Assembly: GCA_000403295.2 (NCBI GenBank)
Contig: KE159605.1
Location: 1,602,484 to 1,645,657 of the forward strand
Length of the DNA: 43,174 nucleotides
DNA from: Lachnospiraceae bacterium M18-1
GTDB taxonomy: Bacteria > Bacillota > Clostridia > Lachnospirales > Lachnospiraceae
Direction: 5' to 3'
Shown: positions 1 through 43,174 of the stretch, piece after piece
Position numbering within the stretch: position 1 is the stretch's first letter
Layout of the letters: every line of letters starts with the position of its first letter
The notes under the pieces: generated by a model
The model's database searches: none
What the model was told of the DNA's origin: nothing
Seen by the model: only the letters and a program-made list of their open reading frames with translations
Program-made: the position numbers and the translations under genes

Positions 1-101
1 AGATTATAACATCAACCCACATAAAAACTCAATATCATTTGTTCACTTAAAATAACTTATTTTTTTGTACACATTTTGCATCTATTATTCCCAATTATCG
101 C

Positions 102-260
102 CCGGTTGTTACTGTTCACACCCTTTGGGTGCTCCAGTAACAGTATCCAGCCCATTTTAAGTCGCCTTCGGCGAGGGGCTGGATATTATGGGAAATGTGA
201 CTTTATTGGCCGGACGCCGTGCAGCAGCGTGCACGACGCCGTGTGAACAGTAACACCCGG
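102..260. repeat. Palindromic intergenic repeat (multi-hairpin, MITE-like)
   Basis: The outer arms (about 102-121 and 241-260) are inverted copies of each other over 20 bases with one mismatch, and both contain TTACTGTTCACAC or its complement. Inside are smaller hairpins: GTTACTG with CAGTAAC, a CCAGCCC/GGGCTGG stem, and CGCC-TTCG-GGCG. The block could fold as a three-armed structure. There is no ORF in it. It resembles small mobile palindromic repeats, but no second copy occurs in this window. Confidence 0.6.
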
Positions 261-293
261 TTACAAATTTTTACACACCTTTTCATTTTTTTC

Positions 294-322
294 TTGACAA
301 ATCCCGCCCGTATTGTTATACT
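294..322 (+). promoter_or_regulatory. Promoter of the tRNA-Trp gene
   Basis: A perfect -35 box TTGACA (294-299) and a -10 box TATACT (317-322) are separated by 17 bases. They lie 33 bases upstream of the mature tRNA 5' end, as expected for a stable-RNA promoter. Confidence 0.8.
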
Positions 323-355
323 ATTTAGGTACTTACGGCGGTGAATTGCCGATAC

Positions 356-426
356 AGGGGATTGGTCAAATGGTATGATAGGGGTCTCCAAAACCTTTGG
401 TGGGAGTTCGATTCTCTCATCCCCTG
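356..426 (+). tRNA. tRNA-Trp (anticodon CCA)
   Basis: A cloverleaf can be folded by hand. The acceptor stem is AGGGGAT (356-362) with ATCCCCT (419-425), followed by discriminator G426. The D stem is GTCA/TGAT, the anticodon stem GGGGT/ACCTT with loop CTCCAAA giving anticodon CCA, and the T arm GGGAG-TTCGATT-CTCTC. The 3' CCA is not encoded. The tRNA is 71 nt with a 4-nt variable loop. It is the only tRNA seen here, and its downstream flank carries integrase debris, so it is a plausible integration hotspot. Confidence 0.9.
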
Positions 427-521
427 CTTTTATGAAAACATGAAGATGCTCGGAAGCCTTGATTTTAAAGGGTTTTCGGGTATTTTTATTCTCTCAGATT
501 TTTGCCGTTTCAAAAACTTAA

Positions 522-674
522 TCAAAATCTTAAACATATAGATATCGCCTTGGAAATCTGGCTTTCTTTGTACTTCTGATCCTGCGTAGAATAATAGTAG
601 TAATCCTTTGTAGTTTTGATATCTGTATGCCCCATTTGCGCACGGATAATAGCCTCTTCAATTTCCTGATACAT
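522..674 (-). pseudogene. Tyrosine recombinase C-terminal remnant
   Basis: A 50-codon frame begins at an ATG at 674. It contains MGHTDIKTTKDYYYYS, which matches the end of phage-type tyrosine recombinases: the GH motif followed by the nucleophilic tyrosine, then a short tail. The rest of the enzyme (core-binding domain and the Arg, Lys and HxxR motifs) is missing. Upstream the sequence runs straight into the tail-protein remnant in another frame, so the two were joined by recombination. Its 3' end points at the tRNA-Trp gene about 95 bases away, as for an element once integrated there. I regard it as non-functional. Confidence 0.75.
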
Positions 675-1400
675 ATGTTACCTTATCACCAATCCTTGGC
701 ACTCCATCTCCGCCGCTATTTGAGTGTGGTGGTTTAGTAGTAGTGGTCGGTTGCTTGATAGACGTTGTTGGATTCTTCACAGTTGTTTGTTGCGTCTGTT
801 GCTGATTTATGCTATTAATATTACTTGTGGCTTTTTGATTAGATGCAGTTATCGCATTTTGAATCGCAATCTTAATACCATTGATAGCTGACTGAACTGT
901 GGTCATGGTAGAAGAGAAGTTATTGCTGTATGTAGTCAATATATTCGCAATCGTACCATTTGCGCCCCAGATCGTATTCATGGAATCCGTAAGTTTATAT
1001 CCTACTTTTTCCGCTTCAGATACCAGTGTATCACGAATCTCAGAAGCATCCGAATTGATATTTGCTTTTACTTCACTGATCAGGACATCTATATTATCAA
1101 GCCTCATGTTAAGGACAGTCTCGTATTCTGAATATAACTCATCAAGCAATTTCTTCTGGTCTGAGATCGCTTTATCATAAAGACTTTCTTCAAGATTTTC
1201 TTCTGCTTCTTTTAATTTGTTCTCTGTTTGTTGTTTCTTTACACTCCCTTCTTCGGAATCATCACCGGAATAAGCAATTAATTGCTTCCTGAGAGAATCG
1301 ATCTCTTTCTGCTGTTTGCTGATATCCTTTTGGAAATCGTGCATTTCTTTGGCAGAATCTATTGCGTCCAAATATTTATCGGTCAACTCCTCCAATGCTT
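658..1400 (-). pseudogene. C-terminal fragment of a phage tail (tape-measure-like) protein
   Basis: The frame is open from the edge of the MITE-like element at 1401 down to a stop at 658 (first Met at 1395, 245 residues). The first 110 residues are strongly charged coiled coil, rich in Glu, Lys and Gln. A Ser/Thr/Asn-rich helical part follows (residues 110-195), and then a low-complexity Thr/Pro/Gln linker. It ends at VTYVSG, where related clostridial prophage tail proteins continue. From memory the pattern is that of the C-terminal part of large tape-measure proteins of Clostridiales prophages. The N-terminus is cut at the MITE and the C-terminus at the integrase remnant, so this is a double-truncated relic. 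No other tail gene is near. Confidence 0.6.
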
Positions 1401-1567
1401 CTAGTGTACTGACCGTATTATATCCAATGAAACTCCGCAGTATAATTTTTCATCGGCAAGGCGGCTGAATGAGGCGTAGCCGGTAGCTACGTCGATTGAA
1501 GCCAACACAGTCCGATGGAAAATTAGGCAAGGAGGTTTGTTGGAATATAATACGGTCAGTACACTAG
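1401..1567. mobile_element. MITE-like element, copy A (167 bp)
   Basis: Both ends carry CTAGTGTACTGACCGTATTA as perfect terminal inverted repeats (23 bases in all). The interior has no ORF. Most of the interior reappears in reverse orientation at 4491-4704, including the CATCGGCAAGGCG / CGCCTTGCCGATG stretch. The terminal CTAG may be part of the target. The element marks the abrupt 5' end of the tail-protein remnant. Confidence 0.75.
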
Positions 1568-1572
1568 CTCAA

Positions 1573-1794
1573 TTAATGTTTCATTGTATGGATCTTTGGA
1601 AAATTTTTAGTCTGACTATCATAACCATAACATACTTCTAACTCAGTTTTTCTGGATAGCAATTCTACAATTTCATCCGCATTATTTTTACATACCATAG
1701 ATATAAGTTTTTCAAATTGATATTCATATATTATTCCACTATTATACATTTCATTGCACATTTCTTCTAAATCATTTTTTAGATATAATTCCAA
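1573..1794 (-). CDS. Hypothetical protein, 73 residues (doubtful)
   Basis: This acidic frame has no recognisable family. The first codon would be TTG at 1794, with AGGTGA immediately before it, which is too close for a good ribosome binding site. An in-frame ATG 11 codons later has only a weak site. The predicted protein is mostly helical and contains an unpaired cysteine pair. The stop lies only 6 bases from MITE copy A, so the native 3' end may have been replaced. It could be a small accessory gene or a chance frame in AT-rich DNA. Confidence 0.35.
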   Translation of the reverse strand: MELYLKNDLEEMCNEMYNSGIIYEYQFEKLISMVCKNNADEIVELLSRKTELEVCYGYDSQTKNFPKIHTMKH

Positions 1795-1872
1795 TCACCT
1801 GTATCTAAAAATTTATCGCTACATCAAGATATCACCATATTTGACATATTTCTACTATAGGATATTCAATAT

Positions 1873-2406
1873 CTATTGAATTTTTATAGAGAATCCTTCA
1901 TAGATTCCCACAAGAACTTCTTCACCAAATGGATATTCTATCATGGTATCAGCTTCAAAATTATAGACTATTACAATATTCTTGTCCGGATCAACAACCC
2001 AATATTCCCTGACTCCTGAGCTACGATATTTGAATAGCTTCTTATAATAGTCCATCTGTTTACTGCCAGGAGACACAATCTCAATAATCCAGTCAGGCGC
2101 ACCATGACACCCCTCATCATCTAATTTTGACGGATCACAGATCACGGAAATATCCGGCTCAACATAGTTTTTCTCGTTCTTATTCAGGAATACAGCAAAT
2201 GGAGCCGGAAAGACTTCACATGAACCACCATTTTTACGAATATGCAAATTGATTTCTGTACTAAGATAATTTACTAATCTTTGATGATTTGTATTTGGCG
2301 GTGCCATATAATAAATCTTTCCATCAATCAATTCAGCACGTTCTCCCTCTGGCAATGCGTAGATATCATCTATTGTATAGGTTTCTTCTTTTCTTACTAC
2401 ATTCAT
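1873..2406 (-). CDS. Uma2 family protein (DUF820, restriction-endonuclease-like fold)
   Basis: A 177-residue protein with the Uma2 pattern: an N-terminal TIDDIYALPEGERAELIDG segment, the KIYYMAPP strand, the EPDISVICD motif, PDWIIEIVSPGS, and a K/YRSSGVREYWVVDP block. The acidic residues of EPD and the EIVSP core correspond to the PD-(D/E)xK-like active site of the family. Biological substrates of Uma2 proteins are largely unknown, and many copies occur in genomes with mobile DNA. The length is normal and no frame break is seen. An IS inserted 20 bases before the start codon, so the native promoter is displaced. GGGAGGTACAATCA precedes the ATG and is a good ribosome binding site. Two degenerate relatives lie at 4815-5164. 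Confidence 0.85.
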   Translation of the reverse strand: MNVVRKEETYTIDDIYALPEGERAELIDGKIYYMAPPNTNHQRLVNYLSTEINLHIRKNGGSCEVFPAPFAVFLNKNEKNYVEPDISVICDPSKLDDEGCHGAPDWIIEIVSPGSKQMDYYKKLFKYRSSGVREYWVVDPDKNIVIVYNFEADTMIEYPFGEEVLVGIYEGFSIKIQ

Positions 2407-2436
2407 TGATTGTACCTCCCTGTCTTAAAGAATAGG

Positions 2437-2484
2437 CTCTCGGAATCTCAAAGCTTTATTTTATGCGGCTTCCGAGAGTCGTTT
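2437..2484 (+). terminator. Terminator-like hairpin inside the IS left end
   Basis: CTCTCGGAA (2437-2445) pairs with TTCCGAGAG (2470-2478), and a run of T follows (2481-2486). One arm is the IS end itself. Such a hairpin would stop transcription entering the IS from the left and shield the transposase from outside promoters. Confidence 0.55.
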
Positions 2485-2619
2485 TTTATAAATTCCCCCA
2501 CTTTTTTCAAAAAAACTATTGACAAATCGCCTCAAAAATGCGGCGCTTCGCGCCCCTTGATTAACAAGGTAATTCGTTCCGGCGCTGCCGGTACAGATTT
2601 TTTGATTGGGGGCGATTTA

Positions 2620-4101
2620 TTGAAACCTTTTAATCCTGGCGGTCATGCCGCCTATCAGGAACGTGTCCTGACTCAGTTACGTAAATATTATCCAGATGCT
2701 GTTTCCTCACTCCCTGCCTCTACATGGGATATCATGGAGAAATTCTGGGCTCTTGACCTCTCCGAGCTGGACTCCCTCATGCAGGATCGCTATTCTGTTT
2801 TCGGTCCTGCTCCCAGACTGCCTTCCGACATGCTACGTTCCATCCTTCTTTCCGTTGAGTTCAAGGTCTCTTCCTATACTAAGTGGGCCGCCGACCTCAA
2901 AGAAAACCATCTCCATGCCATCCTTTCCGGCTTCTTCATCGGGGATACCCCGGGTACCGGCACTTTTTACGATTTCCAGGGGCGTCTGTGGCTCTCTGAC
3001 AAGGATAACCTTTCCGATTCCACCCATCCACCGAAAGGAAAGCCCAAAAAGCCGGATAAGAAGGGCGACAAAGCTCCTTCTGTTGAAAAAGTCACTGTCA
3101 AAGACCTTTTTCAGCAGTTCGAGACAGATCCCCCCACTGACATGGATCCCTGCAAGCTCCTCTACGAAATTTTTAAGGTGCTTTTTCTTGAACATTCCGT
3201 ACAGGATGGGTTGGTTGACCTGCTCAGCCTTTCCCTTGCCGGTGATGGCACCCCTGTTTATACCGCTGCACAGGAACGAAAAAAACGCACCTGTGGCTGC
3301 CTGGAAAAGGGGATCCATGACTGCATGTGCAACCGCATTTACAGCCAACCCGACTGTAACATCGGCTGGGATTCCCATCGGGACTGCTATTACTTTGGCT
3401 ATGATTTATACATGCTTACTGCCGCCGATTCGGAAAATGACCTCCCGGTTTTCCCTTTCCTCAGCCCCGCTTCCCGGCATGATTCCATCGGTTTCCTTTA
3501 TAACTGGTTTTCCATGAAACGGTTCCTGCCGGAAGCCGTTGTTACAAAACTCCTGCTGGATTCCGCCCATGATGCAATGCCTTACTACGAATACTGCCGC
3601 GATCATGGCATCATTCCTTTTATTGACCTGAATGCTGACAGAGGACGGCCTCCTGTCTATAAAGATGATTTTACCATCAACAATGACGGCGTACCCATAT
3701 GCCGGGACGGCCATGTCATGCGCAGGGACGGTACGGAATCTGCAAAGGGCAGAACAAAATTTAAATGCCCTAAGATTAGCTTTGCCGGGGGCAACGTTAC
3801 CTGTACTTGTGAAAATCCATGTTCCACTGCAAAATATGGCAGAACCGTCCATCTCGTTTTGAAAGACAACCCAAGGCTTTTTAATGACCCTCCCCGCAGC
3901 AGCAAGGAATGGAAACTGGAATACAATGCAAGGACTTCTGCTGAACGCTGTAACAAACGTGAGAAAGTAGACTATAAATTGGAAGACGGCAGATACCGTT
4001 CCTCTAAGATGTGGTACTGCCGCCTGTTCGCCATCATGATGTGTCAGCATCTTGATGCATGGGATTTGCCAAAGACGCCCCACCTAAAAGATGTACTTTG
4101 A
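2620..4101 (+). CDS. IS transposase, DDE type
   Basis: This cut-and-paste transposase is the only gene of the surrounding IS. The frame is open from outside the left IS end, so the real start must lie inside. I chose TTG at 2620 (product starting MKPFNPGGHAAYQERVL, about 493 residues) because GGGGGCG lies 7 bases before it. No ATG is available before the conserved N-terminal block. Visible features are an N-terminal helical DNA-binding part (PGGHAAYQERVLTQL), a catalytic-core strand with LAGDGTP, a Cys-rich insertion (CGCLEKGIHDCMC), the LLDSAHD and PFIDLNADRG motifs typical of DDE cores, and the distal EYNARTSAERCNKR helix with its E. It looks intact. Confidence 0.85.
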   Translation: MKPFNPGGHAAYQERVLTQLRKYYPDAVSSLPASTWDIMEKFWALDLSELDSLMQDRYSVFGPAPRLPSDMLRSILLSVEFKVSSYTKWAADLKENHLHAILSGFFIGDTPGTGTFYDFQGRLWLSDKDNLSDSTHPPKGKPKKPDKKGDKAPSVEKVTVKDLFQQFETDPPTDMDPCKLLYEIFKVLFLEHSVQDGLVDLLSLSLAGDGTPVYTAAQERKKRTCGCLEKGIHDCMCNRIYSQPDCNIGWDSHRDCYYFGYDLYMLTAADSENDLPVFPFLSPASRHDSIGFLYNWFSMKRFLPEAVVTKLLLDSAHDAMPYYEYCRDHGIIPFIDLNADRGRPPVYKDDFTINNDGVPICRDGHVMRRDGTESAKGRTKFKCPKISFAGGNVTCTCENPCSTAKYGRTVHLVLKDNPRLFNDPPRSSKEWKLEYNARTSAERCNKREKVDYKLEDGRYRSSKMWYCRLFAIMMCQHLDAWDLPKTPHLKDVL

Positions 4102-4146
4102 GCAATCCGCTTAACTGAATAAGCAATACCATTATAAACCCTGTCT

Positions 4147-4178
4147 GGCGCATGGTCTAGTAAACTGCGCCTTTTTTC
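4147..4178 (+). terminator. Rho-independent terminator of the transposase gene
   Basis: GGCGCA (4147-4152) pairs with TGCGCC (4166-4171), immediately followed by six T. It lies 45 bases after the transposase stop, within the IS. Confidence 0.75.
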
Positions 4179-4280
4179 CCAAAATTTGTTTCAGCAATTC
4201 TATTTTGGATAATATTTACTTTTCAATGTTCAGTCAGCTACCGAGTTTTGGTCGGCAGGCTCAAGATTCCGAGAGCCTAT

Positions 4281-4490
4281 AAAGATATTAGAATTATAGG
4301 GTATTGCGGTTAAGAATACAACGATTATCTCAGAATAATATATCTATTTTCAGTTATTATTTTAAATATACATTATACATTGGTTCAAATTTAAGTATTA
4401 CTTTCCTGAATCCTTTTAATTCATTTACTATTGATTCTCTTACATTCATGTTTGAAGATGGCGTTGCATATATACACACTGGCAAACAAC
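4281..4490. other. Gene-free AT-rich gap between IS and MITE copy B
   Basis: This 210-base AT-rich stretch begins with the IS target duplication and has no credible gene, terminator or RNA. It is presumably the original upstream region of the Uma2 gene that was separated by the IS insertion. Confidence 0.5.
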
Positions 4491-4704
4491 CTAGTGTACT
4501 GACCGTATTATATTCCAACAAACCTCCTTGTCTAATTTTCCATCGGGCTGTGTTGGCTTCAATCGACGATTAGGTCATAAGGAATCCTCCCGCAAGCGGG
4601 TCCCTCCTTGTGACAACAGTAACCACATCGCCTCATTCAGTCGCCTTGCCGATGAAAAATTATCCTGCGGAGTTTCATTGGATATAATGCGGTCAGTACA
4701 CTAG
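4491..4704. mobile_element. MITE-like element, copy B (214 bp, inverted relative to A)
   Basis: It has the same CTAGTGTACTGACCGTATTA end as copy A; the right end differs at one base (ATGCGG for ATACGG). The interior matches copy A in reverse orientation but carries an extra segment around 4573-4632 containing the small hairpin CCCGC-AAG-CGGG. No ORF is present. Together with copy A it brackets the IS and the Uma2 gene. Confidence 0.75.
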
Positions 4705-4814
4705 GGTAATGGGGACACGCCAATATCTCCGTTACCTTCTACAGCGAAAAATTTAGAGGTATGGTTTTTGTTTTCAGAATCTATATTTATTTTTATATTC
4801 CTGTCTTCCATCCA

Positions 4815-5049
4815 CTACAATATCTTTATATAGAATCCTTCATAGGTTCCCACAGGAACCACTTCACCAAATGGATATTCTATCATGGTATCAGCCTCAA
4901 AATTGTAAACTGTCACAATATACCTATGATCCCCCCAATACTCTCCGACTCTATTCGCTGAACGTGTTAGTTGTATGAGCAGATATATTTCACACTCTTT
5001 AAATCATGATAACTGTCTCTTCTTCCGTGGTAATGGCGGCATAATATAT
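4815..5049 (-). pseudogene. Decayed Uma2 family gene, remnant 1
   Basis: The 3' part (4815-4920) translates to VYNFEADTMIEYPFGE followed by VPVGTYEGF and is nearly identical to the end of the intact Uma2 gene at 1873. Going upstream, GEYWGDHRYIVTVYNF matches its REYWVVDP region. KIYYAAITTEEE near 5049 matches the KIYYMAPP strand of the N-terminal half. The middle of the gene is deleted and the frame is broken. It is a relic of a second, closely related copy. Confidence 0.7.
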
Positions 5050-5077
5050 TTTACATTATTTCTACGCTGATTATAGA

Positions 5078-5164
5078 CTATTTGATACTGATTTCCGAAA
5101 AATCAATTTCAAAATCATCATAAATTCCTGCCTTGACCTTTTGTGAAAAAGTATAATCCTCACT
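5078..5164 (-). pseudogene. Uma2 family C-terminal remnant 2
   Basis: A 28-codon frame reads SQKVKAGIYDDFEIDFSEI and then a stop. The pattern (basic residue, AGIYDDF, then ID-F-SE-I) is the usual C-terminus of Uma2 proteins but differs from the copy at 1873, so it comes from a different paralogue. Upstream codons are in other frames with stops. Not functional. Confidence 0.6.
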
Positions 5165-5309
5165 TCATTCTTATTTCTGTTATCTATAAAAGAACGGTAT
5201 ATTTGTGAAAGCCCTCTATTTTCGGCATTGTTCAACTATTTTGTGTATTACAGGCGTACAATTCAATCTGCTGTAACATCATGAACCATTGAACACGCTG
5301 AACTAATTA
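5165..5309. other. Short AT-rich gap, candidate left junction of the satellite
   Basis: No gene is seen. The only notable sequence is TTGTGTATTA at 5241-5250, which recurs twice next to the integrase gene in the same orientation (12804-12813 and 12815-12824). Confidence 0.4.
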
Positions 5310-5338
5310 TTTACAAGTGAACAAAACAATGTTATAAT
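5310..5338 (+). promoter_or_regulatory. Promoter of the antitoxin RNA
   Basis: TTTACA (5310-5315) and a consensus TATAAT (5333-5338) are 17 bases apart. Transcription would start near 5345 and run toward the converging toxin gene. Confidence 0.8.
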
Positions 5339-5344
5339 CATAAA

Positions 5345-5440
5345 CATAAAAGGAGCAACCGCCCACAAAGTGGTTAGCCTCATAAGTTGCTGATAAACCT
5401 ACCTAATCCGCCAAGATTACAAGGTAGGTTTATTTATTTT
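5345..5440 (+). ncRNA. Type I antitoxin RNA (antisense to toxin mRNA 3' end)
   Basis: The RNA starts just after a strong promoter and begins with GGAGCAACCGCCCAC, the typical opening of small antisense RNAs that control holin-like toxins. It can fold as AGCAAC/GTTGCT enclosing CCAC-AAA-GTGG. It ends at the bidirectional terminator (5393-5433), so its 3' part is complementary to the 3' untranslated end of the toxin transcript. By analogy with TxpA/RatA it should pair with and destabilise that mRNA. Confidence 0.7.
5393..5440. terminator. Bidirectional terminator shared by toxin and antitoxin
   Basis: ATAAACCTACCT (5393-5404) pairs with AGGTAGGTTTAT (5422-5433), a 12-bp stem with a 17-base loop. 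A T-rich tail follows on the plus strand (5434-5440). Confidence 0.8.
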
Positions 5441-5529
5441 CGCTTGTTGTTCCTATCTATGTAGGCAAGCAATGCAATGAGGAATGAGCCGCCCAGAAAT
5501 AACAGGCTTAAAACTTCATAGGTACTCAT
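5434..5529 (-). CDS. Type I toxin, holin-like small membrane peptide
   Basis: This 31-residue peptide starts MSTYEVLSLLFLGGSFLIAL, a strongly hydrophobic membrane segment, and ends with a short basic tail (DRNNKRK). The MxTYExLSLxxxxGxFxIALL pattern is that of the putative holin-like toxin family (TxpA/BsrG/Fst-like type I toxins), which insert in the membrane. GGAGGTG lies 7 bases before the ATG at 5529. It has its own promoter (5601-5629), a 5' leader of about 65 bases, and a 3' end overlapped by the antisense RNA. The family is common on phages and islands of Firmicutes and probably stabilises the element here. Confidence 0.85.
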   Translation of the reverse strand: MSTYEVLSLLFLGGSFLIALLAYIDRNNKRK

Positions 5530-5600
5530 ATGCATCACCTCCCCTCTTTTTCAAGTGTAGGGAGGCTTTCCACCTTGTAACACGATTACTCCATGGTAAG

Positions 5601-5629
5601 ATTCTACCATATCTATTTACTTCTGACAA
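5601..5629 (-). promoter_or_regulatory. Promoter of the toxin gene
   Basis: On the minus strand TTGTCA (5624-5629) and TAGAAT (5601-5606) are 17 bases apart. They would start the toxin transcript near 5594. Confidence 0.7.
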
Positions 5630-5651
5630 CTCATATAACGCCCATATAGCC

Positions 5652-5688
5652 ATGAAAAAATCAATAGCAGGGATTTCCCCCGGCTATT
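5652..5688 (-). terminator. Terminator at the end of the capsid/regulator operon
   Basis: On the minus strand AATAGC and GCTATT form a stem (5663-5668 with 5683-5688) around an inner GGG/CCC pair, followed by GATTTTTTC. It separates the phage-type operon from the toxin unit. Confidence 0.7.
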
Positions 5689-5709
5689 ACTTTTATCTGG
5701 TCATATGGG

Positions 5710-5934
5710 TTATTCTGCTTTTAGTAGATCAATTGTATCCAACAGCAATTCTATTAACTCCTGGTTCCCTTTGTTGGCTGCCAGATCTACGGATACCGTT
5801 TTCCCCATGTGCATCCCCTCATCATTTGACCATGACGGCCTGGATACCGACAGGCGCATATTTTCTCTGTATAACCTCAACTCACCGCCCTGGACTTTGA
5901 CAAGTTCAGGCTGCTCCTTTTCATAAAATTTCAT
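5710..5934 (-). CDS. Small phage-type hypothetical protein (74 residues)
   Basis: The start is the ATG at 5934, preceded by AGAGG, and overlaps the end of the upstream regulator gene by 14 bases, so the two are likely translationally coupled. The protein begins MKFYEKEQPELVKVQGGELR, then has Arg/Ser-rich strands and an acidic C-terminal helix (ELIELLLDTIDLLKAE). I do not recognise a family. It is the last gene before a terminator. Confidence 0.6.
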   Translation of the reverse strand: MKFYEKEQPELVKVQGGELRLYRENMRLSVSRPSWSNDEGMHMGKTVSVDLAANKGNQELIELLLDTIDLLKAE

Positions 5935-6397
5935 TTTCTTCAACCTCTTTCTTCTTCCCATGCAGGAAGCTGCTGTATCTCTTATCGAATTCCGCAAGCG
6001 CTTTTTTATGTACATCAAGCACGAAATTATATGACCGCCCCATTTCCTGGGATGCCTGCTTTATGGTCTTGCCCTGAATGTAGACTTTAAATAGCACCTG
6101 CATATAATTTACATCATGCATATGCCGGATCATCTTCATGATGTTGTTTTCCCTTTTCCAGAGAACAGAATACAGCCTGTCGATCTCTTCGTCCAGGCTT
6201 CTGGCATTCGTCACGCCGTCACCCACCATATCGGCCGTTGTACTGGTCTGAACTTTGATACGGTCTACTGGTACGGTGATAGATGAAGCCCTTTCCAGAA
6301 AATATTGCTTGGACTCCTGAAGCTGTGCGATCTCCCTCTTTATCGAATGCGGACTTCCTAAATACCTCTGTGCTTTCATATAACTACTCACTTTCAT
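5921..6397 (-). CDS. ArpU/DUF1492-like phage transcription regulator
   Basis: A 158-residue protein. The first 90 residues are a helical, basic coiled-coil region (SIKREIAQLQESKQYFLERA, then DEEIDRLYSVLWKRENNI). The C-terminal part (about residues 97-145) has a sigma-70 region-4-like helix-turn-helix: YMQVLFKVYIQGKTIKQAS followed by MGRSYNFVLDVHKKALAEFD. This combination is that of the DUF1492/ArpU regulators that switch on late genes in Gram-positive phages. It overlaps the small genes on either side by 14 bases each. If functional, it could respond to or control late expression of the element or its helper. Confidence 0.75.
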   Translation of the reverse strand: MKVSSYMKAQRYLGSPHSIKREIAQLQESKQYFLERASSITVPVDRIKVQTSTTADMVGDGVTNARSLDEEIDRLYSVLWKRENNIMKMIRHMHDVNYMQVLFKVYIQGKTIKQASQEMGRSYNFVLDVHKKALAEFDKRYSSFLHGKKKEVEENEIL

Positions 6398-6593
6398 TCA
6401 GAATCTGCTCCAATTCAGCAATCTTCTTTCCCTGTTCATCCGTCCGGATGCCGCTTAAAATTGCATTGCAGGCCAGTATGATACTGTTAGCTGTCTTAGT
6501 GTCAAGTTCCCCTTTATAAGTCATATTCGCCACCTTTGCCAGTGCTTTCCTGATATTGTCTGGAGTATCAAGTTTCAAATTTCTCTTTGCCAT
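6384..6593 (-). CDS. Small phage-type protein (69 residues)
   Basis: MAKRNLKLDTPDNIRKALAK starts a basic-then-acidic all-helical protein with a central TKTANSIILACNAILSGIR helix and a coiled C-terminus (EQGKKIAELEQILNE). Proteins of this form are common just upstream of DUF1492 regulators in Firmicute prophages and are unnamed. It follows the upstream gene directly (stop and start one base apart) and overlaps the regulator start by 14 bases. Confidence 0.7.
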   Translation of the reverse strand: MAKRNLKLDTPDNIRKALAKVANMTYKGELDTKTANSIILACNAILSGIRTDEQGKKIAELEQILNESE

Positions 6594-6878
6594 CTAATCA
6601 CCTTCCAGACTGTCAATGATAATCCTCACGTTCCTATCATTGGGATATTCTTCACTTAACTGATCTAATGCTTCCAGCGCATCCTCTATTGAATCGCAGA
6701 TACACGTTGCTATTTCTAACTTATGTCCAGCTTTATTGTACGGAATATAATTCCATAATTGTCCATGTGCTTCCCACCTTCCACCATCAACAGGTGAAAC
6801 GAATCCAAGAGAAAGTCTTAATGCTGTTGTGCCGCATTTCTTTTTGGCTTTAATGATTAATCTGTCTATGTTTAGCAC
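6594..6878 (-). CDS. Hypothetical phage-type protein (94 residues)
   Basis: The likely start is GTG at 6878, because AGGAGG ends 7 bases before it; an in-frame ATG at 6905 has no such site. The product begins with a hydrophobic-basic segment (NIDRLIIKAKKKCGTTALRL), has a WEAHGQLWNYIPYN strand region, and ends in an acidic helix followed by RNVRIIIDSLEGD. No family is recognised. It overlaps the preceding gene by 29 bases. Confidence 0.6.
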   Translation of the reverse strand: MLNIDRLIIKAKKKCGTTALRLSLGFVSPVDGGRWEAHGQLWNYIPYNKAGHKLEIATCICDSIEDALEALDQLSEEYPNDRNVRIIIDSLEGD

Positions 6879-7038
6879 CGTCCCACCTCCTGAGCCACTC
6901 ACCAAAAGAAGATAATTCGCCGATCATAAATGTAAGGCGTGTACTCCGCCGCTGCCATTTCCGTTTATTCTTTGAAGCATTCCTGATTGCAATACTGGCA
7001 GTCAGATCCGCATAACCTTCGCTGTTTTTATATTTCAT
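6850..7038 (-). CDS. Small phage-type basic protein (62 residues)
   Basis: The ATG at 7038 has AAGGTGGAG 10 bases upstream and is preferred over the longer frame from 7110. The product starts MKYKNSEGYADLTASIAIRN, a sequence seen at the start of many short phage proteins near replication or packaging genes in Clostridiales, and is then very basic (KNKRKWQRRSTR). Function unknown; a nucleic-acid-binding role is only a guess from charge. Confidence 0.55.
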   Translation of the reverse strand: MKYKNSEGYADLTASIAIRNASKNKRKWQRRSTRLTFMIGELSSFGEWLRRWDGAKHRQINH

Positions 7039-7113
7039 GCTGCTTAAACTCCACCTTCCAAAAATGCCCCGGACAATCGGAGGAAAGAAAGCCCGGAGCA
7101 CCTTTATCAATAA

Positions 7114-7956
7114 TTAGACTGTTGCCACATTCTCCTGGTAACAAATAGCCTTGGCTTTATTATCCAGTACAAAAGCATCATAGCAGATCCGACCCTCTAC
7201 CAATGAACCACTGATACCCGGCGGATCCTGATGAATCTTATAATCTTCCAGTTTTGTAGGCGCTACCGTTGCGCATGGATGGGCGATCATAAATCCAAAA
7301 TTATCCGGAAGCCTGGAAGCCGGAACCTTGATCACGCTTGCCCCATCAATCATGGCGATAACACCTTTCACCCTCATTTCGTTGGCAATATCCGTCTCCA
7401 TGACGATATCTTTGCACTGCTTCATCAGCAGATAGACATCTGGCGTTACTGTGATAATGCGATTAGTCTCTGGCACTTCTGCATTATCTAATTCGGCGTT
7501 GCCCTTGATGATCTCCAGATAAATATTCTCTTTGGTCAGCGTGATAGCTCCCGGCTTATGTCCTGCCTTACTGCACATCACATTATACACATGAGAATCA
7601 ACTTCCGGGATGACAACTTCCCTCTGCTGCCTTGCCAGTGCGGACGCAGCTTGTAGCTGCTGCTTTGTCTCGTCAGTATCCAGCTTATCAATAGCGAATG
7701 TGAACGAGCGTTCTTTTTTCAGAGTCATTTCTTCCGTGGTAGCATCAAGCCCTTGGATCTGGCCATACCGGGAATTATTCTCACCTGTACCGGCCCTGTC
7801 GTAGTCGTTCATAGTTGCCGTAGTTACCTTATACACTTTAATAGTGTGCGCCCCTGTCCAGTCAAAATCATTGTTTGTCAGGAGCGACTTTTTACTTTCC
7901 GCTGTAAATTTTTCATCAACATACGGTTCAAATTTTGTTGCTAACTGAATAGCCAT
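7114..7956 (-). CDS. Phage major capsid protein
   Basis: 280 residues, the normal size for a small HK97-fold coat protein. It starts MAIQLATKFEPYVDEKFTAE, has the conserved IKVYKVTTATMNDYDR and QGLDATTEEMTLKKERSFTF segments, a central IDKLDTDETKQQLQAA helix, and the C-terminal AHPCATVAPTKLEDYKIHQ plus GRICYDAFVLDNK strands typical of Firmicute coat proteins. GAGGTG precedes the ATG. The scaffold gene is directly upstream, as in phage capsid operons. No portal, protease or terminase gene is near, so the protein would need helper-phage packaging, or it is a relic. The frame is intact. Confidence 0.85.
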   Translation of the reverse strand: MAIQLATKFEPYVDEKFTAESKKSLLTNNDFDWTGAHTIKVYKVTTATMNDYDRAGTGENNSRYGQIQGLDATTEEMTLKKERSFTFAIDKLDTDETKQQLQAASALARQQREVVIPEVDSHVYNVMCSKAGHKPGAITLTKENIYLEIIKGNAELDNAEVPETNRIITVTPDVYLLMKQCKDIVMETDIANEMRVKGVIAMIDGASVIKVPASRLPDNFGFMIAHPCATVAPTKLEDYKIHQDPPGISGSLVEGRICYDAFVLDNKAKAICYQENVATV

Positions 7957-7970
7957 TTAATCACCTCATT

Positions 7971-8405
7971 TTATTTCAGCCCCATAGCTTCCCTGAATGG
8001 ATCCTTTGCATCATATTCATGAAAAGCCCCTTTTTCTATAGGACGGAATCCTTCATATTTATATTTCCCTGTAGCTTGTTCATTCTGTTCATTTTCTGCT
8101 GAACCATCTTTGAACCCTCTGGTATGTTCAATCACATCTATAGCAGCGGCCAGTGACTTTTCATCAGAATATTTTAGTACATCCGCCAGGCTTTTCGGCA
8201 GCCCACGCTCTGAAAGCAACTCCTTCGCCCTGATCCGCATTTCCCTCTGGTTCAATTCCTCTTCCCTTTTATTCAATGCAGATTCATTGCTTGCTTTTGC
8301 TTCCGCCAGCCTTTTGCTGACAATAGCATTTACCTGCTCTTGTGTAAAGGTCTTTTCCTGCTGTGTCTCCGGCGCAGTCCCGTTTGTGTTCTGATTATCC
8401 ATCAT
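7971..8405 (-). CDS. Capsid scaffold protein (DUF4355-like)
   Basis: 144 residues, highly charged and almost entirely coiled coil in the middle (EQVNAIVSKRLAEAKASNES, then REEELNQREMRIRAKELL), with a Gln/Asn/Thr-rich N-terminus and a C-terminal segment (FRPIEKGAFHEYDAKDPFRE) that likely touches the coat protein. Position and composition match the scaffold proteins that precede the major capsid gene in Firmicute phages. GGGAG precedes tandem ATG codons at 8405 and 8402. The next gene, 14 bases on, is the capsid gene. Confidence 0.8.
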   Translation of the reverse strand: MMDNQNTNGTAPETQQEKTFTQEQVNAIVSKRLAEAKASNESALNKREEELNQREMRIRAKELLSERGLPKSLADVLKYSDEKSLAAAIDVIEHTRGFKDGSAENEQNEQATGKYKYEGFRPIEKGAFHEYDAKDPFREAMGLK

Positions 8406-8455
8406 AATAAAATTCTCCCTTCCGTTTTACGTCCCAGGTGGACTATTTGCCAAAT

Positions 8456-8590
8456 AGAAAAAGGCATGGGAAACAACCAATAAATGATTATTTCCCATGC
8501 CCTGAATGCAGGACTAACACCTTCCGGTGCGGTACTCATGCCTTATCTATTTGCCCTCTACATTACCAGATGTGGTGGGTATAGTCAAGA
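8456..8590 (-). ncRNA. Structured intergenic RNA candidate upstream of the scaffold gene
   Basis: Minus-strand sequence between a small early gene and the scaffold gene folds into successive hairpins: CACC-GGAA-GGTG (GNRA loop), CCTG-CATT-CAGG, and an 11-bp stem GGCATGGGAAA/TTTCCCATGCC (8491-8501 with 8463-8473) followed by TTTTTCTATTT. TTGACT with a weak -10 lies at its 5' end. The last hairpin is a good terminator. The element could be an attenuator, a leader RNA or a packaging signal; I recognise no known RNA family. Confidence 0.4.
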
Positions 8591-8598
8591 GAATTCGC

Positions 8599-8766
8599 TT
8601 ATTTTGTGGATTTCTTCGGCATTGGTACCGTCAAAACCGTATGTAAAAAGCCGTCTTTCGGTGCAGTTTCTTTCACTTTGGTATCCGGAAACAGCCCTTT
8701 TACAGCATTCTCATGCTGCTTTTTCCTGCCCTGTTCGACCTCTGTATACGCAACTCTGATTTTCAC
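8599..8766 (-). CDS. Small hypothetical protein (55 residues)
   Basis: I chose GTG at 8766, with GAGG 9 bases upstream, over a GTG at 8781. The product starts VKIRVAYTEVEQGRKKQHEN and ends LTVPMPKKSTK. It is a short alpha/beta basic protein of the sort encoded in early regions of Firmicute phages. No family is recognised. It is the last gene before the terminator at 8463-8501. Confidence 0.55.
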   Translation of the reverse strand: MKIRVAYTEVEQGRKKQHENAVKGLFPDTKVKETAPKDGFLHTVLTVPMPKKSTK

Positions 8767-8830
8767 CTTACAATTCCTCACTTTCTCAAATTTCTTTGAT
8801 ATATGACCGTTATATGAAGTCTGGACAGTG

Positions 8831-8923
8831 TTATTTCCCCAGCAATGCCTTTAAATGGAAATATACCAGCCTGATTTTCCTTTCGTCCGCTTCATCCAGC
8901 CACTTGATGATCTGTTTTTTCAT
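8831..8923 (-). CDS. Very small phage-type protein (30 residues)
   Basis: The frame reads MKKQIIKWLDEADERKIRLV and ends LKALLGK; AAAGGTG precedes the ATG by 7 bases. The short amphipathic helix with the DEADERKIRLVY core is a recurring tiny ORF in Lachnospiraceae phages and islands, of unknown role. Its close spacing to neighbours on both sides (18 and 64 bases) supports translation. Confidence 0.55.
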   Translation of the reverse strand: MKKQIIKWLDEADERKIRLVYFHLKALLGK

Positions 8924-8941
8924 GGTCTATCACCTTTCTTA

Positions 8942-9112
8942 TCACCCGATAAAATCTGTTTTCCTGATAGTTTCTTCCAGCGTGTACACCGCTTCCTTAA
9001 CATCATCCAGAGAATCAACCAAGTCATGCAGCCTAGCGACAGCACATTCCTCTTCCTGGAACCACGCACACTCTATTTCGCATTCTTCCTTAGTCATTGG
9101 ACACAATACCAT
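8942..9112 (-). CDS. Small Cys-containing acidic protein (56 residues)
   Basis: The frame starts MVLCPMTKEECEIECAWFQE at 9112, with AGGTGA 7 bases upstream. Four cysteines lie in the first 23 residues (4, 11, 15, 23), a possible metal-binding cluster. The rest is an acidic coiled helix (LHDLVDSLDDVKEAVYTLEE). No family is recognised. It lies in the small-gene cluster after the primase gene. Confidence 0.5.
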   Translation of the reverse strand: MVLCPMTKEECEIECAWFQEEECAVARLHDLVDSLDDVKEAVYTLEETIRKTDFIG

Positions 9113-9154
9113 AATTTCTCACCTACCTTTCTTCTGTCCATATGTCCTTATAAA

Positions 9155-9245
9155 TATATAAATTTAATTACTTTTTCTATATAGAAATTTTTTTCTAAAA
9201 AATTTTTTCTCTTATGCGATAAAAAGAAAATCATCATTTCAGAGG
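9155..9245. other. Very AT-rich stretch after the primase gene (possible origin)
   Basis: About 90 bases, mostly A and T, with the palindrome TTCTATATAGAA (9175-9186) and runs of T6-T7. It directly follows the stop of the primase-helicase gene. AT-rich unwinding regions next to the replication gene are usual in satellites, but I see no clear iterons, so the assignment is weak. Confidence 0.25.
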
Positions 9246-9259
9246 GACAAATGGACAAA

Positions 9260-11224
9260 CTATTTTTTTCTAAACATGGGGATTCTTACACCACCTACCC
9301 TATGCCTATAAGTTTCAAAACCGTATTTGTTGCAAATTGTCCTTGAAAAGTCTTTTTGCGCTTTAGGGTTCTCCCCGATGTTGATGCAGTATGAGTGATA
9401 ATCCGGGTATAACCCTTTAGTAAAACCTTCCTTGATAGGCTCACGCAACAAATACTCTTCATCAAACTTCGATTCTTGAATCCAACGAATGACATTATCG
9501 TTATCACTCACAAATTTATTCAAGGCTTTCCTGCTATCCCTTGTAGTAATAAATCCTTTATTTGCTATCAGGCTTTTATATCCAGTGAGGGCTTTATTGA
9601 GCAACGTCGACATACATTCATCTGTTATCAGCTTTTCGAAAAGTTCTGGATCATGTTCCGGTGTCCCTTCTCTGAAAACATGTTTAAATTCAAATATCAC
9701 AAGCCGTCTTTCAATCCCCTCAAAATCATTTGAAAAATCTGGATATTCATTCATGCCGAAAATCATTTTCCCAGTGAATACATATGTAAAATCTGGCTTA
9801 TACTTCTGGCTGATAGTTACATGGCTCCCATCTGCAAGCATTTTAAATATGTCAGATGAAAGCACTTTCGTTTTCTTTAAATCAGAAAAAATATTTGCCA
9901 CCTTGTTTACAATGGACGCAAGCCCAAAAGGCTTGTTCATATCACTTAGCTGTATTGTTGATATATTTTCTTCACCACAGAAAGCGACTATCAGCTTCAA
10001 AACAGTTGATTTTCCTGTTGACGGTACACCAATAAAGAAAAATATTTTCTGGTAGTTCACATGATTCATCAACAGATAACCTAATACCTGATAGAAAAGT
10101 TCAATCTGCTTTGAATCTCCATTGAACCATATTTTCAAAGCATCATCCAGTATCTTGCTTTCAGCATCCGGATCATAAATTGCCTTAAATTGTTTAAAAG
10201 TAATCCTTTCTTTGGAATGCGGCAGCAGTTCCACATTTCCAGCATCATCAAATTTTAAGATGCCATTCTTTACATTTACCGTTCCATCATCTTTTGGATA
10301 CTCTGTATATGTCAGCCCTTTGATATGACGAACAACTTCTTTTTCAAAATTGCTGTTCAATTTTGGATGATTGACCGTCAGATAATTTGTGATTCTACCA
10401 TCTGAAAACGGCTTATATACACCATTTTCATAAGTATAAAAACACCCATTTACAGTGATCAGGTCAAAACGTTCTATAACTTCTTTAGCAACATCCGCAT
10501 GACTCAGGCTTTTATCTTTCTGATTTCTCTCATTCTCTGCCAGCTTTTCAAAAGTCTTATCATTCAGAATCTGGCTGTTGAGCAGATCGTCCGGTATGGG
10601 CTTATCAAAAATATACTGGTTCATCAACCTGACAATCTCAAATGCCTGTTCTGCAGTATAGCCTTTATTCACCAAATGGAATAAATAAGCACCTAAAGCC
10701 TGTGTTCTCTCACCTTCTGGAAAGTCAATTTTAAATGGCTTATCCATGTTCTTCTGTAATGGATACAGGAACGATGGTAATTCGTCTATATCTTCATTAT
10801 GAAGAGAACCCTTAAAGAATTGCCGTTCTATCCCATTTATGCGCAATGGTATATGATCATCAGATGCAGGAAACTTCCATTCTAACTTTATCCCTATCGG
10901 GCAGATCCAGTTTATCTTGTTTTTCTGTTCCATCCCTACAGGCAGACGGAAAAATAAATGTTTCCCATGCTCTGTACTGATGCCGTTATATTTGATGCCT
11001 AATTCATCCAGTATCGTTATAACAGTTTCGCTCCTGGGATTCCCATGAACAGGATTTTCCAGTTTCCCAGTCTTGTGATTATAGTCATCAATATCTACTT
11101 TCAAGAACCCCGGCGAATATGACACGCCATAATCACCTTTTCTTGGTGGCCTGTCTGAATACTGGCGGCTGTCCTTTGTTCCTGCCGGATGCTTACCATT
11201 GAATCTTACATATTTTAGTTTCAT
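9260..11224 (-). CDS. Primase-helicase (AEP primase domain plus D5/P4-type helicase)
   Basis: 654 residues. The N-terminal region carries archaeo-eukaryotic primase motifs: VDIDD (residues 43-47, the catalytic acidic pair) and STEHGKHLFF (83-92, with the conserved His). A linker with a D5-N-like part (DGTVNVKNGILKFD) follows. The SF3-type helicase has Walker A GVPSTGKST near residue 400, the acidic B/sensor region (ANIFSDLKKTKVL), and YPDFSNDFEGIERRLVIFEF. The C-terminus is a D5-type winged region. It would prime and unwind the element's own origin. Its start lies 6 bases after the XRE stop; AGGAG is rather far (about 14 bases) from the ATG. Length is normal and the frame intact. Confidence 0.85.
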   Translation of the reverse strand: MKLKYVRFNGKHPAGTKDSRQYSDRPPRKGDYGVSYSPGFLKVDIDDYNHKTGKLENPVHGNPRSETVITILDELGIKYNGISTEHGKHLFFRLPVGMEQKNKINWICPIGIKLEWKFPASDDHIPLRINGIERQFFKGSLHNEDIDELPSFLYPLQKNMDKPFKIDFPEGERTQALGAYLFHLVNKGYTAEQAFEIVRLMNQYIFDKPIPDDLLNSQILNDKTFEKLAENERNQKDKSLSHADVAKEVIERFDLITVNGCFYTYENGVYKPFSDGRITNYLTVNHPKLNSNFEKEVVRHIKGLTYTEYPKDDGTVNVKNGILKFDDAGNVELLPHSKERITFKQFKAIYDPDAESKILDDALKIWFNGDSKQIELFYQVLGYLLMNHVNYQKIFFFIGVPSTGKSTVLKLIVAFCGEENISTIQLSDMNKPFGLASIVNKVANIFSDLKKTKVLSSDIFKMLADGSHVTISQKYKPDFTYVFTGKMIFGMNEYPDFSNDFEGIERRLVIFEFKHVFREGTPEHDPELFEKLITDECMSTLLNKALTGYKSLIANKGFITTRDSRKALNKFVSDNDNVIRWIQESKFDEEYLLREPIKEGFTKGLYPDYHSYCINIGENPKAQKDFSRTICNKYGFETYRHRVGGVRIPMFRKK

Positions 11225-11230
11225 TTTTTT

Positions 11231-11617
11231 TTACATTTCTCCTTCCAGATCAATCAGATTTTCAACTGGCACGTTCAGAGCCTTGGCAATCTTGCCTACT
11301 GTTATTGGTTTTACTTTTTTACCAGTAATCGCATTCATGGTCGCTGCTTTTGACAATCCTGACTTCTCTATTAATTCCTTAGCTGTCATGCATGCCGTAG
11401 CCAGAGCAATCTGTAATTTCTGTTTGTTAATCTTCATGTCTTCACCTTCCTTTTCCTGCTGCAATAGGGCATCGTCTAAAGTATCCAGAAGGGCGATAGC
11501 TTCTTCAAATCTGCACTGGCAGATCAGGGCTTCCGCTTCCTGTTCAACCTGTGTCCTGCGGTCAAGTTCTTCCTGCATCTTCTTGATCTCTTCGATTTTC
11601 CTGTCTATCCTCTTCAT
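11231..11617 (-). CDS. XRE-family regulator with N-terminal coiled coil
   Basis: The DNA-binding part is the last 68 residues (from MKINKQKLQIALATACMTAK), a Cro/CI-type helix-turn-helix with AKELIEKSGLSKAATMNAIT and GKIAKALNVPVENLIDLEGE. The frame is open upstream to an ATG at 11617, which adds 60 charged, coiled-coil residues (RIDRKIEEIKKMQEELDRRT). An internal ATG at 11437 has a very good site (AAGGAAGGTG), so either a fusion or two nested products are made. It faces away from the integrase across a 64-base gap, as a satellite or prophage master regulator would, and precedes the primase gene. Confidence 0.75.
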   Translation of the reverse strand: MKRIDRKIEEIKKMQEELDRRTQVEQEAEALICQCRFEEAIALLDTLDDALLQQEKEGEDMKINKQKLQIALATACMTAKELIEKSGLSKAATMNAITGKKVKPITVGKIAKALNVPVENLIDLEGEM

Positions 11618-11681
11618 AGGTTCTCTCTCCCTTCCAATACTTCCACACGCCCGGCAGCGTAAGGAAAGGGGATCGTTATTT

Positions 11682-12740
11682 ATGAAATTACCAAACGGTT
11701 TCGGCTCTGTCCATAAGTTACCGGGCAACAGGCGTAATCCCTGGAGGGCAAGGAAGACCAATGGATGGGATGTGAATCCAGAGACAGGGGCCTGTAAGCA
11801 GCAGTATGTCACTATCGGATATTATCCAACACAAAAAGAAGCGCTGCAGGCTCTGGCGAAATACAACGCTAATCCTTATGATCTTTCTGCCAGCACGATC
11901 ACTTTTGAAGAGGTCTATGCCAAGTGGTCAGAAGAGCATTTTAAAACTATTGGAGCATCCGGACAACGTGGGTGGAAAAGCGCATTCAACTATTGTGAAC
12001 CCCTTCATCAGATGCGTATGAGGGATATCCGGGTGAATCATCTGGAACAGACTATCAAAGATGCTCAGGTAGGTGATAATACCAAAGGAAGGATGAAAAG
12101 TCTGTTCAACCTGATGTATAAATACGCCATAAAGCATGAGATTGTAGATAAAAATTATGCACAACTCTGTGACAGTATCAAAAAACCAAAACCGGAAATT
12201 GTCCGGATTCCATTTTCTGATCCGGAGATTCAAAAGCTATGGGACAATATCCAGATACCTTTCGCAGACATGGTTTTAATTGGCATATATACGGGATTTC
12301 GTCCCCAGGAATTGGCCATACTGCAGATTGATGATATTGATCTGGAACAGGGAACCATTACCGGAGGTTTGAAAACAGATGCCGGAAAGAATAGACTTGT
12401 CCCCATCCATCCCCGGATCAGAGAACTGGTTCAGAAAAATTATGATCATGCTAAGGAAATGCATAGTTACCGTCTCTTTAATGACAAGAATAGCCGGCGT
12501 GGTACATTCCTAAATTATGACAAATATAAGGTACGGTTCAACAAAGTAATGAACCGATTGAACATGAATCATAAACCACATGATACCCGGCACTCTTTCA
12601 TTACAATGGCAAAAGCCGCAGATGTGAATGACTACATTCTAAAATTAATTGTTGGCCATGCCGTTGAGGATATCACTGAAAAAATATATACCCTTAGAAA
12701 GATCGAAGACCTGCATCGTGAAATCCAGAAAATCAAATAA
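11682..12740 (+). CDS. Tyrosine recombinase (integrase)
   Basis: The start is the ATG at 11682 (AAGGAAAGGGG upstream), giving 352 residues; the frame is open further upstream, but that part overlaps the XRE gene antisense. The N-terminus is an AP2-like arm-binding domain (NGFGSVHKLPGNRRNPWRAR, YVTIGYYPTQKEALQALA). A SAM-like core-binding domain follows, then the catalytic domain with R207 (TGFRPQE), a Lys in GGLKTDAGKNR, H300-xx-R303 (HDTRH), H326 (VGHAVED) and nucleophile Y336. All catalytic residues are present, so it should be active. Downstream are a terminator and repeated TTGTGTATTA sites. Confidence 0.92.
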   Translation: MKLPNGFGSVHKLPGNRRNPWRARKTNGWDVNPETGACKQQYVTIGYYPTQKEALQALAKYNANPYDLSASTITFEEVYAKWSEEHFKTIGASGQRGWKSAFNYCEPLHQMRMRDIRVNHLEQTIKDAQVGDNTKGRMKSLFNLMYKYAIKHEIVDKNYAQLCDSIKKPKPEIVRIPFSDPEIQKLWDNIQIPFADMVLIGIYTGFRPQELAILQIDDIDLEQGTITGGLKTDAGKNRLVPIHPRIRELVQKNYDHAKEMHSYRLFNDKNSRRGTFLNYDKYKVRFNKVMNRLNMNHKPHDTRHSFITMAKAADVNDYILKLIVGHAVEDITEKIYTLRKIEDLHREIQKIK

Positions 12741-12747
12741 GAGAAAA

Positions 12748-12793
12748 GGCTATACCGGAACCATTCATCTTGATTTCAGTATAGCTCTTTTTA
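12748..12793 (+). terminator. Terminator of the integrase gene
   Basis: GGCTATAC (12748-12755) pairs with GTATAGCT (12779-12786, one G-T pair). The long 23-base loop is followed by CTTTTT. Confidence 0.6.
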
Positions 12794-12802
12794 CTGTTTA
12801 CA

Positions 12803-12824
12803 TTTGTGTATTACTTGTGTATTA
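12803..12824 (+). repeat. Direct repeats beside the integrase (candidate attachment/arm sites)
   Basis: TTGTGTATTA occurs twice in tandem (12804-12813 and 12815-12824) and once more at 5241-5250 in the same orientation. This arrangement fits integrase arm-binding sites flanking both ends of an element. A second candidate core, CCTTGATTTTA, occurs at 457-467 and 12872-12882. Confidence 0.4.
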
Positions 12825-12932
12825 TGTGCATCATCTAACGCCATTTTACGCCGTTTTAGATTTTGAACAATCCTTGATTTTACGCTATTCTTTAAAATTA
12901 TCACGAATAGTCTGTTATCTATAAATAGACTG

Positions 12933-12961
12933 TTGACAAAGTTTTATAAGCAACATATAAT
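12933..12961 (+). promoter_or_regulatory. Promoter of the tetR gene
   Basis: Consensus TTGACA (12933-12938) and TATAAT (12956-12961) lie exactly 17 bases apart. The operator begins within the -10 box. Confidence 0.85.
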
Positions 12962-12984
12962 GACTATATAAACATAATCAGTCA
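12961..12984. promoter_or_regulatory. TetR operator 1 (autoregulation)
   Basis: TGACT and AGTCA half-sites are separated by 14 bases that start ATATA. The site covers the end of the -10 box and the transcription start. The same pattern recurs before the ABC genes at 13628, which supports recognition by the TetR protein encoded between them. Confidence 0.65.
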
Positions 12985-13000
12985 AATAGGAGGCATTAAA

Positions 13001-13588
13001 ATGCCAAAGAGCTATTCCGAACAGGAACGAGAATATATCAGAAAGCGATTAAAAGAAGAAGCGGCAAAATGCCTTGCGAGGTATGGCGTCCGCCGCACAA
13101 CGGTCGATGAAATCGTGAAACGGGTTAATATTCCGAAAGGAACTTTCTATCTCTTTTATAAGTCAAAAGAATTACTCTTGTTTGAAGTCATTCAAGAACA
13201 GCAGGAACATGTCAATCGTGAGTTGTTTCAAACCATTGCTGGCATTGCTAATACGGAGTTTTCAGCGAAAATGCTGACCGATGTGATATTTGAATACTAT
13301 AAGATGACAGAGAAAATGCTGATTTTGAAATTGATAGATGTTGGTGAAGTGGAATTGCTTATGCGTAAACTGCCACGGGAAATTGTGGAGGAGCATTTTC
13401 AGGACGATACAGATACGATTGAAAAAATGCTTGCCCTGTTTCCTGTGAAAAAAGAAGTAGACATAAAGGTTCTCAGTGCCGCATTCCACGCAATTTATTT
13501 TGCAACACTGCATAAAGCAGAGATTGGTGAACAGTATAATGAGGCATTGTATTCTTTGATTTATGGCATTGTAACACAAATTATTTAA
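13001..13588 (+). CDS. TetR-family transcriptional regulator
   Basis: 195 residues. The N-terminal TetR helix-turn-helix is clear: KCLARYGVRRTTVDEIVKRV then NIPKGTFYLFYKSKELLLFE (about residues 25-64). The remainder is an all-helical ligand and dimer domain without close similarity to a named subfamily that I can recall. AGGAGG lies 8 bases before the ATG. It precedes and is co-oriented with an ABC exporter operon. Matching palindromes over its own promoter and before the ABC genes suggest that it represses both until a substrate of the exporter binds. Confidence 0.9.
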   Translation: MPKSYSEQEREYIRKRLKEEAAKCLARYGVRRTTVDEIVKRVNIPKGTFYLFYKSKELLLFEVIQEQQEHVNRELFQTIAGIANTEFSAKMLTDVIFEYYKMTEKMLILKLIDVGEVELLMRKLPREIVEEHFQDDTDTIEKMLALFPVKKEVDIKVLSAAFHAIYFATLHKAEIGEQYNEALYSLIYGIVTQII

Positions 13589-13627
13589 AGAGTCTGGCAA
13601 CCAGCCAGACTTAAAACAGCATTTTAA

Positions 13628-13653
13628 TTGACTATATAGATCGATTAAGTCAA
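13628..13653. promoter_or_regulatory. TetR operator 2 (ABC exporter operon)
   Basis: TTGACT and AGTCAA half-sites are separated by 14 bases beginning ATATA, the same spacing and flank as operator 1. It lies 18 bases upstream of the ATPase start codon. No strong independent -35/-10 pair is obvious, so it may overlap a weak promoter or act as a roadblock. Confidence 0.65.
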
Positions 13654-13670
13654 ACAGTATGGAGGCAGGC

Positions 13671-14516
13671 ATGATCACTGTAGAAAATCTTTCGTTTAGT
13701 TACACGAAAAGTCCATTTATTTCTGGTATGAGTTTTTCCATTCCAAAGGGTGAAATCTTTGGATTTCTAGGACCCTCTGGGGCAGGAAAAAGCACATTAC
13801 AGAAGATTTTGATCGGAATGTTGCGTACATATCAAGGCTCTTGCTTAGTAAATGGCGTTGAGTGCAAAAATCGCACAAAACATTTCTATGAGAATATAGG
13901 GGTTGATTTTGAATTTTCAACAATGTATGAAAAGCTGACGGCAAAAGAGAATTTGCAATTTTTTTCATCATTATACGAAAAAAAGCCACGTCCAATAGAT
14001 GAACTTTTAAAAATGGCAGGTTTGGGACAGGATGCAGATAAGCGTGTAGCCGATTATTCAAAGGGAATGAAATCCCGCTTAAACTTCATAAAAGCATTGC
14101 TGCATGACCCACTCCTGCTCTGTCTTGACGAGCCGACCAGCGGGCTTGACCCCGCAAACAGCCGTATGATGAAAAATATGATTTTAGAGGAAAAGGCAAA
14201 AGGGAAAACCATTCTTTTGACGACGCATAATATGCAGGATGCAGCCGAGCTTTGCGACCGGGTAGCGTTTATTGTAAACGGTAAAATATGCGCCCTTGAC
14301 AGCCCGCACAATCTGATCATGTCAAAAGGTGCGGCAACCGTAACTTATACATGGATTGACGATGGGGAGCATAGCGCAAGCTGCCCTTTGGAGCAAATAT
14401 CTTCTGATGTGCGGCTGAAAAAACTAATCGCTGAAAACCATCTGCAATCCATCCATAGCAGTGAACCAACCTTAAATGACATTTTTATGGATATTACGGG
14501 GAGGACGCTGTTATGA
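13671..14516 (+). CDS. ABC transporter ATP-binding protein
   Basis: Start ATG at 13671 (GGAGG 6 bases upstream), 281 residues. Walker A is GPSGAGKST (about residue 37), the signature is degenerate (DYSKGMKSRL), Walker B is LLLCLDEPTSGLD, and the switch His is in TTHNMQDAA. The C-terminal extension of about 70 residues ends with EPTLNDIFMDITGR, the usual end of ABC-2 exporter ATPases that end with a 'tail' helix. It overlaps the permease gene by 4 bases (ATGA). With two permease subunits it should form a drug or lipid exporter; the substrate is unknown. Confidence 0.92.
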   Translation: MITVENLSFSYTKSPFISGMSFSIPKGEIFGFLGPSGAGKSTLQKILIGMLRTYQGSCLVNGVECKNRTKHFYENIGVDFEFSTMYEKLTAKENLQFFSSLYEKKPRPIDELLKMAGLGQDADKRVADYSKGMKSRLNFIKALLHDPLLLCLDEPTSGLDPANSRMMKNMILEEKAKGKTILLTTHNMQDAAELCDRVAFIVNGKICALDSPHNLIMSKGAATVTYTWIDDGEHSASCPLEQISSDVRLKKLIAENHLQSIHSSEPTLNDIFMDITGRTLL

Positions 14517-15193
14517 GGTTAAAAAAGTTGTTTTTATTGGATATGAGGTTTCAAGCAAGATATGGTTTCTATTTTTTATATGCAGTGTTGACCGTAATTT
14601 ATATAATAATTCTTTTTGCACTTCCCGAAAGCTGGGAAGAAAAAGCCGCTGCAATTTTAATCTTTTCAGACCCTGCATCAATGGGGCTGTTCTTCATGGG
14701 TGCGATTGTCCTTTTGGAAAAGAACCAGCATACAACCTGTGCATTGGCAGTTTCTCCTGTCCATGCAGCGGAATATGTTATTGCTAAAGTCAGTTCATTA
14801 TCTGCAATTTCACTTGTTGTTGCAGCTATTTTAGCGTTATCCACAGGTTCGGATCATTTACACATTGTGCTTTTTGGTACGCTTATATCCAGTGTGATAT
14901 TTACATTGCTTGGAATAATCGTGGCAACAAAAATTGCAGGCCTTAATCAGTTTATATTGTGGACTGTGCCAATCGAAGCCGTTTGCTTTGTTCCTGCAAT
15001 TTTGCATTTATTTAAAATTACTCCTGCATGGTGCAGGTATTATCCTGTCAATGTTTGTATGGATATGGTTTCAGGGCATTCTTCGTCTGCAATAGGTTTT
15101 TTGGGCGCAATGTCAATGACGGTCATTCTATTTGTGCTTTCAAGATTTTGTGTCTTGAAAATGTGGGATAGCATGGGAGGTGTAAAGCTATGA
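14513..15193 (+). CDS. ABC-2 type permease subunit 1 (fluoroquinolone-export-like)
   Basis: 226 residues with about six membrane segments: YGFYFLYAVLTVIYIIILFA, MGLFFMGAIVLLEKNQ, ISLVVAAILALST, VIFTLLGIIVATKIAG, FILWTVPIEAVCFVPAILHL and a C-terminal one. The charged LLEKNQHTTCALAVSPVHAA loop after the second segment is characteristic of permeases annotated as fluoroquinolone-export type. Start and stop overlap neighbouring genes by 4 bases at both ends, showing tight coupling. It is half of a heterodimeric membrane unit. Confidence 0.85.
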   Translation: MRLKKLFLLDMRFQARYGFYFLYAVLTVIYIIILFALPESWEEKAAAILIFSDPASMGLFFMGAIVLLEKNQHTTCALAVSPVHAAEYVIAKVSSLSAISLVVAAILALSTGSDHLHIVLFGTLISSVIFTLLGIIVATKIAGLNQFILWTVPIEAVCFVPAILHLFKITPAWCRYYPVNVCMDMVSGHSSSAIGFLGAMSMTVILFVLSRFCVLKMWDSMGGVKL

Positions 15194-15900
15194 AAGCAAT
15201 TAGATTAAGTTTTTTCCAAATGGCAGCAGCTATGCGGCGGGACATGATGCTGTTTGCGTCTTGCTTTGCGCCAATCCTTGCAGGCTTTTTCTTTCGGTTT
15301 GCAATACCTTTATTAGAAACTGCTTTGACAGACGTTTTTCATATGATGGCAGTCATTTCTCCCTATTACAAGTTGGTTGATATCCTGTTTGCAATGCTGC
15401 CGTCCACTATGTTCTGCTTTGTTTCAGCAATGGTTTCTTTAGAAGAAAAGGACGAAAAGACAGCCGTCTATTTATTCATTACACCTTTAGGAAAAACAGG
15501 CTACATACTCGCTCGGTTTGGTGTTCCTTCTGTTATCGCATTTCTCGCGACTCTGATTCTATTGCCTGTTTTTAAACTGACGGCTATTTCCCCGCCAACC
15601 ATTTTATTACTGGCGGCAGGAGGAACTCTGCAGGGCATGATTGTCGCATTGCTTGTACTAACGATTTCATCAAACAAATTAGAAGGTATGGCAGTAACAA
15701 AGTTATCTACGCTTACCATTTTGGGCGCAGTTATCCCATTTTTCATTAAATCAGATATACAGTATATAATATCTCTGCTGCCTTCTTTTTGGATTGGAAA
15801 AGCGATTTTAGAAAATATGCCGCTTTATATGCTTCCCGCATTTGTTTTGTCTGCTGTGTGGATTTGCTTCCTGTTAAAACGATATTTGAGAAAAGTGTAG
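15190..15900 (+). CDS. ABC-2 type permease subunit 2
   Basis: 236 residues with about six hydrophobic segments. The LEEKDEKTAVYLFITPLGKT loop after segment two parallels the equivalent loop of subunit 1 and marks it as its partner. The start overlaps the stop of subunit 1 by 4 bases. The last segment (YMLPAFVLSAVWICFLL) is followed by a basic tail, KRYLRKV. The operon ends here; no clear terminator is seen before the next promoter at 15986. Confidence 0.85.
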   Translation: MKAIRLSFFQMAAAMRRDMMLFASCFAPILAGFFFRFAIPLLETALTDVFHMMAVISPYYKLVDILFAMLPSTMFCFVSAMVSLEEKDEKTAVYLFITPLGKTGYILARFGVPSVIAFLATLILLPVFKLTAISPPTILLLAAGGTLQGMIVALLVLTISSNKLEGMAVTKLSTLTILGAVIPFFIKSDIQYIISLLPSFWIGKAILENMPLYMLPAFVLSAVWICFLLKRYLRKV

Positions 15901-15985
15901 CGTACTATTCCTTTTCATCCAAATGACACATCCCGGTAATAATAGGTATCATTAATATCATCCCCGTGAAACCTGAATTTTTGTA

Positions 15986-16014
15986 TTGTCGTATATTCTT
16001 GGTTATGGTATGAT
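15986..16014 (+). promoter_or_regulatory. Promoter of the DUF4062 gene
   Basis: TTGTCG (15986-15991) and TATGAT (16009-16014) are separated by 17 bases, with TGG just before the -10 box as an extended -10 element. The start codon is 20 bases downstream. Confidence 0.6.
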
Positions 16015-16033
16015 TACACCAGAGGGAATGATT

Positions 16034-17302
16034 ATGAATAAAAAATTACAAGTGTTTGTATCATCTACATATACTGACTTGATTGAAGAACGCCAGGCTG
16101 CCGTACAGGCAATTCTTGATGCAGGCCATATTCCTGCGGGAATGGAATTATTTAAAGCCGGAAAATCACAAATGAAGACGATCCGGAACTGGATAGACGG
16201 GTCTGATGTATATATGCTTATTCTGGGCGGCCGTTACGGAACTATAGAAGAAGATTCTGGTTTAAGTTATACAGAACTTGAATATAATTATGCCGTTTCT
16301 AAGAATATGCCTGTATTTGCAGTCATTTTAGAAGAGAGCTTCTTATTGACCAAAGCTGCCGCAAAAGGTAAGTATAAAATTTTTGAAAAAGAATGTATAG
16401 ATCACTATGAACGTTTTAAATCTGTTGTTGAATCAAATATCGTCAAATTTGTCAGCAATATCGATCAAATACCTGCTATCATACATTCACAGATGCATGA
16501 CATCTCAACTGATCCGGATTATAATCTGACCGGATGGATCAAGTCTTCACAATATGCAGACAATCTAAAGCAGCAGTCTATTTCTGCGCTTCATGACAGC
16601 TTAAGGAATACGCTGAAAGAATTAGCATATAGAAGTACAGCGAAAGATATCTCAACCTGCACAAATGCAATTTCATCTGAAATCGCAAAAATTTTAGAAA
16701 TAAAAGCAATATTGGAATCTTCGCAGAGGATCATACGGTTACGCCTTTTGGAACGCCCTGATTTTATAAAAGTGACCACAACGCATATCATGAAATTTTC
16801 ATATATAAAAGCGCATGAGCCTTATTTCAAATTATATTTGGAAACGACAAAACAGCAGTGTGAATCCTTTAGAGTTGAGAATCTGACAATTGACAGTATT
16901 GATTATACGCCGCAGATACAGCTTTGCCAGGACTGTAATACAAGCAGAGGCCAATTTGTTTATAACGTGAAAAGCGATTTTATCCCTCCGGATTTAGAAT
17001 CCTGCGATATCCATTATGTTTGCAGTTATGAATGCCCCATACTCGATTTTTTTCAAACACACAGGCTTTCATATCCATGTAATCACTTTTCTGTATCAGC
17101 AATGTTAGAAAATGATACCAATGATCAGTATTCTATCCTTGGTTCTACATTTTCTTCATTTAGCAAGATACATTTTGACGATTATAAAGCATCTGAGATG
17201 CATAATATCGGTATGTGCAATATGAATCTTCCAAATTGGTCCTTACCCGGCGCCGGTTATGCGATCACCATAAAAAGAAAGTCATCAGATAATCATATCT
17301 GA
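16034..17302 (+). CDS. DUF4062 domain protein
   Basis: The start is the ATG at 16034 (AGAGGG 7 bases upstream), 422 residues. Residues 1-85 are a typical DUF4062 domain: LQVFVSSTYTDLIEERQAAV, GHIPAGMELF, and the SDVYMLILGGRYG/LSYTELEYNYA strand-helix units. The fold is related to TIR/nucleoside-deoxyribosyltransferase-like domains and is often found at the N-terminus of STAND NTPases and defence proteins. No NTPase motifs follow here. A helical middle (residues 160-250) leads to a C-terminal beta-rich domain with several Cys (CQDCNTSRG, CSYECPI). The gene stands alone, next to a mobile-element border. A defence or signalling role is inference. Confidence 0.75.
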   Translation: MNKKLQVFVSSTYTDLIEERQAAVQAILDAGHIPAGMELFKAGKSQMKTIRNWIDGSDVYMLILGGRYGTIEEDSGLSYTELEYNYAVSKNMPVFAVILEESFLLTKAAAKGKYKIFEKECIDHYERFKSVVESNIVKFVSNIDQIPAIIHSQMHDISTDPDYNLTGWIKSSQYADNLKQQSISALHDSLRNTLKELAYRSTAKDISTCTNAISSEIAKILEIKAILESSQRIIRLRLLERPDFIKVTTTHIMKFSYIKAHEPYFKLYLETTKQQCESFRVENLTIDSIDYTPQIQLCQDCNTSRGQFVYNVKSDFIPPDLESCDIHYVCSYECPILDFFQTHRLSYPCNHFSVSAMLENDTNDQYSILGSTFSSFSKIHFDDYKASEMHNIGMCNMNLPNWSLPGAGYAITIKRKSSDNHI

Positions 17303-17359
17303 GCCAAGGGGCCCTGATCAGCAGCGCGGAAGACAAGGCTGCGGGTGATAACCGCATCA

Positions 17360-17408
17360 CTGCAGGATATTGCTGCGATCCATGATACCTCGCAGCAATA
17401 TCCTGCAG
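17360..17408. terminator. Long perfect hairpin between convergent genes
   Basis: The arms 17360-17378 and 17390-17408 are perfect 19-base inverted repeats (starting CTGCAGGATATTGCTGCGA) with an 11-base loop. It lies between the convergent DUF4062 and sbcC genes. No T-run follows, so it may act as a bidirectional terminator, a 3' stabiliser, or a repeat element. The rest of the 17303-17567 gap holds no gene that I can support. Confidence 0.55.
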
Positions 17409-17567
17409 TCAGACAGCCTTTCCCGGCAGACGGGCATCAGATAAGCCTTACCACCGCCGCGAAAAACTGAGACCCCCTTTTTCAGGGCAGCCCGTTTTCC
17501 CGAATCATAATATAGATTCTGCGTATTTCCCGCCAATCATGCAAGGTCTGCCCGGCGGAAGAAGCCA

Positions 17568-20500
17568 TTATCCTCCCGTCACTTCCACACAGCTTCCAAC
17601 TCCTTCCCGGCTCCGCTGCTTCGTCACCACGATCTTCCGCTCGATCCGTTCCTTCAGTTCCGCCACATGGGAAATGATCCCCACCATACGGTTCCCTTCC
17701 GTCAGCCCCGCCAGCGCCTTCACCGCCTGATTCAAAGCCTCCTCATCCAGAGATCCAAAGCCCTCATCCACAAACATGGCGTCCAGCCGGATCCCGCCTG
17801 CACAGGACTGAATTTCATCCGACAGTCCCAGCGCCAGAGACAGAGACGCCTGAAAAGACTCCCCGCCGGACAGCGTCTTGACGCTCCGCTCTGTCCCGTT
17901 ATAATGGTCAATGACATTGAGTTCCAGCCCGGCCTTCTCCCGCTTGCCGTCTCCGCCCTCCTGTCGTTTCAATTCATACTGGCCGCTGCTCATGGTCATC
18001 AGCCGCAGGTTTGCCCGGCGCAGGATTCTGTCAAAATACGTCATCTGGATATAGGTTTCCAGTTCGATCTTCCGCTTCCCGGTCAAAGTCCCGTTGGCCG
18101 TATCTGACAAAGCCTTTACCCACACAAATTCCTGCTCTACAGCGATCATCGTCTGCTGCCGGTCACTGACCGCCTCATAGATATCCCGGTTCTTTTTTCC
18201 TGCCGCATACCGCTCCGCCCTCCTTCGGGACAGCAGCGCTTTTTCCTCCGACAGCTTCTGCTTTCTCTCCCGGATTTCCTCCTCCCGCAAAGGTTCATCG
18301 GACTGCATCTGCACTTCCAGCTCCCGGACCGCCGCCTGCAGCGCCGCCAGTTCTTCCCTGCACTTCCGGAAATTCTGTTCCGCCTCTTCCCTTTCCTTCT
18401 GGAGAAAATGCAGCTTCTCCCGGAACTCTCCGGCCTGTCCTTCCATTTCCTCCCTCGTCTGCTCCCCGATGATCTCCGTCAGATCATCCTTTTGCTCCTC
18501 CAAATGCTTCCGTTCCGCGTCCAGCCGTGTCAAAAAAAGATCCGCCCGGACCACCGTTTCCTCCTCCTGGCGCATTTCCTCTTCCAGCTTCGGAATCAAT
18601 CCTTCCAGATATTTTTTGCGCTTTCTGTTTCTGCGATTTTCGGCAATCTCCCCGTCCAGTTCCTCCAGTTCCTTATCCAGCAGCCGGGTCCCGCCGGTTA
18701 CCGTCCGAAGCAGTTCTTCCTCTCCCAGCTCTGCCGCATTACCATAAGAGTCCCCCCAGGGCATTCCCGGTACAAGAAGAAGCTCTTCCATCTGCTTCCG
18801 GTTTTCCATGCGCCGGGACTTCAGGATTTCCAGACGGCTCTCCTGTCCCCGGATCCTCTCCCGGCATGTTTCCAGTTTCTTTTCCAGCTTCCTGCTCTTT
18901 TCCGAAAGCCGGCTGCGCAGTTCCAGTTCCATCCGGATCTGCTGCTCCCGGAACGCAAACGCTTCTATCTGTTTCCTCAGCCAGTACGATGCGGACTCCA
19001 GCGCAGCCTTCCGTCTCTCATCCATGTCAGCCCCTGCTCCGAAAACCTTCTCATCCATACATACGCAATCTGCTTCCCGATCTGCTTCCTTCTCACCCGT
19101 ACATACATCACATGAATCCGACACCGCTGCTTTCTCCCCCGCACATACATCACATGCACCCACTGCCGCTGCTTTCTCCCCCGCACATACATCACATGCA
19201 TCCACTGCCGCTTCCTTCTCATCCGCACATACAGAACATGCATCTGCTGCCGCTGCCTTCTCACCCGTACATACAGAACATGCATCCGCTGCCGCACTCA
19301 CTTCCCTGCTCTCCCTGCCTGCATCCAGCTCCGCACGTGCCTCTCCGATCCGGCTCAGCCTGACATCCAGCTGCTGCCCCAGGGCCATACTCCGGCCCGC
19401 AAGCGAATCCACATCTGCCCGCAGGTCTTTCATCTGCTCCCCAAGCGCCGACAGACGTTCTTCCAGGTCCTCAGCCTCCTGCAGTCCGGCATCATACCGC
19501 TCTTTTTTCTCTCTTGCCCTCTCCTGCTCCTTTTGCAGCTCTTTCAAATGCATCTCCAACGTTCGTTTCATCTCAGCCAGCTCTCCGGCAGTCAATGCTC
19601 CGGTCCGCTGCGCCTCCTGCTCCATTGCAGAAACTCCCGCCGCTTCCTTCCCGATCCTTCGCAGTTCCCCTTCCTCTTCTTCCACCTGCTCCGAAAGATG
19701 CCGGATCTCCCCGCTGATCTTCTCCACCTTCCGCTCCGCTTCCGACAGCTCCCGCTTTTTCTCGTCCAGCGCCCCTTTCTCCGGCGCCTCCCCTGCCAGC
19801 ACCGCCGGCTCCGGATGGTGCCGCGCCCCGCATACCGGACACTTCTCCCCCTCCTTCAAATGTTCCGCCAGCATTCCCGCCTGGGCGTCAAAAAACCTCT
19901 GTTCCAGTCCATAATACACATTCCGCAGCCTCTCCCATTCCTTCGAAGCCGCCGAATAATCCTCCTGCTGTTTCTTCCGCTTCTTCTCATACCCCTTCAA
20001 ACGCTTTTCGTGCCCCAGGAAATCCTCCAGAACCTGCTTCTGCAGCTTGGCCCCATGCCGGTACTCCACCTCCTCACGCTCCGCATTTTTCAGAGGCCGC
20101 ATCTCTTCTTGCAGCTTCAACAGCATTTCCTTCCATGTCCGCTCCTGCTCCGTCAGCCCGGCCAGCATTCCCTCAGCTTTCACCTGCTGTCCCCGTACCG
20201 CATCCCACTCCATACGGCACGCTTCCAGCTCCGCCTTCTCCTTCTCCAGTCCTTCCCGTCTCCCGGTCAGTCCGACCAGCAGAGCATCCCGGTCCCGCAA
20301 AGCCTCCGCCTGCTGCCCGGCTGCTTCCAGCTCTCCTGCCAGATCCTTTTCCTGCGCCGCTGCCGCTTCCTTCTCAGCCTCGCAGCTTTCTTGCTCCACC
20401 TGCATCTCCAGATACAATTCTCCCTGCTGCCAGAGTCCTTGCCGCTGTTTTTCCAGTCCTTCCTTCCTGTGCAGCAGACGTTCCCGTTCCTCTCCTGCAG

Positions 20501-21662
20501 TTTCCAGCGTTTCCTGCTCCTTCTTCTTTTCCCCGATCTCCAGCTTCAGATCTCCGGCACACAGCAAAGCCTTTTCCCGTTTCTCCCGCTCCCCGGCAAT
20601 CCGTACTGCCTGCAGTTCCATTTCTTCCTGCAATTTTTCCATAGCATGGTATCTTTTCAGGCTCTCCTCTGCCTGCCGGATCAAGACTGCCAGTTCCTCT
20701 TCCTTGGCCCCCGACTTCAGGGCCTTCTCCCGAATCTCTCCGGCCTGTTCCAATGCCTCCCGTTTCTCCTCCAGGGCTGCCCGTTTTTCCTCCAGAAGTA
20801 CCGCCATCTGCCGGAAATGTTCCGCCTTTCCCAAAAGCTGGTCCTCCTGCTGGATCTTCTCCTCCAGGCCGGACAACTGCCCGTCCAGCTGCTCCAATGC
20901 CACCCCGTCCTGCTCCAAAAGCTCCTGAAGAATCTCCAGTCCTCTCCCTACCCTGCCTTCAAACTTTACTTTCCGCAGGCTTTCCAGCTCCAGACTGATC
21001 TCCGGACTGTCCTCGCAGGCCGCCCCCGACAGATACTGGCTGATACTCCTTCGGATCTCGTCATATTCCTTCCACCGTTCCTTTGCCGCGTCACGCAGCC
21101 GGTTCTGCACCTCCTGGTACAGTCCGGTATGAAAGATCTGCCGGAAGATTTCCCCCCGCTCCTGGGTTCCCGCCAGCAGAAGCTTCTGAAAATCCCCCTG
21201 TGCGATCATGGCGATCTGGGTAAACTGCCGGTAATCCAGACCGATCACTTCCTCCACAGCCCGGGTCGCCTCCCGCATCCGTGTCACCGGCTGTCTGCCG
21301 TCAAAAAAAGAGAGCTCCGCGTCCGCTTTCTGCATCGTATACCCGGTCCCCCGTCCCTTGGGCCGGAGGTATTCCGGATTTCGTCTGATCCGATACCTTT
21401 TTTCCCGATAAACAAATTCCAGCTCCACGAAGGTCGGAACCTCCTCCCCGGCATATTTGCTCCGGAACATCCCCGCCTCCCGAACATTCCCGCTGGCCTC
21501 CCCGTACAGCGCAAAAGTGATGGCGTCAAAAATGGTGGTCTTCCCCGCCCCCGTATCTCCCGTAATCAGAAAAAGCCCCCGGTCCCCCAGCCTGGAAAAA
21601 TCAATCTCCGTTTTTCCGGCATAAGGTCCGAAAGCACTGATTGTCAGCTTTTGTGGTCTCAT
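17568..21662 (-). CDS. sbcC: SbcC, exonuclease subunit of the SbcCD (Mre11-Rad50-like) complex
   Basis: The start is the ATG at 21662 (AAGGGG upstream), 1364 residues. SbcC is the SMC-like ATPase that works with SbcD nuclease to cut hairpins and blocked DNA ends. Visible are Walker A GDTGAGKT (35-42), a Q-loop region (QIAMIAQGDFQKLL), two long coiled coils, the zinc hook CPVC (about 608-611), the ABC signature LSGGESFQASLSLALG, and Walker B AMFVDEGFGSLDE near residue 1290. The unusual part is residues 790-873: six tandem 14-residue repeats of the form ACxVCxGEKxAAx in the second coiled coil, adding twelve cysteines. The protein is about 200-300 residues longer than many SbcC proteins. GC content is clearly higher than in the flanking regions. 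Confidence 0.95.
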   Translation of the reverse strand: MRPQKLTISAFGPYAGKTEIDFSRLGDRGLFLITGDTGAGKTTIFDAITFALYGEASGNVREAGMFRSKYAGEEVPTFVELEFVYREKRYRIRRNPEYLRPKGRGTGYTMQKADAELSFFDGRQPVTRMREATRAVEEVIGLDYRQFTQIAMIAQGDFQKLLLAGTQERGEIFRQIFHTGLYQEVQNRLRDAAKERWKEYDEIRRSISQYLSGAACEDSPEISLELESLRKVKFEGRVGRGLEILQELLEQDGVALEQLDGQLSGLEEKIQQEDQLLGKAEHFRQMAVLLEEKRAALEEKREALEQAGEIREKALKSGAKEEELAVLIRQAEESLKRYHAMEKLQEEMELQAVRIAGEREKREKALLCAGDLKLEIGEKKKEQETLETAGEERERLLHRKEGLEKQRQGLWQQGELYLEMQVEQESCEAEKEAAAAQEKDLAGELEAAGQQAEALRDRDALLVGLTGRREGLEKEKAELEACRMEWDAVRGQQVKAEGMLAGLTEQERTWKEMLLKLQEEMRPLKNAEREEVEYRHGAKLQKQVLEDFLGHEKRLKGYEKKRKKQQEDYSAASKEWERLRNVYYGLEQRFFDAQAGMLAEHLKEGEKCPVCGARHHPEPAVLAGEAPEKGALDEKKRELSEAERKVEKISGEIRHLSEQVEEEEGELRRIGKEAAGVSAMEQEAQRTGALTAGELAEMKRTLEMHLKELQKEQERAREKKERYDAGLQEAEDLEERLSALGEQMKDLRADVDSLAGRSMALGQQLDVRLSRIGEARAELDAGRESREVSAAADACSVCTGEKAAAADACSVCADEKEAAVDACDVCAGEKAAAVGACDVCAGEKAAVSDSCDVCTGEKEADREADCVCMDEKVFGAGADMDERRKAALESASYWLRKQIEAFAFREQQIRMELELRSRLSEKSRKLEKKLETCRERIRGQESRLEILKSRRMENRKQMEELLLVPGMPWGDSYGNAAELGEEELLRTVTGGTRLLDKELEELDGEIAENRRNRKRKKYLEGLIPKLEEEMRQEEETVVRADLFLTRLDAERKHLEEQKDDLTEIIGEQTREEMEGQAGEFREKLHFLQKEREEAEQNFRKCREELAALQAAVRELEVQMQSDEPLREEEIRERKQKLSEEKALLSRRRAERYAAGKKNRDIYEAVSDRQQTMIAVEQEFVWVKALSDTANGTLTGKRKIELETYIQMTYFDRILRRANLRLMTMSSGQYELKRQEGGDGKREKAGLELNVIDHYNGTERSVKTLSGGESFQASLSLALGLSDEIQSCAGGIRLDAMFVDEGFGSLDEEALNQAVKALAGLTEGNRMVGIISHVAELKERIERKIVVTKQRSREGVGSCVEVTGG
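19044..19294 (-). repeat. 42-bp tandem repeat (six units) inside sbcC
   Basis: Six consecutive 42-bp units encode 14-residue repeats centred on C-S/D-V-C followed by xGEK or xDEK. The middle units are nearly identical, and the last one (EADCVCMDEK) has drifted. The frame is kept throughout, as multiples of 14 codons require. Confidence 0.85.
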
Positions 21663-21758
21663 ATTCTTCCCCTTTTCCATAAATGAGAACAAAAGTGCGC
21701 TTCGCACACTCCCGCATTGTTACATTTTTAGCAGCACAGCTCTTGTTCCGTGTGCTTC

Positions 21759-22889
21759 TCACTTCTCCTGTACCCTCTGGATCAATTCCCGCACAAATGC
21801 CTCCTGCTTCTCGCTCATCGCCTGGTTATTCTGCAGCTCATAAAACTCCCCGAACAGTTCCAGCTCCGACTTTTCCTCCACTCTGCAAGCTCCGTTCACT
21901 TCCCCGCTCTCCCGGGTCCGCCTGTTGTCATATTCCAGCCGCATGAGGTTCGGATAGATGACCCGCAGCTTCTGCAGCCCGTCCGGTATATCCTCCTCAT
22001 CCGTCAGCGTGATCTGCACATAATCCTCCAGATTCGTATCCTGATAAAAGGACCGGTCCGTCACCTCCATATAAGTCCCCCGGATCCGCCGCATATCCCG
22101 AAGGGGCTTTAACCGGATCTTCCGGATCTCCACATTCCCCTTTTCTCTCAGTTCCGCCACCGTCACTGACTTTTCCTGCTCCGCCTCAGAAAAGGAATAT
22201 TTCAAAGGTGTCCCGCAATAGCGGACCGTCTCCCTTCCCACATGCTGCGGACTGTGGAGATGCCCCAGAGCCACATAGTCAAATCCATCAAATACTGCCA
22301 CGTCCACGTTGTCCAGCCCGCCTACCAGAATCTCCTCCGACTCGCACCGGGCAGCCCCGGTCACAAACTGATGGGCCGCCAGGACATTTCTCACAGATGG
22401 ATCGATCTCCATATGCTCCACAGCCGCGCGCACCGCATCCTGGTAGCTGTCGATTTCCTCCTCCTCAAAGACATGCCGCACCGAAGCCGGCTTCACAAAT
22501 GGCAGAAGATACACCCGCACCTCCCCAAAAGAATCCTCCAGAGAAATATACTCCACCTTCCCGTCATATACCGGAGACAGATATACTCCTCTGCTGGAAA
22601 ACAGCTGTGCTCCAAATGCCACCCGCTCCGCCGAGTCATGGTTCCCGCTGACCGCAAAGACCGGCGCCCCCATCTTTGCCAGCCGGGTCAGAAACGCATC
22701 CAGCACCCGCACTGCCTCCGCCGGGGGCACCGGCTTGTCATACAGATCCCCCGCCAGGATCACTCCGTCAGCCTGCTCCTTCTCCACAAGCTCCAGGATC
22801 TGCGCCAATATATACTTCTGGTCCTCCAGCATGGAAAACTCATTCACCCGCTTTCCAATGTGGAGATCTGATAAATGTATGAATTTCAT
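21759..22889 (-). CDS. sbcD: SbcD, nuclease subunit of SbcCD
   Basis: The start is the ATG at 22889 (GGAG upstream), chosen over an upstream frame start because the conserved MKFIHLSDLHIGKR motif begins there; 376 residues. The calcineurin-type metallophosphoesterase motifs are all present: DLHIG (metal 1), GDLYDKPVPP, GNHDS, and GHLHSPQHV. The C-terminal third (ITLTDEEDIPDGLQKLRVIY onward) is the capping domain that binds SbcC. It lies upstream of sbcC on the same strand with a 96-base gap and probably forms an operon with it. Confidence 0.95.
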   Translation of the reverse strand: MKFIHLSDLHIGKRVNEFSMLEDQKYILAQILELVEKEQADGVILAGDLYDKPVPPAEAVRVLDAFLTRLAKMGAPVFAVSGNHDSAERVAFGAQLFSSRGVYLSPVYDGKVEYISLEDSFGEVRVYLLPFVKPASVRHVFEEEEIDSYQDAVRAAVEHMEIDPSVRNVLAAHQFVTGAARCESEEILVGGLDNVDVAVFDGFDYVALGHLHSPQHVGRETVRYCGTPLKYSFSEAEQEKSVTVAELREKGNVEIRKIRLKPLRDMRRIRGTYMEVTDRSFYQDTNLEDYVQITLTDEEDIPDGLQKLRVIYPNLMRLEYDNRRTRESGEVNGACRVEEKSELELFGEFYELQNNQAMSEKQEAFVRELIQRVQEK

Positions 22890-22965
22890 GAATTTTTCTC
22901 CATTCTGTTTTGTATTCTGCGATTGACAATTTATCACCTCACTGCCCTTTTATATACTTTTTCTT

Positions 22966-22995
22966 ATTCTAGCATATGGCTATAGGGGAGCACAA
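22966..22995 (-). promoter_or_regulatory. Candidate promoter of sbcD-sbcC
   Basis: On the minus strand TTGTGC (22990-22995) and TAGAAT (22966-22971) are 18 bases apart, with TGC before the -10 box. No clear terminator separates this from the glycosyltransferase gene that ends at 23023. Confidence 0.45.
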
Positions 22996-23022
22996 GGTAA
23001 AACATCCAACCCAGATCCAGAA

Positions 23023-25179
23023 TCAAAAAATTTTATTTATCTCCTCCCATAACTTTTCATATTCCTCATACCCATAACTGATTTTACATCTGGTTAATCT
23101 ATTTTTTGCAAGCTCCTTTAATAATTCTAATTTATCCGGATTGCCGTTTTCTAAATAAAACATGATCGTCTTTTTCAGAAACATAAATTTTTCATGTTGA
23201 TGCTGATGATGCCATTTATTTACAAGAGTATTGCTGCGGATCATTCTGTCATATTCATAGGAAAGATCATCCAGATAACAAATTTTATCTGCATAAGACA
23301 GTATATATGGAGTCCAGGCCTCATCATCATATACAAGAACAGGGAATAAATGTTCTTTTACAAGGGATGCACGATACAGCTTGTTCCAGACGACTACCCC
23401 ATTGGCATTTCCGCTGATATAATAAAAACGGAAAAAATCATCTATTGATATGGCTTTATTTTCTTCCATTGGATATTGTAAATACCGTTCATAACCACGA
23501 TTTGTTATGGAGCAGATCGAAGTCATTGCAATATCACAAGCGTTTGTAACCGCAGAATGATATAACCGTGCTATCATATCAGGATGAAGCATATCATCAT
23601 TATCCATAAAAGCAATATAGCCGCCATTTGCATGTCGTATTCCAGTGTTGCGCGCAGACGGAACGCCGGCATTCTCCTGATGAAATACTGATACATTAGA
23701 GTATTTCTCAGCATACCAGTCAATCATAGTTGGCGTAGAATCGGTACTCCCATCGTCTACGATGATAATCTCCAGCTCAGTAAGTGATTGTGCCAAAGCT
23801 GTGTCGATCGTTCTGGTAATGTATTCTTCTGCATTATATGCAGGAATGATCAAACTAACCTTTGGGTTCTTATACTGCCTTACATCTAAATGGGTCAATT
23901 CAGATTTTGCTATGATCAATCTGCCTTTTAATGTATGAACATAAGCTTTGATAAAAAAGCCGCTGTTTTCTTCATATCCCGTTATAAGATGATAATGCTT
24001 GTGTATATTTTTCGTTTCATGTATCAATGTCCCCGACTCATCATATATAAAAAAGCCGTCTGCATTTCCTTTAAAATCCCACGAGAATGCCATGTTCCCA
24101 TCATATGATCGCTTTAACACGGTTGTTGAAAACGTACAGTTATCCAGACTATAGATCGTAGATGGAACAGATACGCCGCAAGCTTCTTTTCTGTAAAATG
24201 CTTGTATGCATTCTACTATACATCTCTTGGTGTAATAACCATTTCGCAGAGCAGGTGCAAACTGTTCTATATTTCTAAGATATTCTTGGTATTCCGATTC
24301 ATCCATGGCTTCGATCTTTGTAACGGCCTCATTTAGAGAATCGACAATCAGTCCAAGATGGTTCTCTTCTATTAACGTTTGATTTGAAATTCCTGCCGGG
24401 ACGATGACAGGGATTCCTGCTGCCAGATAAATACTGAGCCAAAACTCCGTATGATATTTTATGCTCATATGATCGTATTCATCCGCATACCAGATCAAGC
24501 CGAATCCTCCCTTTGACAATTCTAAAAATAATTCCTCAGGAGTCATATCTGTCGCATTAGAGATATTCAGACATGTATTGTTCAGAGGCGTATACAATTT
24601 CAGGGGAATCCCATACTCCCATTTATTCATTTCCTCATAGATTTTATTGTATATAAAATGAATCTCCTTCTTAAATGCCGGTGTATTCATAAAAATGTTG
24701 CTGACCGTATAATCCCACATTTCTTGAATTATAAATTTTATATTTTCCCGGATCCCCTTATCAAGTAAAAATTGCCGCATAGCAAAAGAATTGACAATCA
24801 ATATTTCAGCCTGATTATATAAATTTATCATTTCACATATTGTATAGTTATTTTTCTCATGAAGGAGCGTCTCAAAGTTATGGATAAAAATTGCGATCCG
24901 GCTGCGGTATGCCCTTAAATGGCTGATCAATTCACGTTCAAATTTCAAACCGTTTCCTGTAGGCAGCTGGCAGATGACAATGTCTCCCTGGTTAATTCCA
25001 GAAATGATGCCGTCAATTCTGCTATTAAGACTTTCAGAACTTTCCTGATTACCGTTATAGCGATAGATCCCCATTTCCCTGCACCCTATTTGATGCGCAA
25101 TGTCTACTGTCATATTCTGTATATATTGAAATGTGTTTCGCAGAGATAGTCCATTTATTTTCGTGATATATATATTCAT
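23023..25179 (-). CDS. Chimeric glycosyltransferase: Gtf3-like domain, linker domain X, GT2 domain
   Basis: 718 residues in three parts. Residues 1-335 are Gtf3-like (starts MNIYITKINGLS; GGFGLIW at 224; YLAAGIPVIVPAGIS at 251), but the Lys of the Y-K-L/I-S motif found in the two other Gtf3 copies here is Trp247, and the 175-215 region has diverged, so this module may be inactive. Residues 355-432 are a domain of unknown type shared with the protein at 26511 (NMAFSWDFKGNADGFFIYDE, then SGFFIKAYVHTLKG). Residues 440-718 are a GT2-family transferase (VSLIIPAYNAEEYITRTID, VDDGSTDST, FMDNDDMLHP with DND as DxD). It is the last gene of the adhesin operon and markedly AT-rich. It probably extends the glycan on the serine-rich adhesin. 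Confidence 0.85.
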   Translation of the reverse strand: MNIYITKINGLSLRNTFQYIQNMTVDIAHQIGCREMGIYRYNGNQESSESLNSRIDGIISGINQGDIVICQLPTGNGLKFERELISHLRAYRSRIAIFIHNFETLLHEKNNYTICEMINLYNQAEILIVNSFAMRQFLLDKGIRENIKFIIQEMWDYTVSNIFMNTPAFKKEIHFIYNKIYEEMNKWEYGIPLKLYTPLNNTCLNISNATDMTPEELFLELSKGGFGLIWYADEYDHMSIKYHTEFWLSIYLAAGIPVIVPAGISNQTLIEENHLGLIVDSLNEAVTKIEAMDESEYQEYLRNIEQFAPALRNGYYTKRCIVECIQAFYRKEACGVSVPSTIYSLDNCTFSTTVLKRSYDGNMAFSWDFKGNADGFFIYDESGTLIHETKNIHKHYHLITGYEENSGFFIKAYVHTLKGRLIIAKSELTHLDVRQYKNPKVSLIIPAYNAEEYITRTIDTALAQSLTELEIIIVDDGSTDSTPTMIDWYAEKYSNVSVFHQENAGVPSARNTGIRHANGGYIAFMDNDDMLHPDMIARLYHSAVTNACDIAMTSICSITNRGYERYLQYPMEENKAISIDDFFRFYYISGNANGVVVWNKLYRASLVKEHLFPVLVYDDEAWTPYILSYADKICYLDDLSYEYDRMIRSNTLVNKWHHQHQHEKFMFLKKTIMFYLENGNPDKLELLKELAKNRLTRCKISYGYEEYEKLWEEINKIF

Positions 25180-25198
25180 ACCTGTCCCCTTTTGTTTT

Positions 25199-26479
25199 TT
25201 ATTTCTGCATTCCCTGCTCCAGAAGTGATCTCCAGATTTCTTTCTTTTTTCTTTGCTGGACCAATAATAATTTCTGCATCAGCTCTGAACTTTTTAATAT
25301 ATATTTAATTACCAGAACCATTTGCTTATATTTTTTTGCCTGATAAATACATCCTTCTACGAATAATTCTTTATGATGCACGGTATTCTCAAATCCCATG
25401 AGCAGCAGATTCTTTTGATGTGCCACATTTACTGCATCACGGATTTCCCTCCAATGGTTGATATCCAGATAGAAGTCACATGTATCCCACAGCTTCTCTA
25501 AAGTCTCCTGGTTCACACATGAATAAATGTTCACATTCTCTTGTTCTCCTATCCTTTTTAACTTATCTGATACCAATGTGTCCGCCGCAATGTGGAATAC
25601 AATGTCCGGCAATTCCTTCGTCAATTCTTCCAGCTTCTCAATCTGGTCAGAATTTGTCAGAATCAGTGCTTCACCCCTTGCTTTATTCTCCGGATAATGC
25701 TCTGGGACCGCATAAAACCGAATACCATTCTTTCCGCCCATATTGATATATTTATTCAGCAGATCCTCGTTCGGAAACAATGTATACTCCCATGTCTGTA
25801 TTCCATCCGGCCTTACGCTTAAAGACTCCAGCATCTTATCATCCTGCACAAAGAATACCCTCTTCTCTTCTGCCGCCGCTTTCATCATATAATGCTCTAA
25901 AAATTCAGCGCGGGAATTAAAGAACGCCTTTACAGTTCCATTCTCCAATAAAGCAACCACATCATTTCCGGGATATTCTATGATCACTTCCTGATTCCCG
26001 TCAGAATAAAACACTTTCGATTCCACTGTTCCTCTTTTATCACGAAATTCACTTGCATACTTTAAGCCGTATTTGTTGTAGAAATCGACCTTATATATCC
26101 AGCCGTTTTCCATGCACCATTCCACACGCTGCACAATTCGTTTTCCCACATTTTCTGCAAAATCCATCTTCTGCCCTGAGGTCTGCTCACGAAAATAAAC
26201 AAACGCCCGCTCGTATCCCATATAATACATACCAATGGCCGCACCGTTTTGCCGCGTTTCCCAGTAGTCTGGAATATCCAGAGAATCAAAAATCAATGCG
26301 TTTTCCTCATGCCGCTCATGATTTTGGCTTAAAATATAATATTCATAAGGAGACGAAATATCGCCTGGTAAAAAACCATCGTCTTCAAAAACCACAACCT
26401 TTTTCTCTGCTCCCAGGCTTTTTTGTGTCTCCCGCAGTTTCTCTATATTTTCAGTATACTTATCTGAAAAAAAAATCAT
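25199..26479 (-). CDS. gtfB: GtfB-like accessory Sec glycosylation subunit, copy 2
   Basis: 426 residues. The order of motifs is that of GtfB: VVVFEDDGFLPGDISSPYEY, PDYWE, a WCMENGWIYKVDFYNKYGLK block, the EALILTNSDQIEKLEELTKE segment, and CDFYLDINHWREI near residue 355. GtfB lacks transferase activity itself in streptococci; it binds the serine-rich acceptor and activates GtfA. It follows the half-GtfA chimera by 31 bases with its own GAGGAG site, so the two may be partners. It is shorter and more AT-rich than copy 1 at 28542 and is clearly diverged. A wholly different role is possible but unlikely. Confidence 0.8.
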   Translation of the reverse strand: MIFFSDKYTENIEKLRETQKSLGAEKKVVVFEDDGFLPGDISSPYEYYILSQNHERHEENALIFDSLDIPDYWETRQNGAAIGMYYMGYERAFVYFREQTSGQKMDFAENVGKRIVQRVEWCMENGWIYKVDFYNKYGLKYASEFRDKRGTVESKVFYSDGNQEVIIEYPGNDVVALLENGTVKAFFNSRAEFLEHYMMKAAAEEKRVFFVQDDKMLESLSVRPDGIQTWEYTLFPNEDLLNKYINMGGKNGIRFYAVPEHYPENKARGEALILTNSDQIEKLEELTKELPDIVFHIAADTLVSDKLKRIGEQENVNIYSCVNQETLEKLWDTCDFYLDINHWREIRDAVNVAHQKNLLLMGFENTVHHKELFVEGCIYQAKKYKQMVLVIKYILKSSELMQKLLLVQQRKKKEIWRSLLEQGMQK

Positions 26480-26510
26480 TACAAAATCTCCTCAAGGTGT
26501 TCCTATACAG

Positions 26511-28523
26511 TTACTGTTGGTCCGCCAGCATTGCCACAATTTCCTTTGCATATATGTCATCATTTTCTAATTCAATATTCTCATCAAAATTAAATTCCGC
26601 CGCATGTTTATTTTTAAATTTCACTTTGTGCATTGCTCCCATTTTATACCACTCATATTCAGAATCAATATGCCCGATATCTAATGCCCAATAACCCTCG
26701 TAAGCCAGATCACAGGCCAAAACCTTTGCTGTCGGCCCCAGCATGAGCAAAATTAATTTATCCTTTCCATGCTGCCTGATCGTATCTAAGATCATCCCAT
26801 ATTTACTGTATGCATTATGAGACGGACAAATAATCCGCTTTACCGAGTTTGCACCTTGGAACAAATCATTCCCCACACCAGACCGTGAATAGAATCCTTC
26901 TACGATCAAAATATTTTTATCTGCAAAAAATGTTTTCAGATTTTGAAAATGCTTTCCAGAGATAGATTTATCTGCCAGATCCATATAAGGCCGTGAAAGA
27001 AATGCACTCCCATAACATTTTCCACCCAAAATAACTTCTGCATAAAAATCTCGATACTGTTCCAGATGCCTCTCCCAAAAGGAACTGCATTCCGCATGAT
27101 AGCGTTCCCTTCTTTCAAAAATATCCGGCAGGCATACTAACAAATTGTCATGATCGGGATTGCTGATAATCTGTTTCAGTTTTTTCGCCAGCTCTTCATC
27201 GTAATCCTGATAGGGAATAGAATGTCCGGTCATCAGATTAATTTCCCCATCTCCAAAACGTGCAGCCGAAGTCTGTCTGTCCTTCAAATATTCCAGAGTC
27301 TCCTGCATATCCAAAATATTTACAAATTTCTCACCGGAAAAATAGATCTGTTCCGACTCCGCTGCCGCCATCTTTCCTTTTATCGTGTTGACAAATGCCT
27401 TTATAAAAAATCCACTTTCTTTCCGGAGACTTTTTATCATGAAATGATGCCGGTTCACATCGTTTGTTTCATATATCCGCATTCCAAGCTCATCATATAT
27501 CCAAAACCCATCTGCCGATCCTTTATAATTCCACCGCAAAACAAAATCTCCATTATAAAATTCATATAAAGCAGCAGAATCGAATTTGCCGGATATCGGC
27601 GCCACTCTAATAGCCGGGACATGACAGTGATACTCTTCCAGTTCTTCCAGCAGAAGCTTCTTTTGCTCTTCCGTTGATACCACCATGGTATCAAGCATCT
27701 CGGCATATGGAAACCAATCATAATAATATCCATTCCAAAATCTACTTTCACTTTTTTTCTCTCTTGAAGAATGATGGCCGATATGAGCCAACGCGGCAAA
27801 CTGCGCCGCCTTTCCGAACGTAAAAACAGCCTGCATGAACTCACTCGGTACGGAATCGTCCAATATAACAACATCCTCTTCTGACAGATCCAACACCTTT
27901 ATAAATTCTTCCACAACCTGCATTCTCATAAAAACTCTGCCGTCCGGAAACAGGAACTTCTCTTCTTCCCCCTCAAATACCTGATCATACGCCGCGGAGC
28001 CGTCACGGTTATAAAATGTACGCCTTGCCAGTTTCGCATACAATCCATTTTCTGACGCTGCTGTTATATACGAATTACTAAAAATGATCCTGTCTGTATA
28101 AACCTCCATACGAAGCAGCTTTGTATAGCTATAATAGCAGATTCCCCAAAGATGATCCCGATCCCTCTCATCCAGCAAGATCACAGCGATGACATAGCCG
28201 CCCTTTACCAGCCGGATTTCTGATTCAAGATGAATGATCCCTGTATAATGTAAACTTTCTTTCAGTTCTTCCAGCTTTTTCTCTGTTTTTATTGACAGCT
28301 TCAGTGAATCGTTATCCGTAAGATACTGATACATACTCACTAACTGCCCGGCATCTATCCCGGCTTTCGTATAATGATCAATTTTCTTATGCTCCGGTAT
28401 TTCCGTAAATATATATTTGATCGGAACAGACGTTTCTCTGGAAGTCTGCTCCTTATATATCCGTATACGGTCTGCACAGTCTATGGCACGTTCAATATCC
28501 CGGCCCAATAAATAGATTGACAC
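26511..28523 (-). CDS. Chimera: GtfA N-terminal half, linker domain X, GT-D (DUF1792) glycosyltransferase
   Basis: Start GTG at 28523 (GGCGGGGG upstream), 670 residues. Residues 1-300 align by eye with the first 290 residues of the GtfA copies (RRTFYNRDGSAAYDQVFEGE against RRFFNENGTVAYEEIIDNE; HIGHHSS and FWNGYYYDWF against HADHFNE and WNNFYEY). The catalytic GT4 domain with its E-x7-E motif is absent. Residues 315-396 are the unknown domain shared with the protein at 23023 (FVLRWNYKGSADGFWIYDE, SGFFIKAFVNTIKG). Residues 415-635 are a GT-D domain: ARFGDGEINLM, DIFERRERY, LIVEGFYSRSGVGNDLF, LLMLGPTAK and GHIDSEYEW, as in the DUF1792 enzymes that glucosylate Fap1-type adhesins. The GtfA part holds the GtfB-binding region and likely acts as an adaptor. 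Confidence 0.85.
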   Translation of the reverse strand: MSIYLLGRDIERAIDCADRIRIYKEQTSRETSVPIKYIFTEIPEHKKIDHYTKAGIDAGQLVSMYQYLTDNDSLKLSIKTEKKLEELKESLHYTGIIHLESEIRLVKGGYVIAVILLDERDRDHLWGICYYSYTKLLRMEVYTDRIIFSNSYITAASENGLYAKLARRTFYNRDGSAAYDQVFEGEEEKFLFPDGRVFMRMQVVEEFIKVLDLSEEDVVILDDSVPSEFMQAVFTFGKAAQFAALAHIGHHSSREKKSESRFWNGYYYDWFPYAEMLDTMVVSTEEQKKLLLEELEEYHCHVPAIRVAPISGKFDSAALYEFYNGDFVLRWNYKGSADGFWIYDELGMRIYETNDVNRHHFMIKSLRKESGFFIKAFVNTIKGKMAAAESEQIYFSGEKFVNILDMQETLEYLKDRQTSAARFGDGEINLMTGHSIPYQDYDEELAKKLKQIISNPDHDNLLVCLPDIFERRERYHAECSSFWERHLEQYRDFYAEVILGGKCYGSAFLSRPYMDLADKSISGKHFQNLKTFFADKNILIVEGFYSRSGVGNDLFQGANSVKRIICPSHNAYSKYGMILDTIRQHGKDKLILLMLGPTAKVLACDLAYEGYWALDIGHIDSEYEWYKMGAMHKVKFKNKHAAEFNFDENIELENDDIYAKEIVAMLADQQ

Positions 28524-28541
28524 TTTTTGTTCCCCCGCCTT

Positions 28542-29939
28542 TTACACTTCCCCCAAATTCTGATAACTTTTTACCGTCTCCGACAGCGCCGATTTCCTTT
28601 GTTTCTGCAGCATCTTTTTCAGCGCCTTGATATCTGACATGGCCGCTTCCGCATCCATACGCATCCGCTCCCACTCATTTGCCGGATAGACATATTCTTC
28701 TGCCGTGTAATCTGCCTGATGCATTGTTTCCTGAAATGCAAAAATCATATGATTATGTAAAAAGGCCCTGTAAACTGCTGAAACGATCTCCGATTCATGA
28801 TTGATATCAAAATAATAATCACAATGTTCAAACAGTTCATTCAAGATCGCTGTCCTGACTCCTGGATAGAGGCTCACATTGGCATACCTCCCCATCCTTG
28901 TAAGTTTGAGAGACATCTCCGTGAGCGCCGCAATATGAAAATGCATCTGCGGCAATGCTTTGATCAGGTCCTCACAATGCTCAATATGATCGGAGTTCGT
29001 ACAGATCAGAGCCTCCGGCCGGTGCATATTTCCCTTTGCAAACGGATAAACAAACCCCAATTTATGAATCATACTTTTCTTTGCCCCAAGTTCGATCAGC
29101 TTATCGTAGGATTTCTTCTTTTGCACGATGACCATAGCCGTGCGTCCGGCCTCCCCCTTAAAAATAGACTGCATATTTCCTGGGATGTCATCCCGCTTCG
29201 GCTCCTGCCAAAATAATACATCCCGCTTTTCCTGGGACTTCAGCCGATTCGACACAAAATACGGTGTGGACAAAGAATTATAGAAAATCCGGTTCTGTTT
29301 AAATCCCGCGCGCGCAAAGAAGTACAGCACAAACTCCGTCTTGTTGTGAAAAATCCGCACCTCATTCTCCTCATTTAAAATGATATCGCCGGTCACAAAA
29401 TTCTCCACTATGACTTCCCGACCGTCTGCCGAAAAATACGATTTATTCACCTTCTGCCCCTTCGCGTTAAAGATCGTCCGTCCGTAGATCGCCCCATAGC
29501 GGTTGTAATGATCGCTGGAACGGACGACTCCACGCTCATCGTACCAGTCCACCACTCTTACCATACGTTTATGCTTCGGCTCTGCATAGAAGATCCTGCC
29601 CCTCTCCTTATCCAGATCCTGCACCTTACCGCTTGTATTCGTACCGCTGATCTCCCAATAATCCGGCACCCTGATCTCATTAAAATACTTTGGCCGCGCC
29701 GCGTCTCCTAACACAGCCTTAAAATCACCAAGGAAAAAATGATACACAGCCGTCACGTCATCCGGCAAAAAACCGTCGTCCTCGATCACCACGGCCGGAT
29801 ATTCAAACCCTGCCGCTTTGAATGACAGATGTAAATTCCGGCTGTCCTGATCATAATTGTCTAAAAGTAATATCGCATCATCCAGTTTCACAGTTGTATT
29901 GGAATCTGTCTTTTCTTTTGTCTTTTTCCCTTTCTCCAT
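28542..29939 (-). CDS. gtfB: GtfB-like accessory Sec glycosylation subunit, copy 1
   Basis: 465 residues, close to the usual GtfB size. After a charged N-terminal tail (MEKGKKTKEKTDSNTT) come AILLLDNYDQDSRNLHLSFK, VIEDDGFLPDDVTAVYHFF, PDYWEI, RVVDWYDERGVVRSSDHYNR, a central insertion domain, PEALICTNSDHIEHCEDLIK and CDYYFDINHESEI. These are the hallmarks of the non-catalytic acceptor-binding partner of GtfA. Two full-length GtfA genes lie upstream (32597 and 31053), either of which could pair with it. It precedes the half-GtfA chimera by 18 bases. Confidence 0.88.
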   Translation of the reverse strand: MEKGKKTKEKTDSNTTVKLDDAILLLDNYDQDSRNLHLSFKAAGFEYPAVVIEDDGFLPDDVTAVYHFFLGDFKAVLGDAARPKYFNEIRVPDYWEISGTNTSGKVQDLDKERGRIFYAEPKHKRMVRVVDWYDERGVVRSSDHYNRYGAIYGRTIFNAKGQKVNKSYFSADGREVIVENFVTGDIILNEENEVRIFHNKTEFVLYFFARAGFKQNRIFYNSLSTPYFVSNRLKSQEKRDVLFWQEPKRDDIPGNMQSIFKGEAGRTAMVIVQKKKSYDKLIELGAKKSMIHKLGFVYPFAKGNMHRPEALICTNSDHIEHCEDLIKALPQMHFHIAALTEMSLKLTRMGRYANVSLYPGVRTAILNELFEHCDYYFDINHESEIVSAVYRAFLHNHMIFAFQETMHQADYTAEEYVYPANEWERMRMDAEAAMSDIKALKKMLQKQRKSALSETVKSYQNLGEV

Positions 29940-30004
29940 TTCCTTTTACACCTCCATAAAAAACCCGTCTTTCCGTATCAGATCATAACTCCCCATAATA
30001 GCGG

Positions 30005-31024
30005 TCACTCATAAAGCAGTTTGAACACTGCATCTGTCAACGCTTTTTTCGTAAAATATCCTTCACGCAGCACACAGGCAAATGCTTCCGCACTTTCCGC
30101 CATGCCGTTATACTCTTCCTCATTCATATGCTCGATCCGCTCCACTGCTTCCTCCAGTGAATCTACGGCAATTCCCAGTTTTTTTTGAATCACAGTTTTT
30201 TCTTCCGCTATCCCGGAAGGCACAATAACCGGGAGCCCCGAAGCCAGATAAGTGCTGAGCTTATAAGAAGCGTTCTTTTTCATATACTCGCGCCAATTAG
30301 GGTCCTCTGACCACAGCAAGCCAAAACCACCGCTGTTTCTGAGGGCATCCGCTAATAAATCATCATTATGAAACCATTCCAGAAAACGCACATTCCTGCC
30401 TTTAGCCCACTCCCCATCCTCCGTACTGACCGCCAGTTGGATATGGTCATACTTCCATTCTCTGGCAAATGCATATCTGGGGTTCCTATCCGGGTTTGCC
30501 GCAAAGTTGATCACCTTCTTAAATCGGGGTTTTCTTGCAGGCTCAACAGACAAAACATGATCCCACATTCTCTGGACGACCACTTTTTTGACAGTCAGGC
30601 CATGCGCACGCAAAAAATCAACCATGGCCTGTGATGGGGCGATAAGCACATCTGCCCGATTATACAAGTCTATATATCGGCTGAGCGGTATCACCCAATT
30701 GGGATACATCAGCGGTATGACATCATGAATAAAAACGATTTTTTTTGCCCCCACACGCACATTCAGCCTGTCCATTAATTTTTCTTCAAATACAATATTA
30801 TTCCACGTGGGAGTCTGCAGCACTGCCACGTCATTGCTGCCCACAGATGCAATGATCCCCTCTATCCGTGTCCGTAACATTTCAGCTGTATCAGATTCTA
30901 CCGCATAGCAATATATTCCCAATTCCCCATACTGCAAGTCTCTCTTTGCGATATGGACCACATCATTTTGAGTCTTTGTTTCCGTTTTGCCAAGCCCATA
31001 AATATTTGTAATATGAACTTTCAT
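30005..31024 (-). CDS. Gtf3-like glycosyltransferase (second-sugar transferase), copy 2
   Basis: 339 residues, starting MKVHITNIYGLGKTETKTQN. Gtf3 (also called Nss) adds glucose to the GlcNAc placed by GtfA/GtfB in streptococci. Characteristic segments are ELGIYCYAVESD, GSNDVAVLQTPTWN, VFIHDVIPLMYPN, MVDFLRAHGL, EWKYDHIQLAV, GGFGLLWSEDPNWREYMKKN, and ASYKLSTYLASGLPVIVPSG with the Lys of the donor site retained. It looks active and is clearly paralogous to the copy at 34161, with many substitutions, so it may use another sugar or acceptor. Confidence 0.87.
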   Translation of the reverse strand: MKVHITNIYGLGKTETKTQNDVVHIAKRDLQYGELGIYCYAVESDTAEMLRTRIEGIIASVGSNDVAVLQTPTWNNIVFEEKLMDRLNVRVGAKKIVFIHDVIPLMYPNWVIPLSRYIDLYNRADVLIAPSQAMVDFLRAHGLTVKKVVVQRMWDHVLSVEPARKPRFKKVINFAANPDRNPRYAFAREWKYDHIQLAVSTEDGEWAKGRNVRFLEWFHNDDLLADALRNSGGFGLLWSEDPNWREYMKKNASYKLSTYLASGLPVIVPSGIAEEKTVIQKKLGIAVDSLEEAVERIEHMNEEEYNGMAESAEAFACVLREGYFTKKALTDAVFKLLYE

Positions 31025-31052
31025 AAGCAGTCCCCTTTCCCCCTTCTCTATT

Positions 31053-32540
31053 TCACTTCAATATATTCTTCCATCCCTTTTCCACTTCTTTTGTAAGATA
31101 CATCTTCGCCTTTTCATAAGAGTGCTCATGAAATTTTTCCATATCCGCTTCTCTGAACAGCCGGACGATGCATTCCGTCAGCTTCTGTATCCGTTCCTTT
31201 CGCCCCATCTTATCATGCACTGCGATCAGACAGCCGTTTTTCCCGTCGTCTATAAAATTCTGGTTTCCATAACGTACATCAAATCCTATGATGGGCAGAC
31301 CAGAGCCGACCGCTTCCATCAAAGTGAGTCCGAATCCCTCGCTGGTCGAGCCAGATAAGTATACTTCATACTCCTTATATACCTCATCCAGATCTTGCTG
31401 TCCGCAAAGCCGTACATAGTCTCCGCATTGCAGCTTTTGAATCAATTCCTGCAATGTTCCCTCTTCTTTTCCCTTCCCGTAAATATCCAGCGAAACATCC
31501 GGTATATACTTTCTGGCCGCCGCTGCTGCTTCGATCAGCCAGTCTACATGCTTTTCGTCAGCAAGTCTGGACGCCGTGATCATTGCATGCTTTCTTCTTT
31601 TCTCTGGTTTCTTCAATTCATCCAGACCTCCTGCCGGGACCGTCACGATCCTGGGGCTGATCCCCATATACTTTTTAAACTGCTTTTTCAAAAGTTTATT
31701 TTGTGCATCTGTGGAAGTAACATAAAATTTCACATGTTTATGCTGGGAAAATGCATATTCATAAAAGTTGTTCCAAAGGATATGCTCCTCATCCGTACTT
31801 GCTTCGTTAAAATGGTCTGCATGGATCACGATGCCGATCCGGGCCGGAGACGCATTCTGCATGACCGCCTGTCCAATCTCCTTATTTCTGTCTATGATAA
31901 CGGTGTCCCGCCGCGTCAGATTGAGTTTTGAGACCATATACCCCACAAGCCCCTCTTTCGAACAGATCAGCCGGTCTGGAAACTGATACATGACAGCCTC
32001 ATTATCTATGATCTCTTCATACGCCACCGTTCCATTCTCATTAAAAAATCTTCGTTGGTAAAGATGTGCTTTTTTATCAAATGGTGCGTAATACTCCGAA
32101 TAGATCCTGCAGTATGTATAATAATCTTTCCGGATCAGACGCCCGTTTGATACAATCTCTGCCCTGTGCACCCGATTCTCTTTTCCGTTTACCAGATACA
32201 CCATATAGTATTCATTCGTCCCCGGAAATGTGTATTTCACTGAAGCGCCCTGCCTGAGGCAGGTAAACCTCCGATTTCCGAATTTTTTTTCCAGATCCCG
32301 CAGCGTATAAGTCACCGGCGATGTTTTGCAGTCTGTAAAAAAAGTATAAAGCCAGATGATCTCCGAATCCAAAAATCCTATATTCTCTGTCATATGCTGA
32401 ATATTATCCTTCGGAAACATATCCGTAAATATGAATTTTGCCTCTTGGCCTGCCTCCCGCAAAATCTTTGCGCGGTAAGCTTGCGCGTACTCCACACCGC
32501 TGCTGGCCCATCCGATTCCCAAGTTGAAATTATATACCAT
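31053..32540 (-). CDS. gtfA: GtfA-like O-GlcNAc transferase, copy 2
   Basis: 495 residues. The N-terminal motif GIGWASSGVEYAQAYRAKIL is the GtfA signature. An add-on beta domain follows (residues 75-230, involved in GtfB binding in streptococci), then HADHFNE, ITASRLADEKHVDWLIEAAA (donor-binding Arg and Lys), and the GT4 E-x7-E motif EGFGLTLME (E401 and E409). The role is transfer of GlcNAc from UDP-GlcNAc to Ser/Thr of the adhesin in the cytosol, with GtfB. It matches the copy at 32597 along its whole length with no gaps of note, so the pair arose by tandem duplication. GAGGAGG lies just before the ATG. Confidence 0.92.
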   Translation of the reverse strand: MVYNFNLGIGWASSGVEYAQAYRAKILREAGQEAKFIFTDMFPKDNIQHMTENIGFLDSEIIWLYTFFTDCKTSPVTYTLRDLEKKFGNRRFTCLRQGASVKYTFPGTNEYYMVYLVNGKENRVHRAEIVSNGRLIRKDYYTYCRIYSEYYAPFDKKAHLYQRRFFNENGTVAYEEIIDNEAVMYQFPDRLICSKEGLVGYMVSKLNLTRRDTVIIDRNKEIGQAVMQNASPARIGIVIHADHFNEASTDEEHILWNNFYEYAFSQHKHVKFYVTSTDAQNKLLKKQFKKYMGISPRIVTVPAGGLDELKKPEKRRKHAMITASRLADEKHVDWLIEAAAAARKYIPDVSLDIYGKGKEEGTLQELIQKLQCGDYVRLCGQQDLDEVYKEYEVYLSGSTSEGFGLTLMEAVGSGLPIIGFDVRYGNQNFIDDGKNGCLIAVHDKMGRKERIQKLTECIVRLFREADMEKFHEHSYEKAKMYLTKEVEKGWKNILK

Positions 32541-32596
32541 GCTCCTCCTCCTCGTACCTCTTCCCTCCGTAAATGTTTCTTATACCGCTGCGGCAT

Positions 32597-34087
32597 TTAC
32601 TTTAAGACTTCCTGCCACTTTTTTTCCACTTGTTCTGTAAGATAAGGCCTGGCTTTTTCATAGGAGTGTTGATGGAACTTCTCCATATCTGCCTTCGTAA
32701 ATAACCGTATGACACACTCTGTCAATCTTTGGATCCGTTCTTCTTCCTTCATTTCATCACGGACGGAAATCAGATAGCCATTTTTTCCCTCGTCTATAAA
32801 ATTAGGGTTTCCATAGCGCACATCAAAGCCTATGATCGGAAGTCCTGATCCTGCCGCCTCCATCAGAGACAGGCCGAATCCCTCACTCGTAGATCCTGAC
32901 AGGTACGCCTCGTATTCTTTATATACCTCATCCATTTTTTTCTGGCCGCATAGGCGCACATAATCGCCGCAGTTCAGTTTTTGAATCAATTCCTTCAGCC
33001 GGGCCTCCTCAGGCCCCTTTCCATAAATGTCCAGTGAAACATCCGGTATCCTCTCTCTGGCTGCCGCAACTGCCTTGATAAGCCAGTCCGCATGCTTTTC
33101 TCCGGAAAGACGTGATGCGGTGACCAGGGAATGCCGGCGTCTTGCTCGTGCCGGGATCTTAAGTTCCTCCAGGCTTCCCACCGGAATCGTCACGATCCTG
33201 GGGCTTACCCCTTTATACTCTTTAAATTGCTTTTTCAGCAAACGGTTCTGCACATCCGTAGAGGTAACATAAAACTTTACGCGTTTGTTTTGAGAAAACA
33301 TATATTCATAATAGTTATTCCAGCGGACATGATGTTCATCCGTATTCCTCTCATTAAAATGATCTGCATGAATCACGACCCCCAGCCGCGCGGGAGCGGC
33401 ATTTTGTACAACGGCCCTGCCTGATTCGATGGATCTGTCAATGATCACAACATCCCGCTTTGTAAGATTTAAACATGACAGCATATAGCCGATCAGTTCC
33501 CCCTTTGAATAAAGGCATCGATCCGGAAACTGATACATCACCGCATCGCCGTCTATGATCTCTTCATACGCTGTCCCTCCGTCTTCATTAAAAAATCTGC
33601 GCAGATACAGATGTCCCTTGTGATCAAGCGGGGCATAATATTCGGAATAACTCCTGCAATATGTATAATAATCTTTTCGGATCAGACAGCCGTTCGAAAT
33701 CATCTCCACTCTATGGACACGGTCCTCTGCGTCATTTACCGTATAAGCTTTATAATAGCAATTGATTCCCGGGAACATATACGTCACTACATTTTTTTCT
33801 CTTGAAGCATGATATTTTTTATGCTCAAATGTTTGTTCCAATTGTTCCAGAGTATAAGTTACCGATGAAATCTTACAATCAGTAAAAAAAGTATAAAGCC
33901 AGATGATCTCAGAATCTAAAAAACCGATATTTTCAGTCAGGTGTTCTATATTTTCTTCCGGAAACATATTTGTAAATATAAATTTTGCTTCTTTTCCAAT
34001 TCTGCGCAGGATCTTCGCCCTGTATACCTGCGCATATTCTACTCCGCTGCTGGCCCACCCGATCCCTTGGTTAAAATTGTAAATCAT
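32597..34087 (-). CDS. gtfA: GtfA-like O-GlcNAc transferase, copy 1
   Basis: 496 residues with the same layout as copy 2: GIGWASSGVEYAQVYRAKIL at the N-terminus, the add-on domain up to about 230, HADHFNE (240-246), VTASRLSGEKHADWLIKAVA (R326, K331) and EGFGLSLME (E402, E410). All residues expected for a GT4 retaining transferase are there. AGGAG lies 8 bases before the ATG. It follows the Gtf3 copy at 34161, whereas in copy 2 the Gtf3 gene comes afterwards, so the order Gtf3-GtfA-GtfA-Gtf3 is mirror-like. Why two complete GtfA genes are kept is unclear; different GtfB partners are one option. Confidence 0.92.
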   Translation of the reverse strand: MIYNFNQGIGWASSGVEYAQVYRAKILRRIGKEAKFIFTNMFPEENIEHLTENIGFLDSEIIWLYTFFTDCKISSVTYTLEQLEQTFEHKKYHASREKNVVTYMFPGINCYYKAYTVNDAEDRVHRVEMISNGCLIRKDYYTYCRSYSEYYAPLDHKGHLYLRRFFNEDGGTAYEEIIDGDAVMYQFPDRCLYSKGELIGYMLSCLNLTKRDVVIIDRSIESGRAVVQNAAPARLGVVIHADHFNERNTDEHHVRWNNYYEYMFSQNKRVKFYVTSTDVQNRLLKKQFKEYKGVSPRIVTIPVGSLEELKIPARARRRHSLVTASRLSGEKHADWLIKAVAAARERIPDVSLDIYGKGPEEARLKELIQKLNCGDYVRLCGQKKMDEVYKEYEAYLSGSTSEGFGLSLMEAAGSGLPIIGFDVRYGNPNFIDEGKNGYLISVRDEMKEEERIQRLTECVIRLFTKADMEKFHQHSYEKARPYLTEQVEKKWQEVLK

Positions 34088-34160
34088 ACCGCACGCTCCT
34101 CATCCCTTCGTTTGTTACCATTCACGGCCGCGAACTGCAACCTTCGTCTCTTTGTTTGTC

Positions 34161-35180
34161 TCAGCCACACAGCAGTTCAAATATTGCATCTGCCAGCAGC
34201 CTTTTTGTAAAATAATTTTCCCGGATCAAATTAGAAAACAATGCCACATCGCCGGTCATTTTATGATATTGCGCTTTACTCATGTCCTCCACCCTACTCA
34301 CAGCCTCATCTAAAGAGTCAACGGCCATTCCCAGATTTTTACGGATGATAGTTTCCTTTTCCGCAATTCTATTGTTTACGATCACAGGAAGCCCTGCCGC
34401 CAGGTATGCACTGATCTTGTAGTTCGCATTCAGCGCCATATACTCGCTCCAATAATCATGATCCGTCCATACAAGTCCGAATCCTCCGCCCTTTCTGAGC
34501 GCGTCTGCCAGAAAAATATCATCGTTGAACCAGCCGAGGAAGCTGATATTCTTCCCCTCTGCCCAGTCTCCCTTCTGAGCTGTCACTCTCAATTCTACCT
34601 GATCATATTTCCATTCTTTCACAAATCCAAATTTCCATGATTCCGGATCTCCTGCAAAATGGATCACTTTTCTAAATTCAGGTGTGATCGTACTGTCAAC
34701 AGGTACCGGGAAATCCCACATTTTTTGTATGACTGTTTTTTTCACTGTCATTCCCTGCGATGCCAGAAAGTCTGCCATCCCCTGTGAGGGAAGTATCACT
34801 GATTCTGCCTGATTCAGGATCGCGATCTGCCTGCTTAAAAGATAACGATTATTTTCAAACATTAAGGAAGGAATATCGTGGACAAAAATGATCAGCTTCA
34901 ATCCTTTATATTGCTTCAGCCGGTGCACAAAGGCCTCATCAAATCCGGTACTGTTCCATGCCGGATATTGAAAAATAACAACATCTCCGTACCCTACGGA
35001 AGCTATGATTCCATCGATCCGCGAATGCAATGCTTCCGGCGAGTCAGAATCCATGTCGTAAGAATAGATTCCCAGCTCTTTGCAGCCCATTGTTCTCGCA
35101 GTTTCAGCCGCCCTGTTTTGTGCCTTTAATGCCGTACTCGTAAAGCTCTGCCCGTAAATATTTGTAATATGAATGTTCAA
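34161..35180 (-). CDS. Gtf3-like glycosyltransferase, copy 1
   Basis: Start TTG at 35180 (GGCGGGG upstream), since the conserved MNIHITNIYGQSFTSTALKA begins there; 339 residues. Segments in order: KELGIYSYDMDSDSPEALHS, YGDVVIFQYPAWN, IFVHDIPSLMFENN, MADFLASQGM, EWKYDQVELRV, GGFGLVWTDHDYWSEYM and NANYKISAYLAAGLPVIVNN. This is the full pattern of Gtf3, which elongates GlcNAc on the serine-rich adhesin. It directly follows secA2 (22 bases), the position where the glycosylation genes meet the export genes in many accessory Sec loci. Confidence 0.88.
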   Translation of the reverse strand: MNIHITNIYGQSFTSTALKAQNRAAETARTMGCKELGIYSYDMDSDSPEALHSRIDGIIASVGYGDVVIFQYPAWNSTGFDEAFVHRLKQYKGLKLIIFVHDIPSLMFENNRYLLSRQIAILNQAESVILPSQGMADFLASQGMTVKKTVIQKMWDFPVPVDSTITPEFRKVIHFAGDPESWKFGFVKEWKYDQVELRVTAQKGDWAEGKNISFLGWFNDDIFLADALRKGGGFGLVWTDHDYWSEYMALNANYKISAYLAAGLPVIVNNRIAEKETIIRKNLGMAVDSLDEAVSRVEDMSKAQYHKMTGDVALFSNLIRENYFTKRLLADAIFELLCG

Positions 35181-35202
35181 GATTACCCCGCCTTCCCTGC
35201 TT

Positions 35203-37539
35203 TTACGGAAACAATATGTGAAGTTTATTCGCTTTGTCTACATAGACATCACTTAACAATATATTTCTCATAGCATTTTCTTTCACGGTCCTTTCCATTT
35301 TGCTGAAAGAATCAAATCCGTCGTTTTGATATTCAAACAGCACATTCCTCTGTGCCATGGCTCTGCCGGATACCGCAGACTGCAATTGCTGCAGATAGTC
35401 GACCTGTTCCACCCATGCATGATCGACTGCGCTGAGTATCGCGATCCGCATAAATTCATTCATACGCTTCCTGTCTCCCAGCGCATGCTCCTGCTTTTCC
35501 AGCCCTCGTTTCACCTTTTCAAGCAGGCAAGCTTCCATACAGGCCTCGTCACGAAGCGAAAGCTCTGTGACATCTTCATCCAAACGGTAGGAAATGTTAT
35601 CTAAAATGTATCTGTGAAAATCATTTCGGTCGCTGCACATCCCGGAATCCAAAAAGCGCCTTATATTCTCCGCGGCAATTTCCATGATTTTTTCCATCTC
35701 CAATTCTCCGCCGTCGAGCAGGTGATTTCTTGTCGCATAGATCAGATCCCTCTGACGCCGGATCACCTTGTCATAATCAACAGAGCGCTTTCGTGACGAT
35801 ATGGAGCTTTCTTCGCTTAATCTTTGCGCCTTGTGAATCATCTTTTTCATTCTTCGTTTACTGATCCGTCTTCTGCCCTCTATATACTTCTCCAGATTTT
35901 CCGGTCCGTTCTCCTCTACAACTCCATCCTGGAGTGATACAAAAAATTGACTGGTTCCCGCATCTCCTTGTCTTCCGGCCCGGCCCCTTGCCTGACGTTC
36001 CGGCCTGACACTTCCCATCCGTCCGATTCCTATCACCGCAAGGCCGCCCAGTTCTTCCACCCCCGGCCCCAGCCTGATATCCGTCCCCCGCCCGGCCATC
36101 GCCGTCGCAACCGTCACTGCTTTCCGCTGTCCGGCTTCTTTGATGATTTCCGCCTCCCAGGACGCATTATTTGCGTTCAGTACATTATGCGGGATTTTTT
36201 CTTTCACTAAGACCTCCGACATACGCTCCGAGTCTCCGATCGTGGAGACCACGATCAGTACCGGCCTTCCCGTATCATGGATCTCCAAAATTGCTGCTGC
36301 CGCCGCCTCAAACTGCTCCTGTGCATTTCGAAAATGACGATCCGGAAAATCTTTTCTTTTTTGCGGACGGTTCGGCGGAACCACCAGTACCTTCGCCCCG
36401 TATACACTCCTTAATTCTTCGGGTGCATCCGCCATCGTTCCGCTCATCCCCGCCATTTTGGGGAAAAGCAAAAACAAATTCTGAAATGTAATCGCCGCCA
36501 TGGATCTGGTTTCCCGAGAAGCCCTTAATTTTTCTTTCACTTCAATTGCCTGATGCAGTCCTCCTCTGAGTTTCACTCCCGGCAGCATCCTTCCGGAGCC
36601 GCCGTCAAGAAGTATCACTTCTCCTTCATTTGAAACCACATACTCTTTCCCTTTTTGAAACAGTACATGTGCCCGAAGGGCCAATATGACATGCCGGTTT
36701 ATCTCAAAAAATTCCTCACTGTAGAAATTCTCGATCTGGAAAAAAGTTTCTGCATATTTGATTCCTTTCTCTGTAAACCACACTTTATTTTCTTCTTGCA
36801 GATAGTCCACATCTTTGGTAAGCGTGGTGACAAAAAAATCAGCCGTCTCATATAGCCTGGACTGTACTCTTGGGGAGCCTGAGATCACAAGAGGCGTCTG
36901 GGCCGAGTCTAAAAGCACGGAATCCGCCTCGTCGATCACCACATAATAAAATTCCCGCAGAAAACGATCACCTGCCCTGGTCACCAGATTGTTCAGTAGA
37001 TAATCAAAGCCTAGTACACCGTGCGTGGTATACACAATATCTGCCGCATAAATTTTTTTCTTTTCTTCATTTGTAAAACTCTGTTTCGCATTTTCAGGAA
37101 CTCCCGCCGCCACGGACAGCCCCATGAATCGGTATACTTGTCCCATCTCCTGCGCGTCACGCAGGGCAAGGTAATCATTCGCCGTCACCAAGATCGTGCT
37201 CTTTCCGGTCAGAGCGTTGAGATATAAGGGCATGGTCGCCGCAAGCGTCTTTCCCTCGCCTGTATTCATTTCAGCAAGATATCCCTGGTGCAGTGCGATC
37301 CCTCCCAGCACTTGTACATCATAAGGCGCGGTCCCCAATACCCTGTGATCAGCCTCACATATGGCTGCAAATGCTTCCGGCAAAATATCATCCAGGCTTT
37401 TTCCTTCTGCCAGACGCTGCTTGAACTCTACAGTCAGGTTTGAAAGTTCTTCATCTGACAGCCCTGCCATGTGTTCTCCATAGCTTCTTACCTTCTTTAC
37501 GATTTTTTTTAGTCTTTTCAAGTTCCTTTTCCGTCTCAT
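35203..37539 (-). CDS. secA2: SecA2, accessory Sec translocation ATPase
   Basis: 778 residues, shorter than SecA1 because the C-terminal linker and zinc/SecB-binding tail are missing, as in accessory SecA proteins. Visible: TAPYDVQVLGGIALHQGYLA, Walker A GEGKT (94-98), TANDYLALRDAQEMG, Walker B VVIDEADSVLLDSAQTP, the preprotein cross-linking part, GMSGT, TAMAGRGTDI and RQARGRAGRQGDAG. It drives export of the glycosylated adhesin through SecY2. The ATG at 37539 (AGGAA upstream) lies inside asp3, an 89-base overlap. That is unusual but both frames look real, because the SecA2 N-terminal helix (KRLKKIVKKVRSYGEHMAGL) must start about there. Confidence 0.95.
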   Translation of the reverse strand: MRRKRNLKRLKKIVKKVRSYGEHMAGLSDEELSNLTVEFKQRLAEGKSLDDILPEAFAAICEADHRVLGTAPYDVQVLGGIALHQGYLAEMNTGEGKTLAATMPLYLNALTGKSTILVTANDYLALRDAQEMGQVYRFMGLSVAAGVPENAKQSFTNEEKKKIYAADIVYTTHGVLGFDYLLNNLVTRAGDRFLREFYYVVIDEADSVLLDSAQTPLVISGSPRVQSRLYETADFFVTTLTKDVDYLQEENKVWFTEKGIKYAETFFQIENFYSEEFFEINRHVILALRAHVLFQKGKEYVVSNEGEVILLDGGSGRMLPGVKLRGGLHQAIEVKEKLRASRETRSMAAITFQNLFLLFPKMAGMSGTMADAPEELRSVYGAKVLVVPPNRPQKRKDFPDRHFRNAQEQFEAAAAAILEIHDTGRPVLIVVSTIGDSERMSEVLVKEKIPHNVLNANNASWEAEIIKEAGQRKAVTVATAMAGRGTDIRLGPGVEELGGLAVIGIGRMGSVRPERQARGRAGRQGDAGTSQFFVSLQDGVVEENGPENLEKYIEGRRRISKRRMKKMIHKAQRLSEESSISSRKRSVDYDKVIRRQRDLIYATRNHLLDGGELEMEKIMEIAAENIRRFLDSGMCSDRNDFHRYILDNISYRLDEDVTELSLRDEACMEACLLEKVKRGLEKQEHALGDRKRMNEFMRIAILSAVDHAWVEQVDYLQQLQSAVSGRAMAQRNVLFEYQNDGFDSFSKMERTVKENAMRNILLSDVYVDKANKLHILFP

Positions 37540-37972
37540 TTTCTATTTCCTGAATCACAATTGATCGAAAGTGAAAATGCTTCATTCCGCCGTTGATCAG
37601 CTGCAGCTTATAACTATAAGTCTTAAGCGGACATTGAAACTCCATCACTTTGTCTCTCACAGTAACATATCCGGCCTCTACATCGTACTTGTCATAAAAG
37701 ACCAGCCGCACAAGCCATGCTTCCTCTTCCGGGCAGTCCACATTGACCGTGATCTGATACCTGTTCTCACCGTCAATGATCGGCAGCGCCGGTTCGATCC
37801 TCTGCTTTTGATAATTTGTTTTGGAATACCATTGTTTGATGACTGTCCCTGACGGCATCAGATTGTTTTTAAATTCCACATCATTCATCTTATGGTAATC
37901 GATTTCCGAACCATACAAATACGTATCCGAAGAGTATTCGCTCCAATAAACCGTCCATTTTTGTCCCATCAT
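37451..37972 (-). CDS. asp3: Asp3, accessory Sec system protein
   Basis: 173 residues. The family pattern is visible: WSEYSSDTYLYGSEIDYHKM, VEFKNNLMPSGTVIKQWYSK, YQKQRIEPALPIIDGENRYQ, then EAWLVRLVFYDKYD and the C-terminal YSYKLQLINGGMKHFHFRSI. Asp3 binds Asp1/Asp2 and SecA2 and the nascent adhesin. The last 30 residues are a basic helix (ELEKTKKNRKEGKKLWRTHG) whose codons overlap the start of secA2. Tandem ATG codons at 37972 and 37969 directly abut the asp2 stop. Confidence 0.9.
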   Translation of the reverse strand: MMGQKWTVYWSEYSSDTYLYGSEIDYHKMNDVEFKNNLMPSGTVIKQWYSKTNYQKQRIEPALPIIDGENRYQITVNVDCPEEEAWLVRLVFYDKYDVEAGYVTVRDKVMEFQCPLKTYSYKLQLINGGMKHFHFRSIVIQEIENETEKELEKTKKNRKEGKKLWRTHGRAVR

Positions 37973-39472
37973 TTATTTTTTTGTCCTCTCAGGAAAATCT
38001 TCGCTTAGCATTTTTATAAACTGACTGGAAAACCAGTTTGCCGTTGCCGCCTGCGCATCTCCGTGCCTGCCGTGAAGCCCCCTTCCATACACCTGCACGC
38101 CTCCGGAGCGGAGATGGGAAAGCATTTCCTCATATACACCGCTTTCAAAATCATCCTCTATCATATAAGAAATGATAAATTTTGATTTTCCCCAGTCCGC
38201 GGAATCAAATTTATTCCAAAACTTGTCATTCACTCTCTTTATGGCTTCCTCACCCGTATCTCCGCCCAGATACCTTAATACATCTAATGATGTAGGATAA
38301 CCGCCGGGCCGGGCATATTTCTCATTAGCCGCAACATTGCCAATACCAGCCAGCGGTTTCATCAGCAGCAATGCATGTGGTTTGATATCACAGCCGTAAT
38401 ACATGGAAGCATAAGCCCCCATCGAAAGGCCTGACAAGATCACCTGATCTGACGAAAAGCCCAGCTCTTTCATGTATTTGCTGATAGCAGAAAGTACCAT
38501 TTCTTCGTATTCCTTACTTCCTACATAAAAACTTCCTCCCCTCAGCCGATGCTCTGACAGCAAAAGGAATGGGCAGCCAAGCTTTCTATTTAAATTGTAG
38601 CCCTGAAATCGTTCGGGTATCTCCCATCCTGAGAAAAAAACATTAAGCGGCGGTTTCATATCTCTGGGGTCAAAGTAGCAAAACAACTCTTCCCGGTCAG
38701 AAGTCACATACCGCTCTCCGCCCGGCAGAAAGTGCCCATGGCTGCCCCGGGAGTTCCTTTTATGCAGCGCTATGATCCGGAGTGTTCCGCTTCCTCTGGC
38801 GCAGATGGATACAAACGCCTGCCCGTTTTGTTTACTTTCTACCTGGACTGGCTGCGCTAACTCTGTCTCATCAAACTTCCAGCATTCCGCCGCCTCTGCA
38901 AGGCTTCCCTCCGCAAATCGAGTGATCTCAAGGCTGATAGACACGGAAGGGTCCTTACGATATTCCAGCCAAAAATCAAGAGCTTGTCCCTGGGGCAGAT
39001 ACACATTATACCGCCAAAAAGCTGCTTGTCCCAACTCCGTCCCAAAGTCACCTTCCAAAGTCACAGCGTATTCATCCCACTTCACCTTTCCAGAAAACCC
39101 CTGGGCGATTGTCCAATATTTCAGATCCAGCTTTTCACCGTAAGGCTTCGGATAATAGTATTTGGTTTCCTGCAGTAAAAAGTCTTGAATGTTCTTTAAC
39201 GCAATATGCCGCGCCCTTTTGGAGCAGCAGAGCCAGGCTGTCCTGCCTTCTACATTCACGTGCCGGGTAATAAAAAGGGTGTGCGCCTTAACAGCTTGAT
39301 ATAAGAGGGGGACCTCTTCCTCCAAAGGGGATCGGTCCAGAAAAAACAGATCATATTGCTTGTCCGGCACTTTTACAAATTTTTCCATATATTCCAGGGA
39401 GACATTCGAGGGTAGTGTATATCTATGATTCCAATCCTCATTCCCTAACTGTAGAATATAAATCTGCTCCAA
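37973..39472 (-). CDS. asp2: Asp2, accessory Sec system protein / acetyltransferase
   Basis: 499 residues. The first 110 are an N-terminal domain with Asp2-like features (RSPLEEEVPLLYQAVKAHTL). A beta-sandwich region (about 115-270) follows, then an alpha/beta-hydrolase-type domain with VFFSGWEIPERFQGYNL and VILSGLSMGAYASMYYG (Ser350 as nucleophile). E439 in SYMIEDDFE and H470 in GLHGRHGD complete a Ser-Glu-His triad at the spacing that I recall for streptococcal Asp2, which acetylates GlcNAc on the adhesin. It overlaps asp1 by 35 bases. Confidence 0.92.
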   Translation of the reverse strand: MEQIYILQLGNEDWNHRYTLPSNVSLEYMEKFVKVPDKQYDLFFLDRSPLEEEVPLLYQAVKAHTLFITRHVNVEGRTAWLCCSKRARHIALKNIQDFLLQETKYYYPKPYGEKLDLKYWTIAQGFSGKVKWDEYAVTLEGDFGTELGQAAFWRYNVYLPQGQALDFWLEYRKDPSVSISLEITRFAEGSLAEAAECWKFDETELAQPVQVESKQNGQAFVSICARGSGTLRIIALHKRNSRGSHGHFLPGGERYVTSDREELFCYFDPRDMKPPLNVFFSGWEIPERFQGYNLNRKLGCPFLLLSEHRLRGGSFYVGSKEYEEMVLSAISKYMKELGFSSDQVILSGLSMGAYASMYYGCDIKPHALLLMKPLAGIGNVAANEKYARPGGYPTSLDVLRYLGGDTGEEAIKRVNDKFWNKFDSADWGKSKFIISYMIEDDFESGVYEEMLSHLRSGGVQVYGRGLHGRHGDAQAATANWFSSQFIKMLSEDFPERTKK

Positions 39473-41060
39473 CGGAATCCATCACCTCTTTCCACTTCTC
39501 AAGCAGTTTCTCTGTCGTATACTCTTTCACCAGCTCGTAAGAACAGATCATCGCCTGATTCCAATTTTTCAATCCGTCTAAATAGTAGTTGACAGCATCC
39601 GGCAATTGGACCATACTCCTCAATACAATCCCATTTCTGTCATGCTCGACAAACTCCGTCTCTGTCCGCACGATTTGAGGAATCCCCATACTGATCGCCG
39701 TGATCTGCAGATATAGCTCCGGAATTTCGCGTACATCAACAAGCACTCTCTGCTCCCTCATGCATTTGCTCACAGCCAGTTCGTCTATGCATTGTTCTAC
39801 AAAAAATCTGACCGGAACAGATTCTTCCAGTTCCAAATCATTTTCCAAAGACTTTTCCTGTTCTTTTTCCGCCGCCCACCCTTCTTCCAGGCCTGCTTTC
39901 TGCAGTTCACCGCGGACCTGCTCCAGGACATTTTGTTTCCTGACATATTCAGCCCTTCTGGTAAAAAGGTAGATCCTGGCGGCTTTATTTACAAGTAAAT
40001 ATTCCCCTAATGATCGGATCAGATGACCGAATTTCTCTTCTTCCATTCCATCTATCGGAACCAGTATTTTCTGTACATCCAGCTGCTGGCTGATCCCTGA
40101 GTCTACCCGGGAATCATACGGCGGGATCGCTATGATGTTTTCAATCCGTATTTCGGAATCTTTTTGGATCTTTCTGACATTCTTTTCGGAATCTACAATA
40201 ACATAGTCTGCCTCTTCTATGATCTTTAAGGACTCCGGATGATCTGCCGCCGGGTATCTGTCCTCGTAAAATGATAGGATCAGCTTTCTGTTTCCCAATA
40301 CTTTCTTCAAAAGTCCTGCATGTCTCTCATGCATCGCCGCGCAAAACACATCTTGTTTTTTTGTCAGTCCTACATACGATGTCAGCACTTCACAGATCAC
40401 CTGTTCCATATTTTCATAAGACAGCCTGGAAAATCTTCTGCTCTGCATCTCATTCTGATGCTGCAGCAGATATTCAGGGCATTTTTCATTTATCTGCACA
40501 TGCCCGTCCTTATAAAAGGCCCTCATCTTCCATATTCCTTTTTCTGTCAGATAGTCCTGATGAACCGGTTTCCCATCCTCATAAAGGATGGTACTTGCAA
40601 GAAACCCACGGTCATCATAGATATTGCGGCGGCTTAATTTCTCATCCTGATACAGATCGATCCGAATCGGGTTTCCGTCTTCGCCGAAATCTATCTGCGC
40701 ATACTTTTTCTTATGAAGCATGGCGACTACTGCAAACATACTATAGATAAACTCTATCTTCTCCGGCCATTTTAAATTATGAAAAGACAGTACCGCAGCC
40801 TTCTTTCTTGTCACCTCCTGTATCGCGTCAAAACACGACCAATACGGTGCCCGGTATACGCCTTGTCTATGAAGAAAATGGCGGAAGTTTGGCGTAAAGC
40901 TAAGAAGAATGATATGGTACGGACAAGCGCCGCTCCGATGAAAAAGCTGTATCTGCTTCACCGTATCATCAAACTCTGTATGCATATGCCTGGACCACCA
41001 GCTCTGTTCATTTTCACACCACTGGTTCTGCTGATACCAGGCCGGAATAAAATATAACAT
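39438..41060 (-). CDS. asp1: Asp1, accessory Sec system protein
   Basis: I place the start at the ATG at 41060, 5 bases after GGAGG; a longer frame from 41072 would start inside that site. The product has 540 residues and starts MLYFIPAWYQQNQWCENEQS, the standard Asp1 beginning. Further marks are DDTVKQIQLFHRSGACPYHI, FRHFLHRQGVYRAPYWSCFD, the KKKYAQIDFGEDGNPIRIDL block and a GT-B-like second half (YADYVIVDSEKN region). Asp1 resembles a glycosyltransferase but is not known to be catalytic; with Asp2 and Asp3 it escorts the adhesin to SecA2. It has an insertion rich in Glu around residues 390-430. Confidence 0.92.
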   Translation of the reverse strand: MLYFIPAWYQQNQWCENEQSWWSRHMHTEFDDTVKQIQLFHRSGACPYHIILLSFTPNFRHFLHRQGVYRAPYWSCFDAIQEVTRKKAAVLSFHNLKWPEKIEFIYSMFAVVAMLHKKKYAQIDFGEDGNPIRIDLYQDEKLSRRNIYDDRGFLASTILYEDGKPVHQDYLTEKGIWKMRAFYKDGHVQINEKCPEYLLQHQNEMQSRRFSRLSYENMEQVICEVLTSYVGLTKKQDVFCAAMHERHAGLLKKVLGNRKLILSFYEDRYPAADHPESLKIIEEADYVIVDSEKNVRKIQKDSEIRIENIIAIPPYDSRVDSGISQQLDVQKILVPIDGMEEEKFGHLIRSLGEYLLVNKAARIYLFTRRAEYVRKQNVLEQVRGELQKAGLEEGWAAEKEQEKSLENDLELEESVPVRFFVEQCIDELAVSKCMREQRVLVDVREIPELYLQITAISMGIPQIVRTETEFVEHDRNGIVLRSMVQLPDAVNYYLDGLKNWNQAMICSYELVKEYTTEKLLEKWKEVMDSVGADLYSTVRE

Positions 41061-41091
41061 CTTTTCCTCCAAAGTAACCCAAAATCATCTG

Positions 41092-42297
41092 CTAAAACAA
41101 TGGCCGGCAGGAATCATATTTATAAAGTGATACAAGTTCTCTGTAAATCGTACACCAAAAACTGGTCAGCATCATGACAGAAGATGGAAGCATTGTGAGA
41201 GTGCTGTCAATATCACCTCTCAGCTGCAAAACCAACGGCACCGCAATGCAAACACCCATAACTGTGGCGCTTAATAAACTGATCCTCCATACCGTTCCCT
41301 GCAGGTACCGCCTCGTATCACGGCCTGCGTGAAGATTCACGATACTGTCCCCGCTTTTCAGAAACTGTTCCATGATATCCTTCGGGCTGAGCATAAGGAA
41401 CGAAAAGCCTATTGTAAGCAGATACTCGCATAAAATATATATCACGATCCCCAGCGGCTTCGACAACGTCATATTCATCCTCCACCAAAGAATCCCCTCA
41501 TGATAAGGGAACAAATTTCCCAGCAGGGAAAGCAAAAGCTGCGGCAGCATAAACACTGCCGTAGAAAACATCACCGGCATCACTCCCACCGGATTCAGCT
41601 TGATCGCCATATAATTTTTATCCGCATAAATATTATGTATGGATATACGCTGTACCGGAATCCGCTTTTCTGCATTCTCCATGACAAGCGCAATTATCAT
41701 CACAACCATGGAAATCAATAGCGGAACCGCAAGATTTTCTATACTGTGGTGAAGGACAGTCGTTGTGATCCGCTCCAGAGTATTGGCCAGACCCAATACC
41801 ATCCGTCCTCCGACTCCATACTTTTCATTTCGTTTTGACAGCCACAGGATGACCATGACCCCCGTCACCATTTCTACAATTGCCAGTGTTTTTGCGCCCT
41901 GAAGCAGTTTCCCTTCCACTGAAAATTTTAACTGTGTCACTTGGACCAGCGCCTGCAATATGGCTATCGCAAATGTCATCATAGAAGACATACGATTCAT
42001 TGTTTTGGGAGAAACTTGTGACTTAGAAAAGAGTTTTCTAATTCCCATAATGACTTGTACCAAGAGTCCAGATATCATAAATGGGAAAATTCCCAGTGCA
42101 AAAATAGAATGACGGTAAGCATCACCGCTGATCGTCTGCATCAATACTTCCTCTGCGTTGATCGCTTCATAAGTATAAGCAGATACATCTATTCCGTACA
42201 AAGGAACACATTTTCCTAATATATATACAAGAAGGATCAAACCTGTATACGCAAGCTTGTACTTCATTACTTTCTCTTTTTGTTCTGATTGAGGCAA
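41092..42297 (-). CDS. secY2: SecY2, accessory Sec translocon channel
   Basis: 401 residues from a TTG at 42297 (AGGAG 7 bases upstream); an ATG at 42264 is a weaker option. About ten membrane segments, starting with LAYTGLILLVYILGKCVPLY. The plug region (AYTYEAINAEEVLMQ) and HSIFALGIFPFMISGLLVQV resemble SecY. Segments 3-10 follow, with GVMPVMFSTAVFMLPQLLLS in the middle. As usual for SecY2, the cytosolic loops are shorter and less basic than in SecY. It works with SecA2 and the Asp proteins to export the serine-rich repeat adhesin. It starts 109 bases after the small membrane-protein gene, across a hairpin. Confidence 0.93.
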   Translation of the reverse strand: MPQSEQKEKVMKYKLAYTGLILLVYILGKCVPLYGIDVSAYTYEAINAEEVLMQTISGDAYRHSIFALGIFPFMISGLLVQVIMGIRKLFSKSQVSPKTMNRMSSMMTFAIAILQALVQVTQLKFSVEGKLLQGAKTLAIVEMVTGVMVILWLSKRNEKYGVGGRMVLGLANTLERITTTVLHHSIENLAVPLLISMVVMIIALVMENAEKRIPVQRISIHNIYADKNYMAIKLNPVGVMPVMFSTAVFMLPQLLLSLLGNLFPYHEGILWWRMNMTLSKPLGIVIYILCEYLLTIGFSFLMLSPKDIMEQFLKSGDSIVNLHAGRDTRRYLQGTVWRISLLSATVMGVCIAVPLVLQLRGDIDSTLTMLPSSVMMLTSFWCTIYRELVSLYKYDSCRPLF

Positions 42298-42371
42298 AAT
42301 ATTTCTCCTGATTTTACATAAAATTACATACTTTTCATAACTTTATTATATTACTGTCTATCTTTAATCGA

Positions 42372-42395
42372 CGGCCACCCTTTCACAGGTGGCCG
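42372..42395 (-). promoter_or_regulatory. Intercistronic hairpin before secY2
   Basis: CGGCCACC (42372-42379) and GGTGGCCG (42388-42395) form a perfect 8-bp GC-rich stem with an 8-base loop. The T-run expected of a terminator is absent on the minus strand (TCGATTAAAG follows). It may act as a partial terminator or processing/stability element that keeps adhesin mRNA higher than secretion-gene mRNA. Confidence 0.55.
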
Positions 42396-42406
42396 CCATG
42401 CATTTA

Positions 42407-42562
42407 TTATTGTTTCTCTGACAACTGGTCTTGCAGCTCTTTTATCTCTTTCCCTAACTTGTGCCTTCTTACGAAGAACAAAGCTGCGGCCGCAATGAAA
42501 AGTATCAGTGCGGGAATATCCCACCAGCAAAACCCTAATGTCGCGTATTCAAAAAATCCCAT
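42407..42562 (-). CDS. Small single-pass membrane protein (51 residues)
   Basis: ATG at 42562, 9 bases after the adhesin stop; AAAGGT lies about 11 bases upstream. The sequence starts MGFFEYATLGFCWWDIPALI, continues as a membrane segment up to LFFV, then has a basic-acidic coiled tail (RRHKLGKEIKELQDQLSEKQ). The tail resembles the C-terminal tail of the adhesin just upstream (TRKQKKEIADIKKKLEDEER). Its position between adhesin and SecY2 is where no standard gene is expected; streptococcal loci have small Asp4/Asp5 proteins elsewhere. It could be an adhesin partner or a SecE/Asp4-like translocon subunit. Not recognised with certainty. Confidence 0.6.
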   Translation of the reverse strand: MGFFEYATLGFCWWDIPALILFIAAAALFFVRRHKLGKEIKELQDQLSEKQ

Positions 42563-42571
42563 AGATGCTTT

Positions 42572-43174
42572 TTACCTTTCTTCGTCTTCCAGCTTTTTCT
42601 TAATGTCCGCAATTTCTTTTTTCTGCTTTCTTGTACTTCCGATGTACGCACCGCCCATAATAGCAGCCAAGATCAGCTCAATAAAGTGCAGGATACAATG
42701 TCTCACGCTTTCTGCCAGATTCATGTTATCCAATGGAGTCTCCTCATCTGTAATAGATGTCAGCTCGTTTTCGTCCACTGCCTGAACTCCATCATCTGTA
42801 TCCATAACTGCCAACGGCACTTCCTCGTCTGGCACTGCAACCACCGGTGTCACTGCTGCTACCGGCGCACCTGCTGCCGGAGTCTGAGCCGGAATTACTA
42901 CTGTCGGCGCAGCCGGTCCTGCAGGTCCAGTCGGTACGGTCGGGCCAGTCGGGCCGGTTGGGCCAGTTGGGCCAGTTGGATCTTCAGGTGTATTCGGAGC
43001 AGCCGGTCCATCTTCTGCCGGCGTAAACGGACTGTCAACACCAGGGATAGTTTCGCTCATGCTCGCGTCACTCATACTTGCATCGCTCATACTTGCATCG
43101 CTCATACTTGTGTCACTCATACTCGCGTCGCTCATACTTACATCGCTCATACTTGCGTCGCTCATACTTGCGTC
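42572..43174 (-). CDS. Serine-rich repeat adhesin, C-terminal part (continues beyond the window)
   Basis: Only the last 200 codons are in the window; the gene is open at the right edge. It begins in MSDAS-type Ser repeats, then has a Pro-rich segment with collagen-like PTGPTGPTGPTGP, a Val/Pro/Ala stretch, two DEExPL motifs (PDEEVPLA and TDEETPLD), a membrane segment (HCILHFIELILAAIMGGAYI), and a cytosolic coiled tail (KQKKEIADIKKKLEDEER). There is no LPxTG motif, so anchoring is probably by the membrane helix. This is the expected substrate of the SecA2/SecY2 and glycosyltransferase genes downstream. Confidence 0.85.
   Translation of the reverse strand, partial: DASMSDASMSDVSMSDASMSDTSMSDASMSDASMSDASMSETIPGVDSPFTPAEDGPAAPNTPEDPTGPTGPTGPTGPTVPTGPAGPAAPTVVIPAQTPAAGAPVAAVTPVVAVPDEEVPLAVMDTDDGVQAVDENELTSITDEETPLDNMNLAESVRHCILHFIELILAAIMGGAYIGSTRKQKKEIADIKKKLEDEER
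43051..43174 (-). repeat. 15-bp tandem repeat encoding MSDAS pentapeptides
   Basis: Units of 15 bases encode M-S-D-A/V/T-S over at least eight copies, ending in MSET-I, and run off the window edge. Every unit offers two serines as O-glycosylation sites. Short tandem repeats of this kind change length readily. Confidence 0.85.

Follow-up and report, generated by a model that had tools for sequence, protein, structure and literature searches.

A predicted FN3-like domain shared by two chimeric glycosyltransferases in an accessory-Sec cluster of a Lachnospiraceae bacterium

In the GtfA-GtfB complex, GtfA contacts GtfB and the acceptor through an extended beta-sheet domain in its N-terminal half. 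GtfB is reported to be a catalytically inactive chaperone (PMC12809243). In Streptococcus parasanguinis, the protein dGT1 (GalT1) fuses GT-D with GT-A and genuinely has two activities (PMC5063993). Beta-sandwich modules also occur beside transferases: the GT-A enzyme TarS of Staphylococcus aureus has Ig-like beta-sandwich modules aiding acceptor binding and processivity (PMC5156392), and in human POMGNT2 the catalytic and FN3-like domains share acceptor recognition (PMC13411425). Among the literature matches listed, judged mostly on titles and abstract openings, none dealt with an FN3 domain in adhesin glycosyltransferases or with accessory Sec in Lachnospiraceae.

The window, a stretch of 43,174 nucleotides from Lachnospiraceae bacterium M18-1, contains an accessory-Sec adhesin-glycosylation cluster. 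Two of its proteins, A (718 amino acids, minus strand) and B (670 amino acids, minus strand, GTG start), share a segment, here called X.

The gene cluster and its two chimeric proteins

Table 1. Features of the cluster, with positions in the window and residue numbers of protein A or B.
Feature	Positions	Strand	Residues	Basis or remark
GT2 catalytic domain of A	23026..23871	-	437-718	PF00535
FN3-like domain X of A (predicted)	23884..24132	-	350-432	BLASTP, HMM span
Linker, Gtf3 scaffold to FN3-like domain of A	24133..24189	-	331-349	
Gtf3-like (GT113) scaffold of A	24190..25179	-	1-330	3qkw, E 1.2e-71
GtfB2, diverged GtfB between B and A	25199..26479	-		TIGR02919 255.4 bits, cut-off 338.3
GT-D catalytic domain of B	26514..27320	-	402-670	PF08759, TIGR03728, PDB 4pfx
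FN3-like domain X of B (predicted)	27336..27584	-	314-396	BLASTP, HMM span, AF2, FN3 fold matches
GtfA-type N-terminal half of B	27585..28523	-	1-313	Rossmann domain I and extended beta-sheet domain
GtfB1, canonical GtfB	28542..29939	-		TIGR02919 506.7 bits, above cut-off
Stand-alone Gtf3-like	30005..31024	-		Key residues kept
GtfA, first copy	31053..32540	-		TIGR02918 701.8 bits, above cut-off
GtfA, second copy	32597..34087	-		72% identical
Stand-alone Gtf3-like	34161..35180	-		Key residues kept
SecA2, candidate Asp3, Asp2, Asp1, SecY2 (accessory Sec)	35203..42297	-		
C-terminal end of serine-rich repeat (SRR) adhesin	42572..43165	-		MSDAS repeats, tail

SecA2 (TIGR03714), Asp2 (TIGR03712) and Asp1 (TIGR03713) all score above cut-off; the best matches of SecY2, PRK12417 and TIGR02920, are below their NCBIfam cut-offs. 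The accessory Sec genes have Pfam matches to PF16929, PF16993 and PF00344, and the candidate Asp3 is named by its position and its likeness to genes in the same place in related clusters. The tail of the SRR adhesin, the presumed substrate of the glycosylation cluster, is 53-54% identical to tails from two other clusters. GtfB2 does not reach the score of a GtfB.

The initial annotation described A and B as accessory-Sec type modules coupled to unrelated catalytic domains, GT2 in A and GT-D in B, and this was confirmed. The C-terminal part of B is a GT-D domain with 298.9 bits for PF08759 (cut-off 27, E 3.3e-89), 362.3 bits for TIGR03728 (cut-off 290.75) and E 5e-97 for PDB 4pfx. The C-terminal part of A is a GT2 with 127.5 bits for PF00535 (cut-off 23.3, E 6.3e-37) and with the DxD-type motif (MDNDD) and the (E/D)D motif kept. 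The N-terminal part is Gtf3-like in A and GtfA-like in B.

To judge by sequence, what precedes X in B is a GtfA N-terminal half of a second type (GtfA2). It scores 34.9 bits with PF22145 (cut-off 27.9) and is 41-48% identical to GtfA2-type N-halves elsewhere, and its alignment is confined to 14-307 of Gtf1 5e9t and 14-318 of 4pqg. Against full GtfA (TIGR02918) B scores 140.8 bits (cut-off 574.6), with residues 1-310 alone matching. The protein is cut where the second Rossmann domain, the donor-binding half of GtfA, would begin; this half is absent, and B is not a full GT-B GtfA enzyme. In the Gtf3 part of A the four mapped catalytic or UDP-binding residues are gone (D101 -> N, R179 lost, Y211 -> D, K246 -> W), and the Asp101, Arg179, Tyr/Trp211 and Lys246 of an active Gtf3/GT113 enzyme are thus missing. 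Identity to 3qkw is 38% in the acceptor-side half and 40% in the donor-side half, the acceptor side being no better conserved.

Of 11 chimeric Gtf3 modules, two retain the full set of four known key residues and another two are short of Asp101 alone; bifunctionality is therefore possible for some members of the family. Together with the precedent of dGT1 this could suggest that A and B are themselves bifunctional or multifunctional, with front modules still active by another donor or mechanism. This is quite unlikely, however, in view of the complete loss of the mapped residues in A and of the lack of any match to the GtfA donor-binding Rossmann domain ahead of the FN3-like domain in B. The residue loss in A and the missing donor half in B had been overlooked in the initial annotation.

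The shared segment and its predicted fold

BLASTP of A against B aligned A 338-438 with B 302-402 without gaps (38/101 identical, 65/101 positive, E 3e-21). The local alignment score was 208, whereas 2000 alignments with one segment shuffled averaged 27.2 (sd 5.0, maximum 55); the previously claimed homology of the two segments is borne out by both results. A profile from relatives puts X at A 350-431 and B 314-395, near the borders first proposed. The motif first proposed (FxWx-F/Y-KGxADGF-x-IYDE and SGFFIKAxVxTxKG) is present as given except for the first F, which is not shared (FSW in A, LRW in B).

X is predicted to be a divergent, distant FN3-like domain. Its predicted structure is a seven-stranded, two-sheet beta-sandwich of FN3 type, modelled with AF2 at pLDDT 87.9 for B 306-402. 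In the full-length model of A the ten-residue blocks of X have pLDDT 86-94 except 411-420 (63; turn 416-418 below 50). A core Trp in strand B combined with a Tyr-corner in strand F is a hallmark of FN3. The Trp (Trp331 of B) is found in 79/79 relatives, many of which are close kin, and strand F reads FFIKA, its corner position being Phe or Tyr. The best Foldseek match had E 2.4e-3, none being found at E <= 0.001, and the top 50 had non-FN3 titles too, e.g. four L,D-transpeptidases and one GH66 enzyme; the idea of a new fold was rejected on the structure matches.

Direct profile comparison of X with FN3 repeats gave a probability of only 59 over 32 columns. Via tandem repeats the probabilities were 83 and 96, and 20 column-shuffled controls gave at most 0.94. 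Pfam fn3 gave no hit in full-length A and B (E up to 0.1) or in the two isolated segments (E up to 10), a profile search of PDB sequences with A3 gave nothing up to E 1, and direct assignment to a Pfam or NCBIfam family was abandoned, no family being matched. Because there is no PF00041 match, X is called FN3-like, on the strength of its predicted fold and of the profile chain, rather than a member of PF00041. The segment is Trp- and Gly-rich and, by prediction, all-beta, as was first suggested. The suggestion that it is no named domain holds in so far as no Pfam model fits, but the predicted fold is already known, and the unknown domain is replaced by an FN3-like joint.

Some positions of X are nearly invariant, with His359 and Gly383 (B numbering) each kept in 79/79 of the same relatives. 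The mean column identity is 65% over 24 rows of Lachnospiraceae-type versus Gastranaerophilales-type proteins, and the GT2 motifs behind X are intact in 13/13 proteins compared. Both of these observations make it highly improbable that X is a leftover of fusion history, drifting neutrally in a decaying cluster with only its spacing selected, even though in the X tree only one end branch is longer than that of the copy in B, which also deviates at one position where 79/79 others have Ser. An explanation of this single residue by contact with GT2 was too thin to be used.

Module combinations and distribution among relatives

Related clusters carry the combinations GtfA-N/FN3/GT2, Gtf3/FN3/GT2 and Gtf3/GT-D. 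One Gtf3/GT-D fusion is without the FN3 domain, and the joint is therefore not required. GtfB2 accompanies the GtfA2-type N-half in 5/5 clusters and is missing from both clusters (2/2) that have no such half; we propose that it pairs with the GtfA-N part of B. The expectation that X always joins GtfA- or Gtf3-type modules to transferases failed, since in Gastranaerophilales it comes after other FN3-like repeats.

X accompanies GT2 even in 20 genomes without detected Asp2, which makes a common adhesin ligand unlikely. The nearly invariant positions and the analogy with POMGNT2 would agree with direct binding of the acceptor (a glycan or a peptide) by X. We regard this as unlikely, given these 20 genomes and the fusion that lacks the domain.

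In the protein database the domain region of B was found in 1 protein (its near-copy) among 16 candidates, that of A in 2 proteins (its near-copy P0004, and P0005) among 20 candidates, and the FN3-repeat region of L003 in 68 proteins among 937 candidates. X was found in 1/398 genomes sampled from the phylum and 1/391 sampled from the class of G001, both times in G001 itself, and is thus rare in these groups. The counts exclude the near-copies of A and B (P0004 and P0003). Fourteen of 16 weak matches were scanned, L015 (internal stops) and L022 (115-residue frame) being left out. Two proteins were discarded as likely metagenome chimeras: P0070, with a leucine-rich part plus X-GT2, and P0072, whose match is to an earlier repeat rather than to X.

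Possible function and comparison with known systems

The modules ahead of X in A and B look like transferases that no longer work as such. Probably, these retired Gtf3 and half-GtfA2 scaffolds recognise the SRR adhesin and hold the live GT-D and GT2 domains on it, with X as a spacer joint beside the catalytic domain; the connector role first suggested for X fits this reading. For B the contact with the adhesin would be made by the extended beta-sheet domain, probably with the help of the adjacent GtfB2; for A, oligomerisation and contacts on the Gtf3 surface would serve this end. In the full-length model of A, pLDDT falls under 50 at linker residues 332-344, and with a pTM of only 0.51 the model does not give the domain arrangement.

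The most likely origin of X is the final FN3 repeat of a protein in which it was already joined to a GT2 enzyme; it would then have become a joint for swapping glycosyltransferase modules in the cluster. Retired platforms would be fused to interchangeable live transferases usually, not always, via this joint. More tentatively, Lachnospiraceae accessory-Sec clusters may diversify adhesin glycans in the manner of an assembly line, with dead Gtf3 or half-GtfA2 docking platforms (the half-GtfA2 with its own GtfB2) and with GT2 and GT-D swapped behind an FN3 joint derived from Gastranaerophilales-like FN3-GT2 proteins. The combinations found are a natural recombination of glycosyltransferase parts, in which front modules stay and the catalysis behind them is swapped. 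Docking by dead scaffolds, if true, would explain how new sugars are gained on one adhesin, would mean that not only GtfB but also Gtf3 and a second GtfA can serve as inactive chaperones of the acceptor, and would be a natural template for engineering targeted glycosyltransferases.

Members of the FN3 superfamily (PF00041; Fn3-like 3mpc; PelI/Pel3 3b4n and 4u49, the N-terminal part of these pectate lyases being what we take to be FN3) share with X the beta-sandwich, predicted for X, the strand-B Trp, the ADGF/ADGY turn and the (F/Y)-x-(I/V)-K-A pattern of the F strand. Unlike them, X has no Pfam fn3 match. It is flanked by glycosyltransferase modules and presumably lies inside the cell; several of the FN3 proteins found, by contrast, are long and surface-protein-like. 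TarS shares the theme of a GT-A transferase with beta-sandwich modules, but its modules are C-terminal, CBM-like and for trimerisation, and none of them is an FN3-like joint to another transferase. POMGNT2 is likewise a glycosyltransferase with an FN3-like domain, there serving acceptor recognition; it is eukaryotic, has its FN3 C-terminally and is of a catalytic family different from those of A and B. With the GtfA-GtfB complex B shares the N-half of GtfA and its extended beta-sheet domain, but B is without the GtfA donor half and has another transferase at its end. Like B, dGT1 is a GT-D fusion in an SRR-adhesin glycosylation cluster, but it has two live transferase domains, whereas in B half a GtfA is joined to GT-D via the FN3-like domain.

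The segment common to the two chimeric proteins

Protein A (Gtf3-like scaffold, shared segment X, GT2) and protein B (GtfA-type N-half, or GtfA-N, then X and GT-D) belong to an accessory-Sec (aSec) cluster, and the minus strand carries the genes of both. The order on this strand is serine-rich repeat (SRR) adhesin tail, SecY2, Asp1, Asp2, Asp3, SecA2, Gtf3, GtfA, GtfA, Gtf3, GtfB1 (the canonical GtfB), B, GtfB2 (a diverged GtfB) and A. Residues 338-438 of A align with residues 302-402 of B at 38% identity without gaps (E 3e-21), and the score lies far outside 2000 shuffles. The homology proposed in the initial annotation stands, as does its motif apart from the first F, which is absent from one copy. 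The domain had been taken to be unknown; it is predicted to be FN3-like, which makes that headline claim an ordinary one.

Positions of the features described, in window coordinates unless a locus (L) or residues are named
Feature	Position	Strand	Description
SbcC-like ORF	17568-21707	-	presumably SbcC-like, judged by its sequence
Tandem repeats in this ORF	19084-19295		five 42-base repeats, units of about 14 residues with CxVC motifs, in addition to the CPVCG motif usual for the SbcC hook
A	23023-25179	-	718 residues
X in A	residues 350-431		limits from a profile built from relatives
B	26511-28523	-	670 residues
X in B	residues 314-395		limits from the same profile
GtfA pair with flanking Gtf3 copies	30005-35180		adjacent, 72% identity; a Gtf3 copy on each side, 49% identity to each other
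SRR adhesin tails	42572-43165; L001 1-1554		no LPXTG signal by eye; each finishes in an unusual anchor made of a hydrophobic stretch, alike in the two (ELILAAIMGGAYIGSTRKQKK), and a charged tail
Stand-alone Gtf3-like protein	L045 8307-9317
Gtf3/GT-D ORF of G912:C8	joined L058+L059, 9029-10879		Gtf3-like with key residues lost, joined directly to GT-D; FN3-like domain absent
L048 (G452:C64)	read as L044 142-2406	-	755 residues, at least four FN3-like repeats, then GT2; Pfam match GH85_C

Modules were annotated with one script in the window and seven related clusters. GtfA-N/X/GT-D was found as B, and GtfA-N/X/GT2 in genomes G001 and G915. Gtf3/X/GT2 was found as A, in G912, G917 (twice), G909, G286 and G345, and, on the basis of Pfam domains and the X match, in the database proteins P0005 and P0073. 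A Gtf3/X copy in G345 is interrupted by the contig end, and G912 encodes a Gtf3/GT-D protein without X. Through residue 394, B matches the G001 protein at 49% identity, and beyond it the two diverge, while A is 52% identical to the G001 protein over X and GT2; the borders thus flank X on both sides. The GT-D of B shares 73% identity with the Gtf3-fused GT-D of G912.

Lost residues and regions in the front modules

GtfA structures match B only through about residue 307-318, the place where the second Rossmann domain of GtfA begins. The extended beta-sheet domain is retained in B (34.9 bits, cut-off 27.9). According to two papers, GtfA and GtfB touch one another and the adhesin by way of this domain, the DUF1975 region (PMC6973325, PMC5156392). 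The N-half of B is 41-48% identical to GtfA2, a second GtfA type, and to GtfA-N chimeras, as against 23-26% to ordinary GtfA. GtfB2 was found in all five clusters having a GtfA2-type N-half (window, G001, G912, G915 and G917) and was absent, within the stretches fetched, from both clusters without one (G909 and G286). The incomplete G345 cluster is outside this count, and since G001 and G915 are near-identical there are at most four independent cases.

Work on S. parasanguinis Gtf3 assigns Asp101 to catalysis, Arg179 and Lys246 to the donor and Tyr211 to a position at the uracil; the L. reuteri enzyme has Lys at the place of Arg179 and Trp at that of Tyr211 (PMC12809243). At Asp101, Arg179, Tyr211 and Lys246, A has Asn, a missing residue or Tyr (depending on the alignment), Asp and Trp. 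All three donor residues are gone in 7 of the 11 chimeric Gtf3 modules and Asp101 in 8, and all four key residues are kept in 2. Four of six stand-alone Gtf3 proteins (one of the four partial) retain every readable key residue; a partial copy of G912 has Pro in the Arg179 column, next to an Arg, and the G286 copy has lost all of them (1/6).

Phylogeny and distribution

A branch supported at 100/100 divides the Gtf3 tree: all 11 chimeric modules, together with a single stand-alone copy, fall on one side, and the Gtf3 structure 3qkw and the remaining stand-alone copies on the other. The Gtf3/GT-D protein falls among the chimeras. In the X+GT2 tree both GtfA-N proteins lie within the Gtf3 proteins, adjoining P0073 (87/93). 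The simplest history, in an order that we infer, is that X-GT2 was captured once behind Gtf3 and then passed on to a GtfA2-type N-half, after which swaps replaced GT2 with GT-D. The stand-alone Gtf3-like protein of L045, without all four key residues, is found among chimeras in the tree, as if its C-terminal modules had been lost.

Two strict motifs scanned against 84,980 species genomes gave three confirmed loci: an aSec cluster of Lachnospiraceae and two further loci, of which one is in Candidatus Gastranaerophilales. Strong matches to the X profile were obtained in 20 of 117 genomes from the order of the compared genome G003 and in 23 of 244 from its phylum, including the same 20. Around G001 the profile search gave strong matches in 5/12 genomes of the genus, 3/397 of the family (G001 counted), and G001 itself in the class (1/391) and phylum (1/398). 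X in Gastranaerophilales-type proteins is the final one of several FN3-like repeats preceding GT2 (at least four in L044), and in many of them the preceding repeat is also matched by the X profile. Across 349 residues, their X+GT2 unit and A share 46-47% identity.

Asp2 was matched in none of the 20 X-bearing genomes of the G003 order, in a search whose own controls also gave no match. Among 15 genomes surrounding G001, G286 and G345, 6 had an Asp2 match with the same model, and presence of X and Asp2 was concordant in 14 of the 15; the sole exception is G345, where X lies on a short contig together with GtfA and GtfB. Fisher P for this co-occurrence is 0.0014, with kinship ignored and 3 of the 15 genomes already known to hold X.

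Proposed mechanism and known systems

GtfA2-N together with GtfB2 would grip the SRR adhesin, the dead Gtf3 would likewise grip it, and the attached GT-D or GT2 would add sugar to the adhesin so held. The GT2 catalytic motifs are kept in 13 of 13 compared proteins. Counting against the docking reading, both halves of the Gtf3 of A are conserved equally (38% and 40%), two chimeras have an intact Gtf3, and one fusion is without the joint. Modelled at full length, A has a pLDDT of 79 and a pTM of 0.51; values are low in the Gtf3-X stretch (pLDDT <50 at 332-344) and high from X into GT2, and this suggests a flexible tether before X and a close seat behind it, in a prediction with domain orientation unfixed. 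According to published reports, the third sugar in S. parasanguinis is added by GT-D (PMC5207161) and the fourth by the GT-A domain of dGT1 (PMC5063993); by analogy, B and A may perform later glycosylation steps.

No report of an FN3 domain in SRR-adhesin glycosyltransferases was found among the literature matches listed, judged by titles and abstract starts. Among the papers listed on accessory Sec, one names SecA2, SecY2 and Lachnospiraceae together. The predicted FN3-like identity itself is ordinary; the proposed modular reuse of retired transferases is worth testing. POMGNT2 (PMC13411425) and TarS (PMC5156392) are functional parallels and not relatives.
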